Below, piece by piece: positions 1 to 64,000 of a DNA stretch of 64,000 nt; the first letter of the stretch is position 1, and each line of letters starts with the position of its first letter. The notes under the pieces were generated by a model, which worked only from the letters and a program-made list of their open reading frames with translations, had not been told where the DNA came from and made no database searches. Made by a program: the position numbers and the translations under genes. Source of the DNA: a virus; the IMG/VR virus record IMGVR_UViG_3300036795_000250, positions 62,001-126,000 of that record. One strand, 5' to 3'.

Positions 1-852
1 GACCATCAGATCGCGCAGGCAGCGGACCAGAGCCGTGGTGATCGTCTGTGGGTCGCCGGTCCGGTACAGTTGCTCATCGACCGCGCGCAGTGCGCTCACC
101 ACATCAGCGTCATACATCGCCGCTATCAGACCAGGGGCGAAGTCGTCCTCACCCAGCACCTCCAGGAACTGTTCCACGGTGCGGATGCCGACCCGGGTGA
201 CCTGGTCCAGCAGCATGACGGCATCCCGCATCCCACCATCGGCACGCTCAGCGATAAGGCGCAGCAATGGCTTCTCCGCGTCGAGGTTCTCCTGTGTACA
301 GATGTGAGCCAGCCTGTCTGTCATGTCGTGTACGGTCAGGCGCCGGAAGTTGAACGTCATGCAACGGCTCAGCACCGTATCTGGTATCCGCCGTAGCTCT
401 GTGGTGAGTAGAACGAAGACATTGTCGGGAGCGGGTTCTTCGAGCATATTGAGCAGTACGTTAAAGGCGTCCCGACGCAGAGACTGACATTCGTCGAGGA
501 TCACCACTCGCTTGCGCCCGTTGATGGTATAACGCACAGTCTCCCGGAGCGCCCGGATGTCGTCGACCAATCCGTTGGACGCACCATCGATTTCCAGCAC
601 GTCCAGCGATTTTCCCTGCAACACCGCCACACAGGACACGCAGGAGCCGCAGGGACCGGGCGTCATGTCGCAGTTGAGGGCCGCGCCGAGGATGCGAGCG
701 CTGGAGGTCTTGCCGAGGCCAGCGGCCCCTTCAAACACCATGGCCGCTGGGATGGATTCCTTGATAGCCATCTGGCGCAGGATCAATGACACTGATCGCT
801 GGCCCACTATCTCACCAAAGCCGGAAGGGCGATATTTGTTCGCCAACAACAT
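1..852 (-). CDS. dnaX: DNA polymerase III clamp loader gamma/tau-like ATPase (C-terminus outside window)
   Basis: This AAA+ subunit would load the sliding clamp onto primed DNA. The reading frame is open to the window edge, so only the first 284 residues are seen. Residues 42-49 (GAAGLGKT) are the Walker A loop. Cysteines 61, 68, 71 and 74 form the zinc module typical of gamma/tau. VVILDEC (116-122) is Walker B and LSRC (161-164) is the sensor 1/arginine-finger SRC motif. The ATG at 852 has a GGAG Shine-Dalgarno 12 nt upstream. Together with the delta, delta', clamp and alpha genes in this window it suggests an element-encoded Pol III holoenzyme. Whether a tau-like C-terminal extension exists cannot be seen. 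Confidence 0.9.
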   Translation of the reverse strand, partial: MLLANKYRPSGFGEIVGQRSVSLILRQMAIKESIPAAMVFEGAAGLGKTSSARILGAALNCDMTPGPCGSCVSCVAVLQGKSLDVLEIDGASNGLVDDIRALRETVRYTINGRKRVVILDECQSLRRDAFNVLLNMLEEPAPDNVFVLLTTELRRIPDTVLSRCMTFNFRRLTVHDMTDRLAHICTQENLDAEKPLLRLIAERADGGMRDAVMLLDQVTRVGIRTVEQFLEVLGEDDFAPGLIAAMYDADVVSALRAVDEQLYRTGDPQTITTALVRCLRDLMV

Positions 853-916
853 CGCGAGGCACGCTCCTTCAATCTGTCACCATCAGCCCGGCTCGCAAGC
901 TGGCTGCATCGTCACG

Positions 917-1486
917 TCACCAGTCGTGAGGTTGCGAACTGGTTCGCAGTTGCCGGTACTGCCGCACAGCACCAGCGCCGTCTTGGCAGAAGTCGATCCA
1001 TGGTTCGATCCTGAGCTGTGTGCCGACGAGCCAGAACCATTCTGCGCAGCCCGCAGCACGCACAGCAGACAGGAAGCTGCCGAAGCCATAGGCACCCACA
1101 GGTCCACGCCATGCTCGGGCTTGAGTCTGTTCGAAAAAGCCTTGCTGATATTCCAGAGCTAATGGTTGATGCTGGCTGGTCAGGTGCTGCTCGATGACCG
1201 CACATATCGGGGTGTAGCTTGACAGCAGCATCGCGTTCAGATCGTCAATCACAGCATCAGCGTGCGCAGCGCCGTCGTACCAGCCTTCCCCGAAGTTGGC
1301 AGGTTCATTGCGATAGACACCAATGAATGACAGTCCACTCGCGAGCCAGTCGTCAATCACGACGGCGTTCGCAGCGCGACCTGGCCGAGACACACCTACC
1401 GAGCCGAACACACCGGCATAGCCAGCAGCTTTTAGCTCTGCTCCACTAGAAAAGGTGTCGGCGTATGCGTAGCGGCCTAGCGACAC
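917..1486 (-). CDS. DUF1906 (Rv2525c-like) glycoside-hydrolase-like domain protein
   Basis: 189 aa. It opens with RYAYADTFSSG and runs through AGVFGSVGVSRPGR and FIGVYRN, the pattern of DUF1906 TIM-barrel proteins related to GH25 and found in actinobacteria and their phages. The usual role is carbohydrate or peptidoglycan binding or hydrolysis. No signal peptide is evident. The start is GTG with a GAGGTG Shine-Dalgarno about 5 nt upstream. It lies between the clamp loader and a cysteine-protease-like gene, so it may be a lysis or wall protein inserted in the replication operon. Catalytic activity is not established. Confidence 0.6.
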   Translation of the reverse strand: MSLGRYAYADTFSSGAELKAAGYAGVFGSVGVSRPGRAANAVVIDDWLASGLSFIGVYRNEPANFGEGWYDGAAHADAVIDDLNAMLLSSYTPICAVIEQHLTSQHQPLALEYQQGFFEQTQARAWRGPVGAYGFGSFLSAVRAAGCAEWFWLVGTQLRIEPWIDFCQDGAGAVRQYRQLRTSSQPHDW

Positions 1487-1553
1487 GCCGACACCTCACA
1501 GACCTCTAGCTCTGAAAGACACACCATCTCGAAACTGTTTCACCCGTGCGAGC

Positions 1554-2492
1554 TCAGAGCTTCTTAGCACGGATCCATGCAAGTGCTTCCTCAGCCAAGT
1601 GCGGCAGCCGAGTGAACCGATCGAGACGCTCGTGCCCCAGCCATGTACGTAGTGCCGCCGCAAAGGAGTGATCCGCTGACTGCGCCGCCGCAGTGAAGGG
1701 GTCTGGGTGCCCGGTGAGCGTGGTGTAGGCCGTTCCCAGTCCCACCAGATCCAGCCCGGATGGCGTGGTGCCGGCCGCGCTCAGCCACTCGGGCGTGATC
1801 GGCACCCAGACCTCGTCGACGTACTTGTGCCACCACGGCACGGAGATCTCTTCCACCGCGCCCCAGGTGACGCACCGGAAGTCGCTGCCGTCGTAGCCGA
1901 CGTGAATGCAGTGACCGCCGATGCTGGCAGCACCGTCCACCACGGTCCACGGCTGGTTGGCGTTGAACTGATCCATCGCCGACTCCGGGAAGGACACCCC
2001 GACCATCAGCGCACCGAAAACACGCAGCGCGGCTTGGACGTGGGTGAAGTCCTTGATCTGGGCGTAGGCCAGGATCTGATGGCCCGCGATGCCGGACTTC
2101 TGCCAATAGGCCAGAGCATCCGCGAGCACGGTGCCGTTGTCGGTAGGGTTGCTGCCGTCCGGCTGGGTCTGGGCCGGATCGAAACCGGTGACGGCGGAGT
2201 AGCCAGTGAGCAGTGCCGCCGCAGGAACTTCCAGCGTGACACCGGAAGCGTAGGTCGTCCAGGCTTCCAGCATGTGCCCGACGGCTGCCCAGACGCAGCA
2301 CCCGTACTGATCGTTGTTGTACATCGGCCACTGTGCCACCAGTGACGTCCAGTCCACGACCGTGCTGAGAGGTGTGGCGATAGGGGAAGCGGCGGACTCG
2401 GGATCAAGGAACTCGTCCAGAACTAGAGTGTCCCGGTTTGGGTCGTGCGGGCTCCTGCCCAATTTTCCGGCCTGCCTGAGCGAAGACGTCAT
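1554..2492 (-). CDS. Papain-like cysteine peptidase-like protein
   Basis: 312 aa from the ATG at 2492, which has GAGAGG 7 nt upstream; longer versions of the frame lack a ribosome site. A candidate nucleophile lies in YGCCVWAAVGHM and a candidate histidine in GGHCIHVGYD, followed by VTWGA, the order seen in papain-like (C1/C39-like) folds. The target is unknown; a role in wall or virion processing, or in host protein cleavage, would fit. The family call rests on motif order only. Confidence 0.45.
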   Translation of the reverse strand: MTSSLRQAGKLGRSPHDPNRDTLVLDEFLDPESAASPIATPLSTVVDWTSLVAQWPMYNNDQYGCCVWAAVGHMLEAWTTYASGVTLEVPAAALLTGYSAVTGFDPAQTQPDGSNPTDNGTVLADALAYWQKSGIAGHQILAYAQIKDFTHVQAALRVFGALMVGVSFPESAMDQFNANQPWTVVDGAASIGGHCIHVGYDGSDFRCVTWGAVEEISVPWWHKYVDEVWVPITPEWLSAAGTTPSGLDLVGLGTAYTTLTGHPDPFTAAAQSADHSFAAALRTWLGHERLDRFTRLPHLAEEALAWIRAKKL

Positions 2493-2627
2493 GGTCGAAC
2501 CTCTCGTCAGGAGGGTATCTGCTGAGACTAACCCGAAGCCTGGTCGTCGTCCATACGCCACGGACTGTCCACATCGTCCTCCAGCGGGACAACTACGGCC
2601 CTGGAACGCCGCAGCTCATGATGTTCC

Positions 2628-2837
2628 TTAACTGCCATGGTAGATCTGCTCCCAGTCGACAGTGGCCGCACAGGTCTTCATGCTCTGGCACCATTCCCAC
2701 GAGGTTTGAACGCGATGGGTGTCAGGGTCGACGATGGACGATGTGCCGGTACACAATTCGCACGGCCGTGGTGGGCATTGCGGAGCTGCAACCCCGTCAC
2801 CGTAGTTGATCGGGATGCCACGCTCGTCGGTCTCCAT
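2628..2837 (-). CDS. Small Cys-rich hypothetical protein
   Basis: 69 aa, not recognised. It contains a CPPRPCELC cluster and two later cysteines (EWCQ, KTCA), so it may bind zinc. The ATG start has AGGTCAAGG just upstream. It is co-directional with its neighbours. Confidence 0.55.
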   Translation of the reverse strand: METDERGIPINYGDGVAAPQCPPRPCELCTGTSSIVDPDTHRVQTSWEWCQSMKTCAATVDWEQIYHGS

Positions 2838-2874
2838 CTTCCTTGACCTCCCTATCTACTGTCTTCCAGGGACA

Positions 2875-3258
2875 TCAGATGCGCGCAGGCCAATGCCAGG
2901 TCCCGGCACCGTGCGCACGACAGTCGCACAGATCAGGATCGCTACCTACTGGTGTGCCGTCCTGCATTGCTGGGTCGTACCGCACGCCAGTGTTGAAGAA
3001 CAGCCCGGTCGGGTTCTCGACCTTCATCGCCAGGGCGTCGTCGAAGAACCACTCCTCGACCTCACGGATCGGTCGGCCTTCACTCCGATCGAATGAGGGT
3101 GGTTGTTTGATGGACACGGCAATCCACTGGCCTACCTCGGTGACGGTCGCGGCACGACACCGGGAGGTGAACGCTTGTGAGCCATCTGCTCGGATCGGCG
3201 AGCCATGAGAAACGTAATGGACGGCTCGCCCGACGGATGGATTTTGCTCGGTCATCAT
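2875..3258 (-). CDS. Conserved actinobacterial/phage hypothetical protein
   Basis: 127 aa. The features GRAVHYVSHG, CRAATVTEV, NPTGLFFNTGV and a C-terminal GTWHWP resemble a small protein common in Streptomyces and its phages, function unknown. The three-cysteine stretch LCDCRAHG could hold a metal. Either the first or second Met (MMTEQ) may be used. Confidence 0.6.
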   Translation of the reverse strand: MMTEQNPSVGRAVHYVSHGSPIRADGSQAFTSRCRAATVTEVGQWIAVSIKQPPSFDRSEGRPIREVEEWFFDDALAMKVENPTGLFFNTGVRYDPAMQDGTPVGSDPDLCDCRAHGAGTWHWPARI

Positions 3259-3276
3259 GGAACCTTTCGCTTCTCG

Positions 3277-3591
3277 CTATTGCTCTTGGTTGAGTTGGAC
3301 GGTTTTTCGCTTCCAGGACAGGAACTCCGCAGCATCGAACCGTTCGAGCATCGCGGCAAGAGTCGGCTCGATGGACACACCATGCGGGACAATCTCTATG
3401 GCGTAGTCGTCATCTGCCTCGCGGTCCTCAATCGTCACCGACGACTCGCCGGTAGACAGCGTCTCCATGGACAGGTTCCCGCCAGCCGCCTTGAGCGCGT
3501 CATACATCGGCGCACAGGTGTCGGGCACCTGAGCATAGGCAGGGACTCGTTGGCCGTCTGGTGGGCGGTACCACAGCAGTGAGACAATCAT
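3277..3591 (-). CDS. Hypothetical protein
   Basis: 104 aa from the ATG at 3591, preceded by GAGGTG; this start lies 6 nt past the stop of the upstream gene. The frame also allows a GTG at 3600. No domain recognised; the C-terminal half is acidic then basic. Confidence 0.5.
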   Translation of the reverse strand: MIVSLLWYRPPDGQRVPAYAQVPDTCAPMYDALKAAGGNLSMETLSTGESSVTIEDREADDDYAIEIVPHGVSIEPTLAAMLERFDAAEFLSWKRKTVQLNQEQ

Positions 3592-3596
3592 GAGGG

Positions 3597-3866
3597 TCAC
3601 CTCGTTCCTGGGATCAGAGCTCTCAGCAGGTTCTTCTTCAGTACCTGCTCATCCCACAGCTCGATCTGTCCCGGCACTACTTGCGAAGGGTTGAGCGCGT
3701 CGAATGAATATTGGTCGACTGAGCACTGGTCCACTTCCGGACCGTCCTTCCACCACACCACAAGCTTCAAACCAGCAAAGAGCGGGTGCGGCATCTGTCC
3801 TATGAAGACCCAGGTGCCAGTGTGGTTGGTGACACGGACGCCGGGTGTGAGATCAGAAACCTTCAT
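3597..3866 (-). CDS. Hypothetical protein
   Basis: 89 aa. A small beta-rich sequence (VRVTNHTGTWVFIG, LKLVVWWKDGPE) of unknown function. The start overlaps the stop of the Rad50 C-half gene as ATGA and has GGAGGAGAT directly upstream, so the two are probably translationally coupled. Confidence 0.6.
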   Translation of the reverse strand: MKVSDLTPGVRVTNHTGTWVFIGQMPHPLFAGLKLVVWWKDGPEVDQCSVDQYSFDALNPSQVVPGQIELWDEQVLKKNLLRALIPGTR

Positions 3867-4519
3867 ATCTCCTCCACCTGGGTAGTGCCGTCATCGCCAA
3901 GCGCGAACCGATAGCGTTTGTCAGCCACGTCAAGGAACTCATCCTGGTGACTGACCAGGATGATCTGGACCCCGCTCTTGTCGGTCAGGTCTCGTAGGAA
4001 TTCAGCCATCAACGGCACATACTCCTTACTTAAATGGGCGAATGGTTCGTCCAGCACCAACACCGAGTCCCGCCACGCAGGTTTGGAGAGCAGCAACACC
4101 ACCAGCCGAAGCAGGAATCCCACCACTGCGGCGAGTCCACCGCCTCGGGCCGCCATGATGTCGGTGTCGATGACCCGCCCGTCAGTCAGTGTGGAGCGCA
4201 CGATGAACTCCACGCTCGCCTGCTTGCCACGGTGGCTCGTGATGATGTGGAAGGACAGCTCATCGCCGAACACCGTGTGCAGTCCACGAGTGACGAGAGC
4301 CTCAATCTGCGCCTGCGCGGTTGCTTGCCGCTGCTCGCCAATCGTCGAGAGCACCGTCATGACGTGGTCGTAGCGATCGATCTCCGCTTGCAGCTTGACG
4401 ACCTCGCTCTGGATTTCCTTGCCGTGCGATGCCATGTGGCGCGCTTGCCCGGTGAGCTGGTCCAGTTCCCGTTGCATTGCCTGGATTCGGCTGATCAGCG
4501 GTCCTAGTTCGACATCCAT
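3863..4519 (-). CDS. SbcC/Rad50-like ATPase, C-terminal half (split subunit)
   Basis: 218 aa, only the C-terminal nucleotide-binding lobe of an SbcC/Rad50 protein. A short coiled coil (1-80) leads to a signature-like ARGGG (124-128), Walker B VLVLDEP (153-159) and the H-loop histidine (191). There is no Walker A and no zinc hook. The N-lobe with Walker A and a CxxC hook is a separate gene at 8111-9040; the two would assemble into one ATPase working with the Mre11-like nuclease at 6898-7911. The ATG follows the clamp gene's TAG with no gap. Confidence 0.8.
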   Translation of the reverse strand: MDVELGPLISRIQAMQRELDQLTGQARHMASHGKEIQSEVVKLQAEIDRYDHVMTVLSTIGEQRQATAQAQIEALVTRGLHTVFGDELSFHIITSHRGKQASVEFIVRSTLTDGRVIDTDIMAARGGGLAAVVGFLLRLVVLLLSKPAWRDSVLVLDEPFAHLSKEYVPLMAEFLRDLTDKSGVQIILVSHQDEFLDVADKRYRFALGDDGTTQVEEI

Positions 4520-5659
4520 CTATGTGATCCAGTCACTTGACATTTGTTGGATGACGCCGACCGTGCCCGCGTCGTCATCACGCAGCATCAGCGGAGCCTT
4601 CTTCGTCTTGCTGCTGTTGCCGAGCTTGAAGAGACAACTGACGCCGGACTGCGATTGCAGTAGCTCCACGAGGCGCAGGTGGTTCAGGATCAACTCTTGA
4701 TCCTTGCTGTCCCACACCACCGTCAGCGCCTCCTGCGCGCTGTTGCCCTGCTTGTCGGACGAGCTGATCGTCAGCGTGCCGGGTGTGAGCGCCAGGCGCA
4801 CCGCGCTGGTCTCGGGATCGGCATTCACTCGTACCCGTTTGATCGCATCGATCAACTCCTGGCGGCCCAACTCCAATGGGTACCTGTTCTCTAACGCCGG
4901 GCGTAGCAACAGATGCTCGACGTCCGGGAAGCGGGTCATCAGCTTCCTGAGGACGAAGACATCAGCGCCGATCCGGAAGGCGCAGTGGCGTTCGCCGGTT
5001 CCGATTTCTAGCTCGGTAGACTCACTGCTCCGCAGCAACTTGCTCAGGTCATCGACCGCGTTGGCCGGGATCTGGAGCGAGAGCGGGAACTCCAGGACGC
5101 TCGCTTGCTGGAACCGCAGACCGTCGCACGCGGTCAGCCGACTATGGGCAATGTCGATCATCATCAGCGCGATGCGCTCGATGTTCTTGCTCACCGCCCC
5201 GCGCACCGAGGCAAGAGCGGTCAGGAAGCGCGCTCGGTCGGTGGTCGCCCAGACCATGGTGTCCAGGTCCGGCAGCGGTGGGTAGTCACGTTCCTGGGTA
5301 AGCCGCACCGTCCAGCGGGCCCGGCCGATGCGGATCTGCGCGGTGCTGTCGGCCACCTCGATCTCCACGGTGCCGGCCCGCGCCCCGGCCGAGCGCATGA
5401 TCTCCATCATCCGCTTGGCGGGCACCAGCACCGTGCCACCGTGGCTGACCTCGGCCACCGTGGTCGACACGAGCATGGATTGCTCCAGGTTGCTGGCGAG
5501 CACCTGCACCTGGTTCGCAGATCGCTCGGTGCTGCCAGCTGTCAGTTGGAAGTTCTTCAACACCGGCAGCAGTTCCTTGGTCGTCACGACCACGAACGCC
5601 TTTTCCAGGAGGGCATGCAGCGCCCCACTGTCAGCGCAGAAGAACAGGTCGGTGCTCAT
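4520..5659 (-). CDS. dnaN: DNA polymerase III beta sliding clamp
   Basis: 379 aa, the normal length of a bacterial beta clamp, which forms a dimeric ring that tethers polymerase to DNA. Recognisable family features are LLPVLKNF near residue 30, SHGGTVLVPAKRMMEI and a TQERDYPPLPD-type loop near 120. The gene lies between the two halves of the split Rad50 and overlaps the upstream gene by ATGA. Partners in the window are DnaE (with a QFDLFG clamp-binding motif) and the clamp loader subunits. Confidence 0.88.
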   Translation of the reverse strand: MSTDLFFCADSGALHALLEKAFVVVTTKELLPVLKNFQLTAGSTERSANQVQVLASNLEQSMLVSTTVAEVSHGGTVLVPAKRMMEIMRSAGARAGTVEIEVADSTAQIRIGRARWTVRLTQERDYPPLPDLDTMVWATTDRARFLTALASVRGAVSKNIERIALMMIDIAHSRLTACDGLRFQQASVLEFPLSLQIPANAVDDLSKLLRSSESTELEIGTGERHCAFRIGADVFVLRKLMTRFPDVEHLLLRPALENRYPLELGRQELIDAIKRVRVNADPETSAVRLALTPGTLTISSSDKQGNSAQEALTVVWDSKDQELILNHLRLVELLQSQSGVSCLFKLGNSSKTKKAPLMLRDDDAGTVGVIQQMSSDWIT

Positions 5660-5898
5660 GCGCCCAACGCTGCCTGGAGCTGTTGCACCTGCGCGGCCAG
5701 ATCTGCCTTCAGGCTTGTGAGCAGAGTGAGCCCCTCGTCGATCGTGGTGACGCCAAACTCACGAGCGAGCGCCGCCGTCGACTCTCGCACCGTGGCGATG
5801 GCGGCATCTCGTTGATGCTGTGCCTTGGCCTGTTCTCGCTGCGCCGCCCCGATCCGTTCTTTGATCTGGCGTATCTGGTCGTCCAGAGTGTCGGTCAT
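5656..5898 (-). CDS. Small coiled-coil protein
   Basis: 80 aa from the ATG at 5898, which has GAGG 6 nt upstream. Residues 5-35 and 55-78 are helical and rich in Q, A, E and K (DQIRQIKERIGAAQREQAK), predicting a coiled coil. It overlaps the clamp gene by ATGA. It could be a linker or accessory of the split SbcC complex, whose halves have short coils; that is inference from position. Confidence 0.6.
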   Translation of the reverse strand: MTDTLDDQIRQIKERIGAAQREQAKAQHQRDAAIATVRESTAALAREFGVTTIDEGLTLLTSLKADLAAQVQQLQAALGA

Positions 5899-5906
5899 GT
5901 CGTGCC

Positions 5907-6068
5907 TCACATCTCGCAGTCTTGGACTGCGATGACAAGATCCTGGGTGTCCTCGGTGCCTTCCTCGGCACTCGCCAGCCAAAACAGCACTGTGGACACT
6001 GGCTGGTTGACGTCCTCCTGTTTCACACCATGCCGGTCGCTGAAGATGATGGTGTAGAGGCCGCTCAC
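5907..6068 (-). CDS. Small hypothetical protein
   Basis: 53 aa, too short for most gene finders. It starts with GTG overlapping the nuclease stop (GTGA) and ends 8 nt before the next start, so it fills the gap exactly. The product begins SGLYTIIFSDRHG and is acidic (EEGTEDTQD). No known domain; support comes from its fit in the operon. Confidence 0.55.
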   Translation of the reverse strand: MSGLYTIIFSDRHGVKQEDVNQPVSTVLFWLASAEEGTEDTQDLVIAVQDCEM

Positions 6069-6898
6069 AGGAGATCTCCGTTCCCGACTAGCGAGGTGGG
6101 TAGCTTGCCGTTGACTGGTTTAAATTTTATGCAGGCATGGTGCACTGGACAGTAGGTGCACCCGGACGTGCCTTGCTTCGGTTCAAAGTCTTGTTGCCAG
6201 ACATCGGTGGCGAATCGGCAGATCCGTGACCACAGTTGTGCCCGGTCGTCATCGGAGATGGTGAAGCCGAGGACCTGTTCGGTACACATGGGCTGGATGA
6301 GCCCGGTCATGTGTGCGTAGTCGCCGAACATCGCGGACAGCGCCAGATCGTAGAACACCAGCTGCGCCATCGTTTTACGCCAGTAGCTCTCGTTGCGGGT
6401 CGCTTTCAGATCCCAGATTCCCCAGTGCCCCTGTGCATTGCGGGTCAGCAGGTCCATCTCGCCCCGAAGATGGATGCAGGTCGGCTCACCCGTCAGCGAC
6501 GGGATCTGCACCGGCACCGTGAATCGCTTGGCCGGCTCATAGTCGTAGGCCAGGACCAGTCTGCGTAGGATCGGCTCCAGCCGACGCACGAGTTCCGTGC
6601 AGAACTCACGAAGCTCACTGCGGTCGCTGCGCGACTTCCACCGGACCACACCATCTCCGGTCTCCAGCGACTCTTTCTCACACGAGACGATGAAGTCATC
6701 GACCATCGTGATCATCGCGCCAGGGGTCTGCTCCGGCTCCATCAGCCACGCGCGCATGATCCGATCGGCTACGGTGCCGTGGAAGAAGGGGCGCACGTCT
6801 TTGGACGGGTTCCGATGCCCGGTCCTGAACAGCATGCCTTGTTGCTTGCAGAACTCGTGTGCTTGCAGGCTGCTCCACGAGATCGAAAGAGGTTCCAT
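6065..6898 (-). CDS. RecB/Cas4-like PD-(D/E)XK exonuclease with putative Fe-S cluster
   Basis: 277 aa. The nuclease core is visible as H40, GEMD (146-149), WDLK (162-165) and the QLVFY helix (179-183), matching motifs of the RecB/Cas4 family. Cys17 with Cys247, Cys250 and Cys256 can hold a 4Fe-4S cluster as in Cas4 and AddB. It probably resects DNA ends. The start overlaps the SbcD stop (TGATG). Being between SbcD and the clamp, it likely works in recombination-dependent replication; no CRISPR genes are nearby. Confidence 0.8.
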   Translation of the reverse strand: MEPLSISWSSLQAHEFCKQQGMLFRTGHRNPSKDVRPFFHGTVADRIMRAWLMEPEQTPGAMITMVDDFIVSCEKESLETGDGVVRWKSRSDRSELREFCTELVRRLEPILRRLVLAYDYEPAKRFTVPVQIPSLTGEPTCIHLRGEMDLLTRNAQGHWGIWDLKATRNESYWRKTMAQLVFYDLALSAMFGDYAHMTGLIQPMCTEQVLGFTISDDDRAQLWSRICRFATDVWQQDFEPKQGTSGCTYCPVHHACIKFKPVNGKLPTSLVGNGDLL

Positions 6899-7911
6899 CA
6901 CGCTGCCCCGTGTAATAGCTCCATGATGAGCTGCTCGGTCTCATGTCCCAGTTGCAACGAGCGGACGTGCTCCATCACAGACTCGATGCTGGTGATCTCG
7001 ATGGTTGCTTCACCGATCGACGCCAAGAACTGGTCCAGATCGACCTGGGTTTGTTTCTTCTGTGCTGCCTCGGTCAGCTTGAACACCTCATCGATGGGTT
7101 TCGCGTCCAGCGGGACACGGGTAAACCGCCCGGCCACTGTGTCCCACTCGGTAGCGACGATCTCCCGAGTCAGGTTGTATTCGTGCAGGCTGCCCCGGGA
7201 CAGAGCGCCGTTATTGCAGTACCGAACACCGTTGACGACAAACTCGCCCGCAGGCTCATGGATGTGTCCGTAGTAGACCGCGCCTTGGTTACCCATGAGG
7301 TCGGCGAAGACGTCGGTCGGGAAGTGTTCGAACTCCAGTTCCGTACCGGGTCGGTAAAACGGCGCATGGGTGACGATGAGCGCGGGAGCCGAGCCGTCCC
7401 ACCGAGTACGCCAATCGTCCAGCGCGCTTGTGATGACACCGCGCGCGTACGCAGACGGAGTGCCGTCCGAGGCGCGGTCGTTCCAGATCTGGAGCCAGGG
7501 GATGCCGAAGATCGGCAGCTCGACCTCGGTGCGGGCGGCGGGGACGGCAGACCACCCCAGCAAAGGACGTGCGCAGGTCCGCAGCAGCACACCTAAGGGC
7601 TGGCTGTCCAGGACGCTCTCGCTACGGTCATGGGCCATATCGTGATTGCCCATGACGATGTAAAAAGGGCATGGGTAGTCGCTGATCAGTTCGATCGATC
7701 GCTGTATGAGCCGATGGCTGGTGCGGGCCGGGATCTTGGAGTGGAAGAAGTCGCCCGCCTGCACCACGGCCGCGTAATTCCGGCTCCGCGCGAGGTCGAC
7801 GGTTTGCCGCAGCAGAGCGAACAGATCATCGAGGTAGGTGTCCGTGCAGGAAGATGGTGGCCGGTCGGCCAAGTGCAGGTCACCGAGCAACAGAACCGTG
7901 CTCATCCTCAC
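6898..7911 (-). CDS. sbcD: SbcD/Mre11-like DNA repair phosphoesterase
   Basis: 337 aa metallophosphoesterase carrying GDLHL (10-14), GDFFH (53-57), GNHD (88-91), THAPF (181-185) and GHIHE (215-219). These bind two manganese ions in Mre11-type nucleases that open hairpins and trim DNA ends. The capping region is short. A GTG at 7911 or the ATG at 7905 may be the start. It overlaps the small gene 7880-8110 by about 30 nt. Partners are the two Rad50 halves on either side. Confidence 0.9.
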   Translation of the reverse strand: MRMSTVLLLGDLHLADRPPSSCTDTYLDDLFALLRQTVDLARSRNYAAVVQAGDFFHSKIPARTSHRLIQRSIELISDYPCPFYIVMGNHDMAHDRSESVLDSQPLGVLLRTCARPLLGWSAVPAARTEVELPIFGIPWLQIWNDRASDGTPSAYARGVITSALDDWRTRWDGSAPALIVTHAPFYRPGTELEFEHFPTDVFADLMGNQGAVYYGHIHEPAGEFVVNGVRYCNNGALSRGSLHEYNLTREIVATEWDTVAGRFTRVPLDAKPIDEVFKLTEAAQKKQTQVDLDQFLASIGEATIEITSIESVMEHVRSLQLGHETEQLIMELLHGAA

Positions 7912-8110
7912 CGTCCTCGATCTTGCGTTCCCAGATGACGTAGCGGTCGCAACCCCAGCACTTCACCTGGTGATAACCTCTCGCCAACATGTCCGCAGCC
8001 CAGGTATTCCAGACGTCAACATGTTTGGGTATGTGCGGATGATGCTGACTCCCATTAGGACACGCCGCTATCTGCTTCTTGGTGGCCTTGTACCGACCTT
8101 CGTTAGTCAT
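7880..8110 (-). CDS. Small zinc-binding hypothetical protein
   Basis: 76 aa. CWGCDRY plus an upstream CPNGSQHH cluster suggest one zinc site. The ATG directly follows the Rad50 N-half stop (TAG ATG), and the end overlaps sbcD. Unknown function, presumably co-translated with the SbcCD genes. Confidence 0.6.
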   Translation of the reverse strand: MTNEGRYKATKKQIAACPNGSQHHPHIPKHVDVWNTWAADMLARGYHQVKCWGCDRYVIWERKIEDGEDEHGSVAR

Positions 8111-9040
8111 CTATCCCTCCACCGGCCTGCCGCAGGTCGGACATGTGCCTGCATTCACCAGCGCCGCGTGCAGCGCAGCGTGCTCCTCTTGTTCCCGCTG
8201 CTGCCAATGCAGCAGGCTCGCTTGGTACGTCACCGCGCTCTGCTGTGCTTGTCTGATGGTCGTGGTCAACTGGAGGCAGGTATGCAGTTTCCTCTGTGCC
8301 GCGTTGACCTCGTCCATATCCGGCACCGTGCGAACAACACGATCAGCGAGCACCGTCTCCGCAGCGCGCGCGGCATCAAGCAGCCGGGTCAATTTGCTGG
8401 TCTCGCTCTGCAACGCCTCGGCGCTGCGCGCGAGGCGCCCAAGCTCGGCGACGCGATGCACGCGCTGCGGGAGATCCTGAAAGGACTGAAGTTGGGCGCG
8501 GAGCCCGTCAAGGTCCTGCTGGCGCACTTTCAACGTGCTCTGCGCACTGAGCCGACGCCGGTTGGCCTCCCGTGCCGCGTCAAAGATGATGCTGACATTG
8601 GTCAGAGCGCCCAACACTCGGGCCACGGTGCCTCCTGACTGGGTCAGCAGATAGGGACGGTCGAACTGGCCGGCGACGTTCAGCGATGAGCCCTCATCGT
8701 CGGCCGGAATGCCCAGCGCCGTCGTCACCGCCTCGGGGACAGCGCCCGCCAGCTTCGTGAACACCAACTCCTCGCCGCCGATGTTGAGCCGGTACGCGCC
8801 ATGATTCTCGCTGCGCTCGATGGTGGCGATCGTGTCCTCGAAATGCAGGCTCACCGAGGCAGCCTTGGCGCCATGACTGATGTAGGAGGTCCCGCGCGCG
8901 TTGCAAATCAGCATCCGCAGCGCACGGATCAGTGCGCTCTTGCCGCTCGACGACGGGCCCACGATCACCGTGAGCCGCCCCAGGCCCAGCTCGACCTGAC
9001 GCAGCGACTGGTAGTGCTGGACCCGAAGCCGTTCCCACAT
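8111..9040 (-). CDS. SbcC/Rad50-like ATPase, N-terminal half ending in a zinc hook
   Basis: 309 aa. The N-lobe has Walker A GPSSSGKS (28-35) and a Q-loop region, then about 130 residues of coiled coil and a terminal CPTCG hook (300-304) at which the protein stops. A full SbcC would return down the coil to a C-lobe; here the C-lobe is the separate gene 3863-4519. The ATG at 9040 overlaps the upstream stop as TGATG, favouring this start over upstream in-frame codons. Confidence 0.82.
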   Translation of the reverse strand: MWERLRVQHYQSLRQVELGLGRLTVIVGPSSSGKSALIRALRMLICNARGTSYISHGAKAASVSLHFEDTIATIERSENHGAYRLNIGGEELVFTKLAGAVPEAVTTALGIPADDEGSSLNVAGQFDRPYLLTQSGGTVARVLGALTNVSIIFDAAREANRRRLSAQSTLKVRQQDLDGLRAQLQSFQDLPQRVHRVAELGRLARSAEALQSETSKLTRLLDAARAAETVLADRVVRTVPDMDEVNAAQRKLHTCLQLTTTIRQAQQSAVTYQASLLHWQQREQEEHAALHAALVNAGTCPTCGRPVEG

Positions 9041-10134
9041 CAGACGGAGGGCAGCAGTTGGCGACAGGAGTCGCAACGGCCGGCCACTGCGTAGGGCAAT
9101 TGGCCACCGATCGTCATCAACCGATCCGCCGTCTCGGGGCTCACGTCAGCCTGATTCGCCACGGCGGTCACCGCCTGCATCACGCTGTACATGGACAGGT
9201 TCGTCTCGTCGACCATGGAGTTGATGATCGCGGTGCGCTGCGGCACTGGCACGCGGAATCGGGTGAACACGTCGCGCAGCACATCCACCGTCTCTCCCTG
9301 GATCGAGGTGTCTGCCATTACCTGCACCGCGTCCAACGAGGACTCCAGGCCGCCCAGCACGCCGTCCACCGCCGCTCGCGCCCACTCATAGACTTCCTCG
9401 CTCTGCCCGGCCCGCCGGGACCACGTGCCGCTGCTGGCGTGCGTATCGATAGAGCCGTTCGTGCACCAAAACCGGAACAAATAGCCGTCGATGCTGGTCG
9501 GGTGCTCACCAGACAAGGAGTTCAGGATCTGGAGACCGACCGACCACGAGTCATTTTCGGTCCCGGTCCGCTCGATCACCCGCTGCTTCTCGGGGATGAT
9601 CAGACGCAGCCGGGTGGTGCGCAAGGTGTGCTGGAACTTGGACTTGTCCACCAGCACCTCGCCCACACCGTATTTGTCCTCGATCCCTTGGAGTACCTCG
9701 GACACGAGCCGCTGGTTGCTGAAGGGCAGCAGCGAGTCCTTGCTGACGGCCAGCACCGTGTCCTCGCGCGCGAGGGCCTTGTACTTCGTCGGCATGTGGT
9801 TGTCGCTGTACCAGTAGTTCAGCTGCGGCTCGATCAGCGCGGCCGGGGTACGCAGGGTATAGGCCCGAGGCAGACCGCAGGCGCTGGTCGTCTCCAGCGC
9901 GGCATCCTTGGTCAGCTGGTACTCGCGCCGTCCAATGGAGACGTAGGCATCGACCCGAGCCAAACCATCGGCCGCCTCCAGGGCGTGGTTCCAGCCCGGC
10001 TCCAGCCGGAACCGGACGGGTTCCGTCGGCACCGTGAAGGGCACCGTGGTTAGTGGCTCGGTGGTGGCGAGGATCTCGCGAGTCTGCGCTAGCGAGAGCA
10101 TGCGCCCCCGGACATCGTCGATCGTGTAGGTCAT
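9040..10134 (-). CDS. DUF932-like phage/plasmid protein
   Basis: 364 aa. Length and sections such as YKALAREDTVLAVSKDS and FRFWCTNGSIDTHASSGTW resemble the DUF932 family of phage and plasmid proteins of unknown function. A CDSC pair lies near the C-terminus (GRCDSCRQLL). The start has a GGAGAGG site. It sits between recA and the Rad50 N-half, suggesting a DNA-metabolism role. Confidence 0.5.
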   Translation of the reverse strand: MTYTIDDVRGRMLSLAQTREILATTEPLTTVPFTVPTEPVRFRLEPGWNHALEAADGLARVDAYVSIGRREYQLTKDAALETTSACGLPRAYTLRTPAALIEPQLNYWYSDNHMPTKYKALAREDTVLAVSKDSLLPFSNQRLVSEVLQGIEDKYGVGEVLVDKSKFQHTLRTTRLRLIIPEKQRVIERTGTENDSWSVGLQILNSLSGEHPTSIDGYLFRFWCTNGSIDTHASSGTWSRRAGQSEEVYEWARAAVDGVLGGLESSLDAVQVMADTSIQGETVDVLRDVFTRFRVPVPQRTAIINSMVDETNLSMYSVMQAVTAVANQADVSPETADRLMTIGGQLPYAVAGRCDSCRQLLPSV

Positions 10135-10169
10135 CGTCCTTGTCCTCTCCCCGGAAGGGGCTTCCTTTT

Positions 10170-11549
10170 TTATGCTTGGGGGTCTGTCGTGATGAGTAGC
10201 CCTGCCAACTCATCGGGATCGGTAATCACCTTGCTCGGCTTACTGGCGACGCGAGCCGGCGCTGGTGCCACGTCATCAGAAGCGGAGTCCTCCTCAACGG
10301 ACACCAGGAGGTCGTTGAGAGCGGAACGGTGCGGCGGTTGCACCGACGGCTCGTCCTCCACCTGCCAGTCGATGTCTCCACCGGTCGTCAGCGACGTCAG
10401 CTCATCGCCGCTCAGCGGCTCGGGGTGGATTGCGGCCTGAACCTCGGCGGGCTGGATGACCAACTCCCGAGCCATCGCGATGGCTTTCCAGCGCCATGCC
10501 GGGTGTGCGTCCGCATAGGACAGAATGTTCTCTTCACCTCGGACATAGAACCGGCCGATGCTGGTCTGGTCCATGTCTGCTGCGGCTAGCGTCTGGTCGT
10601 TCATGTAGTAGTAGCCGCTAGACAGCTTGATGTTGCCGTAGGCCACCAGCACTTGCAGCGCCGACCACAGCTCGTCGAACCCCTGCCCATAGCGGATACG
10701 GATCTCCGCCTCGCGGAACGGCACGCCAACTTTGTTCTTTACTGCCTTGACTTTGACCTGGGTTGATAGAGGGCGCTCGACATAGGCGTCATGGAGGGCG
10801 TCCCACACCTTTCCCTTAATCGTCTTGATCTGGCGGTACTCCAAGCGCAGGCTGGCGTAGTACTTCAGGGCCTTGCCGCCCGAACTGGTGACCTTCGGAG
10901 GCAGCCCGGGTCGCCCGCCGACCATCGCCACTTCTTCCATCAGGTGGTTCAGGAAGACCGCGCACGACGCCGTTTCGGAGAGCATCGCGTTGAGCAGCCG
11001 GAGCAAGCCGGCCAGCAGCCGTGCTCGGTTCATCGCGCTCGTGCGCTGATCGAATGACCCGTCCTCGATGGACGCGGGCGTCATCGCCGCCACCGAGTCC
11101 CAGATGGACATCCGTACCTGACCCGTCGGGATCAGCTTGAGGGCCACCTCGGCGCCTTCTTCCAGCCACGCCGGCTGGACCAGAAGGAAGCTCGGGTGCT
11201 CCACATCCAGACCCAACGCTTTGCTGTAGTTGAGATCCAATGCGTGTTCGTAGTCGAGATAGAGGATGTACTCCTCGCGTCCCGACGTGATGATGTCTTG
11301 CTGCAATCGAGCTGCTGCTTGAAGCGCTGTTGTGCTCTTCCCTGACGAGGGCAGCCCGTAGAGCTCCGTGATGCGACCCAGCGGTATGCCGCCCACGGCG
11401 GAGACGTAGTCGACCGCGATGTTCCCGGTCGAGGTCGCCTGCACCGGGCGCACCACGTCGCTGAACGTGCCAATACGCAGGTTGGACTTCTTGGCGATGT
11501 CCTTGATCAGTGAGGCAACAGAAGGGCTCGACTCGGATACCAAGTTCAT
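10170..11549 (-). CDS. recA: RecA-like recombinase
   Basis: 459 aa from the ATG at 11549. The core holds Walker A GLPSSGKST (65-73) and a RecA-like segment SIWDSVAAMTP, with FLNHLMEEV as a likely later motif. After about residue 330 comes a long acidic, Ser/Pro-rich tail. It would form filaments on ssDNA for strand exchange. It starts 7 nt after the endonuclease VII stop; an ATG at 11576 would overlap that gene and lacks a ribosome site. Sequence is divergent from host RecA, as in phage recombinases. Confidence 0.8.
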   Translation of the reverse strand: MNLVSESSPSVASLIKDIAKKSNLRIGTFSDVVRPVQATSTGNIAVDYVSAVGGIPLGRITELYGLPSSGKSTTALQAAARLQQDIITSGREEYILYLDYEHALDLNYSKALGLDVEHPSFLLVQPAWLEEGAEVALKLIPTGQVRMSIWDSVAAMTPASIEDGSFDQRTSAMNRARLLAGLLRLLNAMLSETASCAVFLNHLMEEVAMVGGRPGLPPKVTSSGGKALKYYASLRLEYRQIKTIKGKVWDALHDAYVERPLSTQVKVKAVKNKVGVPFREAEIRIRYGQGFDELWSALQVLVAYGNIKLSSGYYYMNDQTLAAADMDQTSIGRFYVRGEENILSYADAHPAWRWKAIAMARELVIQPAEVQAAIHPEPLSGDELTSLTTGGDIDWQVEDEPSVQPPHRSALNDLLVSVEEDSASDDVAPAPARVASKPSKVITDPDELAGLLITTDPQA

Positions 11550-11556
11550 CGCCTTC

Positions 11557-12018
11557 TCAACTGGTAGAAGCAGCATCGTGGGCGCGCGAGGCGCTTAGGA
11601 GCGCTGTGGCTGGCGGGTGAAGTAGATAGTCAATGCCTCGCTGTAGAGCATCAGGGCTATTGCGGAGATGACCTAACACTCCTTGGTTACACGGGCCGCA
11701 GAGCAGTCCACGGACACACTGTCCACAGGCAGGTAGCTCGGGACAGCATAAGTGGTCGTGGTCCACCGGAAGCCGCTTCGTTTTACCGGTAGCCCGCTGG
11801 CAGATGTAACACACACCGCCTTGGGCTTCGTATAACTCCCAGTATTGTTCGCCGGTGATGCCGTAATTGCGGAGCACTGTCAGTGAATGTGCCCGATCCC
11901 GATTCGCTCGAACCTTAAGCCGGTGGTGGGTGTGACACCGAGGACCTGGATACGGTGCCGGCCGGGTGCTGGCCGGTCCGCAGTCCTTGCACACCTTCTT
12001 GCGGGGAATGGCTGCCAC
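11557..12018 (-). CDS. Recombination endonuclease VII-like HNH nuclease
   Basis: 153 aa. GGVCYIC (67-73), DHDH (86-89) and VRGLLCGPCN (102-111) are the zinc and active-site elements of phage endonuclease VII, which resolves branched DNA. An extra CKDC pair lies at the N-terminus. Its place between SSB and recA fits Holliday-junction resolution before packaging. Confidence 0.85.
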   Translation of the reverse strand: MAAIPRKKVCKDCGPASTRPAPYPGPRCHTHHRLKVRANRDRAHSLTVLRNYGITGEQYWELYEAQGGVCYICQRATGKTKRLPVDHDHLCCPELPACGQCVRGLLCGPCNQGVLGHLRNSPDALQRGIDYLLHPPATALLSASRAHDAASTS

Positions 12019-12026
12019 GGCAGTCT

Positions 12027-13121
12027 CTAGGCGTCGAGCTGGTTCAGCAGATCATCGAACGACAACGGGGCCGCTGCGATGGCGGGTGACGGGCTCGCTG
12101 GAGCTGGGCTCGCAGACGCGGCTCCGGGTGCTGCCGACGGTGCCGACGGAGCTAGCTCCGTGCTCGGTACACCGGCCGTGGCATCCTGCACGGCGGCGAA
12201 ACCGGCGCCCGCAGGGTCGGTTGCCGTGCTGGCCGCGTCCTGCCCGCCTGTGAGTAACGTGGAGAAGTCTTCGGTACGCGGCGGGCTCGGTGCGAACTCG
12301 TCCAGGCCGCCAGGGTGATCCTTGAGCAACGCGTCCAGACCCTCGGTGAGAGACTCCGCGCTCTGCGTGGCGTCCTGCTCCGGCTGGCCGTTCACGATGC
12401 GCCAACGCGCCTGCACCTTCTCTAGGTCCTCGATCATCCAGGAGCGCTCGACCTTGCGGCCACAGAACGCCTCCAGGTTCGGAGCCTTGTTCTCCCGGAA
12501 CGTCTGGAGGACGTTGGCCTTCTGCTCTTCGCTGTCCTGCCAGGCGGCCTTGGCCGAGATAGCGATGTCGAACTTCTGGAAGTCACCCGAGAGACAGGGG
12601 CCCAGGAGCAGATCGTGATTCTGGAGGCTGCCCCACTCCGCGACAAAGTCGACCAGCTTGTTGAAGATCGAGTCCGGGAAGGCCCACACCATCAACTGGC
12701 AGGAGAACGGCGAGGCGAGGTCGAAGCCGCCGCCGGTCGATTTGAGGGTGTACCGCACGACGTGCATGGCGAAGCGACGCTCGGGCGGAGATGCCATATC
12801 CGACGTGCTGGCCAGTGCGCACACCGGACAGTTCTTCGGATCGGTTCCCTTGTCCTCCAGAATGCCTTCATCACCGAGGCAGAGCGGCCGGCCGATGAAG
12901 TCCATCTTCAGGACCTCACGAGACTCGCCGCTCTTGGTCTCCACGGGCACGTATTTGGGCTGGCCGTTCACGATGGTCGGCGCGCGCAGCGTGTGAACGA
13001 AGGCGAACGCTGGTTCTTCCGGGCACAGAATCCGGGCCCGTTCATCCTTAGCCAGCTTCAGCTTAGGATAGTCGGACATGCTCGTATTCTTGTTCTTAGC
13101 CTCAAAGCTCATTTGGCGCAT
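12027..13121 (-). CDS. Single-stranded DNA-binding protein candidate (gp32-like)
   Basis: 364 aa. The central region includes a likely zinc site (Cys81, Cys98, Cys101; NCPVC), followed by a beta-rich core, and the last 110 residues are a disordered Pro/Ala tail ending in acidic FDDLLNQLDA. This layout resembles phage gp32-type SSBs, whose acidic tips recruit partners. Starts at 13121, 13112 and 13079 (MSDYPKLKL) are all possible. Neighbours are endonuclease VII, RecA and PolA. The SSB role is inferred from architecture and context. Confidence 0.55.
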   Translation of the reverse strand: MRQMSFEAKNKNTSMSDYPKLKLAKDERARILCPEEPAFAFVHTLRAPTIVNGQPKYVPVETKSGESREVLKMDFIGRPLCLGDEGILEDKGTDPKNCPVCALASTSDMASPPERRFAMHVVRYTLKSTGGGFDLASPFSCQLMVWAFPDSIFNKLVDFVAEWGSLQNHDLLLGPCLSGDFQKFDIAISAKAAWQDSEEQKANVLQTFRENKAPNLEAFCGRKVERSWMIEDLEKVQARWRIVNGQPEQDATQSAESLTEGLDALLKDHPGGLDEFAPSPPRTEDFSTLLTGGQDAASTATDPAGAGFAAVQDATAGVPSTELAPSAPSAAPGAASASPAPASPSPAIAAAPLSFDDLLNQLDA

Positions 13122-13241
13122 AGTTTTTACTCGTCTTCTCGGTTATGGTGGTGTGTAAGGCAGTCGGGACTCGACCGCACGAATCACAGTACGGGGTGCC
13201 TCCGACATTTCACCACGACCTGGTGAGGGTTTATTCGGGCC

Positions 13242-13742
13242 TTACTGTTCCAAGTGGGTGGCAAATTGCTGGCTGCGCAGAATCGTCACGTGGTCTTGTC
13301 GCAGCCCATCAAGGCCACGATGCATTGTCCTAATAGCATCGTAGGTTTCATCGCAGTGCCCAGCCAACGCCTCTGCTAGCCGAGCCTCATGGCGATGTTC
13401 TAAGGTCGATAAGTCAGCCTCGGCATAGCGTTCCCTTGGGCCTTGAAACTCCGGTCCTTGGCGGACCGACGACGTCGCGACTCTCCGCACCGCCCGGTTC
13501 CAGTGATCGTCGGCACTGGCGGTGGCCGCAGTCGCTGCGCGCCGCGCGCGTGCTCGAATGCGAAGCGTTCTCACCAGCAACTCCTCAACCCGGTCGAGCC
13601 GCTGCCGAGTCTCGATGAGGCTGTTCATGACGACTTCGGGGCCGGCCCCGGGTGGCGGGATGGTGAAGGTGAACCGCAGATCAAGAGCCTCCACAAGATA
13701 GTCCTGGAGGAGCCGCTCGACCTGCTGACTATCCACCGTCAA
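13242..13742 (-). CDS. Helical hypothetical protein
   Basis: 166 aa, not recognised. It is mostly helical and rich in Arg, Ala and Glu (RTLRIRARARRAATAATAS), so it may bind nucleic acid or form a coiled coil. The start overlaps the stop of the next gene upstream (13739) by a few bases. Confidence 0.5.
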   Translation of the reverse strand: MTVDSQQVERLLQDYLVEALDLRFTFTIPPPGAGPEVVMNSLIETRQRLDRVEELLVRTLRIRARARRAATAATASADDHWNRAVRRVATSSVRQGPEFQGPRERYAEADLSTLEHRHEARLAEALAGHCDETYDAIRTMHRGLDGLRQDHVTILRSQQFATHLEQ

Positions 13743-14044
13743 TTCGTGGCCCCCACGTATTTAGCAGACAACCTGTCCCACAACGCACGATGTGCAGCCA
13801 GCAGTTGTTTGATAAGAGGGTCATTGCCAGGCAGATCGAGCCGCACTTTCTGCTCCATGGTGAGCAGCAGTTCGGCTTCCTGCTCCAGGAGTTGCCACAC
13901 CTCACGCACCGCTAGTTGGGACGCTGCGGTGCCCGGCAGCTTCTCGGCCAGCATGCGTGCGAGATCCTCTTCGTCCAGGGTGATATCGATCTTGTGATAC
14001 TGGCCGTTCGCGGTTTGCACCGTCACGGCACGTCGCCATCGCAT
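13739..14044 (-). CDS. Helical hypothetical protein
   Basis: 101 aa from the ATG at 14044, preceded by GGAGG 8 nt upstream. A beta-rich N-terminus (VTVQTANGQYHKIDI) is followed by helices. Unknown; lies directly after PolA. Confidence 0.55.
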   Translation of the reverse strand: MRWRRAVTVQTANGQYHKIDITLDEEDLARMLAEKLPGTAASQLAVREVWQLLEQEAELLLTMEQKVRLDLPGNDPLIKQLLAAHRALWDRLSAKYVGATN

Positions 14045-14081
14045 GCAACAGCCTCCAAGAGGTTGGTGGACAAACCCACGA

Positions 14082-16424
14082 TCACGACCGAGCAAGCTCT
14101 GACGACGCCATCACGACGGTGGCCTGGCCGAACAGTTCGGCGACGTCGGCCTCATGTGCTGCGCCGAGCCCGGTACGATGCTTCTCCAACAGAATGGTCC
14201 CGCCTGGGGTACGCAACTCGACAACATTGCGCCCCGGAATGCTATCGAGCAGTGCCAGGAATTGAGCCCATGTTGTCTGGTCGGGCATCTGCTGCAACTC
14301 GACAATCACACACTCGGTCTGCGGCAATGGTGTGGTACTCGGTGTAGCCGGGTCTGCGGCAGCGTCTACAGCGGTCTCCGGATTGTCCTCGGTGATAGGC
14401 ACCTCAGGCTCCTCCACCTTCTTCTTGCCGTCAACCACACGCCACACGCCGGCCGGATCCTTCTTCAGGTGGTGCACTGAACCCCACGTTGCGCCGATGT
14501 ACCAGTCCGCTGCCATCTGCGGCCAGCCATTGATCGGGAATATCACGGCTGGTTCCAGTACGTCGATAACCTGCTGCGGGGACAGTGATTTGTGCACGTA
14601 GAAGTTGAGCGCGTCATGGATGTTCATGACCAGGTGTACTCGGTCCATCAGACCAGCTCGCACCAAGACCTTACGAGCGCGGACCATCGCCGCTTTGGGA
14701 ACGTCTCCGGTCGCCGAGGACTGGATCGGATAATTGATGCACGCCCGCTCGCCCTTGTTGTAGATCCAGCGCTCGGTCGAGCCGAACTCCCAGATAGGAC
14801 AGTGCCTGCCGAAGTGGGAGAGCACATAACCATTAGCCTTGCCAAACGCGATCTGGCCATCAGCCCATTGAGAGATATGCGGGTAGGACGCGTGGAACTG
14901 GCTGAACAGCGGCTGTGCTTCCGCGACCGGTATCCCCAGCCGTTCCGCCAGCGACTGCACCTTCATGCCATAGTCGACCGCGAAGTTCAACATCTTCCCC
15001 AGAGAGCGCTCCTTCTCACCCACCTGCTCCACAGGAATGCCCAGCATCAGCGATCCGGTCATGACATGCGGGTCGATCCCGCGAGCGAAGGCATCGATGA
15101 GCGCGGTCTCGTGGGCTTCTCCGGCGATGCCGCGTAGCTCGGCCTGCTCGTAGTCGAAGCCGAGGAGGTAGTGATCGGGCGGGGCGACGATGGCGTCACG
15201 GAAGTTCAGATCGAACGTCTCACCCGAGGCCAGTTCGTAGTGGTAGCGCTTCGGCGTGTTCTGATAGTTCGGATCGGAGAGTGCGAACCGGCCGGTGATG
15301 ACGAACATCTGGAGGTGGTCGGGGTGGACCCGACCGTCGGCGGCGTAGGTGAAGTCGCGTTCGTACTTGACCAGGAAATTGTTGATGAGAGTCTTGATTT
15401 CCTTGTAATCCAGGATCTTCCTGACAACAGGGTGCTTCGCAGCCAGTTCCTTGAGCGCCTCTGCGTCGGTCGACATCGTGCGTTCGGCCTTTGGTTTGTT
15501 CCTGGTGCCAGCGGTGTAGTGACTCGTCTTCATACCCAACTGCGTGAACAGGATCTCTTGCAGTTGCTTGGGTGAACCGAGGTTGATCTGTACCGGCTGC
15601 CCAACCATGGCCGACAGCTCTGCCTGGATCTCCGGGTCGAGCTTGGACTGGAACTCTTGGGCGCGTTGCGCCGCTGCGCGCAGGAAACTCCAGTCGTACT
15701 GAACCCCGTGATCTTCCATCTCACACACAACCTGGATGGTTTCCATCTCCAGTTGGTAGACCAGTGACCGTTCGGTCTTGGCCCGGGTGTAGTTCTCGCG
15801 GTGCAGTTGCAGCGTCCACAGCGAGTCTTCACAGGCGTACTCGACGGCTTGTGGCGACAGCTCCAGTACATTGAAGCGCAGTATCGCTCGCTTGTTCTGT
15901 GGCAGATCGGGAAATAACTCCCACAGCTCGATCATGTCGTGCTGAAAGGTCTCCCTGACTAGATACTTCAGACCGTATTTAGCATAGTCGGCTAGCACAT
16001 ACGCTTCGGCCATCGTGTCTGAGTAGACGGGGAAGTAACCGTTGGCCGCACGAACCGCGTCGCCATAGCGACGGTGATCCCAGAGATGCTGGCGGAAGTA
16101 GCGGGACAGGTGTCGCTTTTCGAATTTCGCGTTGTGGGCGACGCCTTTGCCGGAGATGAACCACGGCCACAGCAACTCCGCGACGGCCTGATTGTCTAGG
16201 TTCTCCGCGTCGTCATGGGCGAGTGGAACATAGCGCGCCCAGTGTTCCGAGTTCGTGAAGCTAAAACCGGCGATGAGGGCTGTCTCTGGGTGGAGGGAGA
16301 ATTTCTCACGTGGCGGGCCGAGATATCCCGTCTCGATGTCGAACGCATAGACGTCCTCATCGATACGGTTGATGTGTGTCTCCAACTCATCCAGAGAGGT
16401 GATGACTCCATAGTTCTTCTTCAT
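14082..16424 (-). CDS. polA: Family A DNA polymerase with 3'-5' exonuclease domain and extra C-terminal domain
   Basis: 780 aa. The N-terminus is a DnaQ-like proofreading domain: FDIET (28-32), HNAKFE with Glu instead of the usual Asp, and YACEDSLWT. There is no 5' nuclease domain. Motif A reads DYEQAELR near 425. Motif C reads NIHDALNF near 601, with Ala where the family has Glu (HDE). The last 75 residues (ECVIVELQQMPD onward) resemble the C-terminal domain of DnaE. The ATG at 16424 has GTGAGG 6 nt upstream; the extra upstream frame is a shadow. It may be a repair, Okazaki or replicative polymerase alongside DnaE. Confidence 0.88.
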   Translation of the reverse strand: MKKNYGVITSLDELETHINRIDEDVYAFDIETGYLGPPREKFSLHPETALIAGFSFTNSEHWARYVPLAHDDAENLDNQAVAELLWPWFISGKGVAHNAKFEKRHLSRYFRQHLWDHRRYGDAVRAANGYFPVYSDTMAEAYVLADYAKYGLKYLVRETFQHDMIELWELFPDLPQNKRAILRFNVLELSPQAVEYACEDSLWTLQLHRENYTRAKTERSLVYQLEMETIQVVCEMEDHGVQYDWSFLRAAAQRAQEFQSKLDPEIQAELSAMVGQPVQINLGSPKQLQEILFTQLGMKTSHYTAGTRNKPKAERTMSTDAEALKELAAKHPVVRKILDYKEIKTLINNFLVKYERDFTYAADGRVHPDHLQMFVITGRFALSDPNYQNTPKRYHYELASGETFDLNFRDAIVAPPDHYLLGFDYEQAELRGIAGEAHETALIDAFARGIDPHVMTGSLMLGIPVEQVGEKERSLGKMLNFAVDYGMKVQSLAERLGIPVAEAQPLFSQFHASYPHISQWADGQIAFGKANGYVLSHFGRHCPIWEFGSTERWIYNKGERACINYPIQSSATGDVPKAAMVRARKVLVRAGLMDRVHLVMNIHDALNFYVHKSLSPQQVIDVLEPAVIFPINGWPQMAADWYIGATWGSVHHLKKDPAGVWRVVDGKKKVEEPEVPITEDNPETAVDAAADPATPSTTPLPQTECVIVELQQMPDQTTWAQFLALLDSIPGRNVVELRTPGGTILLEKHRTGLGAAHEADVAELFGQATVVMASSELARS

Positions 16425-16432
16425 CACGAACC

Positions 16433-16729
16433 TCACTGCGGAAGATGTGATGCCGCCTGAAACGCGTGCACGATGGCATCCCGATACGGCCGGTCCAGTT
16501 CCTGAACCTGCGCGGACAACTGACCGAACGGGATCAGTGACCTGTGCTGCGGTGCGCTTTGCTCCTGCCAGAGTGACCACGCATCGTGTACGTCTTCCAG
16601 AGTCGTGTCGAGCCCCTTCGTGAGCGCCAGTAACGAATACATTCGCAGTAGCTCAGGCGGCAGGCCAGGCAGTTCCTGATCGATGTGGTCAATGACCGGC
16701 CGAATATAGGTCACCGGATGGGTTGTCAT
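16433..16729 (-). CDS. Conserved small hypothetical protein
   Basis: 98 aa from the ATG at 16729, which has GGAAGGACGGT upstream. Helical; phrases such as GLPPELLRMYSLLALTKG and HRSLIPFGQL look like a conserved actinophage family, function unknown. It overlaps the upstream small gene by 41 nt. Confidence 0.6.
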   Translation of the reverse strand: MTTHPVTYIRPVIDHIDQELPGLPPELLRMYSLLALTKGLDTTLEDVHDAWSLWQEQSAPQHRSLIPFGQLSAQVQELDRPYRDAIVHAFQAASHLPQ

Positions 16730-16898
16730 ACCGTCCTTCCGCGCAGACCGCGCGCTCCTCGTACACATCAAGCTGGTTCATCAAGGCCAACACGGCGCGG
16801 GCAAGCACCCGAGTCTCAGACTGGCTCGCGTAATAGTCGGGTGCCTGCACCGCATACTGGGCTAGCGAGCGTGCCGCCTCAATGTCCTCGGAGATCAC
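16689..16898 (-). CDS. Small helical hypothetical protein
   Basis: 69 aa. Starts with GTG overlapping the upstream stop (GTGA). The helix ETRVLARAVLALMNQLDVYE is typical of small phage proteins. Its end overlaps the next gene by 41 nt, which is long for this operon. Confidence 0.5.
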   Translation of the reverse strand: MISEDIEAARSLAQYAVQAPDYYASQSETRVLARAVLALMNQLDVYEERAVCAEGRYDNPSGDLYSAGH

Positions 16899-17116
16899 GT
16901 CAGCTGAGCCCGCAACTGTTCCACCTCGGCGAGGAGCGCGAGTATGTGGCCGTTGACCAGATCCATCACACTGCCGTCGGGCTCACTCATCAGTCGCTGT
17001 GCATCAGCGACCCACTCGGCTCGTGACCAGCCGCGCCGATCAACGTGGTAGGAGGCAATGACGTGGTCGCGTTGCCGATTGAGGGCTTCCCTCATTTGGT
17101 CATCGATATTCGTCAC
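16895..17116 (-). CDS. Small hypothetical protein
   Basis: 73 aa, GTG start with GGAGAT upstream. It is helical with a coiled-coil end (LALLAEVEQLRAQLT). Unknown. It lies just downstream of the endolysin-like gene. Confidence 0.55.
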   Translation of the reverse strand: MTNIDDQMREALNRQRDHVIASYHVDRRGWSRAEWVADAQRLMSEPDGSVMDLVNGHILALLAEVEQLRAQLT

Positions 17117-17128
17117 GGCTATCTCCGC

Positions 17129-17977
17129 TCAGGTGACCGGAGACGTCCAGGTCGCGCTCCAGGTGATCGGGCCCACCAGACCGTCCACATGCAGACCCTT
17201 CTCCGCCTGGAACTGCCGACACATGCTCCAGCTCTCCGGGCCGAACATGCCGTCCGTGCTGAGGTGCCAGCCGCGCTGCGCCATCCGCGACTGCCATTCG
17301 GCGATTCCGGGACGGTCCCTGGTCCAGAAGCCGCTGTGGTTGTGGGGGTTGGCGGTCTCCGGGCCGTACCAGTCTCCGGCCGGGAGCGGGAATGCGGGCG
17401 CGATCGAGCCCGGTGCGGGCGGCGGGGGTGATACGGGGCTGCCGCCGAAGAAAGTTGCGTACTGTGCCTCGGAGCCCATCCATACGGACTCGTCCACCGC
17501 ACCAGAGATGCCCGGGATCGCGGCGGCGTCGGTGTACTGCCACAACACCTCCCCGTCGGTCGGAGCCGCCCCGCCCCACTTCGCCGACCACAGCAGGCCC
17601 CGGATACCACCGGGCAACGTGCTGGCCGAGCCGTAGGTCATTTCTTCCGGCACCGGTTCGCCGAGCGCGACCAGGAAGGAGTTCATCCATGCCGCGTTAC
17701 CAGACGTCTCCGCATCAAGGACCTTGGCGTCAGCCCCGGCGACCGCGCGGAAGTGGCCAGCTTCGCCACCAGCGTCTCCGAACCGAGCGAAGTGGTACGC
17801 CGCGACCAGAAGCCCGGCAGCCTTCGCTCCCGCACGGTCACCGGAGAAGTCGGGGTTCGTGTAGGTCGTGCCCTCGGTTGCTTTGATCATGACTGCGTCG
17901 ATGCCGGACGCCTTGACGGCAGCCCAGTTGATCGGGTGTGCGTTATTGCCGGACACATCAATGACTCGATGGCTCAT
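17129..17977 (-). CDS. GH25 lysozyme-like endolysin with C-terminal peptidoglycan-binding domain
   Basis: 282 aa. The N-domain carries VIDVSGNN, MIKATEG, VAAYHFARFG, LDAETSG and LLWSAKWGG, the strand ends of the GH25 muramidase barrel, with Asp and Glu in catalytic positions. A Pro-rich linker near 185 precedes a PG_binding_1-type repeat (SRMAQRGWHLSTDGMFGP). It would cut the peptidoglycan glycan chain for lysis. No signal peptide is seen, so release would need a holin, which is not recognised nearby. Confidence 0.82.
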   Translation of the reverse strand: MSHRVIDVSGNNAHPINWAAVKASGIDAVMIKATEGTTYTNPDFSGDRAGAKAAGLLVAAYHFARFGDAGGEAGHFRAVAGADAKVLDAETSGNAAWMNSFLVALGEPVPEEMTYGSASTLPGGIRGLLWSAKWGGAAPTDGEVLWQYTDAAAIPGISGAVDESVWMGSEAQYATFFGGSPVSPPPPAPGSIAPAFPLPAGDWYGPETANPHNHSGFWTRDRPGIAEWQSRMAQRGWHLSTDGMFGPESWSMCRQFQAEKGLHVDGLVGPITWSATWTSPVT

Positions 17978-17987
17978 GTCGCGTTCC

Positions 17988-18437
17988 TTACTTCATTGCT
18001 TGCGCTAATACTGCGTAAACGACTAAGGCGATAGAGATGCTCATTACTAGCCACCAATCAAGGTTGGCTACGCGATGCCGCGTCCCTGTCGTGGGCAACT
18101 TCTCTGCCCATAACTTTTCCAAGCGCGCCGACTCATCTGTCACGAAGTTGTCGCCGTACTTGTGCCGCAGGAACGCGTTCCATTCGACAGTCCGTGCTGC
18201 ACGTTCACTGACCGAACCTCTCGCCAGGTGGTCTTCCCACATCTCACGCCGTCGCTCGAAGCCGCAACCACATATCCAGAGGGTCCGGAAGACGCGATGC
18301 CTGTTACCGGCGTAGTACATGAGATCAAGCGTGCTATCGAAATCCCAGTCGTCTGTGTGCTGTGAGGTCGGCTGCACCGGCACGATCAGCACACATTTGC
18401 TAGGCGGCATTGAACGGAGGTCCTTACGGTAGGTCAC
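17988..18437 (-). CDS. Tail-anchored membrane protein
   Basis: 149 aa. A soluble domain with WICGCGFERRREMW is followed by one C-terminal membrane segment (WWLVMSISIALVVYAVLA) and a short basic end. GTG at 18437 has GAGGT upstream; ATG at 18410 is the alternative. Its place directly upstream of the endolysin gene makes a lysis accessory possible, but a holin usually has more than one segment. Confidence 0.55.
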   Translation of the reverse strand: MTYRKDLRSMPPSKCVLIVPVQPTSQHTDDWDFDSTLDLMYYAGNRHRVFRTLWICGCGFERRREMWEDHLARGSVSERAARTVEWNAFLRHKYGDNFVTDESARLEKLWAEKLPTTGTRHRVANLDWWLVMSISIALVVYAVLAQAMK

Positions 18438-18488
18438 GCAACCTCTTCCTGTCGAGGTATCGGCCCTATGGCTGGGCTTGCTGGACGG

Positions 18489-18905
18489 TCACTCGGCACC
18501 GTCGATCGAGACGCCGAACGCACGAGCCACGGCGCGGGCAAGGGCCATCGAGAGTCCCGGCAGTTCGGGGATACTGATCCTCGAATCGATGGCCTGGGCG
18601 GCAGCGTCGAGCTGTTCCTGGGTGGCAGGGCGACCCGTCGCTTGCAGTTTCGTGATGGTGCACCAGGGACAGGCATGGGCTGCGAGAAAGGGAGCGTGGC
18701 CCGGGTGGGCCGGGCACTTCTTGAGCTGGCCGATGCTCACCTGTTCGGGCAGCGCCACAGTGTGATGCCAGCCATCGGCGATCAGCCGGTCGGCGGCAGG
18801 GCCCGCGTCGCGACACCGGGTGCAGTTCTCTGGCAGCCACCGCTGGTTGGCCACTGTCGACATCGGATGTGCGATGGCCACTGCGAGATCGTCCCGGTCG
18901 CTCAT
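18489..18905 (-). CDS. Zinc-site hypothetical protein
   Basis: 138 aa. Contains CTRCRD, CPAH and CPWC motifs that could hold one or two zinc ions, then a helical C-terminus. It overlaps the upstream gene stop. Function unknown. Confidence 0.6.
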   Translation of the reverse strand: MSDRDDLAVAIAHPMSTVANQRWLPENCTRCRDAGPAADRLIADGWHHTVALPEQVSIGQLKKCPAHPGHAPFLAAHACPWCTITKLQATGRPATQEQLDAAAQAIDSRISIPELPGLSMALARAVARAFGVSIDGAE

Positions 18906-19300
18906 GACTCATGTGTCCTCGGGCGGCGCAGTTGAGCCAGATACACGCGGGTCAGTTCCTCATAGGAGGCATTGGGATGCTCACCGTGGTACGCCTCCAG
19001 GGCGCGCGCGAGCTCATCCACTCGTTGGGCTTCCCGAGCCTCACTCTTGGCCCGCCAAGCCGCGTACTGACCTAGTTCTTCGTCGTTCGCGGTGTCGGTC
19101 CAGGACGCCGTCACATTCCCGAGGACGACGTCCTCGACGGCGGTTCCTTCTGGGACCGCATCTCGCAGCAGCGCCAGGAGCAAGCCTACGGTCGGTGCCC
19201 CATCGAAGCGCAGGCATGCGCGGACGCCGTTCTCGATCTGGGCGGTCTTCTGGTAGCGGTTCAGGTGGACAGTCACGTCGCGCTTGTCACGATCACTCAC
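18902..19300 (-). CDS. Hypothetical protein
   Basis: 132 aa from the GTG at 19300, which overlaps the upstream stop as TAGTG. Beta-rich front (VTVHLNRYQKTAQIE) and helical end with a repeated YxxxxPNASYEEL-like turn. Unknown. Confidence 0.55.
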   Translation of the reverse strand: MSDRDKRDVTVHLNRYQKTAQIENGVRACLRFDGAPTVGLLLALLRDAVPEGTAVEDVVLGNVTASWTDTANDEELGQYAAWRAKSEAREAQRVDELARALEAYHGEHPNASYEELTRVYLAQLRRPRTHES

Positions 19301-19548
19301 TAGTCTCTCTCCTCTCCCCGGGTCGGTGCCATCATTAGCGCCCACACACTCACGTGGGCAGTGCGTGCTACGTTGCCCGCAGGGAGAGGCCACGAAATCA
19401 CAGCGTTCTTCGGTAGCGCACTGAGCATTCCCCAGACGGCGGCGCGGCCAACATCTTCCGTGAACTGGATAGTCCAGGAGCCCCGCGCGCCCATCGCGTT
19501 GATGGCTTCGGTTGCCCCCGCGATCATCTGGTCGTTGAGGTCGCTCAT
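19300..19548 (-). CDS. Small hypothetical protein
   Basis: 82 aa from the ATG at 19548; the longer frame lacks a plausible start. Begins SDLNDQMIAGATEAINAMG. Unknown. Confidence 0.5.
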   Translation of the reverse strand: MSDLNDQMIAGATEAINAMGARGSWTIQFTEDVGRAAVWGMLSALPKNAVISWPLPAGNVARTAHVSVWALMMAPTRGEERD

Positions 19549-19585
19549 GATTGACTGGTTCCCTTCAGCAGCCCGGGAATCATCC

Positions 19586-19879
19586 CTATTTTCTCGCCGA
19601 CCGAGGTATGCGAAGCCGATCTCGGTCGCGGGCGATGCGCAGCGCGATGACGGAGAGAGTCCGCATCTGGCCCAGGGTCTGCTCCAGCTCGGCGCGCAAG
19701 CGCACCATCTCCTCTCGTAACATCGCCCGGTCCTGGCACGCCCGGCGATAGCCACGCTCCAGCTCGACTCGGGTATGTCGGCTGGGTAGTTCGAAGAAAG
19801 TGACATGCTCGATGCTGCCGTAGCAGATGGCTCGTACCGCACCATCGACCAGCTCGTCCCGTTGTGGTATGGCGCTCAT
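19586..19879 (-). CDS. Small helical hypothetical protein
   Basis: 97 aa. The second half is a predicted coiled coil (MLREEMVRLRAELEQTLGQM) with a basic end. It overlaps the DUF3850-like gene by ATGA. Unknown. Confidence 0.55.
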   Translation of the reverse strand: MSAIPQRDELVDGAVRAICYGSIEHVTFFELPSRHTRVELERGYRRACQDRAMLREEMVRLRAELEQTLGQMRTLSVIALRIARDRDRLRIPRSARK

Positions 19880-20187
19880 GTCGAGCTCGCTTGGCCCTCC
19901 GACGATCGTTCGATCGGCAGCAGCGACATCACGATGTAGTTCTCCGCAACGCCCACACCCGTGTAGGCAAATCCGATGTGGAATCTCAGCTCGCGACCGG
20001 TCCAGCGATTGTTGGTGCAGTCCTGCCGGTCACACTCGTGGTCCTTGTCCTTGTCGTACTCGCGCAGTCGTAAGGTGTCGCCTGCCTGGAAGCCTCGATC
20101 GTTGAGCCGAACCTCGAAGGTCTTCTCGCCGGACACCAGCCGATTGAAATAGACCGGCCAGGTTTTCAGCTCATGCTCACTGGACAT
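19876..20187 (-). CDS. DUF3850 (ASCH/PUA-like) protein
   Basis: 103 aa. HELKTWPVYFNRLVSGEKTF and EVRLNDRGFQAGDTLRLREY match the DUF3850 family, a PUA/ASCH-like fold thought to bind RNA or modified nucleotides. A CDRQDC insertion follows. The ATG at 20187 is chosen because the fold starts right after it. Confidence 0.8.
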   Translation of the reverse strand: MSSEHELKTWPVYFNRLVSGEKTFEVRLNDRGFQAGDTLRLREYDKDKDHECDRQDCTNNRWTGRELRFHIGFAYTGVGVAENYIVMSLLPIERSSEGQASST

Positions 20188-20866
20188 CGAGCTGCTCCTG
20201 CACATCAGCCAGGCGGGCCCGTGTCGTGGCACCGCAGCGTGGACACTGCCATTCCGGTAGTACGCTCAACCGGGCTCGGAGATCGCTGATCGTGTCCGTG
20301 GCACTGCGCAGGAGTTCCTGGCTGGCCTCGAACGCGGAGACGTCCTGCTCGGTCTGAGCGATGCGATCCCGCAACGCGGACTCACCGAAGCGGTTCTCCC
20401 ACATCGCCAGTTCGGTCTGTGCTCGTTCCAACTCGTCCAGCAGGTGCGGTCGTTCGCAGCCCTTGCACGGGATGTCGGGCGAGCACTTCTCGGAGCAGTC
20501 GAAGCACCAGGCCCGGGTGCCGGTTGTGCGGTGCTCTCCGCACTCGCGTCCATCCAGGTCAGTGAATTCGGCTCCGTTCGGTGGGGCGCTCACTGTGGTC
20601 TCGGTGTCGGGCTGCACCATGTCACCGTGCAGCGCCGTGTCGAGTTGCCCGCGCAGATCCAGCAACTCTTGGAGCTTGGCCGCGTACGCAATCTGCTGAT
20701 CGAGTTTGGCTTGCATGTGTCGTAACACGACGTCGACGTCTCGCAGTTCGGCGCGGAGCGACTCGTTGATCGTCGCGATCTCCTCCGCACCGTGCAGCAG
20801 TGTGGCAAACGCCTCGTCGTCGATGGGCTGCTCGATAGCCGCTTCGCCATAGATTTGATCGGTCAT
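20177..20866 (-). CDS. Coiled-coil zinc-finger hypothetical protein
   Basis: 229 aa from the ATG at 20866, with GGAGG upstream. Two coiled-coil segments flank a Cys/His cluster (CGEH, CFDCSEKC, PCKGC), and the end has a zinc ribbon half (CPRCG). It may bind nucleic acid. Overlaps the neighbouring gene by ATGA. Confidence 0.6.
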   Translation of the reverse strand: MTDQIYGEAAIEQPIDDEAFATLLHGAEEIATINESLRAELRDVDVVLRHMQAKLDQQIAYAAKLQELLDLRGQLDTALHGDMVQPDTETTVSAPPNGAEFTDLDGRECGEHRTTGTRAWCFDCSEKCSPDIPCKGCERPHLLDELERAQTELAMWENRFGESALRDRIAQTEQDVSAFEASQELLRSATDTISDLRARLSVLPEWQCPRCGATTRARLADVQEQLDVQ

Positions 20867-21069
20867 GCTTCCTCCTGCACCGTAGTAGCGTCCTGTTCGG
20901 TGGGTCCGCTGCCGCGCAAGGCAGCGCGGAACGGGAGGGCCTGGCGGCCGTTGCGGAGCAAGATCAGGTCGAACGATCTGCCGTCGGCCGCGTAGCACCG
21001 TTCCCGGCGGATCGCATCGAGCACGCGCTGCGGGATGGTGAGACGAACATCGACCAGGTTGCGAGTCAC
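20863..21069 (-). CDS. Small hypothetical protein, possibly DNA-binding
   Basis: 68 aa with GTG start. VDVRLTIPQRVLDAIRRERC resembles an RHH-like strand-helix start. Lies directly before the delta subunit gene. Unknown. Confidence 0.5.
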   Translation of the reverse strand: MTRNLVDVRLTIPQRVLDAIRRERCYAADGRSFDLILLRNGRQALPFRAALRGSGPTEQDATTVQEEA

Positions 21070-21087
21070 AACTGTTCCCCTTTCCTC

Positions 21088-22026
21088 TCATACCCAGAGC
21101 GTGACGAGGGATTCCAGGACTCCGTCCCGTGCTCCTGCTGCCAGTGCCGCGTCGAGCGTGGCCAGCACCCGCCACCGAGCGCGGCAGTGCTCGCTCGGGT
21201 AGCGGTCGAGCACGGGCAGATATTTCTCCGCCAGGCTGAAGGGCAGATCCGGCAGCAGGGCGATGTCCCGCCGGGACATCCCGGTGTGCACCGCCTCGCG
21301 CAGCTGCGCCATGACGGTCAAGCCGGAATCCAGCTGGCCGACGATGCGCCGGTAGTCCGTGGTAGGCAGCAGCGGGACCAGGCTGTGTGCGACACGACCT
21401 TTCAACAGCATCACCGCATCGGCGAATCGGTCCGTCGGAGCCTCATCGCACAATTCGTCGATGGCCGCAGCACTGGGAGCCTCGTCGAACAGCGCGAGCT
21501 TGCCGCTGACGCTCTTGAGCTGGTGCAAGGATCCCGCGCTGCGCTGTGCCAGGTAGCCCGCCGTGGCATCGGTGAGCGGGACCATGCTCTGTACCCACGG
21601 CACCAGTTCCGACACGGGTGGACGGCGGCACTCCACGATGTGTCCGGCGCGTCGGATCAAGCCGATATGGTCATGGGCTGGCGCCGTAGCCGCGCTGGAC
21701 ACAAACAGTAGGTATGTCATGGGGTTGAGCCGCTTGCGATCGAGCCACCCCGCCAGCGGGTGCCAATCCACCAGTTGCTCCGCGTGCCTGATAGTGACCA
21801 GTCGCGGTACGTCGGCCTGCATGGGGTACTGGTGTGCGGCAGCCCAGATCACCCGGTCCGGCTCGGTGCCAGCGGTCAGACTTACTGAGTCCACCGCACC
21901 GGGTCGCAGTGCCAGGCGCAGCCGGTCGACCAGCTCTTCGACCAGGACCGGCTCGTCGCCGCAGCACCAGGTCACCCGCTTGATGTCGCTCCGGTCTGCG
22001 TGCTGGCACCACTGGTGGAAGTTCAC
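21088..22026 (-). CDS. holA: DNA polymerase III delta subunit-like clamp loader protein
   Basis: 312 aa. WCCGDEPVLVEELVDRLR near residue 20 is the N-terminal pattern of delta (GxExxLxxE), followed by a degenerate AAA+ core without Walker A and a helical collar domain. Delta opens the clamp ring. It overlaps the next gene by ATGA, and delta' is two genes away, so a clamp loader cassette is likely. Divergent from host HolA; assignment relies on this motif, length and context. Confidence 0.7.
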   Translation of the reverse strand: MNFHQWCQHADRSDIKRVTWCCGDEPVLVEELVDRLRLALRPGAVDSVSLTAGTEPDRVIWAAAHQYPMQADVPRLVTIRHAEQLVDWHPLAGWLDRKRLNPMTYLLFVSSAATAPAHDHIGLIRRAGHIVECRRPPVSELVPWVQSMVPLTDATAGYLAQRSAGSLHQLKSVSGKLALFDEAPSAAAIDELCDEAPTDRFADAVMLLKGRVAHSLVPLLPTTDYRRIVGQLDSGLTVMAQLREAVHTGMSRRDIALLPDLPFSLAEKYLPVLDRYPSEHCRARWRVLATLDAALAAGARDGVLESLVTLWV

Positions 22027-22334
22027 GTTGGGCGACCGTTGGGGCTGATGATGCCGCCACTAGGCGGTTGTTGCAGCGGGGCCAGCAGCCGCGTTCGGTT
22101 GGCTTGCTGCGTACCGGCATCCAAGATCTCGGCGATCGCTGTCTCGAAGCCGATCTCAAAGGTCTGGATGTCCTCGTCGGTCAGTTGCAAACGGACCTGC
22201 ATAAATTCGATGAAGCTGTTCAGGCGCAGCATCACCACAGTGGAGCCTTCCAGCGCAACGCCCTGCATCTGAAGCGCCTGCAACTTCTCCCGGTTGGACT
22301 GGCGCAGCGCATTCAGTGGTTCGATCTCGTCCAC
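22023..22334 (-). CDS. Small helical protein between clamp loader genes
   Basis: 103 aa, unknown. Helical (SNREKLQALQMQGVALEG) with a Pro/Gly-rich end. Overlaps both neighbours by a few bases, so it is co-translated with delta and delta' and may be an accessory clamp loader protein. Confidence 0.55.
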   Translation of the reverse strand: MDEIEPLNALRQSNREKLQALQMQGVALEGSTVVMLRLNSFIEFMQVRLQLTDEDIQTFEIGFETAIAEILDAGTQQANRTRLLAPLQQPPSGGIISPNGRPT

Positions 22335-23131
22335 TAGTGCTCCTCCTCGACAAACGGCTCTATGGCTACGCGAATAGCTAGCGTGTCTCGTACACCTGTC
22401 ACACTGCCCAGCGCTAAAATCATTTTCCGTACAACGGTCTTCTGTTGGGCCATCCCGTATGTTTCAGCCTCGGTAAAGATTCGCCAGTTCCCGGTCGCTG
22501 CTTCATGCAGCCATCGGTAGAGCAACGCCCGAGTAAGTCCGTCGCTGGACTGACACACCCGGTGGAAAAGCCACTGATCATGCGCTGCGATGGCTTGCGC
22601 TAGCCCGAGAACATTTTCCCGAGCGGCCTCGTAGCCCACGATGATCTCGCCCGAGGGCACCGTCCCGGGAGTCAGCGCAGCTGCCGCCGCAGCCGAGCGG
22701 GTGGACATGCCCAGGTCGATGAGGATTTGGGTGACCTGCTTCAGTGGCAGATAGCCACACAGAAAGATCTGCGACCGAGATGTGATAGTGGGCGATGGGT
22801 GGTGCTGTGCCAACAGGATGAACCTCGTGGTGGGGGGTGGCGCCTCCAAGGCTGTCAACAAAATGTTCCACACCGGCTCGCCTGCCGGGAGACGAGTGAG
22901 GATCACCCGCAGAGAGCCTGACGGTGCACCCTGTGCGAAGAGCCGCATGTCCCGCGCGCTGCGGGCCGTCAGCTCATGTTCGTAGATATCCACCGGCCAG
23001 ACACCGTGATGTTGCAGGACATGGTGAGCCAACGTGCTTTTGCCTACATGCGCTGGTCCGATGAGCAGTGAGACCGTAGGCAACTCGGCTTCTAGTGCTT
23101 GACGTACGGACTCATGTCCGATGATGGCCAT
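22334..23131 (-). CDS. holB: DNA polymerase III delta'-like clamp loader AAA+ protein
   Basis: 265 aa from the ATG at 23131, which has GGGAG 6 nt upstream; the 412-aa extension of this frame is a shadow of the next gene. IGHESVRQALEAEL opens the AAA+ core, GPAHVGKST is Walker A and TSRSQIF matches the SRC-type sensor without the Cys. There is no DEAD-like Walker B. It fits delta', which completes the gamma-delta-delta' loader. Confidence 0.72.
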   Translation of the reverse strand: MAIIGHESVRQALEAELPTVSLLIGPAHVGKSTLAHHVLQHHGVWPVDIYEHELTARSARDMRLFAQGAPSGSLRVILTRLPAGEPVWNILLTALEAPPPTTRFILLAQHHPSPTITSRSQIFLCGYLPLKQVTQILIDLGMSTRSAAAAAALTPGTVPSGEIIVGYEAARENVLGLAQAIAAHDQWLFHRVCQSSDGLTRALLYRWLHEAATGNWRIFTEAETYGMAQQKTVVRKMILALGSVTGVRDTLAIRVAIEPFVEEEH

Positions 23132-23156
23132 GTCAGGCTCCCCAGCCGCCCGGAGA

Positions 23157-23204
23157 CGACAAGGCCGACCGTTCGGCAGTGAACCTCGCGTGCCGGCCTT
23201 GTCG
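23157..23204 (-). terminator. Intergenic hairpin upstream of the delta'-like gene
   Basis: Perfect 11-bp arms at 23157-23167 and 23194-23204 (cgacaaggccg and its complement) with a 26-nt loop. No T-run follows on the minus strand. It lies 26 nt before the delta' start and could terminate or attenuate transcription arriving from the gene at 23223. Confidence 0.5.
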
Positions 23205-23222
23205 AGACGATGCGAGTGCCCG

Positions 23223-23885
23223 TCACACTCGGATGTGCTGCTGTGCCTCGGCGTCCTGCTGCGGCTCGGTGCTCTGCGGGGCCTCGGTATTCTGTTCGGC
23301 CTCAGTGCTCTGCTGCTCCTCGAACCTCGCAAGAATGCGCGCCTGGTTCTCAGCGGCGACGGCGGCCTTCTGTGCGTCTTCCGCAGCCTTCTGCGCCTTG
23401 GTGCGGCGGTGGCGCTTGGGCTTCTCCGGCGGCAGCCCCACGACGGCGTCATACATCGACGCCGCTTTGCGCAAGATCGTCTCGCCGACCATGATCTTCT
23501 TGCCGGTGGACTGCTCCTTGAGCACGAACCCGTGCCGACCCCGGTTGCCGAACGGGGTTTGGAACTGTTCATCCTCGCCCAGGTGTATTTCGCCCAGGAT
23601 CAGATACTTCTTCTGGCTAAACAGCTCCGACATCTTCGCAGCCCGCGTCTTCGCCAGTTTGGTCTCGCGGCTCAGCGCAGCACTAGCAGCCTCAGTAGCT
23701 GCCTCAGGAGCTGCCGCATGCGCCTCCTGAGATACCGACTCCGCAGCGGGCCGTGAGTCAGGTTGCGCCGCCTCGCGGGCCTGAAAGTGCCCATGCGCAG
23801 CGTGTGACTGCACCTCAGCCTGACCGGAATCGCCAAAAGGTTCAAGAAACGAAGCTTCTCGGTCTGACAACGTGACCTCCCGCAC
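23223..23885 (-). CDS. Hypothetical protein with conserved core and low-complexity ends
   Basis: 220 aa. A conserved-looking core (KYLILGEIHLGEDEQFQTPF, GRHGFVLKEQ) sits between an Ala/Glu-rich N-segment and a basic linker (KPKRHRRTKAQK). The Gln/Glu tail carries a loose repeat (QSTEAEQNTEAPQSTEPQQ). Unknown; may bind DNA through the basic patch. Confidence 0.5.
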   Translation of the reverse strand: MREVTLSDREASFLEPFGDSGQAEVQSHAAHGHFQAREAAQPDSRPAAESVSQEAHAAAPEAATEAASAALSRETKLAKTRAAKMSELFSQKKYLILGEIHLGEDEQFQTPFGNRGRHGFVLKEQSTGKKIMVGETILRKAASMYDAVVGLPPEKPKRHRRTKAQKAAEDAQKAAVAAENQARILARFEEQQSTEAEQNTEAPQSTEPQQDAEAQQHIRV

Positions 23886-24004
23886 CTATCTGTCTGCGAT
23901 CTTCTTTTCGCAGACGCGTATCGTCGCACTGATCCAGGCACCTACTGGGGCGACTAGCAACTTGGGTTTCTTTTTCGGAGGCTGAGTCCTACCGCGACAT
24001 ACGG

Positions 24005-24469
24005 TCAGCCCTTGACTCTCACTATCGGGATGCCCGCTGCTTCGGCTCGTGCCGTACAGTCCAGTGTGCCTCGATTGCGCGCCCCTATCTTCAGACACGC
24101 GATACCGGTGTCGGCGCCCAGGTTGACCATCGTTTGATTCCGCGCCAGGCCGGCCTCTGGGCAGTAGGAGGTGCCGTTGGCGTGCATCGGACGTGGACCG
24201 TGCTGGCAATCCGGGTCGCAGGCACGGTTCCAGTCGGCTGGGTAACGCACGACCAGTCCGCCCCAGCCCTCCCACAACTCTTCGGCCATGCGGTCGGCGC
24301 CGCGCGCGTTCCCCGAGATCAGCAGCGTGCCGGGCTGCCACGCGTCCAGGAGCGCGGTCCGCAGGAGTTCCTCGTTGTCCCAGTACCGGGAACCGGTGAT
24401 CAGGACGTGGCGGGATCGTGGACGCTCATACCGTGGTGCGGCGCGGGGAGCAAACGCTGCCGTGGTCAT
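24005..24469 (-). CDS. SLOG-superfamily (YspA/DUF2493-like) nucleotide-sensing protein
   Basis: 154 aa. HVLITGSRYWDN and GTLLISGNARGADRMAEE are the two glycine-rich loops of SLOG/Rossmann proteins of the DUF2493 group, which bind nucleotide-derived ligands. A CDPDCQHG loop may bind metal. Such proteins are frequent in actinophages; the ligand here is unknown. Confidence 0.75.
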   Translation of the reverse strand: MTTAAFAPRAAPRYERPRSRHVLITGSRYWDNEELLRTALLDAWQPGTLLISGNARGADRMAEELWEGWGGLVVRYPADWNRACDPDCQHGPRPMHANGTSYCPEAGLARNQTMVNLGADTGIACLKIGARNRGTLDCTARAEAAGIPIVRVKG

Positions 24470-24491
24470 GGCGTGGGGCCAGGTCGCTGCT

Positions 24492-24764
24492 TCATTGTGC
24501 TGCCTTCACACACCAATCTCGTGTGCCATGAATCTCGCGCAGCCACTCCACACACGTCTCCTGCTTTCCGGGAACATGCCACGGGTCGGTTCGCAATGCC
24601 ACGTCGCGCAAGCGATGTAGTTGGTGGGCCACCCGCAGCAGCGTCGTGCGGGAACCCTTCACCACAGTCAGATAGCTGGTCGCAAGATAGCTGACCACAA
24701 TGCAGCTAGCCAGAAGATAGCTGGCGAGAAGATAGCTGGCGAGAAGATAGCCGGTGATACGCAT
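24492..24764 (-). CDS. Small membrane-anchored protein with tandem YLLAS repeats
   Basis: 90 aa. The N-terminus holds tandem SYLLA units encoded by a 15-bp DNA repeat around 24708-24755, forming one hydrophobic segment of about 32 residues. The rest is soluble with three cysteines. The ATG has GTGAGGA upstream. It is directly downstream of the rpf-like gene. Confidence 0.5.
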   Translation of the reverse strand: MRITGYLLASYLLASYLLASCIVVSYLATSYLTVVKGSRTTLLRVAHQLHRLRDVALRTDPWHVPGKQETCVEWLREIHGTRDWCVKAAQ

Positions 24765-24776
24765 AGGAGTCTGTCC

Positions 24777-25475
<699 letters not shown>

Positions 25476-25518
25476 AATGCCGCTCCAGTTTATATATCTC
25501 GTGTGCGCAACCCCAGTG

Positions 25519-25548
25519 ACGCTAGACAGGCAAGATTCGCGCTGTCAA
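25519..25548 (-). promoter_or_regulatory. Candidate sigma70-type promoter for the rpf-like gene
   Basis: On the minus strand a perfect TTGACA (25543-25548) is followed after 18 nt by TAGCGT (25519-25524). This gives a leader of about 130 nt. The surrounding 300 nt hold no gene. Confidence 0.45.
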
Positions 25549-25687
25549 TAGCTGCGCGATACGCATCTGATTAGCCGCATGCCGTCTCGGCAAGAAAGGC
25601 AGTCAGGCCAGAGGCGCAATAGAGTGTTTCGCTCCGGCGGCACGCGGATGACCAGGCAAGACAGCCTCGAAGTGGTGCAGTGTCACG

Positions 25688-26395
25688 CTATTGGTACGGC
25701 ACTTGTTCGAACGTGGCTTCGTTGATGGTACCAAAGCTAAAAATCGCGCCGTTATGGTGAATGACCTGGAAAATGTTGGTTTGTGTAGGGAACCGTCGGC
25801 GAATAGCGACGAAGGACGCTATGGACTGGAGCGCCTTTGGATACAGCGGTACAACGGTCCGACCGTCTACATGGACAAAGATCACGCTGTACCCGTGCTC
25901 CATGATGCGGCGCAGTCGTTGACCTTCCCTTTTACTGCTGGCGCAGCGCGCATTCGTGAGCACCTCAATAGCTACGGCGCCCACAGTGATGTCGAGGTTG
26001 TATCGATCAACCGGCGTGAAGCAATCGACCATATATCCCCGTGATTTGAGCATCCTGACAATGATGTGCCCGGCGTCAGAGAGGGCCCGCTCATCCCATC
26101 GTCGTTGTCGAGCGACGGCCTGGCGGTGCAGTGCGTGCTCGGAGCTGGGCCGCGCGCGGCGGGCGCGCGCCGCCGCCTCGGTGGGAGTAACACGTTCCTC
26201 AGCAGACAGTTGCGCCGTGCGGACCAGGCCGGCCTCGGAGCAGTTCCGTAAGGGCACCCCAGCCTCGCGAATCCGACGACGGATCGTTTGCAGCCCGGCA
26301 TGATAGTGCTGGGCGAGAGCGAACACCGACTCGCCAGCTACAAACCTACGGACGATCTCCTCGGCATCGAGATCGAGTCGACGACTACCAGTCAT
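25688..26395 (-). CDS. HTH plus PD-(D/E)XK-like nuclease fusion
   Basis: 235 aa from the ATG at 26395 (AAGGGTGG upstream). The N-terminus is a resolvase-type HTH (EIVRRFVAGESVFALAQHYH, ending in REAGVPLRN). The C-terminal half has YNLDITVGAVAIEVL then HGYSVIFVHVD, the D-(x)-ExV arrangement of a PD-(D/E)XK or very-short-patch-like nuclease core. It may be a homing or restriction-type endonuclease. The same HTH pattern recurs in genes at 45987 and 46599. Confidence 0.6.
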   Translation of the reverse strand: MTGSRRLDLDAEEIVRRFVAGESVFALAQHYHAGLQTIRRRIREAGVPLRNCSEAGLVRTAQLSAEERVTPTEAAARARRARPSSEHALHRQAVARQRRWDERALSDAGHIIVRMLKSRGYMVDCFTPVDRYNLDITVGAVAIEVLTNARCASSKREGQRLRRIMEHGYSVIFVHVDGRTVVPLYPKALQSIASFVAIRRRFPTQTNIFQVIHHNGAIFSFGTINEATFEQVPYQ

Positions 26396-26412
26396 CGTAG
26401 CCACCCTTCCCG

Positions 26413-27006
26413 TTAATTCCGTGCCGCGAAGAAGTTGCCGAGGTCATGTACCACATTCAGTGCGTTGGACTCGTCGATCTCGCACTGCGCGATGAGCCAT
26501 CGCCGGTAGGCTGCATCCAGATCAGCCAGATTCGAGCCTTCCAGCACGTACTGGGCGTGCTCGTGGGCGTCAGTGATGCTCCATTGCCAGCGACGTTGCC
26601 CGTCCCGGTCGTGGGGCCCCGCGTGTCCTGGTGGGACCGCGACGGCACAGGCCAGGTACGGCGTTCCGGTGAACGCGGACACGGACGGTGTGATGGACAG
26701 GGGGCCAAGGGCAGCGCTGTCCAGTTCTGGCCGATCGGCGCGGAGCATTTGCACGCTCATCGCAGCAACTTGCTCGGGCGCCTGAAGCTTCTCGGTGAGT
26801 TGCTTGAGGACGGCCGCGTCGTGCTGAGCGATGGCCGTCGCTCTGAACACTTCAGCGCTATAGGCTCTGGCCTGATCGATGTTGAGTGCGAAAATGACCT
26901 CACGCGAGAACTCGATGAACAGTACGTAGGTCCCATCAGCAGTGTACTTGGTAGACACCCACACCGCGTCGTCTGCCAGATCTGGTCTATCGGGTTCGTC
27001 GCTCAC
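26413..27006 (-). CDS. Hypothetical protein
   Basis: 197 aa, GTG start with GGAG upstream. An N-terminal beta sheet (YVLFIEFSREVIFALNI) precedes helices and a segment with HAGPHDRDGQ and YRRWLIAQC. Not recognised. It is the first minus-strand gene left of the divergent region at 27.0-27.3 kb. Confidence 0.55.
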   Translation of the reverse strand: MSDEPDRPDLADDAVWVSTKYTADGTYVLFIEFSREVIFALNIDQARAYSAEVFRATAIAQHDAAVLKQLTEKLQAPEQVAAMSVQMLRADRPELDSAALGPLSITPSVSAFTGTPYLACAVAVPPGHAGPHDRDGQRRWQWSITDAHEHAQYVLEGSNLADLDAAYRRWLIAQCEIDESNALNVVHDLGNFFAARN

Positions 27007-27343
27007 TCGCTCGATCTCCTCTTAAGTTGTTGGTGCGTATGGTGTTTCTCTAGAAGCCAATCTGCTATAAAGTATTGGTACAGCGGCCCGTGCTCGCGTC
27101 GGTGAAAGCAGCGAGTACCAGGAAGCCCTAAGACCATGCCGGTTCACGTTACGCGCATAAGCACGCGCTCGCCAAGGCGCTGCGTGTACTCCATACGGTG
27201 TGCATTCCGCTCTGTCTTGTTACCGTGTGACTACTCAGAGAACGATTCTTCTTGCGCCGTATACGATACAGATCATCCACAAAGGTCACGTGTACCGAGA
27301 TAAAACGACGGACAGTCCATTCGGTACACGCAGGAATGGAGAT
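27007..27343. promoter_or_regulatory. Divergent intergenic region with a 10-bp inverted repeat
   Basis: No gene seen. It separates the leftward operon from the rightward leader-ORF/primase-like pair and should hold both promoters. A perfect inverted repeat CGTGTACCGA (27289-27298) and TCGGTACACG (27321-27330), 22 nt apart, lies just before the rightward genes and may be an operator. Confidence 0.45.
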
Positions 27344-27487
27344 ATGCCCATGCGATCAGAGACCGACGTGGTGTATCACCAGGCAGCGCTAAAGGCGGTC
27401 GGAGATCTGGACATGACGCCAACCTTTAAATCACCAGCATGTGATTTAAAGGTTGGTGGCTTTCCCTTGCAATCCAGGATCTCATGA
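27344..27487 (+). CDS. Leader ORF upstream of primase-like gene
   Basis: 47 aa, ATG with GGAGAT directly upstream. Its stop overlaps the start of the next gene (ATGA at 27484), indicating translational coupling. A 16-bp inverted repeat lies within its coding sequence. It may function as a regulatory leader peptide or a small protein; no family recognised. Confidence 0.5.
   Translation: MPMRSETDVVYHQAALKAVGDLDMTPTFKSPACDLKVGGFPLQSRIS
27419..27456 (+). promoter_or_regulatory. Perfect 16-bp hairpin inside the leader ORF
   Basis: Arms ccaacctttaaatcac (27419-27434) and its exact complement (27441-27456) flank a 6-nt loop. It ends 28 nt before the primase-like start codon. A ribosome on the leader ORF would melt it, so it could be a translational or transcriptional attenuator; alternatively a protein-binding palindrome. 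Confidence 0.6.
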
Positions 27488-28062
27488 GAAGCCGTCGCCA
27501 GCCGTCACCGATCACCGTGGCCAACGAGCATGTGCCGATCCTGTGGGTATGCCGGCTCATCGGCATGGCCGTGCCCGACGAGATCTTCCGGGCGACCAAG
27601 GTGCGTTGCCCGTTCGGCGCCATCTACCACAGCGACCACGGCGTAGCGCCTGCGTTCCGGATTTATCCCGACGCGAACGATGCCAACTGTTTCGCGAAGT
27701 GCGGTCACTTCAGGCCGGTCTCGCTCGCCGCGTTGGCATGGGACCGTCCCCCGGCGCAGGTGGCGGTCGAACTGCTGGACCGGATCGGCTACCGACCTCT
27801 CTCACTTGCGCAGCTCTGGGCCGCAGCGGTGAGCAGGGAGCAGTCTCCTGACACCACGCTGCTGAGCCTGGCGCTGCGCGCCTATTGCGAGCGGGTGGAT
27901 CGCGACTGGCCGGTCCGTCAGTATGAGCCGGAGATCGCGGTAACCCTGGATCGATGCCTGGCCCTGCTGTCGCGGGTGCACAGCGAGGACCAGGCGGCAC
28001 AGTGGCTGACCGGTGGGAAGGCCGTGATGGACCGAGCGCTGTACCGTGAACGCCCTTGCTGA
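27484..28062 (+). CDS. DnaG-type CHC2 zinc-finger protein without polymerase domain
   Basis: 192 aa. VRCPFGAIYHSDHG, FRIYPDAND and NCFAKCGHF give the Cys-His-Cys-Cys ligands of the primase zinc-binding domain near residues 42-78. The remainder is helical, with no TOPRIM or RNA polymerase core. It may recognise priming sites together with a separate or host primase. Coupled to the leader ORF by ATGA. Confidence 0.72.
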   Translation: MRSRRQPSPITVANEHVPILWVCRLIGMAVPDEIFRATKVRCPFGAIYHSDHGVAPAFRIYPDANDANCFAKCGHFRPVSLAALAWDRPPAQVAVELLDRIGYRPLSLAQLWAAAVSREQSPDTTLLSLALRAYCERVDRDWPVRQYEPEIAVTLDRCLALLSRVHSEDQAAQWLTGGKAVMDRALYRERPC

Positions 28063-28093
28063 TCCAACTGCGGTACAGGTGTGGATTGTCGCC

Positions 28094-28651
28094 TCAGGCG
28101 TGACGCTGCGGCTGTGGTTCCAGCTTGTGCGCCCAGGATTCGATGGCCGCGAGGTCACGGGCGACCATGCCGGTCGCTGGGTCTACCTGGATCAGCAGCG
28201 TCTCGATGCCGTGCCGTGCCGTAACAAACCCGGTACCGCACTCTTGCCAGATGGTGAAGTCGTCGTCCAGCCAGGCGAGTGGGCGAGCACCAGCGAACTC
28301 AGCGACCGCAGCCCACTTCCAGAGCCGGGCGTGGATGCGCAGGCCGAACTCCACCACCGGCAGCACGGGCAGGCCGATGCGGGGGCCAATGGCTTCGTTC
28401 GCTTCGTGCTCCCAGGTGGTCGCCCACACCAACTCCAGGCCCACGCGCTCGGCCAGCGCGAGCAGCGTCGGCCCATGCGTCGGGTTCAGCCGCACCGGGA
28501 GTGGAGAATGCTCGCCACGTGGGGTAATCCAGTGTGTTTCGTACCCGTCCGGGAGGTGTGCCGCCTTTGCCGCGTACGGGTTCAACGGCCCGTCCACGTC
28601 CAGAAATAGGAGCGGACGGCGTGAGGCCAGCTCGCTGTGCCGTAGGCTCAC
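28094..28651 (-). CDS. HAD-superfamily hydrolase-like protein
   Basis: 185 aa. LLFLDVDGPLNPY is HAD motif I (DxDG); VWATTWEHEAN is a motif II-like Thr and LAWLDDDFTIW carries the motif IV acids. Common in actinobacteria; substrate unknown, possibly nucleotide or polynucleotide phosphate. Overlaps the upstream gene start by a few bases. Confidence 0.75.
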   Translation of the reverse strand: MSLRHSELASRRPLLFLDVDGPLNPYAAKAAHLPDGYETHWITPRGEHSPLPVRLNPTHGPTLLALAERVGLELVWATTWEHEANEAIGPRIGLPVLPVVEFGLRIHARLWKWAAVAEFAGARPLAWLDDDFTIWQECGTGFVTARHGIETLLIQVDPATGMVARDLAAIESWAHKLEPQPQRHA

Positions 28652-28917
28652 CGCGTCGTCTCTGCGGTCGTCTTAGTGACGCTGACGTAGTCCTTCGCGA
28701 GGTCGGGCCAGGACCCGAAGAACTCCGCCGCGTGGGCCAGCGAGCAATAGCGATAGTGCTTCTTGAAGAGGAAGCGGTAGACCCGAATCGCACGCTCGCG
28801 ATCGATGGTGATCGTAATGATGCTGTAGCAATAGTCGAGCGGTTTGCCACACACCTCGCATCCGGGACGTTCGGCCTCCTCGGCAGTCGCTGCGCTTGCG
28901 GCCTTCTCGATCAACAC
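28648..28917 (-). CDS. Small zinc-binding protein
   Basis: 89 aa from the GTG at 28917, preceded by GGGGAGGG. A CEVCGKPLDYC site near the start and YCSLAHAAEFFG later resemble a treble-clef zinc fold. Unknown; coupled to the HAD-like gene. Confidence 0.6.
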   Translation of the reverse strand: MLIEKAASAATAEEAERPGCEVCGKPLDYCYSIITITIDRERAIRVYRFLFKKHYRYCSLAHAAEFFGSWPDLAKDYVSVTKTTAETTR

Positions 28918-29156
28918 AGACCCTCCCCAACATCTTGTCTCAACAGCACGTGTTGGCAGCAATCAACGGGAAGACCAGTGTCCTCGTCAATTAGAGACCA
29001 GTCAACCAGGGAACGTTGTTGTGTGATGCCATTTCACCCATATGCCACAGCTGATGTGGACGCTGTGGCAAGAGCGTCCGCTGTACCAACGACGCGCTTC
29101 AGTACCAGTCGACTCTCCGCAGCCTGACCTGGGATGACGCCTCCGGAGAGCGCGGG

Positions 29157-29504
29157 CTACCGAGCGCTCAGTTGATCACTCGTGTCGTCGACGGCGACGA
29201 ACAGGGGCAGCGCATCGGCCCTGAGTTCATAGCAATGGTGTCGGCCCGGCACGGTCAGGCGCAGAGAATCGCCCCGGCACAATGTCACGTAGTTTTTTTG
29301 CCACAAATACTCTTGCTCATCGGCGTCGAATGTGTCTGTCCAGGTGTGGTCTTCCAGCGTCATTACCCGCGTGGATTGAACAATGCGATGTGCTGTGTCG
29401 CGGAGCCAGTCAGCCACCATGCTGGGCGAGTACAGAATCTCGGACTCCGTTGTCCCACTGCGGCTACTGGATATCGTGACGTGCCAGCGAGTACAGCAAG
29501 CCAT
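29157..29504 (-). CDS. Hypothetical protein
   Basis: 115 aa from the ATG at 29504, with AAGGAGAC upstream. Mainly beta with acidic patches (TFDADEQEYLWQ). Unknown. 28918-29156 downstream holds no gene that I can support. Confidence 0.5.
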   Translation of the reverse strand: MACCTRWHVTISSSRSGTTESEILYSPSMVADWLRDTAHRIVQSTRVMTLEDHTWTDTFDADEQEYLWQKNYVTLCRGDSLRLTVPGRHHCYELRADALPLFVAVDDTSDQLSAR

Positions 29505-29536
29505 GGTTGTCTCCTTGGATCTGGATGACAAGCAAC

Positions 29537-29581
29537 GGCCCCAGTAACGAGACGGGGGATGCGACGCTCGTTACTGGGGCC
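29537..29581. terminator. Perfect 15-bp hairpin
   Basis: ggccccagtaacgag (29537-29551) pairs with its exact complement (29567-29581) around a 15-nt loop; TCTT follows on the plus strand. It lies 33 nt before the minus-strand gene ending at 29504. Either a terminator or a structured leader. Confidence 0.55.
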
Positions 29582-29769
29582 TCTTGATCTCGGGAGATCC
29601 GACCGGCGCTCACCTTCCCACGTGCCAGCGCGGGGAACCTCGACCGAGAGAGCTGTAAGTCCATAGAAGCGCTAGTGCTGTCGACGTAAGGCTGCTGCTA
29701 CCGATCACATCGACAACCCGAAACGTACGCGTGCGGATAGAACTGCGTCAACCAACTAGACACATGAAA

Positions 29770-29799
29770 AAGGCCCGTACTGATATCAGTACGGGCCTT
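29770..29799 (-). terminator. Rho-independent terminator of the lsr2-like gene
   Basis: A 30-bp perfect palindrome (aaggcccgtactgat and its complement) reads on the minus strand into TTTTT. It is 70 nt downstream of the lsr2-like stop. The absence of a loop base means the tip must melt to form about 13 pairs. Confidence 0.8.
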
Positions 29800-29869
29800 G
29801 CGTGCGTGTACAGAGTTGGCGGACGTGGGACCGGGAGCCGCCCGAGGACGATTCCCGGTCCAATCGCGC

Positions 29870-30292
29870 CTAGCGAGCGTGAGCCGCGTCGTACTCCGCA
29901 AGAAGCTTCCTGCTCACGAAGCCGTATTTCTTCTTCGTGTCGCCCGTCTGTTCCGCCTTCCAGGCGTGGATGATCCTCCGGTCGGCGTTGGTGAGGTCCT
30001 GGTCGGTGCGCTCGGCCGGTGCCTCCTCCTCGTCGCCGTCAGCCTCGTCGTCCTCGTCGTCGAAAGCACCCTCGTCGTCGAGCAAGGACACCGGGTCCGC
30101 GAGATCGTCATCGGTTGCGAGCCGAGCGACACGGAGGAAGGGCTTCAACGCTTCTTCCAGCAGTTTCCGGTTCTTCTCCGTGACGTCGATCAGGTACCAC
30201 TTGTCGTCGAGACCGAACTGAGTGGTCTGGACGTTCTCAGCCGTGGCGGGGGTGCCGTTGAGGTCGTCGAACAAGATTTCCCTTGTGGCCAT
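29870..30292 (-). CDS. lsr2: Lsr2-like nucleoid-associated protein
   Basis: 140 aa from the ATG at 30292 (GAAGG upstream). ATREILFDDLNGTPA and QFGLDDKWYLIDVTEKN match the Lsr2 N-terminal dimer domain. A long acidic linker (about 75-105) leads to a C-terminal DNA-binding part (DRRIIHAWKA, YGFVSRKLLAEYDAAH). Lsr2 is the actinobacterial H-NS analogue that silences AT-rich DNA. The linker is more acidic than usual, and the classic RGR minor-groove hook is not evident. It may silence the element, counter host Lsr2, or both. Confidence 0.78.
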   Translation of the reverse strand: MATREILFDDLNGTPATAENVQTTQFGLDDKWYLIDVTEKNRKLLEEALKPFLRVARLATDDDLADPVSLLDDEGAFDDEDDEADGDEEEAPAERTDQDLTNADRRIIHAWKAEQTGDTKKKYGFVSRKLLAEYDAAHAR

Positions 30293-30466
30293 CGCTGTGT
30301 ACCTTCTCAAAATAGGCGGTCGGTGGTGGCGATCATAGACGTTATCGAGAATCGTCGACAAGACGTTTCACTCACTCAGCCTGTGAGTCTTGGACCGGCA
30401 CGGACACATGCGGCCGATGTTCTTAGTGAGTGGTTGGTAGCACGGAGACGAGGGAGAAGGAGAGCT

Positions 30467-30655
30467 GTGAACGAAACCATTCGGCTGGCGCGCATCGCCG
30501 CTGCCCACGAACAAAGACAGCTGGGTGGTGGCATCGTGTCCGGCTACTGCGCCGAGTGTGAGCACATCTGGCCGTGTCCCACGTATGTCTGGGCGTCTGA
30601 AGATCGTGATGTGTTCGCCGCCTGGGATCCCGACGACGATGAGGAGGAGTCGTAA
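30467..30655 (+). CDS. Small zinc-binding protein
   Basis: 62 aa from a GTG just after AAGGAGAG. CAECEHIWPC suggests a zinc site, followed by an acidic end (DPDDDEEES). First gene of a rightward operon divergent from the lsr2-like gene; its TAA overlaps the next ATG. Confidence 0.55.
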   Translation: MNETIRLARIAAAHEQRQLGGGIVSGYCAECEHIWPCPTYVWASEDRDVFAAWDPDDDEEES

Positions 30656-30894
30656 TGTCTGGAAAAGATCCTATGCACCATCGCATCGATTGGGTCCGGC
30701 TGTGCGCCGCGCTGGAGATGGCCTGCGAGATCCGGGCCTGCACTCTCCACGATGCCGCCCTCGTCATCGGGGTCTCGCCGAGCACGCTGACCCGCATGCG
30801 CCAGGGCCGCACGCTCAGTGCGGACGCGCTGGCCGGACTGGTGGCGTGGCTGTACCCGCAGCACATCCCGCGCTGGATTCGGGAGGTGCCGTGA
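30655..30894 (+). CDS. Small XRE-like HTH protein
   Basis: 79 aa. TLHDAALVIGVSPSTLTRMR is a clear helix-turn-helix, followed by SADALAGLVAWL. A short single-domain regulator of unknown target. Coupled to both neighbours (TAATG, TGATG). Confidence 0.7.
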   Translation: MSGKDPMHHRIDWVRLCAALEMACEIRACTLHDAALVIGVSPSTLTRMRQGRTLSADALAGLVAWLYPQHIPRWIREVP

Positions 30895-31229
30895 TGCCGA
30901 CGCCCTATCCCGGCAGGGAGAACGAACAGGACCTCGGTGACGGGCACTCGTACACCTGGCTGTACAGCTCGACCGATCAGGTCGTCGGGCTGATCGAGCA
31001 TCATCCGAAGGGCGCTGGCGCGCGGCCAGAGGCACTGTACTGCGGCGGCTACGTAGCCTGGGCACCAGAAGATGCTCAACAAGGTGTGCACCCGCCGTGG
31101 GCCGCATGGCACCAGTTGGTCGCGGGCGGCCCCGGCGATGAAGAGCATCTGACCATCGCGCCGAGCCTGGCCTGCCGCACCTGCCCGAGCCACGGGTGGA
31201 TCCGCGACGGGCGCTGGGTGCCCGCATGA
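30894..31229 (+). CDS. DUF6527-like hypothetical protein
   Basis: 111 aa. The C-terminal CRTCPSHGWIRDGRWVP resembles the zinc-like end of DUF6527 proteins frequent in actinobacteria. The front part has YLYSSTD-like beta strands and HPPWAAWHQL. Unknown function. Start overlaps the HTH gene stop. Confidence 0.6.
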   Translation: MPTPYPGRENEQDLGDGHSYTWLYSSTDQVVGLIEHHPKGAGARPEALYCGGYVAWAPEDAQQGVHPPWAAWHQLVAGGPGDEEHLTIAPSLACRTCPSHGWIRDGRWVPA

Positions 31230-31248
31230 CGTCAGGATGGGGTAGGCC

Positions 31249-31494
31249 ATGACGAAGGACCCGCGCACACAGCTCGATGCTTATGCCACCGAGGAGGCCC
31301 TGCCGATCGGCATCCGATCGACCCGCGAGCACCTGGCTCCGAGAGTATTCGCTGCGGTGCGGGCCCTACTGGAGCTGGCCGAGCGTTCCCGTGACCTCGA
31401 AGGTCTCGTTGCCGGTTGGGAGATCGAGCAGACCATCTCAATCGCATTGACACCGCCGCGTCGATCCTCAGTCGCCGACGACCCCTCGGAATGA
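31249..31494 (+). CDS. Small helical protein
   Basis: 81 aa; TREHLAPRVFAAVRALLELA is a strong helix. Unknown. Its 3' end overlaps the convergent gene at 31468 by 27 nt. Confidence 0.5.
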   Translation: MTKDPRTQLDAYATEEALPIGIRSTREHLAPRVFAAVRALLELAERSRDLEGLVAGWEIEQTISIALTPPRRSSVADDPSE

Positions 31495-31893
31495 GGTGCG
31501 CAGTTCGACATCGGTGGCCTTCTCGACCCGCATGTAGGGGTTAGAGCCAGGCTGGTGTAAAGGCGCATACGGCTTATCGTTGCCGAGCATGAAGAACTCG
31601 GCCGCTTCGTGTTGCTCGACTAGCAGGATCTGATCGAATAGCCAGTCTCGCCACGAGCGCTCCTCATAGGCGGCCGGCGGGACTGGCATCAGGTGATCGA
31701 CGCAGATCGTCCTGTCTTGGTCCGAGGAATCAGGGGCCACAATGCCAATGATCAGCGTCAGCCCGATACTGCCTTGTCCTCGGTCATAACCGTCAACAAG
31801 GGCAAACCGCCAGCCGCGCTTGTAAGCGAGTTGGTCAACCAGGGCGGCCAGCAGATCGGGGTATGGGGCGAGCTGTGTCATGGACTCGGGCAT
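31468..31893 (-). CDS. Hypothetical protein
   Basis: 141 aa from the ATG at 31893 with GGGAGG 6 nt upstream. An alpha/beta pattern (WRFALVDGYDRGQGSIGLTL, SWRDWLFDQILLVEQ). Unknown. It is the only minus gene between 30.4 and 34.5 kb. Confidence 0.55.
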   Translation of the reverse strand: MPESMTQLAPYPDLLAALVDQLAYKRGWRFALVDGYDRGQGSIGLTLIIGIVAPDSSDQDRTICVDHLMPVPPAAYEERSWRDWLFDQILLVEQHEAAEFFMLGNDKPYAPLHQPGSNPYMRVEKATDVELRTSFRGVVGD

Positions 31894-32376
31894 CGTCGGC
31901 CTCCCAGCGGGAGTGGCCATCATAGGGGTGGCGATCGACGTCCCGATAACGCACCCCCGCGCAGAATGCGTCGATCGTGGGCGCGGGATGAGTCCGTCCC
32001 ATATGTACATCAATTGGTACACTAGGGACATTGAGTTGCATGTCGCGATTCGCCTTGGCTGACAACGGAATTCCGACGGCTGCCGATACGGCAAGCTCCA
32101 TACAGCCGTTGTGTCGATACCCCGAATGGGTGATGCTAGTTGCTCGTTGCGATCTGCATCTCTAACGTGAAATAGCTGGTACGAGCTCGTAGCGTTAAGG
32201 TACTGACACTCTAGACCCGGGTGTTATGTACATGTTAGAAGCCATATGGATCAGACCGCTTTGGAGGGTCTAGAGTGCCGACAGTGCAACATCAGTGCGC
32301 GAGGCAACAGCAAGCTTCTCCACGCGTCGCGCCGCTGATATGGACCACTGATCATGGCCACTGAAAGCTGTCTGTC
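31894..32376. promoter_or_regulatory. Divergent gene-free region with long inverted repeat
   Basis: No gene seen. It separates a leftward and a rightward gene. A perfect 12-bp inverted repeat, cactctagaccc (32207-32218) and its complement (32266-32277), encloses 47 nt, and a 12-bp palindrome tacgagctcgta lies at about 32180. It may be a regulator-binding or replication control site. Confidence 0.45.
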
Positions 32377-32793
32377 ATGACATCCCGGAGAATCCGGTGG
32401 GACGACCGTACGTTATCCCCATATGAGCTGACCTTCGTCCCGCCTAATTGCCGCGCGGTCACGGACCCCAACCTCGCTCGTCAGCGCATCCGCGACGTGC
32501 TGACCCACGCGGAGCTACCGGCCCACCGAGCACAGCGGTACCTGACGCTGTGGGATTCCTGCCTGTACCACGGTTTGCAGGAGTCCGGGCTCGTCGTGGC
32601 ATGCCTGCGAGCGTTGGCTGATGCGGTGGGTTTGCCGTCGAGCGCCATCACCAGGCAATGGTCGGCATGGTGCATCGACCAGCAGGTGTGGGTCTCCGTC
32701 CCGGGACGGCTCTACTCACGACATCCGCGTGCACGCGATCCTCATCTGGGTCTGCGTACGCGGGCATATCTAGTGATCGCGCCCCTGTCATAG
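32377..32793 (+). CDS. Hypothetical protein, possibly HTH
   Basis: 138 aa. Helical with LADAVGLPSSAITRQWSAWC, which may be a helix-turn-helix. Unknown. Confidence 0.5.
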   Translation: MTSRRIRWDDRTLSPYELTFVPPNCRAVTDPNLARQRIRDVLTHAELPAHRAQRYLTLWDSCLYHGLQESGLVVACLRALADAVGLPSSAITRQWSAWCIDQQVWVSVPGRLYSRHPRARDPHLGLRTRAYLVIAPLS

Positions 32794-32860
32794 CTTCGCA
32801 CAGATCTCAACCGGCACAGCCCCTGCCGATCGAACCACGATAAGAGGTGAGAACTGTCCA

Positions 32861-33181
32861 ATGCCACTACCAGTTCGGTGTGACCGGCTCACCGTCATCG
32901 ACGGCGGATGGCGCATCAAGACCAACGATGCCGGTACCCATTACATCGACGTGCTCTCGATGCTGTTCAACTACCGGATCTGTACGACTCCGATCCGGTC
33001 GCTCTATCTCACCGACCGGCACTGGTGCTACGCCGGGAAGGGTGGTGACGTGTTCCTGCGGTGCGTGCTCGCTGCGTCGGCCTGGGATGGCGCGGACGAC
33101 ACAGAACCCGTGGGCTGGAACAAGAATGGACAGACCGGCGAGTGGCGCGCACCCGAGATCACAGTACCGCCGCAGGACTAG
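32861..33181 (+). CDS. Hypothetical protein
   Basis: 106 aa. Beta-rich (RLTVIDGGWRIKTND, HWCYAGKGGDVF). Unknown; AAGAGGTGAG lies about 15 nt upstream. Confidence 0.55.
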   Translation: MPLPVRCDRLTVIDGGWRIKTNDAGTHYIDVLSMLFNYRICTTPIRSLYLTDRHWCYAGKGGDVFLRCVLAASAWDGADDTEPVGWNKNGQTGEWRAPEITVPPQD

Positions 33182-33192
33182 ACTGGGTTCCC

Positions 33193-33387
33193 ATGAAACG
33201 CGGGCGGAAAACCCAGACGGTGTACCGAATGCAGGTCAACGAGGGCGGGTGTTGGAGATCGTTGACCCAGCGGAATACCAAGCAAGAGGCACTCGATGAT
33301 CTGGCGGACTCCGAGCTCGACGATCCCGATCTCGAATATCGAGTGACACCGCGCCGCATCTATCCCAAGCGAACGGCGTTCGACTAA
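33193..33387 (+). CDS. Small basic protein
   Basis: 64 aa, basic start (MKRGRKTQTVYRMQVNEGG) and end (TPRRIYPKRTAFD). Starts 11 nt after the previous stop. Unknown; may bind nucleic acid. Confidence 0.5.
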   Translation: MKRGRKTQTVYRMQVNEGGCWRSLTQRNTKQEALDDLADSELDDPDLEYRVTPRRIYPKRTAFD

Positions 33388-33408
33388 GGAAGGAGGGAGG
33401 GAGGTGTT

Positions 33409-33684
33409 ATGGGCTTAGCACCGGCCAGGCGCAGCGAGTCAGCTGAGATCTGGGGGCGTAACCGTGCGCGTGTAGCGCTAGGGCCGGTCGATTCCTCTCG
33501 GGAACACACAGCAGTGACTCTGTTATATGCAGGGATTTTAGGCGCCAGCCTGACTAGCCTCGCTTCGCTGAGCGCGACTAGCGGCACGTGGTGGTTGCTG
33601 ATAACAGCAATCATGTCGAGCTTCTGCGCCGGCTCCGCACTCGCCATTGTGGACCGTTGGGTGAGTCAGGATCAGTTCTGCTGA
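33409..33684 (+). CDS. Small membrane protein
   Basis: 91 aa with two hydrophobic segments (LLYAGILGASLTSLASLSA and WWLLITAIMSSFCAGSALAI). Strong AGGAGGGAGGGAGG ribosome site. Unknown, a possible holin-like or immunity membrane protein. Confidence 0.6.
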   Translation: MGLAPARRSESAEIWGRNRARVALGPVDSSREHTAVTLLYAGILGASLTSLASLSATSGTWWLLITAIMSSFCAGSALAIVDRWVSQDQFC

Positions 33685-34198
33685 CCGTTACTGCGTGCTG
33701 GGCACCGAGGTCGTCGGTACCCGAGTCACGGTAACCGGGGTAACGCAAGCCGAGTGCGCCCAATCACTCCCAACCCGCTGGATGGAGGTGTTTTTCGGGA
33801 AATCCTTGAGACACAAGGTGCACGTTCCCGAGTATCGCGCTTTCACCAGGGCAAACCTCTCACGAGGTGGTCACATTTCACACTTTCACAGTTCCGCACG
33901 AACCCGCACGTTCTATCGGATAAATATCCGCTGCGTAGTGCTTGTGCCCAGGGGTAGGGGAACCCGGGGCTGGAAGGCGACCACCAACGGTCTCTTTTAC
34001 CTACTGGCTGGTTACCTCTTAGAGATTTTATCTTTTATTCCATGTATCAACCCACTGGATTGATACCGCGAGCCGAGCGCTTGGGAAAGAGCTACTGCAT
34101 CTTTCCCTTCGGCTTCGCCAAAAGACACAGCTCAGTTTAGCATATCGAAAAAAGGGATTATAGGTAAATCGGTCCACTATGGAGACAGGTGTTTATCG
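33685..34198. other. Gene-free, locally AT-rich stretch
   Basis: No supported gene. 33980-34190 is clearly richer in A and T than the surroundings (for example gagattttatcttttattcc), which in this genome could mark a promoter or Lsr2-bound silenced segment. A short gggaaag/ctttccc inverted repeat lies near 34082-34105. Confidence 0.4.
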
Positions 34199-34534
34199 AT
34201 GATGTCTCACGAGTCACCAGTGGACGCAGGTCCTCCGAACTGCGCCAATGACCAAGACAGCTCTGTTGATCACGACAGTGAAGGGGAGACGTCTGAGTCG
34301 GATCAGGCAGTCAATGCCGAATTGACACCCTATAGCGAATTGATAACGATCCTGGAGCGGCTGGACTTCCTGCTCCGCGAGACGCGCAGACGCGAGGGCT
34401 TGTCTCTGAGACATGTCGCTAGACTCACTGGGATCCCGTTCAACTCGATCCGGAGATTCGAGGCACATGGTGTGCCGGATGCGGTACTGACCGTGCTGCG
34501 TTTCGTCGGTTCGCATCGCACGTCCGGCTCATAA
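34199..34534 (+). CDS. XRE-family HTH protein
   Basis: 111 aa. Acidic first half, then a HTH: LSLRHVARLTGIPFNSIRRF. Possibly regulates the AT-rich region directly upstream. The second Met (34202) is an equal start candidate. Confidence 0.62.
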   Translation: MMSHESPVDAGPPNCANDQDSSVDHDSEGETSESDQAVNAELTPYSELITILERLDFLLRETRRREGLSLRHVARLTGIPFNSIRRFEAHGVPDAVLTVLRFVGSHRTSGS

Positions 34535-34649
34535 TCCAGTACATCGTGACCCCGTCGCCGACGACTGTTCCTATTGCGGTACAAGGTAACAACTTCTGGT
34601 GGAACGACGACTTACCCTTGTGCAGGGTGGGGCGCTGAGGGGTCTTTCC

Positions 34650-35060
34650 TCAGCAGGAACAACCTTTGTCCCCAGACCCTGGTCGAGGGTTGTTCCACAG
34701 AACATGGGTGCCGAGTCGGTCAGTCGCGGCGGGTGATGTCAGCCTGCCCAGCTGGTTCATGATGCGCAGGATGTCCCGAATCTGGTACTCATTCGACACT
34801 CCTACAGGGTTACGGGACATCTGTTCACACGCCTCAGGCCAGCGAGCACAGCCACATTCTTGGGCGTGCCACTCATCGGCCAGCGTCCCAGCGACCTGGA
34901 GAGCCAGCGCGTCCAGGTCAGCGCTCTCGGCCTCCCCAGCTGGCTTCTGGGCTGCGTTGTGGTGGTCCACGTCCGCGTTGTACTGATCGATCGTGGCGCG
35001 GTCGTAGAGGAACGCCCGGCGGATGGCCGACAGCCGCCACCACGTGATGATCTGCTTCAT
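34650..35060 (-). CDS. Hypothetical protein with Cys clusters
   Basis: 136 aa. Basic start (ITWWRLSAIRRAFLYD), a CGCARWPEAC cluster and a CSC end. Unknown. Confidence 0.5.
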   Translation of the reverse strand: MKQIITWWRLSAIRRAFLYDRATIDQYNADVDHHNAAQKPAGEAESADLDALALQVAGTLADEWHAQECGCARWPEACEQMSRNPVGVSNEYQIRDILRIMNQLGRLTSPAATDRLGTHVLWNNPRPGSGDKGCSC

Positions 35061-35084
35061 AGCGGGGTTTCCTCCTAGGACTGA

Positions 35085-35267
35085 TCAGTCCTGATAGGCC
35101 AGCACCAGTAGCCAGTGGCCGGTTTCCGGTTCCTTGGTGAGGCTGAGCCCGATCACACTGACGTGCTGTTCATGAGTGCTCAGCCACTCGGCGGCCTGGA
35201 AGAACGCATCCGACTCGCATACTCCGCTGAACTGTTGAGCGAGCGCCGTCAGCGGGGCGTCGGTCAT
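35085..35267 (-). CDS. Small hypothetical protein
   Basis: 60 aa. Shares the pattern FFQAAEWLS with VFQQAAEWYK in the next gene, so the two look like diverged duplicates. Overlaps it by ATGA. Confidence 0.5.
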   Translation of the reverse strand: MTDAPLTALAQQFSGVCESDAFFQAAEWLSTHEQHVSVIGLSLTKEPETGHWLLVLAYQD

Positions 35268-35485
35268 GGTGCGCGTTCCTCCACGACAATCAGGACTGTG
35301 CCTCGGTTGTCCGGGCGCGGGGAGATCGACGTAGCGATGACGTCGGCCTCGGCCACGATCAGCGGGTTTCGCTTGTACCACTCGGCAGCCTGCTGGAACA
35401 CATCGGCCAGGTCGGTGCCCTCGAACGCCAGGGTCATCGTGTTGGCGACGATGCCGGGGACGTCTGACCCGTCGATCCGCCTCAT
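35264..35485 (-). CDS. Small hypothetical protein, paralogue of its neighbour
   Basis: 73 aa. Similar length and QAAEW motif to the protein at 35085-35267. Follows a DUF397 gene with ATGA-type overlap. Unknown. Confidence 0.5.
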   Translation of the reverse strand: MRRIDGSDVPGIVANTMTLAFEGTDLADVFQQAAEWYKRNPLIVAEADVIATSISPRPDNRGTVLIVVEERAP

Positions 35486-35757
35486 GCGTTGTCCCACGGT
35501 TCGTCGAACTCGCCGTCCTTGGCGCCTGCGATGAACGCATCCCACTCGCCGGGTGTGAACACCAGGATGGTGCCCTCGGGGTCCGCAGAGTTGCGCATGG
35601 CTACGTAGGTGACGCCGTCGCTGTGGGGCACCAGGGCGATCTCCGGGCAGCCGTTGAGGCTCTCTGAGGTACCGGGGCGCTGCCACTCCGCATGGGTGAG
35701 GTCGAGCTGGCTGCGTACGTCGGCCTTGTCGTCATAGATCGATGCGCTGTCTGACAT
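35482..35757 (-). CDS. DUF397 domain protein
   Basis: 91 aa. VTYVAMRNSADPEGTILVF and PGEWDAFIAGAKDGEFD are the DUF397 core. These small proteins act with XRE/DUF5753 regulators in actinobacteria, sometimes as toxin-antitoxin-like pairs. A second copy lies at 41165 beside such a regulator. Confidence 0.85.
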   Translation of the reverse strand: MSDSASIYDDKADVRSQLDLTHAEWQRPGTSESLNGCPEIALVPHSDGVTYVAMRNSADPEGTILVFTPGEWDAFIAGAKDGEFDEPWDNA

Positions 35758-35887
35758 GCGCGCACTGTACTGGGAGGCCGCTGACGACGACTGACCCACC
35801 AGGCCGCCCGGCAGGGCGTCTACGGCGGCCACAGGGACCTCGGGGGCACCTGCGCACACAGACCCGGTGGGTCAGCCGCTGGATGGG

Positions 35888-36016
35888 CTACTTGCAGTTG
35901 CCGCAGCAGCCACAGCCAGGGCCGGTGCAGTTGCTGCACGAGCAGCCGAGGTTCTTCTCACTACCGTTTTCACTGGCCGGCGGGCGCGGTGTCGGTAGCG
36001 CGGTGGTGGTGTTCAT
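35888..36016 (-). CDS. Tiny Cys-rich peptide, metallothionein-like
   Basis: 42 aa. Seven cysteines fall in the last 18 residues (GCSCSNCTGPGCGCCGNC). The ATG has GGAGGAAG 4 nt upstream, an excellent ribosome site. The spacing resembles small actinobacterial metallothioneins, so it may bind Cu or Zn. It is divergent from dnaE across a 186-nt promoter region. Confidence 0.6.
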   Translation of the reverse strand: MNTTTALPTPRPPASENGSEKNLGCSCSNCTGPGCGCCGNCK

Positions 36017-36202
36017 GGCTTCCTCCATAGTCATGCGAGTGGTGAGGCGCGACCCAGTGTCTATGCATGGTCGACTATGTGTCAGTCCTCCAGACGAGGG
36101 ACTGCCGAGGACTGCGTGGTGGTCCCTCCACGTGACGGTGGTCGGGTTTAGCCTCTCTGGGAGGCTCACTACCACTGTCACCCGTATAGAGGACCGTCTA
36201 TC

Positions 36203-39200
36203 GTGTCGGATTCGTTCGTTCACCTGCATGTTCACACCGAGTACTCGATGTTGGACGGGGCGGCGAAGGTCGCGCCACTGTTCGCCGAGGCAGCTCGGCT
36301 GGAGATGCCTGCGCTCGCGCAGACTGATCACGGGAACATGTACGGCTCGGCCGAGTTCTATCATCAAGCCGTCAAAACCGGCATCAAGCCCATTTTGGGT
36401 ATTGAGGCGTATCTCGCGCCGACCAGCCGCTACCACAAGACGCCGGTCTTCTGGGGTCAGCAGAGCCAGCGCAACAGCGACAACAAGACCGGTATGGGCG
36501 GTGATGTCTCCGGAACCGGTGCTTACACACACATGACCATGCTCGCTCGCACCGCTACCGGGTTGCGGAACTTGTTCAGGCTCTCCTCGATCGCGTCGTT
36601 CGAGGGCAAGTATCGCCAGCCTCGCATGGACAAAGATCTGCTTGCTGAGCTGGCCGACGGCGTGATCGCCACGACAGGGTGCCCGTCCGGGGAGGTACAG
36701 ACCCGGCTACGGCTCGGTCAGCCCGATCAGGCCCTCCAAGCGGCCAGCGACTACCGGGACATCTTCGGTCGGGAGAACTTCTACCTGGAACTGATGCACC
36801 ACGGGCTGGCGATCGAGTCAGCAGTACGCGAAGGGCTCGTGGATATCGGCCGCAGGCTTCAACTGCCCCCGCTACCCACGAACGACTCTCACTACGTCAC
36901 CCGGGACCAGGCCGCCGCGCATGAGGCGCTGCTGTGTGTGCAGTCGGGTAAGACGCTCTCCGACCCGACCCGGTTCAAGCTCGACGGCGATGGTTACTAC
37001 CTCAAGTCGCCCGCCGAGATGCGTGGCTACTGGGACAAAGAACTGCCCGGCGCGGCGGACAACACACTGCTGGTTGCCGAGCGCATCGGCGACTACGCCG
37101 AAGTGTTCACCGAGGTGAATCGAATGCCTCGGTTCCCGCTGGAGCCTGGGCAGACCGAGCTCGACTTGCTGCGTGCGGAGGTCGAGAAGTACACCCCCAC
37201 TCGGTTCAAGAACGGGCTGCCGCCGGGCTACGCCGAACGGATCGAGCGAGAGCTGGAGGTCATCGGGGCAACCGGGTTCCCCGGCTACTTCCTGGTGGTC
37301 GGCGACCTGGTCCGCTGGGCAAAGGCGCAAGGCTATTTTGTCGGCCCCGGCCGTGGCTCGGCGACCGGTTCTCTGGTGGTCTACATCCTGCATATCACCG
37401 ACCTCGACCCCATCGAGCACTCGCTGATCTTCGAGCGATTCTTGAACCCGGAGCGCGTCTCCCCGCCGGACATCGATCTCGATTTTGACGATCGCGGTCG
37501 TGCCGCGACGATCCAGTACGTGATTGACAAGTGGGGGGCGGAAAACGTCGCCCAGGTCATCATCTTCGGCACGATCAAGACCAAGGCCGCTATCAAGGAC
37601 GCCGCCCGTGTGCAGTTCGGGCAGCCTGGTTTCAGCATCGCCGACCGCATTTCCAAAGCCCTGCCGCCCCCGGTGGAGGCCAAAGACATCCCCATCGCCG
37701 GGATTTTTGATCCAGGGCATCCGCGCTATGCGGAAGCTGCCGAAGTGCGGAGCATGATCGAGACCGATCCCGAGGTCGCCAAGATCATGAACACTGCTCG
37801 GGGTTTGGAGGGACTGACCCGCAACGCAGGTGTGCACGCTTGCGCGTTGATCCTCTCCAGCGAGCCGTTGCTAGACGTGGTCCCGCTCTGGATGCGGGAT
37901 GACGGGTCGATCATCACTGGCTGGGACTACCCATCCTGCGAGGACATCGGCCTGCTCAAGATGGACTTCCTCGGGCTGCGGAACCTCACGATCATCGACG
38001 ATGCCATCAAGGCCGTCGAGGCCAACCATGGTGTCACCATTGACCTCTTGACGTTGGAATTGGATGACGCGAAGACCTACGAGTTGCTCTCTAGCGGGCA
38101 CTCGTTGGGTGTGTTTCAACTTGACGGCGGCGGGATGCGTGAGCTGCTGCGGCGAATGCAGCCGAAGAAGTTCGGTGACATCTCCGCCGCGCTCGCGCTC
38201 TACCGCCCTGGCCCGATGGCCGCCAATGCCCACATCAACTTTGCCGAGCGCTCGAATGGCCGCCAGCGCATCACTCCCATCCATCCCGAACTGAAGGGTG
38301 TGTTGGAGCCGATTCTCGGCGAGACCTTCCATTTGGTGGTCTATCAGGAGCAGGTGATGCAGATCGCCCGAGACCTGGCTGGCTACACCATGGGCGGGGC
38401 GGACCTGCTGCGCCGGGCGATGGGCAAGAAGAAGAAAGAGGTGCTGGAGAAAGAGTTCGAGAAGTTTCAGGCGGGGATGGGTGAGAAGGGTTTCGGCTCC
38501 CAGGCCATCCAGACCCTCTGGGATGTGCTTCTGCCATTCTCCGGCTATGCCTTCAACAAATCTCACACCGCCGCCTATGGTCTGATCGCGTATTGGACTG
38601 CCTATCTGAAGGCGAACTACGAGGCCGAGTACATGGCCGCGCTGCTCACTAGCGTTGGCGACAAGAAAGGCAAGCTGGCGTTGTACCTAGGTGAGTGTCG
38701 CCGCATGAAAATCAAGGTGCTTCCGCCAGATGTGAATGAGTCCATGCTGCACTTCGCGGCAGTCGGTGGCAACATACGATTCGGTCTCGGCGTGATCCGC
38801 AACGTCGGTGCCAACGTCGTCGAATCCATTATCAAGACCCGCCAAAAGAAAGGCGCCTACACCTCCTTCACTGATTTCCTGGAGAAGGCGGAGTTGGTTT
38901 GCTGCAACAAACAGGTCGTCGAGTCCCTGATCAAGGCGGGCGCGTTCGACTCGTTCGGCGACAGCCGCCGAGCACTGGTCCAGGCACATGAAGAAGCCGT
39001 GGACGCGGTGACCGGACTGAAAAAACAGGAAGCACTGGGGCAGTTCGACTTGTTTGGCGCGGACGCGAGCGACGCTCCTGAGGAGAGCACCTCCCCACTA
39101 GCCCACCTCACGTTTGATGCGGCGGAGTGGCCCAGGAAACAACTCTTGAGCTACGAGCGGGAAATGCTCGGGCTCTACGTCTCCGCGCACCCGCTGGACG

Positions 39201-39853
39201 GGGCCGAACACCTCCTGCGCGGGCACGCCCCGAAACCGATCGCCGTCCTCCTGGACGAGGCGCCAGCGAAAGACAACGCGGTCACGATTGCGGGCATCAT
39301 TTCCTCGGTAGAGCGACGAGTCAACAAGAAAGGCGAGCCGTGGGCGATCGTCACGGTGGAAGACCTCGATGCCTCCGTGGACGTACTGTTCTTCGCCCGC
39401 TCCTACGCGGTGATGCATGAGGAACTGGTGCAGGACAGCGCGGTCGCGATCAAAGGGCGACCGAGCTACCGGGAGGCACCGAAGCAGTCCTCGAAGGACA
39501 CCGCCGACGATGGCGAAGCTCTGACCGGGCAGCCACCCGCACGAGAAGAGTCCATGAGCATCATGGCGGACGGACTGATCACCCTGGACATCAGCGACGC
39601 CGAACACAACCCACAGACCGGGCCGCTGCCGTTCGAGTTGCGAGCCGACCCGCGCACCCTCAACAGTGAGACCGTGGGTGAGCTGAAATCCATGCTCGTG
39701 GCACACCGAGGTGCTACGCCGCTGCGCATCCGCGTCAGCTACCAGGGCCGCGAGACCGTGCTGGCGCTGGACGACTACCCGGTCACCGTCACCAACGCGC
39801 TGCTCGGGGAGTTGAAAGCGTTGCGCGGGATCACAGTGGCAGCCACCAGATGA
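36203..39853 (+). CDS. dnaE: DNA polymerase III alpha subunit
   Basis: 1216 aa, full length for DnaE1. The PHP domain opens HLHVHTEYSMLDGAAKV with TDHGN; the catalytic palm has PDIDLDFDD near 422; PGRGSATGS marks the polymerase fold. QFDLFG near 946 is a clamp-binding motif, and an OB domain (VTIAGIISSVERR) precedes the C-terminal domain that in DnaE binds tau. GTG start with GAGG 11 nt upstream. Closely actinobacterial in style, so probably captured from a host and kept as the element's own replicase. Confidence 0.95.
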   Translation: MSDSFVHLHVHTEYSMLDGAAKVAPLFAEAARLEMPALAQTDHGNMYGSAEFYHQAVKTGIKPILGIEAYLAPTSRYHKTPVFWGQQSQRNSDNKTGMGGDVSGTGAYTHMTMLARTATGLRNLFRLSSIASFEGKYRQPRMDKDLLAELADGVIATTGCPSGEVQTRLRLGQPDQALQAASDYRDIFGRENFYLELMHHGLAIESAVREGLVDIGRRLQLPPLPTNDSHYVTRDQAAAHEALLCVQSGKTLSDPTRFKLDGDGYYLKSPAEMRGYWDKELPGAADNTLLVAERIGDYAEVFTEVNRMPRFPLEPGQTELDLLRAEVEKYTPTRFKNGLPPGYAERIERELEVIGATGFPGYFLVVGDLVRWAKAQGYFVGPGRGSATGSLVVYILHITDLDPIEHSLIFERFLNPERVSPPDIDLDFDDRGRAATIQYVIDKWGAENVAQVIIFGTIKTKAAIKDAARVQFGQPGFSIADRISKALPPPVEAKDIPIAGIFDPGHPRYAEAAEVRSMIETDPEVAKIMNTARGLEGLTRNAGVHACALILSSEPLLDVVPLWMRDDGSIITGWDYPSCEDIGLLKMDFLGLRNLTIIDDAIKAVEANHGVTIDLLTLELDDAKTYELLSSGHSLGVFQLDGGGMRELLRRMQPKKFGDISAALALYRPGPMAANAHINFAERSNGRQRITPIHPELKGVLEPILGETFHLVVYQEQVMQIARDLAGYTMGGADLLRRAMGKKKKEVLEKEFEKFQAGMGEKGFGSQAIQTLWDVLLPFSGYAFNKSHTAAYGLIAYWTAYLKANYEAEYMAALLTSVGDKKGKLALYLGECRRMKIKVLPPDVNESMLHFAAVGGNIRFGLGVIRNVGANVVESIIKTRQKKGAYTSFTDFLEKAELVCCNKQVVESLIKAGAFDSFGDSRRALVQAHEEAVDAVTGLKKQEALGQFDLFGADASDAPEESTSPLAHLTFDAAEWPRKQLLSYEREMLGLYVSAHPLDGAEHLLRGHAPKPIAVLLDEAPAKDNAVTIAGIISSVERRVNKKGEPWAIVTVEDLDASVDVLFFARSYAVMHEELVQDSAVAIKGRPSYREAPKQSSKDTADDGEALTGQPPAREESMSIMADGLITLDISDAEHNPQTGPLPFELRADPRTLNSETVGELKSMLVAHRGATPLRIRVSYQGRETVLALDDYPVTVTNALLGELKALRGITVAATR

Positions 39854-40194
39854 ACTGGGAAGAGATCGAGATCCAGCTCGACCGCCATCCGATCTGCCAC
39901 CGTTGCGATGGTGAACTGCTGCTCTCCGCGCGAGTGTCGGTCACGATCGACTGGGTAGAGGGACAGCGAGTTCCCTCGTACCGCACGGTCACGCTCTGCC
40001 CGCAGTGCCACCGGGATCTCCCCGAAGCCCAGGGTCTCCTGGTGTTCTTCGCGCTATATGGCCAAATTTCACGGGAGACCGTCCGAGAGGTGACGGTGCT
40101 GATCCGGGAGTGGCTCAGCACCGTCACCGCGACGGCCTACACCGATGAGCAGTTGGCGGAAGACATCCGCCGTTGGGAAGCTGGTGAGATGTGA
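39850..40194 (+). CDS. Zinc-ribbon hypothetical protein (DUF6300-like)
   Basis: 114 aa overlapping dnaE by ATGA. CHRCDGELL and CPQCHRD form a zinc ribbon, followed by helices. The pattern resembles DUF6300. Coupling to dnaE suggests a replication accessory, but no function is known. Confidence 0.65.
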   Translation: MNWEEIEIQLDRHPICHRCDGELLLSARVSVTIDWVEGQRVPSYRTVTLCPQCHRDLPEAQGLLVFFALYGQISRETVREVTVLIREWLSTVTATAYTDEQLAEDIRRWEAGEM

Positions 40195-40211
40195 GCTAGT
40201 CGGTCAGTGTC

Positions 40212-41048
40212 CTACGGTTTCCGTGCTGCTCCCGCGTACATCACCATGCGGGCTTCATCGGTCGGGTCTGGTTCGTAGCCAGGTTCATCCGGATGCCAGT
40301 CCGGCATCAGCACCAGACCTGGGTCGATGAGATTCCAGCGGTAGTAGAACGTCATGATTTCGGAAACGCTACGAGTGAAGGTGTTTTCTGCAACGTTGAG
40401 GTTGTATGCCTGCTGAAGGTTGGACATCTTCAGTCGCACATTTTCCGTCATACCGTCCCAGGAGCCGTGGCTCAACGCGAAGATACTGCCCGACGCCAGT
40501 GGTTGCTTGAACTTCTCAACGATGCGGTAGGGGCCAGTTTCGTGGCCGACAAAGTGCAGCATCGAGGCCATGAGCAAGCCGATCGGCTTGCTGAAGTCCA
40601 GCAGATCCCGCACCTCTTCATTGTTCAGGATAGAGTCGGGGTTCATGAAGTCTGCAAAGATCTCCGTCGCGTACTGGTTATCCGCCAAAATCTGGCGACC
40701 TTTGTCGGCCGCGTACCGTTCATAGTCAACGTAGACGACCCGGGCTTTGGGGTTGTCGGTCTGAGCGATCTCATGAACGTTGCCCATCGTGGGCAACCCG
40801 GACCCGAGGTCCAGGAACTGATCGATGCCCTCACCGGTCATGTAGCGCACGGCTCGCTGCATGAAGTGCCTGTTGGACTTGGCGAGCACGCCGGTCCAGG
40901 GGAATGCGCGCAGGATGAAGCTGGCCGCGACCTGATCGACCGCGTAGTTGTCGGGGCCGCCGAGGAAGAAGTCATAGACCCGGCTCGCGCTGGCGACGGT
41001 GGGAGTGGAGTCGTGTGGTCCGGTGCGGGGTGAGGGTGCGGCAGGCAT
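40212..41048 (-). CDS. SAV2177-family SAM-dependent methyltransferase
   Basis: 278 aa from the ATG at 41048 (GGAGG upstream). ARVYDFFLGG-like start (SRVYDFFLGGPDNYAVD), FLDLGSGLPT (SAM-binding loop), VVYVDYE and HFVGHE are hallmarks of this actinobacterial family (DUF574). The substrate is unknown. These genes commonly sit beside XRE/DUF397 pairs, as here. Confidence 0.88.
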   Translation of the reverse strand: MPAAPSPRTGPHDSTPTVASASRVYDFFLGGPDNYAVDQVAASFILRAFPWTGVLAKSNRHFMQRAVRYMTGEGIDQFLDLGSGLPTMGNVHEIAQTDNPKARVVYVDYERYAADKGRQILADNQYATEIFADFMNPDSILNNEEVRDLLDFSKPIGLLMASMLHFVGHETGPYRIVEKFKQPLASGSIFALSHGSWDGMTENVRLKMSNLQQAYNLNVAENTFTRSVSEIMTFYYRWNLIDPGLVLMPDWHPDEPGYEPDPTDEARMVMYAGAARKP

Positions 41049-41089
41049 GGGCGGTCCTCCGGGCAATGGCACGGCGCTGCTAGGGGGAT

Positions 41090-41123
41090 GGGCTGGCCAC
41101 CACCACGAGGCAGTGGCCAGCCC
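41090..41123 (-). terminator. 11-bp hairpin between DUF397 and methyltransferase genes
   Basis: gggctggccac (41090-41100) pairs exactly with 41113-41123. No T-run on the minus strand. It may reduce read-through from the regulator pair into the methyltransferase gene. Confidence 0.45.
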
Positions 41124-41164
41124 CTGCGAACTGGTCTAGGGGGGGAAGGGTTAAGGGGCCAAGG

Positions 41165-41365
41165 TCAGCCGGCGGTGGCGGCCAAGAACCTCTTCCAGAC
41201 GTCCGTGTCGAACTCGACCACGGCGAATGCAGCGGGGTTCTTGCTGTCCTTCACGCCCACAACCGTGTTCGCGAACGCCACCTCAACGCAGTTGTTGGTG
41301 TTTTGCGTTTGGCTCCGAGTCGACTTGCGGAAGTCGGCTGCACTCCAGTCGATCGAGGACTTCAT
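41165..41365 (-). CDS. DUF397 domain protein
   Basis: 66 aa, the standard form of the family: WSAADFRKSTRSQ, NCVEVAF, VVGVKDSKNP and WKRFLAA. Downstream partner of the XRE/DUF5753 regulator. Confidence 0.88.
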   Translation of the reverse strand: MKSSIDWSAADFRKSTRSQTQNTNNCVEVAFANTVVGVKDSKNPAAFAVVEFDTDVWKRFLAATAG

Positions 41366-41410
41366 TATGTTAATTCTTCTTTCGTTGCGCGGGGGTCTGG
41401 CGGATAAGTG

Positions 41411-42337
41411 CTACCTGAACTGAATTTTCAGGTTGTCCATAAACCTGAGACTATCATGTGGACTTAATGCGACCGCAGTCAGCGCTGCCCATGCGGTCTC
41501 GAACGCAGCCACACCTGGTTTATCCTCGATAATGCGGGCTTCGAATCCCGCTTCTGTATAGCCGAGGTCGAGTGGTCCAGCGAGTCCTGGCGCAGGAATG
41601 CGCAGCAACAAGAACTCGGTTGGCCTTACAACAAAGCTGTTCGTTGACGGCGCCAAGAACGGGATGATCTGAATGGTGATATTTTCTCGTTCCGAGAGTT
41701 GTATCATATGGTCGAGCTGGCGCAAGAGCGTTCGCTGTGTGCCGACGCCAGGAATACGTAGCAGGCAGGACTCCGACAAGACCGCATTGAGCTGGGTGCG
41801 ATGCTCTTTGCGAGTGAAGATGTCAACGAGTGACAGTCGGGCCTGGACACTTGCAGCGACGTCTTCTGACGACCGTTCTTTGTTGGTTGCGAAAAGTGCT
41901 TGTGCGTACTCGTCGCATTGGAGGGGGCCCGGGACAAGTTCCGACCCACAGAGGCGGATCAGATCAGCGTCTTCTTCCAGATCGATCAGCTTGCGGACGT
42001 CTTCGCCAAACACAGCTTTGGCGCCGGTCCACCGGCCACGCTGGCTGGCGTTCTTCCGCATCCACTCCATGTCTTGTGTTGTGGCCTTGTCCACGGCCGA
42101 GTGCCCGGCCTGCTCCAGTGCCGTGGAGAGGACGTCGATGATTGCGGTGAGGTCCGAGGCCCGTTGCGGCACGCGCTGCCCTTGCTCGATCAGGTTGATC
42201 TTGTTGCGCGCGTCCGTGGCTTTCAGATGCGGGAAGGCGCGCTCGCCCAACTGCTCCTGCGTCAGCTTGGCCAGCTCTCGATAGCGGCGAACGGTATGCC
42301 TGAGCAGAAGCTTATTGGTCGTAGGCGTAACGGCCAT
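41411..42337 (-). CDS. XRE-family regulator with DUF5753 domain
   Basis: 308 aa. N-terminal HTH (RYRELAKLTQEQLGERAF) and a C-terminal DUF5753 ligand-like domain (ELVPGPLQCDEYAQALF, ENITIQIIPF). With DUF397 it forms the WhiJ-type pair of actinobacteria that controls development or defence. It likely binds the three palindromes upstream (42438-42492). Confidence 0.85.
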   Translation of the reverse strand: MAVTPTTNKLLLRHTVRRYRELAKLTQEQLGERAFPHLKATDARNKINLIEQGQRVPQRASDLTAIIDVLSTALEQAGHSAVDKATTQDMEWMRKNASQRGRWTGAKAVFGEDVRKLIDLEEDADLIRLCGSELVPGPLQCDEYAQALFATNKERSSEDVAASVQARLSLVDIFTRKEHRTQLNAVLSESCLLRIPGVGTQRTLLRQLDHMIQLSERENITIQIIPFLAPSTNSFVVRPTEFLLLRIPAPGLAGPLDLGYTEAGFEARIIEDKPGVAAFETAWAALTAVALSPHDSLRFMDNLKIQFR

Positions 42338-42437
42338 GCGTGTCGTGCCTCCGGGCGAGACGGGCTCATCGAATCGATCATCCCCGACGGTTACTCAGCG
42401 TAGCAGATGAATCATCCTTTTGGTCGTATGCACAAGC

Positions 42438-42492
42438 GCAACAGTTGCGAGTAGCCTGCTCATGCCGCAACTGTTGCTGCCGTAACCGTTGC
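42438..42492. promoter_or_regulatory. Three operator-like palindromes
   Basis: GCAACNGTTGC occurs at 42438-42448 and 42467-42477, with a one-mismatch copy (gtaaccgttgc) at 42482-42492. Each is a palindrome about the N. They lie 100-155 nt upstream of the XRE gene, consistent with autoregulation. Confidence 0.6.
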
Positions 42493-42974
42493 GCCTGAGC
42501 TGGAGGGTACCGGGCTGTGGCCTGCAACAGGAAGGGGAGGCTGTGAACGCCAGGGTGATCGTTGATCTTGCCACCGATAGCGTCCACGACCTGGCCTTTC
42601 TCCCTCGCTCCTGGCAGAACATGCAGGTCGAGGTTGCGGCTCTTACCGGTCGTGCCGCCAAGGTCACCCGCCGGGGAGTCGCAGCAGGTGAGCAGGTAAA
42701 TGCGCTGTGTTGTGACGCCAGCATGGCGCCGTGCGTTGTCGTTTTGTGTTCTGCGAAGTGTCCATACCTCATGCTAGCGAGCGCGTGGAAACCCTTGCAG
42801 GGAGATACCCGGGTCGTCGGTACCGAGTCGTCCAGATTCGCAGCAGGCTTCCGGCAGCAACGACCTCTCTATACGGCGATTGAGCACATGATCCCTGGTC
42901 AACGAGGCTGGGGGGTAACGGGTGCAGACGCAAATGCACGCTGATTGCCGCCTGCGGACGTGTGCTCGACCGCT
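42493..42974. other. Stretch without a confident gene
   Basis: Open frames exist on both strands (for example from a GTG near 42544 on plus), but none has a convincing ribosome site, known domain or coding character. Treated as regulatory or decayed sequence. Confidence 0.35.
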
Positions 42975-43323
42975 GAGCAGAGCGGTGGTGGACCTCCCCG
43001 ATATCCACTACCGCTCTGCTCGTTCTCCTCGCGTCCCCGGCTGCGATCTCAGCCGCACGGGACGCCACCACAGGGGCACCTCTGGGGTGTGTGCGCCGAC
43101 GGTCCGCAATCGTCTGGCGACCCCCGAGGTTCCCTCATCGCGACCAGTGATCGAGCTCGCCCTTCCCCAACGGAGAGAGCTCCACTGGTCGCCAGGACAC
43201 GGTCACAGGGCACTGTGCTGGCGTTGCCTGGTGCCCTGTGCCGTGTCCCCCGAACAGCGGCGACGTCGGAGTGATCTCTACCGGCATGAGTGTGATGTGC
43301 ATGTTGGTCCCCCGACGTCGCCG
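42975..43323. repeat. Train of six strong hairpins
   Basis: Six separate inverted repeats follow one another. 1: 42975-42992/43004-43021. 2: 43031-43043/43050-43065. 3: 43078-43101/43111-43130. 4: 43141-43158/43177-43191. 5: 43195-43213/43231-43248. 6: 43258-43269/43312-43323. Arms are 12-20 bp, mostly perfect or with one bulge. The arms do not resemble each other, so this is not a tandem repeat. No supported gene overlaps. It could be a structured RNA or a single-strand replication, packaging or transfer site. Confidence 0.65.
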
Positions 43324-43350
43324 TATCCACCGATCGAGGGGCGGCGGCGA

Positions 43351-43731
43351 ATGGAACTCGGACCACGAACATCGATACCGTGCCGCACAGCTGATGGGAA
43401 ACTCGGTCGGATCGATGTGGTCGTACAAGACACCTGGTTCACTCTCGTTGTCGAGAACGGCACGGTGGCGTGGCTGACCACCCGCACCGGGGACGCGGTA
43501 GCGAGCGTGTTGTTCCGGCGGGACTTCGTCCCGCTGACGCAGATCCCGTGCCGGATGGGGCAGGACCACACCTGGTCCTGGATCTGGATTGCGGTGTACG
43601 GAGACCTGACCAGGTTCTGCATCGGGGACGACGAGCCGGTATTCCTGACCCAGGAGCGAGCTGATGCACTCGCCAAGGTGCTGTTGTGGGCCGGTGGAGA
43701 GACGTCGCGGGCGCGGGTGACGGGCTCATGA
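43351..43731 (+). CDS. Hypothetical protein
   Basis: 126 aa from the ATG at 43351, shortly after the hairpin train. Beta-rich (GRIDVVVQDTWFTLVVENG, WSWIWIAVYGDLTRF). Not recognised. Confidence 0.5.
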   Translation: MELGPRTSIPCRTADGKLGRIDVVVQDTWFTLVVENGTVAWLTTRTGDAVASVLFRRDFVPLTQIPCRMGQDHTWSWIWIAVYGDLTRFCIGDDEPVFLTQERADALAKVLLWAGGETSRARVTGS

Positions 43732-44066
43732 GGTTCCTCGGAGTCTGGGGGCAGGCGCAGGGCTGGGAACTCGTCGGTTGGTACGTGGCGATCGCACTGC
43801 TGTTGACGCTTGATGTGTCGGCGTTGTTATGGCGCCGCCATCATCGTCATATCAGGCTCTGCGCTGATAGGGACGCCCAGGCTAAGAACGATGTGTTGAT
43901 GCGTAAGAGTGGTGACGAGGATGACGATGGCCGAGAGTCCAGCGATGACGGCATTGCAGACGCTGGTGTCAGAGAACGGGTGGATTCCGTTGCAGGCGCC
44001 GAACATCTATATCCGGCCATGGCCGGACGGCTCGATGGATACGCTGGCAATTCAGCACGAACATGA
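43728..44066 (+). CDS. Small membrane protein, frame overlaps the next gene
   Basis: 112 aa, ATGA overlap with the previous gene. One membrane segment (VAIALLLTLDVSALLW) then a basic patch. From about 43921 the frame overlaps another gene, so its C-terminus may be longer than the true protein or reflect a frameshift. Confidence 0.45.
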   Translation: MRFLGVWGQAQGWELVGWYVAIALLLTLDVSALLWRRHHRHIRLCADRDAQAKNDVLMRKSGDEDDDGRESSDDGIADAGVRERVDSVAGAEHLYPAMAGRLDGYAGNSART

Positions 44067-44232
44067 CGCGCTCGCTCATCGTGCCAACGCTAGTGAGCGC
44101 ATCGTCTGGCGCGAACAGGGCGGTCTGCTGGCCGTGATTGCAGCGCTGCGCCGAGTACCACCGCCCGAGGCAGAGAACGCGCCCACAGTGGTGCTCCCGA
44201 CCGATTCCCCGGATCGGCAGATCGGGCTCTGA
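43921..44232 (+). CDS. Hypothetical protein
   Basis: 103 aa. GWIPLQAPNIYIRPWPDGSM and a helical WREQGGLLAVIAALRR look genuinely coding. Starts at 43909, 43921 or 43927 are possible. Overlaps the previous frame by about 146 nt. Confidence 0.5.
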   Translation: MTMAESPAMTALQTLVSENGWIPLQAPNIYIRPWPDGSMDTLAIQHEHDALAHRANASERIVWREQGGLLAVIAALRRVPPPEAENAPTVVLPTDSPDRQIGL

Positions 44233-44258
44233 GAGTCATTCACAGAAAGGTGCATTGC

Positions 44259-44648
44259 GTGCCGATCGACAACGCTCGCGACGATGCGGCGATCGTCGAA
44301 CTCCGCTGGTGGCTCACCGTCAACTTTGGTCGTTCCACCAAACACATGCTGGCCAAGTCTTACGGACTGTCCGTGGTGTGTGTTCACAGCCTCATCGAGG
44401 AAGAGCGGCACCGTCGCTACTTGATCGAGCATCCGACGACCCCGACGCTAGTCGCTCCGGAGCCAGACCCTCTCACCGTGGGCGAGGACGCACTTCTCGC
44501 TTACATCAAGGCGGGCCTCGTCGACCCAGAGACCGACACCGTCAGATCGCTGGCACATCGATTCCGTTTGTCTGAGGTGTATATCAAAGAGCGGCTGCAC
44601 GAGTACGACGTGAAACTGAAGCCACGTCCCCGAAAGCGAGCAGCATGA
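44259..44648 (+). CDS. DNA-binding-like protein with two HTH-type segments
   Basis: 129 aa from a GTG with AAAGGTG upstream. TKHMLAKSYGLSVVCVHSLI and SLAHRFRLSEVYIKERL look like two helix-turn-helix units, with a basic end (KPRPRKRAA). Confidence 0.5.
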   Translation: MPIDNARDDAAIVELRWWLTVNFGRSTKHMLAKSYGLSVVCVHSLIEEERHRRYLIEHPTTPTLVAPEPDPLTVGEDALLAYIKAGLVDPETDTVRSLAHRFRLSEVYIKERLHEYDVKLKPRPRKRAA

Positions 44649-44836
44649 TCCGCGAAGTAGTCGTCCCCATTCCCCAGCGCCAGTCCTCGGAGGACATCCG
44701 GATCGCCCACGAGCTGCTGGCGCCGCGAGAGCCTACCCAGGAGGTGAGTCCCCATGGACCGTCCGCAACTGGCGGACGACAGATGGCTGGTCATCCAGCC
44801 ACTGCTCCCGATCGTGGATACCGATCACCCGCATAG
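44645..44836 (+). CDS. Small hypothetical protein
   Basis: 63 aa; ATGA overlap with the upstream gene. The first 40 residues look coding (MIREVVVPIPQRQSSEDIR), the rest overlaps the following gene by 83 nt. Uncertain. Confidence 0.4.
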   Translation: MIREVVVPIPQRQSSEDIRIAHELLAPREPTQEVSPHGPSATGGRQMAGHPATAPDRGYRSPA

Positions 44837-45254
44837 CCAGCAACGATTGCTCGACCGTCACGTCTTTGCGGTCCTCGCCATCGTGCTGCTCAACGATCTG
44901 TCGTGGAGGGCCGGGATGCGTTATGGGGTCTCCGCGACCACGCTGCGCTATCGCTGGCGGCAGTGGCGCGCGGCTGAGGTGTTCACCCGCATCCGCAGTG
45001 AGATCAGTAACCTCACCAACGCTGGTGACTGGGCCTGGCGTATCGCTGCGGCTTCGGATTCTCGTGCGCAGCGGGCATTACTGCAAGCCGAGAGCATCGC
45101 TGCGGCTGCGGACAAGCTCGCCGAGCACTTCGCGCAGGCTGAGCGCGACGCACGGGCCGCAGAGCACGCGCCGCGTCCAGCACGTCGTGCCGGCCCGACC
45201 CCGGATGACTACCGGCTCGCGCGGGTGGCCCAGAACGAGTTCGCCGAGTCCTGA
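44754..45254 (+). CDS. Domesticated transposase N-domain (DUF4096/IS5-like) protein
   Basis: 166 aa. ADDRWLVIQPLLPIVD, LDRHVFAVLAIVLLNDLSWR and TTLRYRWRQWRAAEVFTRI reproduce the DUF4096 helix-turn-helix region of IS5-family transposases. No DDE catalytic domain follows; instead there is an Ala/Glu coiled region and a basic end. No inverted repeats of an IS are seen. It probably serves as a DNA-binding protein. Confidence 0.62.
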   Translation: MDRPQLADDRWLVIQPLLPIVDTDHPHSQQRLLDRHVFAVLAIVLLNDLSWRAGMRYGVSATTLRYRWRQWRAAEVFTRIRSEISNLTNAGDWAWRIAAASDSRAQRALLQAESIAAAADKLAEHFAQAERDARAAEHAPRPARRAGPTPDDYRLARVAQNEFAES

Positions 45255-45270
45255 TCGAGGGAGCGATCTG

Positions 45271-45648
45271 ATGCTGATGACGAGCGACCTTGCCCGGTAC
45301 TACGTTCCCCCGCGCCTGTGGTTCGTGGCAGCGGCGGTATCTGTTGCTGCCCGTCAGGACGGTCAGGAGATGCTCACCGCTGCCACCCTTCTGCCCTGGC
45401 TGGATGCGGTCCTGGAAGTTCCACAGTCCGAGGTTCTTGGCATTGAGCGCGCCATGCTGCTCGCACGCTTAGACGTGTACACGGCGCAGGGTGTCTGGGC
45501 AGCGATCTTGCGGGACGCGGACGTGACGATGAACGATTTTCATCACGAGCTCGCGCTGCGAGCTCAGCAGCTAGGGCTCGCCCGGCGCACGGGGCTGACG
45601 GGAGGGCAGCGTCGTCATGGGTTCGACAACGCCACCGACGCAGGCTGA
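45271..45648 (+). CDS. Helical hypothetical protein
   Basis: 125 aa. Helical with YYVPPRLWFVAAAVSVAARQ near the start; no membrane segment is certain. Unknown. Its end overlaps the next gene by about 30 nt. Confidence 0.5.
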   Translation: MLMTSDLARYYVPPRLWFVAAAVSVAARQDGQEMLTAATLLPWLDAVLEVPQSEVLGIERAMLLARLDVYTAQGVWAAILRDADVTMNDFHHELALRAQQLGLARRTGLTGGQRRHGFDNATDAG

Positions 45649-46006
45649 GGCTGATACGCGCCGCTACGGCGAGCACCTGACGCTGCGGGCAGCAGGAGCC
45701 GCCGGGCTGACCATGCGTACCTTGCTCACTGCACCAGACGACGAATTCAGTCCGATCGCCATCGCTCGCCGTGTTCGGGTGCGTCCTGGCGTCATCGGTG
45801 CAGCAATCAAGCGTCTGGAAGAGCTCGGTTTTGTGACCATACGACTTGATCATGACGCGCCTCTTGTGAGAGGTTACTGCCCACGTTGGGTGCGCATCAC
45901 CGAGTCCGGGCGTACGGCGGCGGAACGGGAAGGACTCACACCCGCACCCTCCGAGAGGCACAACACGCACCGCAGCCGACACCATCATGGTGGCACAGGG
46001 AAATGA
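45617..46006 (+). CDS. Winged-helix (MarR/PadR-like) regulator
   Basis: 129 aa. FSPIAIARRVRVRPGVIGAA is the recognition region, then LEELGFVTIRLDHD and WVRITESGRTAAE form the wing. The C-terminus is His-rich. Likely a transcription regulator. Confidence 0.65.
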   Translation: MGSTTPPTQAEADTRRYGEHLTLRAAGAAGLTMRTLLTAPDDEFSPIAIARRVRVRPGVIGAAIKRLEELGFVTIRLDHDAPLVRGYCPRWVRITESGRTAAEREGLTPAPSERHNTHRSRHHHGGTGK

Positions 46007-46385
46007 GAACAGGTCCACAGTGTCCTTTATAGATGCTCTAACACCACCAGCTCGCCGCGCCTACGCGCGGTCGCTCCGCACGCGGTATGAAAACGGCGCG
46101 ACCTTGGAAGAGTTGCGTGCCGAACTCAAGCTCGCCACGTTGACGGTTCGCGGTTTGCTTGTGGAGGCAGGCGCCACGATCCGGCCACCAGGCACGCTAG
46201 TGACCGACAAACAAGCCGCCACGTTTGTGAAGCTGTACAAGGCCGGGGAGACGATTCAGCAGGTTTCCGAGCGCGTCGGATATTCGTTTGGGACCGTTCG
46301 TCGTTATCTGCTGCTAGCTGGTGTCGAGCTACGGCCACGCGGGATCCCAGCCGATAGACAGGCCACAACCAAACGAGCGAAGTGA
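45987..46385 (+). CDS. Tandem resolvase-type HTH protein
   Basis: 132 aa. Two copies of the pattern YxxGxxxxxxxxxxxxxxxTVRxxLxxAG: RYENGATLEELRAELKLATL and LYKAGETIQQVSERVGYSF. Related to the HTH in genes at 25688 and 46599. No nuclease domain. Confidence 0.62.
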   Translation: MVAQGNENRSTVSFIDALTPPARRAYARSLRTRYENGATLEELRAELKLATLTVRGLLVEAGATIRPPGTLVTDKQAATFVKLYKAGETIQQVSERVGYSFGTVRRYLLLAGVELRPRGIPADRQATTKRAK

Positions 46386-46389
46386 TTAC

Positions 46390-46497
46390 ATGACGACGCC
46401 AGACGATCACGAGGTATCCGATCCGGAGCCACGGTCCGACGGGGACGATCGGGTAGTGGTAACACCCTACGACGACAGTCATAGCGAGCACGACTAA
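46390..46497 (+). CDS. Tiny acidic peptide
   Basis: 35 aa, very acidic (DPEPRSDGDDR, YDDSHSEHD). It starts 4 nt after the previous stop. Its acidity suggests a DNA-mimic or partner of basic regulators; support is only position. Confidence 0.35.
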   Translation: MTTPDDHEVSDPEPRSDGDDRVVVTPYDDSHSEHD

Positions 46498-46598
46498 AGC
46501 ATCAATAGCTGGGCAGTCCGATAACCATTACCCCGCAGGGGATCAACGTCACGGCTCTTCCCAGCTGTTCGCGTTCACGAGAGGTAAGGGAAAGGCGC

Positions 46599-47120
46599 AT
46601 GAAGACCGAGCGCGCACGCCGGTTTCGGAACACCAGGTGTCAACTAGAGACGCGCGGATTCCGAGCCAGCTCATATCTCCAGAACCATGAACGGCTGTAT
46701 GCGCTGCGAGGCAATGGCATATCACGCAACCAGATGACCTTGGAAGAACTGGAGTCCTTTGTTGACGAATGGGACAACTCCCAGCGACAACAAGGACCTC
46801 TCAATGACGCAGGGTTTGCCAAGCTGGCGACGCGTTACCGTGCTGGAGAAACCCTGCTGCGCCTGGCGAATGATGCTGGTGTTCCTCGCACCAGGCTGCG
46901 CCGAGCTCTCATCGCGGCCGGCGTCCCGATGCACCCGCTACGGCGTCTCAGTGTCGCCACGGTCGAGGATCTGGAGGGGCGTTACCTCGCTGGGAAAAGT
47001 TTGCGAGATCTTGCGGTAGAAACCGGTATTCCCTACTCCACTATTCGCGAGGCGCTCATAGCGGCGGGCGTCACAATGCGACACGGCGCTACGGCGACGT
47101 CAAGATCGAGCAGCCCGTGA
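46599..47120 (+). CDS. Tandem resolvase-type HTH protein
   Basis: 173 aa. Two HTH units in the second half: RYRAGETLLRLANDAGVPRT and RYLAGKSLRDLAVETGIPYS, each followed by R-x-LIAAGV. Same module as at 45987 and 25688. AGAGGTAAGG lies upstream of the ATG. Confidence 0.62.
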   Translation: MKTERARRFRNTRCQLETRGFRASSYLQNHERLYALRGNGISRNQMTLEELESFVDEWDNSQRQQGPLNDAGFAKLATRYRAGETLLRLANDAGVPRTRLRRALIAAGVPMHPLRRLSVATVEDLEGRYLAGKSLRDLAVETGIPYSTIREALIAAGVTMRHGATATSRSSSP

Positions 47121-47153
47121 CACGACGTGACAGCGAACTTGGCCACACAAGGG

Positions 47154-47474
47154 CTAGTGACCGAGGCCGCCTGGGGCGTGCTTCTGGTTGCGCACGAGCG
47201 AGTACCGGCGGACGAGGTGTGCGGGCACCCAGTGCGTGACCTCGGTCGAGTAGCTGTCGTCTCGCGTGCTCAGGGCATAGCTGACCAAGGCGAGCCAGCC
47301 GCCGTCCCCGCGCTGTATCCAGCCGCCCAGGTAGCCGACCACCTCAAAGCCTAGTTCGAGGCCCTGCGGTGTGTTCCGGTACACGTGGTGCCGTTCTGGT
47401 GCGAGCAGGCGCCCGACGTCGACCCACACCTTGACGGGTGGCTTGACGCGGCGCACGCTCGGCGGCTCGAACAC
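47154..47474 (-). CDS. Hypothetical protein
   Basis: 106 aa with GTG start. Basic N-terminus (VRRVKPPVKVW), beta-rich middle with EVVGYLGGW. Convergent with the HTH gene. Confidence 0.5.
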   Translation of the reverse strand: MFEPPSVRRVKPPVKVWVDVGRLLAPERHHVYRNTPQGLELGFEVVGYLGGWIQRGDGGWLALVSYALSTRDDSYSTEVTHWVPAHLVRRYSLVRNQKHAPGGLGH

Positions 47475-47578
47475 GCGTTCGATTAGACCACAGAGGCAAG
47501 ATCAACGGCGGAGGGTAACCCTCCTTTGCGCTCCGGGCGTTGCGACTGCAAATATCGATGCGCACAAAAAATCATGCC

Positions 47579-47635
47579 CCCGAGCTCAGGATCGAGATCG
47601 GGGGCAGCGAGCAGGATCATGATCCTGAGCTCGGG
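47579..47635 (-). terminator. Rho-independent terminator of the lipoprotein gene
   Basis: Perfect 15-bp arms, cccgagctcaggatc (47579-47593) and its complement (47621-47635). On the minus strand TTTTTT follows within about 8 nt. The first arm on the transcript lies inside the last codons of the gene. Confidence 0.8.
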
Positions 47636-47973
47636 CAGACGAAGTCCTTCGCCAGTTGCACGTCGGTCGCAGCGTCCTGCACGCCCGCACTGATCAACGA
47701 CTTCTCCACGTCGAGCTGGAGCATGCCACCGGCCAGCATTCCGCAGATGTCCTTGGCTAGCGTGGTGGATTCCGCCAGCCTGGTAGCGTCGTCACCGACA
47801 GAACTCGCCAAACCATCATTGACAGCCTCACGTTCGCTGAAGCCGATGTAATCCGGGCTGCCCGGAGTTGTTGTGCTTGCGGGTGGGGATGGTGCGGCAG
47901 AACCACCGCACGCGCTCAGCGCGCCGATTGTCACCAGGGCGAGAATACAGGCCAGTGCTCTGAAGAGTTTCAT
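47617..47973 (-). CDS. Lipoprotein
   Basis: 118 aa. Signal MKLFRALACILALVTIGALS ends in the lipobox LSAC, then a Pro/Ser/Thr linker and a helical domain with two cysteines (DICGM, FVCPS). Secreted and lipid-anchored. DUF732-like in size and Cys placement, but not certain. Possible superinfection-exclusion lipoprotein. Confidence 0.75.
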   Translation of the reverse strand: MKLFRALACILALVTIGALSACGGSAAPSPPASTTTPGSPDYIGFSEREAVNDGLASSVGDDATRLAESTTLAKDICGMLAGGMLQLDVEKSLISAGVQDAATDVQLAKDFVCPSSGS

Positions 47974-48007
47974 GATGAGACATCCTTGTTAGTCCAGGAG
48001 GATCGTA

Positions 48008-48205
48008 ATGTTGGTACTCATCTATTTAGGCTTCGCGTGGGTGACCGGATCCGGACTCGCGATGCCGCATAACGTTGCGGGATTGCTAAGCGGCTTCGCG
48101 TTTGGGGCAGTCCTCGCTATCCTCGCAACGATTGTCTACATCAGACACGAGGACCAGGATGCATCACGGCGATCTCATAATATCCATCCCTCACAATCGC
48201 CGTGA
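48008..48205 (+). CDS. Small two-segment membrane protein
   Basis: 65 aa with GGAGG upstream. Hydrophobic segments LVLIYLGFAWVTGSGLA and FGAVLAILATIVYI, then a charged tail. Holin-sized, but isolated from the lysin genes. Its TGA lies in the right arm of a terminator hairpin. Confidence 0.6.
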   Translation: MLVLIYLGFAWVTGSGLAMPHNVAGLLSGFAFGAVLAILATIVYIRHEDQDASRRSHNIHPSQSP

Positions 48206-48208
48206 TGC
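48161..48208 (+). terminator. 13-bp hairpin at the end of the membrane protein gene
   Basis: gcatcacggcgat (48161-48173) and its exact complement (48196-48208) flank 22 nt. The gene's stop codon is inside the right arm, as in the hairpins of the 51-61 kb region. No strong T-run. Confidence 0.6.
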
Positions 48209-48222
48209 GTCCGCTCTTTCTG

Positions 48223-48804
48223 CTAGCTCAGGCCCAAGCCAGCGATATCTTGATTCAGCCTGCTGACCGCAGCACCGAACTGCTGGACCGCAGTGTTCGC
48301 GAATGGAGCCGCGCCAGCATTGTTCCCGGCGTGTACGTCCGCGAGATACTGCATTTCAGCCTGGCCACCCGCGATCAGGTCGGTCTTCAGTTGTGGGTCA
48401 GGTACGTACTGCGCGCACGTCAGAAAATCCGTGACGCTTTGTTCGTAGCCGCCAGCGTCGACCGCCACGAATTGCTGGCCGCTGGCGACCTGCGTCTGGA
48501 TGATGTGCAACGCAGTCCGCGCCGCTTCGAGCGACGAGAGTCCGTCCGGCGGGTTGTAGGCCAGATTGCACGAGACGCTGTACCACGTCGACACAGAGCC
48601 GCCACCAGCCCCACCGCTGGTGGTCGTCGCGGTGGGAGCGATGGTTGTGCGGACCAAGCTACGCGGTGCCAGCGTCGTCGGAGCGGTGGTGGGAGCAGCA
48701 GCGGAAACTCCGCTAGCCCCGCTGCTGCATGCGGTGAGGCCAGCCATGATGGACAGAGCCAGAACGGCTCCGCCCCCAAGTCTGACGGGGATTGAGCGCT
48801 TCAT
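48223..48804 (-). CDS. Lipoprotein
   Basis: 193 aa from the ATG at 48804. Signal with lipobox LTAC, a long Ala/Thr/Ser linker, then a helical domain with Cys pair (VSCNLAY, LTCAQY). Cell-surface protein, function unknown. With the lipoprotein at 47617 it may alter the host envelope. Confidence 0.72.
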   Translation of the reverse strand: MKRSIPVRLGGGAVLALSIMAGLTACSSGASGVSAAAPTTAPTTLAPRSLVRTTIAPTATTTSGGAGGGSVSTWYSVSCNLAYNPPDGLSSLEAARTALHIIQTQVASGQQFVAVDAGGYEQSVTDFLTCAQYVPDPQLKTDLIAGGQAEMQYLADVHAGNNAGAAPFANTAVQQFGAAVSRLNQDIAGLGLS

Positions 48805-48835
48805 AGGAACACTCTTCTTTCTCATTCGCTGATCA

Positions 48836-49108
48836 TCAGATGTGATCAGCCGCTCGGGGTACTGCGGCGGGGAGGTCAGCCAACAAGCCCCGCTCCGTTA
48901 CCAACCGCCCCCACGATTGCAAGCTGATGGGGCGGTACGGGCGCCCGTCACAGGTGACGTTGACGCCGCTGTCGATGAGATACGGGACCATACGGCCGAT
49001 CTGATCGACGACATCGCTGGCTCGGTCCCAGGTGCGCAGCGCGTTCAGCGCCGCGCGCACGAGAGTGTCAACGTTGATCGATTGTTCTGGTACAGCGTCG
49101 GTGTTCAT
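48836..49108 (-). CDS. Small hypothetical protein
   Basis: 90 aa overlapping the FtsK-like gene by ATGA. Helical; RPYRPISLQSWGRLVTERG near the end. Unknown; could assist the translocase. Confidence 0.5.
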   Translation of the reverse strand: MNTDAVPEQSINVDTLVRAALNALRTWDRASDVVDQIGRMVPYLIDSGVNVTCDGRPYRPISLQSWGRLVTERGLLADLPAAVPRAADHI

Positions 49109-50493
49109 GCGGCACTCCTGTTTGGTGTTGTGGCGGGCCCGTCGATCAGTTGGCCGTTGTGCTCCACGAACAGCTCGATCCCCGTCCCCCTAGCCTCCAA
49201 GGCGTAGGGCTCCGGATCGAGGACTCGGACCGTCGTGGTCCAGGGCAGCGGGACGTCTTTCACCTCCCTGCTCTCGCCCCGATCAAGGTAGGAGATCACC
49301 TCCGCATTGCCGACGCCGGACACCGTGTAGGTGATGTGGGAGTACACCGGCACGGACGAGTTAGCGGCCACCACGAGCTCCGGCACTGGCTCCGTCGGCC
49401 ACACGGGCTCAGGTGCTGCGCGGAGGTCGGCCACGGGCATGACGGTACTGATCAGTTCCCGTGCGTCCGCCTTGCTGACGTAGGCGCCCTGGAACCGCGT
49501 CGGTGAGGCAGCACCGTTAGCCAGGTACAGACCATCGCCGGACCCGAACAGATGTTCCGCTCCGCCCTGATCGAGCGCCACCCGGGAATCCGACTGAGAC
49601 CGCACCCGGAACGCAACCGAGCTCGGCAGACTCGACTTCAGCGCGGTCGGGATCAGGTCCGCAGTCGGTTTCTGCGTGGCCAGCACCAAGATGATGCCCG
49701 CCGCACGGCCCTTCGTCGCCAACTTGACCAGTAGCGGAGCGATCTCCTTTTTGTGGCTGGCCAGCAGATCGGCCAGTTCGTCCACCACGATCACCGTATA
49801 AGGCAGCTGGTTCAGCCCGAGAGCGTTGTACTCGGCGATGTCGTCAACGCCGTGTTCCGCAAAGGATCTGCTGTATTCAGCCATTGTCGCTCTTACCGCT
49901 CGTAGCTCATCGACCGCATCAATGGACTCCGTGATGATCGGAGACATCAGATGCGGCACGTGCGCGAACGGAGTGAATGCCGTCATCTTGGGATCAATGA
50001 GCAGCAGTCGCAACGCTGTCGCGTCATTGCGGGCGAGCAGGTCAAGCAACAGGCCGGTCAGGAAGATGCTCTTGCCGCTACCGGTGATCCCGGCAACGAG
50101 CAGGTGGACGTCCTCGGCCAGGTTCGCGGTCAGCGTCTCACCGGCAATGCTCCGACCGAGCGTGTAGGTGAGAGCAGGCGCGTCCGTTGACATCGGGACG
50201 TCGTCACGGGCGAGGTAGGCCCGCACGACGCGTGGCACATCGACGGTCAACAAGGCTTCGCCGTTGGTTGGCATCCGCATATCGATGTTGTCGTGCCCCA
50301 ACAGAAAGGCGATATCTTTGCGCATTGCCAGCACATCGCTGACCTTGGTTCCCATGCTTACCGAGATGCCGTAGCGGGTCAGTTGGGGAGCCACCGTGCA
50401 TGAGGCAACGCGGGCGTCGACATTCCGCGTTTCGAACAACCTCATGATTTTGCGTGCATTGTCGTCAGTGTCGATAGTCGATGATGTCGTCAT
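49105..50493 (-). CDS. FtsK/SpoIIIE-like DNA translocase ATPase
   Basis: 462 aa soluble motor. The core has GITGSGKS (Walker A), IVVDELADLL (Walker B), LATQKPTADLIPTALKSS and FRVRSQSDSRVALDQGGAE, all chromosomal FtsK-type motifs. There is no membrane domain, and the usual C-terminal gamma (KOPS-reading) domain is not evident. It may move element DNA during segregation, dimer resolution or transfer. First gene left of the hairpin-punctuated operon. Confidence 0.85.
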   Translation of the reverse strand: MTTSSTIDTDDNARKIMRLFETRNVDARVASCTVAPQLTRYGISVSMGTKVSDVLAMRKDIAFLLGHDNIDMRMPTNGEALLTVDVPRVVRAYLARDDVPMSTDAPALTYTLGRSIAGETLTANLAEDVHLLVAGITGSGKSIFLTGLLLDLLARNDATALRLLLIDPKMTAFTPFAHVPHLMSPIITESIDAVDELRAVRATMAEYSRSFAEHGVDDIAEYNALGLNQLPYTVIVVDELADLLASHKKEIAPLLVKLATKGRAAGIILVLATQKPTADLIPTALKSSLPSSVAFRVRSQSDSRVALDQGGAEHLFGSGDGLYLANGAASPTRFQGAYVSKADARELISTVMPVADLRAAPEPVWPTEPVPELVVAANSSVPVYSHITYTVSGVGNAEVISYLDRGESREVKDVPLPWTTTVRVLDPEPYALEARGTGIELFVEHNGQLIDGPATTPNRSAA

Positions 50494-50656
50494 GGCGCAT
50501 GCCTCCTTTCGACAGCTTGTCCTTTAATCCTACGCTGACTTAACGATCCTGAATTCACCACGCTGACCAAACATGCGAAGCGGCTAATCTCGATGATGGT
50601 CGGCGCTATCTTCTGCAAGCGACACGAAAGCGCTGGTCAGAGGATGGTCACCCTCC
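50494..50656. other. Spacer before the FtsK-like gene
   Basis: No gene. Contains complementary outer segments ctgacca near 50572 and tggtcag near 50633, similar to ends of the downstream hairpin elements, so a degenerate copy may lie here. Confidence 0.35.
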
Positions 50657-50986
50657 TTATTTCGCTTGGGTGCCTTCGCTCGTTGGTCCGACAACCAACC
50701 GGATCGCAGCGTCGGGGTTGTCCATGTGCCGACGAAAAGCGCTCATCGAACTGAGGTACCGGAAAATTTGGTCAGCGCGGTGACGGTCCTCGACACGGAC
50801 GGAGACCAGCCTGGTCGAATCGTCCACCGTGATGCTGTCGTTGACCAAGTCCGCGTAGTTCTGCTTCCAGTCCTCGCGATGGGTGAACCAGATGGGCAGG
50901 TAGCCGCGCCACCAGTTGACGGAGCGCGGGAAGTTCGGTGCGGTGATCGCAGACTGGTCAATCGTGACGGTGTATGTGGAAGGCAT
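50657..50986 (-). CDS. Hypothetical protein
   Basis: 109 aa. Beta start (YTVTIDQSAITA) and a WWRGYLPIWFTHREDW stretch. Unknown. Its stop lies in a 24-bp sequence repeated at 53153. Confidence 0.55.
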   Translation of the reverse strand: MPSTYTVTIDQSAITAPNFPRSVNWWRGYLPIWFTHREDWKQNYADLVNDSITVDDSTRLVSVRVEDRHRADQIFRYLSSMSAFRRHMDNPDAAIRLVVGPTSEGTQAK

Positions 50987-51013
50987 TGCCCTAACCTCTC
51001 TCGCTTTACTGGC

Positions 51014-51065
51014 CTGGCAGCCAGAGCAACGCGCGGGCTAAGCCGCGCGCCACTCAAGCTGTCAG
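51014..51065 (-). repeat. Intergenic hairpin element, class A
   Basis: Element 1. Inner stem gcgcgg/ccgcgc pairs around gctaag; outer arms ctggc/gtcag. The gene's stop is 9 nt outside the element here. Confidence 0.75.
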
Positions 51066-51073
51066 GGGACGAA

Positions 51074-51640
51074 TCAGCTGCCCAAGAGTTTCTCGATCTC
51101 GGACAACCTGGCCCGCAATTGCTGTTGCTCGGCAACCAGTGCGTCCCGGTCAACGGCCGTGTCGACAATCGTCAGGTCGCCATGGTCTCGGGCGCGGGCG
51201 ATGTCGGCGTGGTCCGCAGGCACGTCCCGGACCTCCAGGACAGTGCCCTCTTGGGCTTCCAGACGCGGGTTTTTGACACTGCCGCCGCTATCGGCGAACC
51301 CGCCGGACACGATGATGACGCCATCGCCAAGGCGCACGGGTTCATCACGGCCGCGCCGACGGGCGATCATGCGACCGAACAGGTACAGCTCGCCGCTGTA
51401 CGGGGCGTACCCCTCGGGGTCGGAGAGCCGGACTGTGACGGTCCGACTTGCGGTGCCGTCGGTGCCGTAGACCTCGCGGGCCAGCTCGCGGACGCGTTCC
51501 TCGTCGCGGAGATCGAAAACCCACGTCTTGGCGTTGGCGTCCCAGCGCCCACCGATGGCCCGTGCCTTGCTGGGCATGGTCGGTTCGTACGGCGCGTGGA
51601 GGGTGACGGTCGTTTCGTCGGTAGTGACGTTGATGCCCAT
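51074..51640 (-). CDS. Protein with HARP-like N-terminal domain
   Basis: 188 aa. APYEPTMPSKARAIGGRW and KTWVFDL resemble the HARP-type module of SMARCAL1-like helicases, which here stands alone. The end is a coiled coil (AEQQQLRARLSEIEKLL). May bind DNA structures. Confidence 0.5.
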   Translation of the reverse strand: MGINVTTDETTVTLHAPYEPTMPSKARAIGGRWDANAKTWVFDLRDEERVRELAREVYGTDGTASRTVTVRLSDPEGYAPYSGELYLFGRMIARRRGRDEPVRLGDGVIIVSGGFADSGGSVKNPRLEAQEGTVLEVRDVPADHADIARARDHGDLTIVDTAVDRDALVAEQQQLRARLSEIEKLLGS

Positions 51641-51666
51641 CGCGTATTCCTTCCTGTGCTATTGGA

Positions 51667-51719
51667 TTGGCAGCCAACGCAGCAACCGGCGCATGTCCGG
51701 TCACCACGCAAGTGGTCAG
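51667..51719 (-). repeat. Intergenic hairpin element, class A
   Basis: Element 2. Inner stem accgg/ccggt; contains the TGA stop (51716-51718) of the next gene in the first arm on the transcript. Confidence 0.75.
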
Positions 51720-52426
51720 TCCTCGGTGCCTTCGGACTTCTGCGCGTGCCACTCGTCGAGCAGCTTCTGCGCGTCGGCCTCGCTCATCGGTGCATCCGGG
51801 ATCGGCACCACGACGACGTTGTTGGGCAGCACCGCATCCTCGATGTAGTGCTGCCCGCCGGTACCGTCCAGGCGGAATGCGAGCCGTCCGCTCCCGCTCT
51901 GCTCAACCCAGCCGTTCACCTCTGCGGCGATACGCTCGGCAGGGCTCTGCTGAGACTCGGGGTTGTTCGGATCCGCCCACCGTTGCGCAGCCTTGACCGC
52001 GTCCCGTGCGGCCTGCCCCGCCTCGATGCGTGTCAGGTAGTCGGCCGCAACGTCCAGAGCCTCCACGATCACGCTGGACAGCGGCGAGGCCATGAACACC
52101 ACGTTGGGCTCGGGGAACTGCGCGGGAGAGATCTCCCAGGCATCCGCGTTGGTGTCCGCGCTCACCTGGCCGTGCTCGATACCCCAGAGACTCCCCTCAC
52201 CGATCGTGACCCCGTAGAGAGAGACCTCAACTTCCATACCCACTCCCATGAAGTCATCGCGGCGCCACCGGGCGAGGTAGTCCTCTCGGTCCGCCGGAGT
52301 ATCAAACTCTTGATCCTTCGGGTCGTAGTCCTCATCTCGGTACATGCTGGCCTCGATGACGACCATGGGCGTGACGTCGTCATCGGGAGACTGCCACAAC
52401 GTTTTCTGTTCGATCGGTTTGGTCAT
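51716..52426 (-). CDS. Hypothetical acidic protein
   Basis: 236 aa from the ATG at 52426 (AAGGAATC upstream). Acidic N-half (DEDYDPKDQEFDTPADRED), C-terminal coil. Largest protein of the operon; not recognised. Confidence 0.55.
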   Translation of the reverse strand: MTKPIEQKTLWQSPDDDVTPMVVIEASMYRDEDYDPKDQEFDTPADREDYLARWRRDDFMGVGMEVEVSLYGVTIGEGSLWGIEHGQVSADTNADAWEISPAQFPEPNVVFMASPLSSVIVEALDVAADYLTRIEAGQAARDAVKAAQRWADPNNPESQQSPAERIAAEVNGWVEQSGSGRLAFRLDGTGGQHYIEDAVLPNNVVVVPIPDAPMSEADAQKLLDEWHAQKSEGTED

Positions 52427-52452
52427 GATTCCTTCTTTCCCTTGTTGTTGAC

Positions 52453-52506
52453 CTGATTGCCAGCACAGCGCGCGGGCCGAAACCCGTGCACCATGCAAGC
52501 GGTCAG
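52453..52506 (-). repeat. Intergenic hairpin element, class A
   Basis: Element 3. Outer arms ctgattgc/gcggtcag, inner gcgcggg/cccgtgc with wobble. The next gene's TGA (52503-52505) is inside. Confidence 0.75.
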
Positions 52507-52784
52507 CTCTGCCGAGCCAGGAACGCGGCGATCACGGCGTCGTAGTCGCGCGCCATACCCTCTTTCGTAGGCCAGTTGCCCAACGACGCACCAGTTTCGA
52601 TGTCGCCGATGTAGAAGCCTCCCAGGTCCGACGGGGACGGCCCTGCGTAGAACCGGCTCACGTTGTTCCCGTCGGCGTTGTACAGCAACCATTCACCCGT
52701 GCCCACATCGCGCCACGCCCACCCGGCGGGGAGGTTCGCGTCATCCCACGTGGTGCCGTCGGTGACGTCGAATACTGCGCTCAT
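52503..52784 (-). CDS. Small hypothetical protein
   Basis: 93 aa. Two WRDVGTGEWLLYNADG-like beta turns. Unknown; ATG with GAAGGAGAT upstream. Confidence 0.55.
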   Translation of the reverse strand: MSAVFDVTDGTTWDDANLPAGWAWRDVGTGEWLLYNADGNNVSRFYAGPSPSDLGGFYIGDIETGASLGNWPTKEGMARDYDAVIAAFLARQS

Positions 52785-52808
52785 ATCTCCTTCTCTCTTT
52801 TCGCTGGC

Positions 52809-52861
52809 CTGGCAACACCAGCACGGAGCGCGGGCAAGCCGTGCGCCATGCAAGCGGTCAG
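52809..52861 (-). repeat. Intergenic hairpin element, class A
   Basis: Element 4. Inner gcgcgggc/gccgtgcgc, right half identical to several others (gccatgcaagcggtcag). Contains the TGA at 52858-52860. Confidence 0.75.
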
Positions 52862-53112
52862 GTGTGCGCAACTTCGCTGTAGGGCTTCCAGCCACGGACG
52901 GATTCACCGGCATACCAGCGTGTCTCTTTGGCGTAGAGCTGGGCAGCAAAGCCAGACGTTCGGGCGGCTTCGGCGTCGCGCTTGCGGTCGAAGTTGCCTT
53001 CGAGCTCATAACCGTCGGCCGCACAGATCGACCAGCAGCCACCAGTTTTGACCACTAGCCATGTTGAGGGTGGGTTCGCGGCGTGTTCTTCGGGATTGCT
53101 GAATAGCGACAT
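52858..53112 (-). CDS. Small hypothetical protein
   Basis: 84 aa. STWLVVKTGGCWSICAADG, then RDAEAARTSGFAA. Unknown. Confidence 0.55.
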   Translation of the reverse strand: MSLFSNPEEHAANPPSTWLVVKTGGCWSICAADGYELEGNFDRKRDAEAARTSGFAAQLYAKETRWYAGESVRGWKPYSEVAHT

Positions 53113-53152
53113 TCTTCGACACCTTTCTCGGTATGACTTTCTTTGGTAGAAG

Positions 53153-53176
53153 GGATGGTCACCCTCCTTATTTCGC
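53153..53176 (-). repeat. 24-bp direct repeat, second copy
   Basis: Identical to 50642-50665 (begins ggatggtcaccctccttatt). In the first copy it covers a gene's 3' end; here the gene stop is 12 nt further on, so it looks like a relic of recombination between gene ends. Confidence 0.6.
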
Positions 53177-53187
53177 CCGGCACGGTG

Positions 53188-53529
53188 TCAGGCGACCTCT
53201 GCCAGATCCCGCAACACGACGTCCCGCACCTCTTGCGGGAGATCCGTCCAGCGGCAGGCGCGGTGTGCGTTGCGGAACCGGTAGGCGGCCACCTCGTACG
53301 CGGGCATATCGCCGTACATGCCGAATCCCTGCGCGTGTGTCGGGTGCTTCGACATGCCCCGGTAGCCGAGTCGCATATCCGCGTAGGTCGTGCCACACAC
53401 GGGCGTCGCGTAGAAGATCGTGTACCGGTCCGCCGTCTTCGGGCCGTCGTCGTAGATTGCCAGCACTTCGCGCGGGCAATCACCATCGCGCCAACCTGTC
53501 GACTGCCGACGGGGCGAATATTTGTTCAT
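53188..53529 (-). CDS. Hypothetical protein
   Basis: 113 aa. Features AYRFRNAHRACRWTDLPQEV and RDVVLRDLAEVA. Unknown. This junction has the 24-bp repeat instead of a hairpin element. Confidence 0.55.
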   Translation of the reverse strand: MNKYSPRRQSTGWRDGDCPREVLAIYDDGPKTADRYTIFYATPVCGTTYADMRLGYRGMSKHPTHAQGFGMYGDMPAYEVAAYRFRNAHRACRWTDLPQEVRDVVLRDLAEVA

Positions 53530-53550
53530 GATCTACAACCCTTCTGCTGT

Positions 53551-53601
53551 CTGGCAACCAGCACAGGGCACGGTCGAGCCGTGCGCCATGCAAGCTGTCA
53601 G
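53551..53601 (-). repeat. Intergenic hairpin element, class A
   Basis: Element 5. Inner gcacgg/ccgtgc around tcgag; TGA of the next gene (53598-53600) inside. Confidence 0.75.
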
Positions 53602-53765
53602 CCCTCAATCTCTCCGACGACTTCGCGGATCTTCTGTGCGACCGCTAGGGGCAGGCTCAACCAGCGCGAGTCACCCTGTGGGCCCGCGAACTTGACGCGA
53701 ACCATGTCCGTGTCGCCGACACCCTTCAGAGCCAAGTCAATCTGGCGTTGCTCGTAATTGCTCAT
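53598..53765 (-). CDS. Small hypothetical protein
   Basis: 55 aa, ATG at 53765, easily missed because of its size. Begins SNYEQRQIDLALKGVG and ends REVVGEIEG. It exactly fits between two operon members with its TGA in a hairpin arm. Confidence 0.6.
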   Translation of the reverse strand: MSNYEQRQIDLALKGVGDTDMVRVKFAGPQGDSRWLSLPLAVAQKIREVVGEIEG

Positions 53766-53767
53766 AG

Positions 53768-53977
53768 TCAGACCTCCTTTTCGTTACGTTCGTGCAGTTC
53801 GACGAAATCCTGTGGTACCTCGGTCACCTCGGCGCCGTCGGATGATGTGTGGTAGTTCAGTTCGTAGATACCGACAGGGTCAGGTTGACCCGGGTCGTTA
53901 TCGGTCGTCGGCTCATCGTCATAGACCGCCACCCGCAACAGATCGAGTGCCGGATGTTTCCACACACGTAGCGGCAC
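53768..53977 (-). CDS. Small hypothetical protein
   Basis: 69 aa, GTG start. Acidic middle (YDDEPTTDNDPGQPDP). Unknown. Follows its upstream gene within 3 nt, with no hairpin. Confidence 0.5.
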   Translation of the reverse strand: MPLRVWKHPALDLLRVAVYDDEPTTDNDPGQPDPVGIYELNYHTSSDGAEVTEVPQDFVELHERNEKEV

Positions 53978-53980
53978 AGA

Positions 53981-54487
53981 TCAGCCCCCCGTCATGACGT
54001 CGCGGGCGAGCGACATCAGCGTGTCGATCTCATCTTCGCGACCCTCGAACAACTGCCAGTCGTCGTTGCCGTCGGCTCGAACGTGCACGGCATAGGTATG
54101 CGCCGACGCGTCCCAGTCGATGGTGAGCAGTTCCCCGGATGCGGGCGCTGGGTTGTCGCTTGCCGGGCTGTCGGGGGCTGTCTGGGCACCGCGCGCCTTG
54201 AGGTGCTGGTACCGCGTGCCTGCCACGAATGCATCCATCCACAGCGCGGCAAGAGTGGTCTTGTTGTCGTCGGCTTCAGCTACGGTCATCCGACCGTGCA
54301 ACGCGACCAGGCCGCGCATGGCGCGCTGAGTAGCCGCGTACACCAGCGATTGGGTATTGACGATCCGCCCGGCAATGTCTGGGATTGACTGGCCGCTGTC
54401 CGCCTGCGCATCGGTGTCGATGAGTGCCTGCGAGATCAGCCAAAAGTCTGGGTGGTCGGGCCGATCGGGGAAATTCTTATCCGTCAT
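53981..54487 (-). CDS. Hypothetical protein
   Basis: 168 aa from the ATG at 54487. Helical N-part (FWLISQALIDTDAQ) and a C-terminal beta segment (HTYAVHVRADGNDDWQLF). Unknown. Confidence 0.55.
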   Translation of the reverse strand: MTDKNFPDRPDHPDFWLISQALIDTDAQADSGQSIPDIAGRIVNTQSLVYAATQRAMRGLVALHGRMTVAEADDNKTTLAALWMDAFVAGTRYQHLKARGAQTAPDSPASDNPAPASGELLTIDWDASAHTYAVHVRADGNDDWQLFEGREDEIDTLMSLARDVMTGG

Positions 54488-54512
54488 GGTTGCGTGTCCT
54501 TCCTCTGTGGTT

Positions 54513-54566
54513 CTGGCCACCAGCGCAGCAACCGGGCTCTTGTCCGGTCACCACGCAAGCGGTCAG
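54513..54566 (-). repeat. Intergenic hairpin element, class A
   Basis: Element 6. Same inner variant as element 2 (accggg/ccggt). TGA at 54563-54565 inside. Confidence 0.75.
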
Positions 54567-55048
54567 TCTCCGATCAGCAACGTACCGGCGTGAAGTTCCT
54601 TGGTGGTCACGTGTGGTGAGCTTTCACCCGGGTGAGGCATGTGCATGATCAGCCGCCCGGCATGTTCGGCGTCGGTGTCCGATGGGATGCGCCGCACGGT
54701 GAACGCGAACGCGCCGCGCGGGTCACCGACACTGATCATTACCGTAACGCTGTCTTCGCGCTCGTCCAGATGGATTGCAGCGGAGTTGACCCACGACAGC
54801 GGGATCGGTTCCGGGTCGTGCGGGCCGTAGTCCACGCTGTCATCAGTGACCGGACCGTCAAGAAGGTTTTCGAGGCATAGCGCACCTTCGGGCCCACCGG
54901 AGAACACTTCGCCGTCTTGGGTGAGCGGTTCACTGCACGCGCGGCATCGGTGGGTTTCCTCGCGGTCCGTGTCGAACTCGACCGTGACGTACTCGACATC
55001 GTCCGTGACCTCTTGCGATTCACTGTCGATGCTGATCAGGGGAAGCAT
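54563..55048 (-). CDS. Hypothetical protein with CxxC site
   Basis: 161 aa. CRACSEPLTQDG is a likely zinc half-site, with beta sheet later (DSVTVMISVGDPRGAFAF). Unknown. Confidence 0.55.
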   Translation of the reverse strand: MLPLISIDSESQEVTDDVEYVTVEFDTDREETHRCRACSEPLTQDGEVFSGGPEGALCLENLLDGPVTDDSVDYGPHDPEPIPLSWVNSAAIHLDEREDSVTVMISVGDPRGAFAFTVRRIPSDTDAEHAGRLIMHMPHPGESSPHVTTKELHAGTLLIGD

Positions 55049-55069
55049 GGTTATGTCCTCTCGTTGGTT

Positions 55070-55127
55070 CTGGCAACCAACGGAACGAACGAGCCGGTCA
55101 GGGATCGCACGTTCCGCAAGTGGTCAG
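55070..55127 (-). repeat. Intergenic hairpin element, class A, GGAACG variant
   Basis: Element 7. Inner stem ggaacg/cgttcc replaces the usual gtgcacgg stem; outer ends unchanged. The stop used (55128) is just outside. Confidence 0.75.
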
Positions 55128-55694
55128 TCATTCGCCGCGCAGCTCCGCGTCATAGTGCATGGCGCCGTTCGCGTCGACCTTGTCGTAATCCAGGCCCAAC
55201 GCATCGCAGAGGTGGCGCGCGTTGGCCAGGAAGTCACCCAACACCAATTCGGGCGACTCGTCAGAGACTAAGGTCATGAGCGCAAACGAGCGAAGACCTC
55301 TCAGCGCCCACTGTGCACGCAGGTAGTTGTCTGCGGAATAGTCTTTCCAGTCGAGTTGATCATCACTCGTGCACTCGTCAAGGTCAACAAGTCTGACGTC
55401 GTCGGGGATCGACTCCATGAACGGCGTGGCTGGATAGAGCACTTCCGCAGCATCGGAAGCCGGGGGGCTGCTGGTCAGCTTGCGCCAGTTGATCGGCCCG
55501 TTGTGGGCGGACAGCAACGTATCGAGTTGGGCGAAATCGGCCGCCAGTTGGCTTTGGTAGTCGTCCGCCCGCGAACGGTGTTCCGACGCTGCCATGTATC
55601 GCAAGGCGCCATCCGACTCATCCGCCGCTTTATGCTCATTGTCAATTCGAGCGAGTAGCTCACGAATGCCCATCAACAATTCACGTTCGGCCAT
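55128..55694 (-). CDS. Hypothetical helical protein
   Basis: 188 aa from the ATG at 55694. Helical throughout, HNGPINWRKL in the middle. Unknown. Confidence 0.55.
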   Translation of the reverse strand: MAERELLMGIRELLARIDNEHKAADESDGALRYMAASEHRSRADDYQSQLAADFAQLDTLLSAHNGPINWRKLTSSPPASDAAEVLYPATPFMESIPDDVRLVDLDECTSDDQLDWKDYSADNYLRAQWALRGLRSFALMTLVSDESPELVLGDFLANARHLCDALGLDYDKVDANGAMHYDAELRGE

Positions 55695-55716
55695 TGCTCT
55701 CACCTTTCTCTGTGGT

Positions 55717-55773
55717 CTGGCAACCAACACAGTGCACGGACCACTAGGGCCCGTGCGCCACGCAAGCGGTCAG
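55717..55773 (-). repeat. Intergenic hairpin element, class A
   Basis: Element 8. Inner gtgcacgg/ccgtgcgc with one wobble. TGA (55770-55772) inside. Confidence 0.78.
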
Positions 55774-56024
55774 CCATTGACGTACGATTCTGCGATGGTG
55801 AGGAATTCCTTGTAGCTCTTGGGCGGCTTCGTCATTCCGAACTGAGATGGATCGACAACCGGCCTGTTTGACCAGCTCGATTTGTCATCCCGCTTGGCAC
55901 CGAACGAGAGTCCGCTAGTGCCGCGCGCGTTGACCAGCGTGTAGCGGGTTCCAGACTCGGACACCCATTCGACCGCAAACGCAGCGAGGTTGCTGACGTT
56001 GACGAGACCCACTTTTTCAGTCAT
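55770..56024 (-). CDS. Small hypothetical protein
   Basis: 84 aa. WVSESGTRYTLVNARG beta hairpin and KSYKEFLTIAESYVNG helix. Unknown. Confidence 0.55.
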   Translation of the reverse strand: MTEKVGLVNVSNLAAFAVEWVSESGTRYTLVNARGTSGLSFGAKRDDKSSWSNRPVVDPSQFGMTKPPKSYKEFLTIAESYVNG

Positions 56025-56041
56025 TGCTCTACCTCCGTTGT

Positions 56042-56095
56042 CTGGCAACCAACACAGTGCGCGGACCGAAGCCCGTGCGCCATGCAAGTGGTCAG
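56042..56095 (-). repeat. Intergenic hairpin element, class A
   Basis: Element 9. Inner gtgcgcgg/cccgtgcgc. TGA (56092-56094) inside. Confidence 0.78.
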
Positions 56096-56340
56096 TTGGC
56101 CAGTCCGCCCGGGTATTCGTCCGACTGATACACATCGCGTCCCTGGTCAAAGCCGTTCGTGTAGTGACCCTCACCGGACTCGTACGCGTCCTGCTCGGAC
56201 TGAGTACCCGTACCGAGGTCATCACTGGCCGCCCAGTCGTAACCAGCGTGGAAGCCGACCCGAGCCTGTTCCCGTGCCTCACCCTGCAAACCGATCTGAT
56301 CGAGCCACGCGGACACGTCGAACGCTGGATTTTCCGTCAT
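56092..56340 (-). CDS. Small acidic hypothetical protein
   Basis: 82 aa, repeated Gly-Tyr/acid turns (GYDWAASDD, GEGHYTNGFDQGRD). Unknown. Confidence 0.55.
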   Translation of the reverse strand: MTENPAFDVSAWLDQIGLQGEAREQARVGFHAGYDWAASDDLGTGTQSEQDAYESGEGHYTNGFDQGRDVYQSDEYPGGLAN

Positions 56341-56364
56341 GATCCAAAACCTCTCTGTCGTTGG

Positions 56365-56424
56365 TCTGAGAACACAACAGAGCGGCTATCTCCCCCTCGT
56401 GGATAGCCGCTCGATGAGTCATCA
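56365..56424 (-). repeat. Intergenic hairpin element, class C
   Basis: Element 10. Inner gagcggctatc/gatagccgctc perfect 11 bp; outer end gatgagtcatcag. TGA (56422-56424) inside. Confidence 0.78.
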
Positions 56425-56808
56425 GAGCTTGACGCCGAACACGTTGACGCGCTCGACGTAGTAAGGGCCGACGTAGTGTGTCCACCGACGGCTGACACTC
56501 GCCACGATGGCCGCCCACAGTCGCGAGTTGAAGTCCGGGCCGTCCCCCTCGACGTGCGCGCTTCTCTCGGTCAGCACGCCCGTGTAGGGGTCCTCGTACG
56601 GCTTGAGCTCGCTCAGCCAGGTACGGCGGTCGTAGGGACCAGGATCCGCGCTCGGAGAGCCGAATCCCTCACCCTCCAACCAGTCCGCGCACTCCCGTGC
56701 GTTGTCGAACGAGTGGGAGTCGGTGCGTTCGTCGGTGCGCTCCCTCTCGTCTGCTCCCTCTTCCCACGCTGCGTAGGTTGCCGTGTGGACTTCAATGGTG
56801 ATTTTCAT
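56422..56808 (-). CDS. Hypothetical protein
   Basis: 128 aa from the ATG at 56808. Acid/Arg-rich (EGADERERTDERTDSHSF), then HYVGPYYVERVNVF. Unknown. Confidence 0.55.
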   Translation of the reverse strand: MKITIEVHTATYAAWEEGADERERTDERTDSHSFDNARECADWLEGEGFGSPSADPGPYDRRTWLSELKPYEDPYTGVLTERSAHVEGDGPDFNSRLWAAIVASVSRRWTHYVGPYYVERVNVFGVKL

Positions 56809-56831
56809 GGTTGGTGGGCTCCCTAGGTGGG

Positions 56832-56888
56832 CTGATTGAACAACAGAACGGCCACCGTGTGATCGATGGCCGTTCGATGAACCGTCAG
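56832..56888 (-). repeat. Intergenic hairpin element, class C
   Basis: Element 11. Inner gaacggccac/gatggccgttc; here the stop used (56904) lies 16 nt outside. Confidence 0.7.
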
Positions 56889-56903
56889 ACCTTGTGCGCG
56901 CAC

Positions 56904-57281
56904 TCAGGCTTGCGCTACGTCCGCGACGTGTTCGAGCAGCGGAACAACGCCGTTGCTCTTGGGTGTCCAGGAAACCGCGTGCCCTCGGTCTCCGCCGAGA
57001 GGGGAACCGCAGCCGTCGCATGATGACGACGAAAACCAAGGTTCGCAGGATTCGACCTCGGTACCGGTTGCGCGCGCCTCCCTGCCGCAGTGCTCGCAGT
57101 CCAGCGAACCGAGCGTGATATCCGTGTCACCCCACAACGCGGCCATTTTGTCACTCTGCGCGCTGGTGATGTCTTCCCCGGAACTGTCCAGTACCTCGCC
57201 GTTGGCGAGCAGCGCGACGCAATCCGTACAGATAGTCAGTTCGGTTGTGTCGAATTCCTTGCCGTTCACGCCAATTGTCAT
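56904..57281 (-). CDS. Zinc-binding hypothetical protein
   Basis: 125 aa. Three CxxC pairs: CTDC, CEHC and CDGC, so one or two zinc sites. Unknown. Confidence 0.6.
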   Translation of the reverse strand: MTIGVNGKEFDTTELTICTDCVALLANGEVLDSSGEDITSAQSDKMAALWGDTDITLGSLDCEHCGREARATGTEVESCEPWFSSSSCDGCGSPLGGDRGHAVSWTPKSNGVVPLLEHVADVAQA

Positions 57282-57300
57282 TGCTCTCAACTCCTGTTGT

Positions 57301-57358
57301 CTGGCAACCAACGGAGCGAACGAGCCCGTAGGGGATCGCACGCTCCGCAAGCGGTCAG
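57301..57358 (-). repeat. Intergenic hairpin element, class A, GGAACG-type variant
   Basis: Element 12. Inner ggagcg/cgctcc: relative to element 7 the A-T pair has become G-C, a compensatory change. TGA (57355-57357) inside. Confidence 0.78.
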
Positions 57359-57573
57359 CTATCCAACCGATCCATCATGTGACCGAACATCACGTGTAGC
57401 CGCGTGTTGACCTTGACGCGTGCCGCGTTGACGATGGCAGGGTCAACACCCAACGTGATGAGCGCAGCCTCTCCCGCGTCGATAGCGTCCTTGCCCGGGT
57501 AGTTCATGATGATGTTGTAGGCCAGTTCGACCCTGTGATCCTCCGTTGTGGTGGTCGTGATCTTTCCGTTCAT
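57355..57573 (-). CDS. Small hypothetical protein
   Basis: 72 aa from the ATG at 57573. NYPGKDAIDAGEAALITLGV helix-turn. Unknown. Confidence 0.5.
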   Translation of the reverse strand: MNGKITTTTTEDHRVELAYNIIMNYPGKDAIDAGEAALITLGVDPAIVNAARVKVNTRLHVMFGHMMDRLDS

Positions 57574-57592
57574 TGCGCAGCCCTCTCGTTGT

Positions 57593-57649
57593 CTGCCAAC
57601 CAACACCGCGCACGGACCGCTAGAGCCCGTGCGCCATGCAAGCTGTCAG
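57593..57649 (-). repeat. Intergenic hairpin element, class A
   Basis: Element 13. Inner gcgcacgg/cccgtgcgc. TGA (57646-57648) inside. Confidence 0.75.
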
Positions 57650-57933
57650 CGTTTGTCGTCGGCGACCACGTCGCCGCACATTTCGTGGTCGTGTTCCTGG
57701 TCGCCTGGCATGGCGCACGTGCGCTGATCTGGTTGCACGTCGTCCGGGTTGAATGCGCGGAGTAGGTCAGCGCCGGTACGTGTCACGGTCCATTCGCGGT
57801 GCCCTGCCGATCGGGGGCGAACGAGTCGCGCGTCCCACACAGCGCGCCACTGGTCATCATTCGCACGGGCATCCCGAGTGTTGAACCGCGCTACGTGTTT
57901 CAGCACGTGCTCGATAGTGAGTCTTTCGCCCAT
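57646..57933 (-). CDS. Small hypothetical protein, possibly winged helix
   Basis: 95 aa. TIEHVLKHVARFNTRD, then HREWTVTRTGADLLRAF, reminiscent of a winged helix. C-terminal Cys/His (CAMPGDQEHDHEMC) may bind metal. Confidence 0.5.
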   Translation of the reverse strand: MGERLTIEHVLKHVARFNTRDARANDDQWRAVWDARLVRPRSAGHREWTVTRTGADLLRAFNPDDVQPDQRTCAMPGDQEHDHEMCGDVVADDKR

Positions 57934-57952
57934 TGTGTTGCCCTTCCGTTGG

Positions 57953-58012
57953 CCTGAGTAACTAGCAGTGTGCACGGGCTCTTGTCCGTGCACACTGCCG
58001 TAGCTGATCAGG
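57953..58012 (-). repeat. Intergenic hairpin element, class B
   Basis: Element 14. Perfect 13-bp inner stem cagtgtgcacggg/cccgtgcacactg-like; outer end tagctgatcag. TGA (58008-58010) inside. Confidence 0.8.
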
Positions 58013-58202
58013 GTTGCGGTGAGTCGTGCCCAGAGTTGAGCTGATCGCAGAGCGCTTCCGCCTGTCCGGCGGTCTCGCGTTCTTGCGACGGGTAGGCGCT
58101 GGTATCGCCGTTGCGGTAGGCAATCCACGCGTCGTAGTCGACCACGCGGAAGCTGTCCGTCTCATTGGTGTTCGAGTGCGGACGTAGGACGACATAGCCC
58201 AT
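58008..58202 (-). CDS. Small hypothetical protein
   Basis: 64 aa. GYVVLRPHSNTNETDSFRVV beta hairpin then a short helix. Unknown. Confidence 0.5.
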   Translation of the reverse strand: MGYVVLRPHSNTNETDSFRVVDYDAWIAYRNGDTSAYPSQERETAGQAEALCDQLNSGHDSPQP

Positions 58203-58225
58203 TATTTTGACCTTTCATTACTAGG

Positions 58226-58285
58226 CTGATCACCTAGCACGGTGCGCGGGCTCTACAGTCCGTGCGCCATGCCGTAGCTGATCAG
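58226..58285 (-). repeat. Intergenic hairpin element, class B
   Basis: Element 15. Outer arms ctgatca/tgatcag are perfect, inner cggtgcgcgg/ccgtgcgcc with wobbles. TGA (58282-58284) inside. Confidence 0.8.
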
Positions 58286-58617
58286 CGGAGCACTGGCATG
58301 CTTGGCTGGAGTAGCTTCCGCAGCTCCGCTGCCTGGTCTCCACCTTGACGCATGATCGACTCGACCAGCATCACAGTCAGCTCAACCGCGCTTGGGAGGT
58401 GCATTTCGGCGGCTTGGTCTGCGAGTTGCTGACATTCGGAGTCCGGATTCAGGTCCCCACCACAGTCACAGCCGTCAGTTGACGGCCCGTGTTCATAGTT
58501 CGAGCACAGTTCGTCCCCGTCAATCGTTACGGGATCCATTACCCACGTACGTGCACCCGACTCGTCTTCGGCCAAATTCAGATAGACCGCTACCGATTCT
58601 TCTATCTTGTGTTTCAT
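58282..58617 (-). CDS. Hypothetical protein with Cys cluster
   Basis: 111 aa from the ATG at 58617. GCDCGGDLNPDSEC cluster near the middle, helical C-terminus. Unknown. Confidence 0.55.
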   Translation of the reverse strand: MKHKIEESVAVYLNLAEDESGARTWVMDPVTIDGDELCSNYEHGPSTDGCDCGGDLNPDSECQQLADQAAEMHLPSAVELTVMLVESIMRQGGDQAAELRKLLQPSMPVLR

Positions 58618-58638
58618 TGTCTCTCTGTCCTTCCTAGG

Positions 58639-58696
58639 CTGATCACCTAGCACGGTGCGCGGACCGTAACCCGTGCGCCATGCCGTAGCCGATCAG
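58639..58696 (-). repeat. Intergenic hairpin element, class B
   Basis: Element 16. Near-identical to element 15 but loop and one outer base differ. TGA (58693-58695) inside. Confidence 0.78.
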
Positions 58697-58899
58697 ATCA
58701 TGCCGTCTGAGTACCAAGGCTCATCTTCGTACTCACTCGTTCCGTTGCAGGCAGCACAATCAGCCGTGCATACCGCGTCCCACGTGGAGCGTGGCGAGCG
58801 TTGCACCATGGTGTGACCGTTGACCGCCCGGTACGGCTTGCGCCACTCCTCGTTGTCCTGCTCCGCGATCAGGTCTCGTGTGTTCACTTGCTGTGTCAT
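58693..58899 (-). CDS. Small Cys-containing hypothetical protein
   Basis: 68 aa from the ATG at 58899. CTADCAACNG may bind zinc. Acidic end. Unknown. Confidence 0.5.
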   Translation of the reverse strand: MTQQVNTRDLIAEQDNEEWRKPYRAVNGHTMVQRSPRSTWDAVCTADCAACNGTSEYEDEPWYSDGMI

Positions 58900-58924
58900 C
58901 GTTCGGCCCTCCTTACTCCGTTGT

Positions 58925-58983
58925 CTGGCAACCAACGGAACGAACGAGCCTGTAGAGGGATCGCGCGTTCCGCAAGTGGTCAG
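58925..58983 (-). repeat. Intergenic hairpin element, class A, GGAACG variant
   Basis: Element 17. Inner ggaacg/cgttcc. The gene stop used (58990) is 7 nt outside. Confidence 0.75.
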
Positions 58984-58989
58984 AGCCGA

Positions 58990-59262
58990 TCAGGCACGCT
59001 CACGCGTGAACGGGTGAATCGTGGTGAGCCGTTCCCCGTTCATCGTGGTGTGACCCGGTAGTCCGTTCTTACGGACGCGAAACCAGCCATTCCAGGGACT
59101 GTGATAGGTCTCGGCGTAGGTGGGGTCACTCAGGTGCACCGTGTCCGCGAACACGACCGTTACGCGGTCAAGGTCATAATCCCAGTAGCTCCCCCCGTCG
59201 GTGATCCGCTCACCGTTCGCCGTCAAGAACCGTGCATCCGTGTTCGGGTCGATGTTTTCCAT
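58990..59262 (-). CDS. Small hypothetical protein
   Basis: 90 aa. Beta-rich (DLDRVTVVFADTVHL, WNGWFRVRKNG). Unknown. Confidence 0.55.
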   Translation of the reverse strand: MENIDPNTDARFLTANGERITDGGSYWDYDLDRVTVVFADTVHLSDPTYAETYHSPWNGWFRVRKNGLPGHTTMNGERLTTIHPFTRERA

Positions 59263-59282
59263 CGTGTGGCCTTTCTAGGTAG

Positions 59283-59342
59283 TCCGATAAAGCAAGTGAA
59301 TGGCTACCGGGAATGCCGCTAGCCATTCAATGAGTCATCGGG
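59283..59342 (-). repeat. Intergenic hairpin element, class C
   Basis: Element 18. Inner gaatggctac/tagccattc, outer ccgat/atcgg. Stop used (59352) lies 10 nt outside. Confidence 0.75.
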
Positions 59343-59351
59343 CCGATCAGA

Positions 59352-59549
59352 TCATTTCTTTGGTTCTATGGTGAGATCTCCGATAGCCAACGTGGCTGAC
59401 CTCATCGAACGGTGGACAGAGACGGTCAGCCAGTTGTGCCACTCGTCTTGTTTTTTGACCGAGTAGAATTGGCCAAGCATGCCGTTTCGGCGGATGCGAT
59501 AGTCGCCGATTTGCCATTCCCAGCCGCGAACTATTGTTATGGTTTTCAC
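59352..59549 (-). CDS. Small hypothetical protein
   Basis: 65 aa. WEWQIGDYRIRRNGMLGQFY and WLTVSVHRS strands. Shares the strand-RxxRNG pattern with the gene at 58990 (FRVRKNG), a possible relation. Confidence 0.5.
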   Translation of the reverse strand: MKTITIVRGWEWQIGDYRIRRNGMLGQFYSVKKQDEWHNWLTVSVHRSMRSATLAIGDLTIEPKK

Positions 59550-59558
59550 TAGTTGTGC

Positions 59559-59592
59559 TCCGTAGGGGGTCGCGCGTTCCGCAAGCGGTCAG
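59559..59592 (-). repeat. Half hairpin element (class A, GGAACG variant)
   Basis: Element 19. Only the right half (ggtcgcgcgttccgcaagcg and onward to gtcag) is present; the left arm is missing, replaced by the start of the neighbouring gene. A deletion or recombination product. Confidence 0.65.
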
Positions 59593-59594
59593 AA

Positions 59595-59936
59595 TCAGTC
59601 GACTGGCACGGTCTCACTGGCAACGTGTTCCGTGCACATGTACACGTCGCCCTGCAAGCCGCCCAGACGGACCGTGACGGCTCCCGGGTTCGGGCAGTCG
59701 CCAGACCACCCGCACGGGTCGGCAGGGCTCCCACCAGCCGCACGGGAGCCGAGCACGCTGCGCAGTTTCTGCCGCGCGATCACGCGCAGCGTGTGCGTGC
59801 CGAACCGCTTGTCCAACCGCACGAGATAGGCAATCTCTGCCGCGATCTCGTCATCCGTGAACAGGCTTGGTCTCGTCTGTGGGGTTGGCTCGTTCATCCG
59901 GGCTTTGCCGGGTACGTACTTCTCTCCGCCACGCAT
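59595..59936 (-). CDS. Hypothetical protein
   Basis: 113 aa from the ATG at 59936. Helix TDDEIAAEIAYLVRLDKRF, then CGWSGDCPNPG and YMCTEH that may bind zinc. Unknown. Confidence 0.55.
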   Translation of the reverse strand: MRGGEKYVPGKARMNEPTPQTRPSLFTDDEIAAEIAYLVRLDKRFGTHTLRVIARQKLRSVLGSRAAGGSPADPCGWSGDCPNPGAVTVRLGGLQGDVYMCTEHVASETVPVD

Positions 59937-59954
59937 GGTCTTGTCCTTTCTAGG

Positions 59955-60015
59955 CTGATCACCTAGCACAGCGCGCGGGCCCTAGTGGTCCGTGCACCAT
60001 GCCGTAGCTGATCAG
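59955..60015 (-). repeat. Intergenic hairpin element, class B
   Basis: Element 20. Outer ctgatca/tgatcag; inner gcgcgcggg/tccgtgcacc with wobbles. Stop used is 4 nt outside. Confidence 0.75.
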
Positions 60016-60018
60016 AGG

Positions 60019-60204
60019 TCACAGCACCTGTTCAAGGTCGGCAGTCACGTAGCTGCGTTCCGCACCGGACTTGTCCAGTTTGACGACCGTCATCTCTGGT
60101 ACCTGGTGTTGCCGCACGACTACCCCGTACCGGTCACCTCGCATCCATTGATCTGTCCAGACCGGAATCTCGACACGTGTTCCTGGTGCGTATGTGCCTG
60201 TCAT
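60019..60204 (-). CDS. Small hypothetical protein, SH3-like
   Basis: 61 aa from the ATG at 60204. GTYAPGTRVEIPV, RYGVVVRQHQVPEMTVVKLD and SYVTADLEQVL have the KOW/SH3-like small barrel pattern. Unknown. Confidence 0.5.
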   Translation of the reverse strand: MTGTYAPGTRVEIPVWTDQWMRGDRYGVVVRQHQVPEMTVVKLDKSGAERSYVTADLEQVL

Positions 60205-60221
60205 TTTCCCTACCTCTCTGG

Positions 60222-60277
60222 TCTGAGTAGCTAGCACAGTGCACGGGCAAGCCGTGCACCATGCCGTAGCCGATCAG
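60222..60277 (-). repeat. Intergenic hairpin element, class B
   Basis: Element 21. Inner cagtgcacgg/ccgtgcacc; TGA (60274-60276) inside. Confidence 0.78.
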
Positions 60278-60528
60278 TACTCGAAGTCGGCTGAGCCGAT
60301 CAGCATCGCGGCGAATGCGATGCCTTCTAGGAAATCTGCGCTCACCGCTTGCGCTGCCCACTCAGTCCCTGCCAGACACTCAACGAGGTTCTGTCGGTCG
60401 GTAGTGATCATCTCTTGCAGTCGCTGAGCTAGTCCGTCCCGCGCTTCCCGGATGCCCTCGGAGCGGCTGGATTCGGTCAGCGCGGCGATTTTGTCTACGT
60501 AGTCGCCGATCTGCTCTTCTGTGGTCAC
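60274..60528 (-). CDS. Small helical hypothetical protein
   Basis: 84 aa, helical and acidic (TTEEQIGDYVDKIAALTESS). Unknown. Confidence 0.5.
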   Translation of the reverse strand: MTTEEQIGDYVDKIAALTESSRSEGIREARDGLAQRLQEMITTDRQNLVECLAGTEWAAQAVSADFLEGIAFAAMLIGSADFEY

Positions 60529-60551
60529 GGATTGACCCTCTCGTCATGGTG

Positions 60552-60612
60552 GGCCGATAAGCCAACAGAACGGCCCTCACGTGCTCTGTGTGGGCCGTTC
60601 GATGAGTCATCG
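60552..60612 (-). repeat. Intergenic hairpin element, class C
   Basis: Element 22. Outer ccgat/atcgg; inner gaacggccc/gggccgttc perfect 9 bp. Stop used is 12 nt outside. Confidence 0.75.
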
Positions 60613-60623
60613 GGGTACATCCC

Positions 60624-60998
60624 CTACCGGGGGTCGACGATGCGCGTACGGATGCCGTCGGGCCCTGCCGCGATTTCGGTCACGAGACCGCGTGGGTTGA
60701 TGGTGAGCGCGTACTCATGTGCCGCTTCGATGTCACTGACACGCGGCGCTGGCTGATCGGTGTACGTGCTCAGGTAGGGCATGCCGAGAGCATCCCGGTA
60801 GATCCCCGCTTCCCCCCACGTGACGGGGAAGCTGAACGGCTCACCAGTCTCGGTCAGGAGTTGCGCCATCCAGTTGTCGAGCACGCGGACAGACATCGTC
60901 TTGCCCGCGACGCGCATGTGCACGCATACCTCGGAGCCTGGAAGCTCGATCGCGACCACGTCGCCAACGGCGACGGTTGTGGTCAAATACTTGCGCAT
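60624..60998 (-). CDS. Hypothetical protein
   Basis: 124 aa from the ATG at 60998. Beta-rich (TTTVAVGDVVAIELPG, VCVHMRVAGKTMSVRVLD). Unknown. Confidence 0.55.
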   Translation of the reverse strand: MRKYLTTTVAVGDVVAIELPGSEVCVHMRVAGKTMSVRVLDNWMAQLLTETGEPFSFPVTWGEAGIYRDALGMPYLSTYTDQPAPRVSDIEAAHEYALTINPRGLVTEIAAGPDGIRTRIVDPR

Positions 60999-61021
60999 AA
61001 CAATCAATCCTCTGTGTAGGC

Positions 61022-61080
61022 GCCGATAAGCCAACGGAGCGGCTACCGGCAAGGTCGGTAGCCGTTCGATGAGTCATCGG
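61022..61080 (-). repeat. Intergenic hairpin element, class C
   Basis: Element 23. Inner gagcggctaccg/cggtagccgttc, nearly perfect; outer ccgat/atcgg. Confidence 0.78.
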
Positions 61081-61093
61081 TGTGTAGAGCCGA

Positions 61094-61303
61094 TCAGGCG
61101 ACTTCGGTCCGGAGCAACCGCGCCAATCGGTAGTAGGTGGCATTCGGCAGTGCGCTGAAAAGCGCGTCGCGAATGGCGAGCGCGTCCGCTTTCACCGTGT
61201 CCTGAAACACCGTGCGGTCAGCGCTGCCAACGTCGCCCGGGAGCGGTACAGGCAGGCACGTGACGCTGAGCGTGCCCCAACTGTGGATAGTCAGGTCAGT
61301 CAT
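61094..61303 (-). CDS. Small hypothetical protein
   Basis: 69 aa from the ATG at 61303. LTIHSWGTLSVTCLPVPLPG strand-rich start, helical end. Unknown. Confidence 0.5.
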   Translation of the reverse strand: MTDLTIHSWGTLSVTCLPVPLPGDVGSADRTVFQDTVKADALAIRDALFSALPNATYYRLARLLRTEVA

Positions 61304-61322
61304 GCTCTTGTCCTCTCTGTGG

Positions 61323-61381
61323 TCTGAGTAGCTAGCACGGTGCGCGGACCGAAGCCCGTACACCGTGCCGTAGCTGATCAG
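61323..61381 (-). repeat. Intergenic hairpin element, class B
   Basis: Element 24, the most upstream copy. Inner cacggtgcgcgg/cccgtacaccgtg; TGA (61378-61380) inside. Confidence 0.78.
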
Positions 61382-61974
61382 AGCAATTCCGCCTTGCCGC
61401 TGTCGGTGAGCACGTACCGGCCGTCCGCGTTGAGCTCAACCCAGCCGTGCTGAACCAACACGTCGATCATGGTTCCGGGATTGCCCTGCGAGCGCAGGCC
61501 ACGCGCGATCATGCGCAACTCGCGTTGCGCCGGAGTGCCCGGGGAGGTGTCCACCGTGTCAGCGGCAACCGTGACGACGATGGAACGCGGATCGACCAGG
61601 TAGGAAACCCCGATCGGCGCACGGTTGAATTCGGCCCGCACATCGTCGGTGATCTGCGGTACCGCTTCCGCGCGGAAGCATTGCCGCGCCGCGCTCTCGG
61701 AGGATGCTTCCACGGTGGCGGAATACTCCCGTTTGCCGTTGAGCGAGGATGCCGTCACGGTGTACGTATGCAGCTGCACGGTGGGAGTGTGCCTGTTGTC
61801 GATCATGTAACTTCCCTTCTCAGAATCGAGAATCCAGCGATCAGGCTGAGCTATGACGCTCAAGGTTCCGATATCGAGCCTGCCTGATCGGTCGGTAGTG
61901 GAGTCGGGCGTCACTGCGACGTAGCTACCGGTGGACATATGGCGGAGCTCTCTCGCCAGTTCATCTCGCCCCAT
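61378..61974 (-). CDS. Hypothetical protein with possible winged-helix end
   Basis: 198 aa, first gene of the leftward operon. The C-terminal NPGTMIDVLVQHGWVELNAD followed by YVLTDSGKAELL looks like a winged helix. The middle is a beta domain (TYTVTASSLNGKREYSATVE). Starts at 61983 (GTG), 61974 and 61929 are possible; none has a good ribosome site. Confidence 0.5.
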   Translation of the reverse strand: MGRDELARELRHMSTGSYVAVTPDSTTDRSGRLDIGTLSVIAQPDRWILDSEKGSYMIDNRHTPTVQLHTYTVTASSLNGKREYSATVEASSESAARQCFRAEAVPQITDDVRAEFNRAPIGVSYLVDPRSIVVTVAADTVDTSPGTPAQRELRMIARGLRSQGNPGTMIDVLVQHGWVELNADGRYVLTDSGKAELL

Positions 61975-61983
61975 CGTGATCAC

Positions 61984-63135
61984 TAGTCACGGTCAGCGGA
62001 TTGACTACACGGATGCGTTCGACCGTGCGCACTTTATGTTGGGGCCTCCGGACTCTCACGGCTGGTATCCGCCAGCGCTATGTCCCAAGGGCCTTGTGTC
62101 CCGAGGGCTCGAACCCCGGTGACGCCGATCTGTTCTCAGTCTCTCTGTCGTCACTACATCTGCGACGTTAGCCAGTTCCGTAAACGACATGAGTACTCAT
62201 GTAGCGATGTTGCTCTTAGCTAGGCGTATCGCTACAGGTCAAGCACTCTATTTGCGTTAGCCACTAGTTTCCTGCCTTCGGCGTGTCTCTCAGAAACACA
62301 GGGTGTGTCGTGATCTAGCTCCCTGGTGAGTAGAGGCCCGATGTCCGTATCAGTGCCTGGTCATAGTGACGTCTCTACGGGGTGATCACTACAGGTGGTC
62401 CCATGGGTAGGGGAGGTGACGTAGGTAGGTGTACTCAGAGGCACTGCCTCGCAGGCCAGTACTCACACCACGTGCCCCGTGCGTGGTCATGGGTATGTGC
62501 CTGCCGTTGGGCGTGGTGTGGGCGGTAGAGGCGCATACAGAGGTCACTGTGCATGATGTCCGATACGGTCTCGTCTCACTAGCGATGATCATGTGTGGGA
62601 ACGCGGAGCGTTCGGTACTCAGTAGAGCAGCGCATGCCTGGTTAGTGCAGGTGGGCTCTGTGGTCGGTAGCCGCTGCTCTCTCGGGTATCAGTAGGTATG
62701 TGGGTCATCGGATAGTGAGTTGAGGAGTGGATTGAACAGTCTCTGTCTGAGACGCACGTCGCGTGCCGCTGTCCTGCCCGTTGCACGCTTGCCGACCGAC
62801 TGCCGTCGGTCGGCAAGCGCAGCTACTGCGCACCGCAGAGCGGCACACACTGCTCTGTCCACAGAGGTCACTAAGGACAAGCCCAGTTACCTAGTCACCC
62901 TTATGTCACATCTCAGCGCTAGCAACACAGCGTCGCTGACTGCCTACAGTCGGCAGAGGGTAGCTAGGGGTAGATGGATCATGCTCCGCTTTACGACTGC
63001 AAATTCACTAGTGCAAATTGATCATCGAAACCTGAATGACGTCTCGTGCACAGCCCAAAAAGATCATGATACCTTAATCGATACAGAAGGATCACCCACC
63101 AACCCGACCAGAACACCTCCCCACCCTCTACCCTG
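61984..63135. promoter_or_regulatory. 1.15-kb gene-free region upstream of the hairpin operon
   Basis: No supported gene. Short frames in it lack ribosome sites and recognisable domains. It should contain the promoter(s) of the leftward operon and of the rightward gene at 63136. It also holds an isolated T-arm-like motif at 62102-62118 and a strong hairpin at 62787. Confidence 0.45.
62787..62818. terminator. Perfect 14-bp hairpin with 4-nt loop
   Basis: gcttgccgaccgac and its exact complement around tgcc, the tightest hairpin in the window. No T-run on either side. Likely a terminator or RNA stabiliser inside the gene-free region. Confidence 0.6.
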
Positions 63136-63558
63136 ATGCGCATGCCGGAGCTGAGGCGCTATGTCCTGCGGTCGCTGACGGATCAGTCCGATACGGTGTG
63201 GGTCAATAAGGACGATCTGCTGCAAGTCCTGCGCCACGGGCTGCACGGCAACGCGTGCAGCCACGGCGACCGTGCCTGCGTCGACGATGCGATCGCCGAG
63301 GTGGCCGACATCATCGAGAGGACGGTGTCGCGCCTGGACCGCAGCGATCCGCTGAACGCCTGGGTGCCGCCGGGGCAAGCGCAGCCGTGCACCTGCCGCA
63401 GCGCGGTCCCCCCGCTACCGGAGCGCGGGGTACGGGCGATCCTGGCCGCAGCATGGTCGTCGTCGTGGTCGTCCTGGGCTGGCACGCTCTTGCGGGTGTC
63501 CTTGCTGATCTCGGGGGTCTTGGTCGTGCTCTTCCTGTGCTTGCCTGCTCCGTGGTAA
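63136..63558 (+). CDS. Membrane-anchored hypothetical protein
   Basis: 140 aa. A helical soluble domain with HGNACSHGDRACVDDAI and CTC cysteines, then a C-terminal membrane segment (VSLLISGVLVVLFLCL). Start ATG at 63136 or 63142. Unknown. Confidence 0.55.
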   Translation: MRMPELRRYVLRSLTDQSDTVWVNKDDLLQVLRHGLHGNACSHGDRACVDDAIAEVADIIERTVSRLDRSDPLNAWVPPGQAQPCTCRSAVPPLPERGVRAILAAAWSSSWSSWAGTLLRVSLLISGVLVVLFLCLPAPW

Positions 63559-63800
63559 CCCACCAACCAGACGAGAACACCTCCCCCTCACCGTGGAGGC
63601 CCTCCGCTATCGTCACCAGGCGGATGGTGGCGTGGACGGTCACACGGCAAGCACCGGGGCTAGCGCGCCAGGCTGGTTGGGCGCGGTAGTTCTACCTGGC
63701 TCCGGTCGCCACCGTCCGCCTCGGGCTTGGCAGCGGGGGACGAGACTCCCTCACCAACCCAGCACTAGCCTGGGTGGTAGCCATCGGTATCGTTGCGTCC

Positions 63801-64000
63801 ATGGCGATGTTCCATCGGGCGGTTCGTATTCGTCGCGGAATTTTGCAGACCGGGGTTCACACATGGACACGTGGCAATCGCACCGTGACTCTAGTTGGTA
63901 CGATTCATATCGGGGACCGGCGCTACTACCAGATCCTTCAACGTCTGCTGGATGATGGCGAAGAGCAGGGTGCTCTGGTCCATTTCGAGGGCACCAAGGA
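63801..64000 (+). CDS. TraB/GumN (TIKI)-like protein, N-terminal part
   Basis: Open frame running off the window; 66 residues visible. VTLVGTIHIGDRRYYQILQ and LVHFEG match the first motifs (GxxH and FEG) of the TraB/GumN superfamily of putative metalloproteases. A GTG at 63774 would add a hydrophobic stretch and is also possible. 63559-63773 upstream holds no supported gene. Confidence 0.55.
   Translation, partial: MAMFHRAVRIRRGILQTGVHTWTRGNRTVTLVGTIHIGDRRYYQILQRLLDDGEEQGALVHFEGTK

Follow-up and report, generated by a model that had tools for sequence, protein, structure and literature searches.

The early mRNA of phage T7 is processed by RNase III at irregular hairpins, some 60 nt in size, which lie between the cistrons of the polycistronic message; they make up a handful of early sites, and their cleavage is proven. 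Cluster K mycobacteriophages carry extended start-associated sequences (ESAS), inverted repeats of imperfect symmetry that precede small genes of the right arm (PMC3203893); a later reading takes them for SigA-like promoters that include an inverted repeat (PMC11373665). Short intergenic inverted repeats of 17-18 bp are present in many copies in mycobacteriophages of cluster O and Microbacterium phages of cluster EG, and recombination between copies has been inferred for those of cluster O (PMC4351075, PMC7302621). In integron cassette arrays, finally, the genes are small and unrelated, and behind each of them comes a folded, imperfect repeat, the attC site, in one orientation (PMC2727003).

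Here we describe a set of long hairpins at the gene junctions of a new, actinobacteriophage-like virus. The window, by which we mean the whole 64,000-nucleotide stretch that was analysed, runs from base 62001 to base 126000 of a virus record 129,193 bases long, and since the first and the last 127 bases of the record are identical, the genome is probably complete. It encodes proteins of a tailed phage, among them the major head protein, portal, terminase, head protease, endolysin, two DNA polymerases and a UvsX-like recombinase, as well as two XerD-like tyrosine recombinases; no RNase III gene was recognisable in the phage genome. The best match with a name is DnaE of Saccharomonospora phage PIS 136 (65% identity), with which the virus has few genes in common, and the capsid protein, with identities of 57-79%, places it in a large family of uncultured phages. 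Relatives from this family were found with the major capsid protein as a query; FtsK-like and DnaE queries against viral contigs found none.

The locus of interest is an operon transcribed leftward, from 61938 to 50657. Gene calling gives 28 genes and thus 27 internal junctions, in agreement with the approximately 28 of an initial annotation, which had given no strand; both the genes and the elements are on the minus strand. No gene of the 28 is similar to another. Several have matches among PHROG families without a known function, and mycobacteriophages of clusters E and K4 and one Streptomyces phage encode homologues of operon genes. In those phages small neighbouring genes are mostly packed with short gaps or none; the hairpins therefore do not belong to these genes as such. 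According to sequence reading and folding, a complete element occupies 23 of the 27 junctions, one junction has a 5' half, and three (53966-53980, 53766-53767 and 53113-53187) have none. The initial annotation had counted 24 inverted repeats of a shared design with three classes of ends at nearly every junction; the 23 complete copies and the half account for this number, the complete copies measure 51-61 nt, and they fall into class A (12, plus the half element), class B (6) and class C (5). The features, in the order of transcription, are as follows.

50657..61938, minus strand: operon of 28 small genes, mostly unknown (ORF calling)
61324..61381, minus strand: hairpin, class B
61023..61080, minus strand: hairpin, class C, preceded by a B-like remnant CTGATCGGCT at 61097-61088
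60554..60613, minus strand: hairpin, class C
60223..60277, minus strand: hairpin, class B
59955..60015, minus strand: hairpin, class B, with a core that is the exact 21-nt reverse complement of the core of 55717-55773
59560..59592, minus strand: half element, 5' arm and loop of class A only
59284..59341, minus strand: hairpin, class C, preceded by a B-like remnant CTGATCGGC at 59350-59342
58925..58983, minus strand: hairpin, class A, preceded by a B-like remnant CTGATCGGCT at 58993-58984
58639..58696, minus strand: hairpin, class B
58226..58285, minus strand: hairpin, class B
57954..58011, minus strand: hairpin, class B, with a 14-nt core common with class A 54513-54566
57593..57649, minus strand: hairpin, class A
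57301..57358, minus strand: hairpin, class A
56832..56889, minus strand: hairpin, class C
56366..56425, minus strand: hairpin, class C
56042..56095, minus strand: hairpin, class A, with a 19-nt core common with class B 61324-61381
55717..55773, minus strand: hairpin, class A, with its core inverted relative to 59955-60015
55070..55127, minus strand: hairpin, class A
54513..54566, minus strand: hairpin, class A
53551..53601, minus strand: hairpin, class A
52809..52861, minus strand: hairpin, class A
52453..52506, minus strand: hairpin, class A
51667..51719, minus strand: hairpin, class A
51014..51065, minus strand: hairpin, class A, the last element, preceding the gene at 50657-50986

Every complete element of all three classes is an unbranched imperfect hairpin with arms of 23-29 nt and a loop of 4-8 nt, so that the stem makes about two helical turns of near-constant length with fixed mismatches. 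Class A begins with CTGAC-CTTGC and ends with TGG-TGCCAG, and its pair 4 is an A.C mismatch in 10 of the 12 copies and its pair 10 a U.U mismatch in all of them; the 5' end of class B is CTGATCRGCTACGGCA, and that of class C is CCGATGACTCAT or a close variant. All copies have the same orientation relative to transcription, on the coding strand, and fit tightly into the space from the stop codon of one gene to the ribosome-binding site of the next, unrelated one. The elements had been described as lying over the stop codon, which holds for 15 of 23, where the TGA of the upstream gene occupies element positions 2-4, and not for the rest, where the stop is 2-16 nt upstream of the element. The next start codon follows the hairpin at 17-27 nt in 22 of 23 cases, and in the remaining one the start is about 15 nt downstream if the better ribosome-binding site is used.

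The folding exceeds chance expectation. Against dinucleotide shuffles, the mean hairpin z at the operon junctions is -3.64 (22 of 25 below -2), compared to -1.03 at the other junctions of the same genome. A covariance model had been proposed as a check, and class-wise alignments with a stated structure were used for it in place of a mixed one: RNAalifold finds no structure when the three classes are aligned together, because they are misaligned against each other, and model R1 is therefore sequence only. Changes on both sides of a pair occur at 8 pairs in class A (20 cells, shuffle mean 7.6) and at 8 pairs in class C (10 cells, shuffle mean 3.4), counts that are not independent events, since the copies are related by descent; in both classes the covariation exceeds that of all 500 shuffles. 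It is weak in class B (16 of 500 shuffles), whose sequences vary little, and in A, B and C alike it is far above that of slid registers. A covariance model of class A only (R2) recovers 6 of 6 class B elements (E 5e-7 to 5e-5), and a search of the 129-kb genome with it gave no new site at E<0.01. The bias of G-U over A-C (75 vs 31 by cells) and the better folding energy of the mRNA strand in 18 of 23 elements support, and do not prove, the mRNA as the folding strand; by column the preference is 18 vs 10, which is not significant (p 0.09).

Likeness to the T7 hairpins is in the irregular form, the size of about 60 nt and the place between phage cistrons. T7 has few such sites, all early, whereas here three sequence classes of putative sites occupy nearly every junction. 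A feature of RNase III sites, a double-stranded stem of about two turns between cistrons, is present at 23 of 27 junctions, and Rfam had no match above the gathering score in the window. ESAS, to which the initial annotation had pointed as the nearest analogue with a differing sequence, are indeed the nearest described kind: they too are imperfect inverted repeats with a variable short spacer, intergenic and in one orientation, limited to one stretch of small non-structural genes, where they closely precede the starts, with classes that differ between phages (PMC3203893, PMC11373665). In contrast to the present elements with arms of 23-29 nt, ESAS have 17-bp arms, accompany a 13-bp start-associated sequence (SAS) in roughly half of the genes that have one, and hold SigA-like promoters (PMC3203893, PMC11373665); the present elements are found at 23 of 27 junctions with the stop codon in the stem, and they carry neither SAS nor promoter. 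The SAS GGGATAGGAGCCC with up to 3 mismatches has 12 matches in the window against 18 expected, none of them at junction leaders. TTGAC occurs in 0 of 23 elements and TANNNT in 1 of 23, with none at a spacing of 15-19, and a scan for sigma70-like promoters stays at chance level. Position and inverted repeat agree with ESAS, SAS and promoter do not, and we therefore do not file the elements as ESAS. The repeats of clusters O and EG are likewise in many copies and mostly in short gaps near starts, but these are short, near-invariant palindromes suiting a dimeric DNA-binding protein, unlike the long hairpins here, whose inner letters change (PMC4351075, PMC7302621).

Elements of the same sequence were found in none of about 60 records of the phage family. 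Lack of conservation of the junctions in relatives had been named beforehand as an argument against the elements, and for sequence it is what we observe, yet several relatives carry other hairpins between genes, close to the following start codon. One relative (G001) has sigma70-like promoters that recur and, around the ribosome-binding site, a start-associated sequence, GGCT...AGCC; another (G004) has hairpins around TTGAC boxes together with junction hairpins with T-rich tails, and its hairpin z is below -2 at 29 of 51 junctions; a third (G014) has hairpins around the TTGAC box; and four more (G002, G008, G009 and G013) have many junction hairpins of unlike sequence. A pattern scan for class A gave three matches among viral contigs (IMG/VR), all single copies in unrelated records and rejected as chance, and no match in GTDB genomes; scans for classes B and C matched nothing. 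Model R2 has one match in PIS 136, at 29946-29884, which lies exactly in a stop-to-start junction and has the ends CTGACC...GGCCAG, and is a candidate junction hairpin of class A design. The R2 match in G009 is inside a gene and was taken as chance, and an R3 match in G003 was set aside, as no more than the central part of the model is matched.

Covariation, stem length, fixed mismatches and the position from stop to start together fit an RNA hairpin that is read by a nuclease or a binding protein specific for double-stranded RNA. Setting mRNA levels or RNA processing, both among the roles proposed initially, remains the best reading, with the cleavage itself inferred. We suggest, at somewhat less than even confidence, that the elements are RNA hairpins which serve as punctuation in a long polycistronic phage mRNA, at the borders of its cistrons, probably for RNase III-like processing or for insulation. 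The hairpin would fold in the transcript and would be recognised by a double-strand-specific ribonuclease, presumably of the RNase III type; as the phage is without RNase III, the enzyme would be that of the host. Each gene would then become its own unit of translation and decay, uncoupled from its neighbour. Once freed, the 3' arm may perhaps pair with the leader and form a small 5' hairpin beside the ribosome-binding site, such as CGTTGGTT-GCCAG-AACCAACG at 55070: an equally stable alternative arose in 0 of 400 trials with shuffled leaders and, marginally, in 13 of 400 with the leaders of other genes, and this 3'-arm/leader hairpin did not pass permutation among junctions. The A.C mismatch kept in most class A copies, the p value of the strand test by column and the lack of an RNase III of the phage's own count against the processing reading.

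Insulation without cutting would account for the same anatomy. In this scheme the hairpin blocks the sliding or reinitiation of terminating ribosomes and leaves the next ribosome-binding site free, for which it is well placed: it fills the space from stop to initiation almost exactly, with the TGA in the base of the stem at 15 of 23 elements and 17-27 nt left to the start at 22 of 23. Purely translational insulators would, however, leave the conserved letters of the outer arms, the mismatches fixed within classes and the near-constant stem length without explanation, and homologous genes elsewhere manage without hairpins; we consider this unlikely, if quite conceivable.

The strong GC-rich hairpin at each junction, and the T-rich tails of the junction hairpins in G004, could also point to attenuation or partial termination of transcription, by which expression would be graded along the operon, perhaps helped by an antitermination factor of the phage. 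The tails in our operon argue otherwise: at least 5 T within the 9-nt tail occur in 0 of 19 scored hairpins, and terminator-like sites are not above chance, which bears out the initial remark that simple terminators are unlikely for want of T-runs. Moreover, 24 serial terminators would silence the distal genes unless relieved, and this explanation appears decidedly improbable.

The elements are mosaics. Classes A and B have common cores in the same orientation in three pairs (61324/56042, 19 nt; 60223/52809, 14 nt; 57954/54513, 14 nt) and an inverted one that is exact over 21 nt (59955/55717). The nonamer CTGATCGGC has six copies genome-wide, all inside the operon: B elements hold two of them, three are remnants that sit at the stop codon just before an A or C element, and the last lies in a gene end. 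The half element at 59560-59592 is broken in its loop, and the next gene starts just after it, at GTG 59549, so that the loop ACGGAG may now serve as the ribosome-binding site of this gene. Shared and inverted cores, the half element and the B-type remnants thus show that the elements have recombined with one another, which need not be their function. Of the initial proposal that these are sites for the exchange of gene cassettes, integron-like or homologous, this mutual recombination is the part that stands, and the unrelated genes between near-identical elements and the two encoded tyrosine recombinases agree with the proposal. As a function it finds no evidence: the attC core boxes RYYYAAC/GTTRRRY are absent in order from 23 of 23 elements on either strand, the better of the two XerD-like recombinases scores 45 bits against an integron-integrase cut-off of 265, and repeats recombine anyway without this being their role. 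An integron comparison (PMC2727003) fails likewise, as the elements are without R'/R'' boxes and the phage without an integron integrase, and we regard a cassette-exchange function as very unlikely.

Equally improbable is an ESAS-like role at the level of DNA, as operators or promoters on which a regulator of the phage would act. The inverted repeats of ESAS with their SigA-like promoters upstream of small right-arm genes (PMC3203893, PMC11373665) and the hairpins around the TTGAC box in G004 and G014 lend it some ground, but no element has a -35/-10 pair, the inner letters of the arms change with compensation, as those of an operator do not, and the spacing of the conserved ends varies.

Returning to the punctuation of the mRNA by hairpins, one may go further and imagine a dedicated phage system, with one of three hairpin types per junction of small genes, a specific nuclease or RNA-binding protein as its reader, and hairpin plus ribosome-binding site as a portable module that recruits new genes; we offer this as a speculation and think it rather improbable. 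More generally, the 23 copies of this genome, in three classes and with covarying base pairs, bear on the role of start-associated and intergenic repeats, a question standing since 2011: the covariation argues for a folded RNA (or a folded single strand) and not for a DNA operator, and the elements are a larger and better-supported counterpart of the start-associated repeats of mycobacteriophages. Within one phage family the device at the junctions is swapped wholesale, from a promoter with a start-associated sequence, to a hairpin around a promoter, to a bare hairpin, and such repeats therefore look like interchangeable solutions to the expression of many small genes.

A fourth kind of junction element in the operon, besides hairpin classes A, B and C, is possibly represented by an exact 24-bp repeat, GGATGGTCACCCTCCTTATTTCGC, which is found in two copies:

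Window 53153-53176: GGATGGTCACCCTCCTTATTTCGC, copy 1, within an operon junction that carries no hairpin
Window 50642-50665: GGATGGTCACCCTCCTTATTTCGC, copy 2, directly past the last gene of the operon

On the upstream side of the operon, about 1.1 kb (window 61984-63135) is without a clear gene, and a strong, near-perfect hairpin lies inside this stretch at 62786-62819. The promoter that drives the operon, or else an origin, may be located there.

One hairpin of the class A design is located exactly between two genes of Saccharomonospora phage PIS 136 (L018:29884-29946), with a start codon 26 nt after it. Among members of the phage family itself, G001 contains, at 77-86 kb (stretches L118 and L119), repeated TTGACTTAGGT promoters as well as a start-associated GGCTACGGAAGTAGGAGCC ahead of ATG, the latter being similar to the start-associated sequence of cluster K mycobacteriophages. 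In G004 (33-58 kb; L137, L138) and G014 (94258-95654; L177) there are junction hairpins with a TTGAC box inside them, and a -10-like box follows further downstream; these hairpins are a promoter and a hairpin combined, and their arms vary from copy to copy. Another relative, G003, has a large cluster of tRNA-like genes at 6-11.6 kb (L129).

The phage also encodes the following proteins:

L011:3506-4735: XerD-like recombinase
Window 49105-50493: FtsK/SpoIIIE-like protein, adjoining the operon
L013:15207-16499: second tyrosine recombinase

Taken together, the XerD-like recombinase and the FtsK/SpoIIIE-like protein suggest that the phage resolves dimers or lives as a phage-plasmid.
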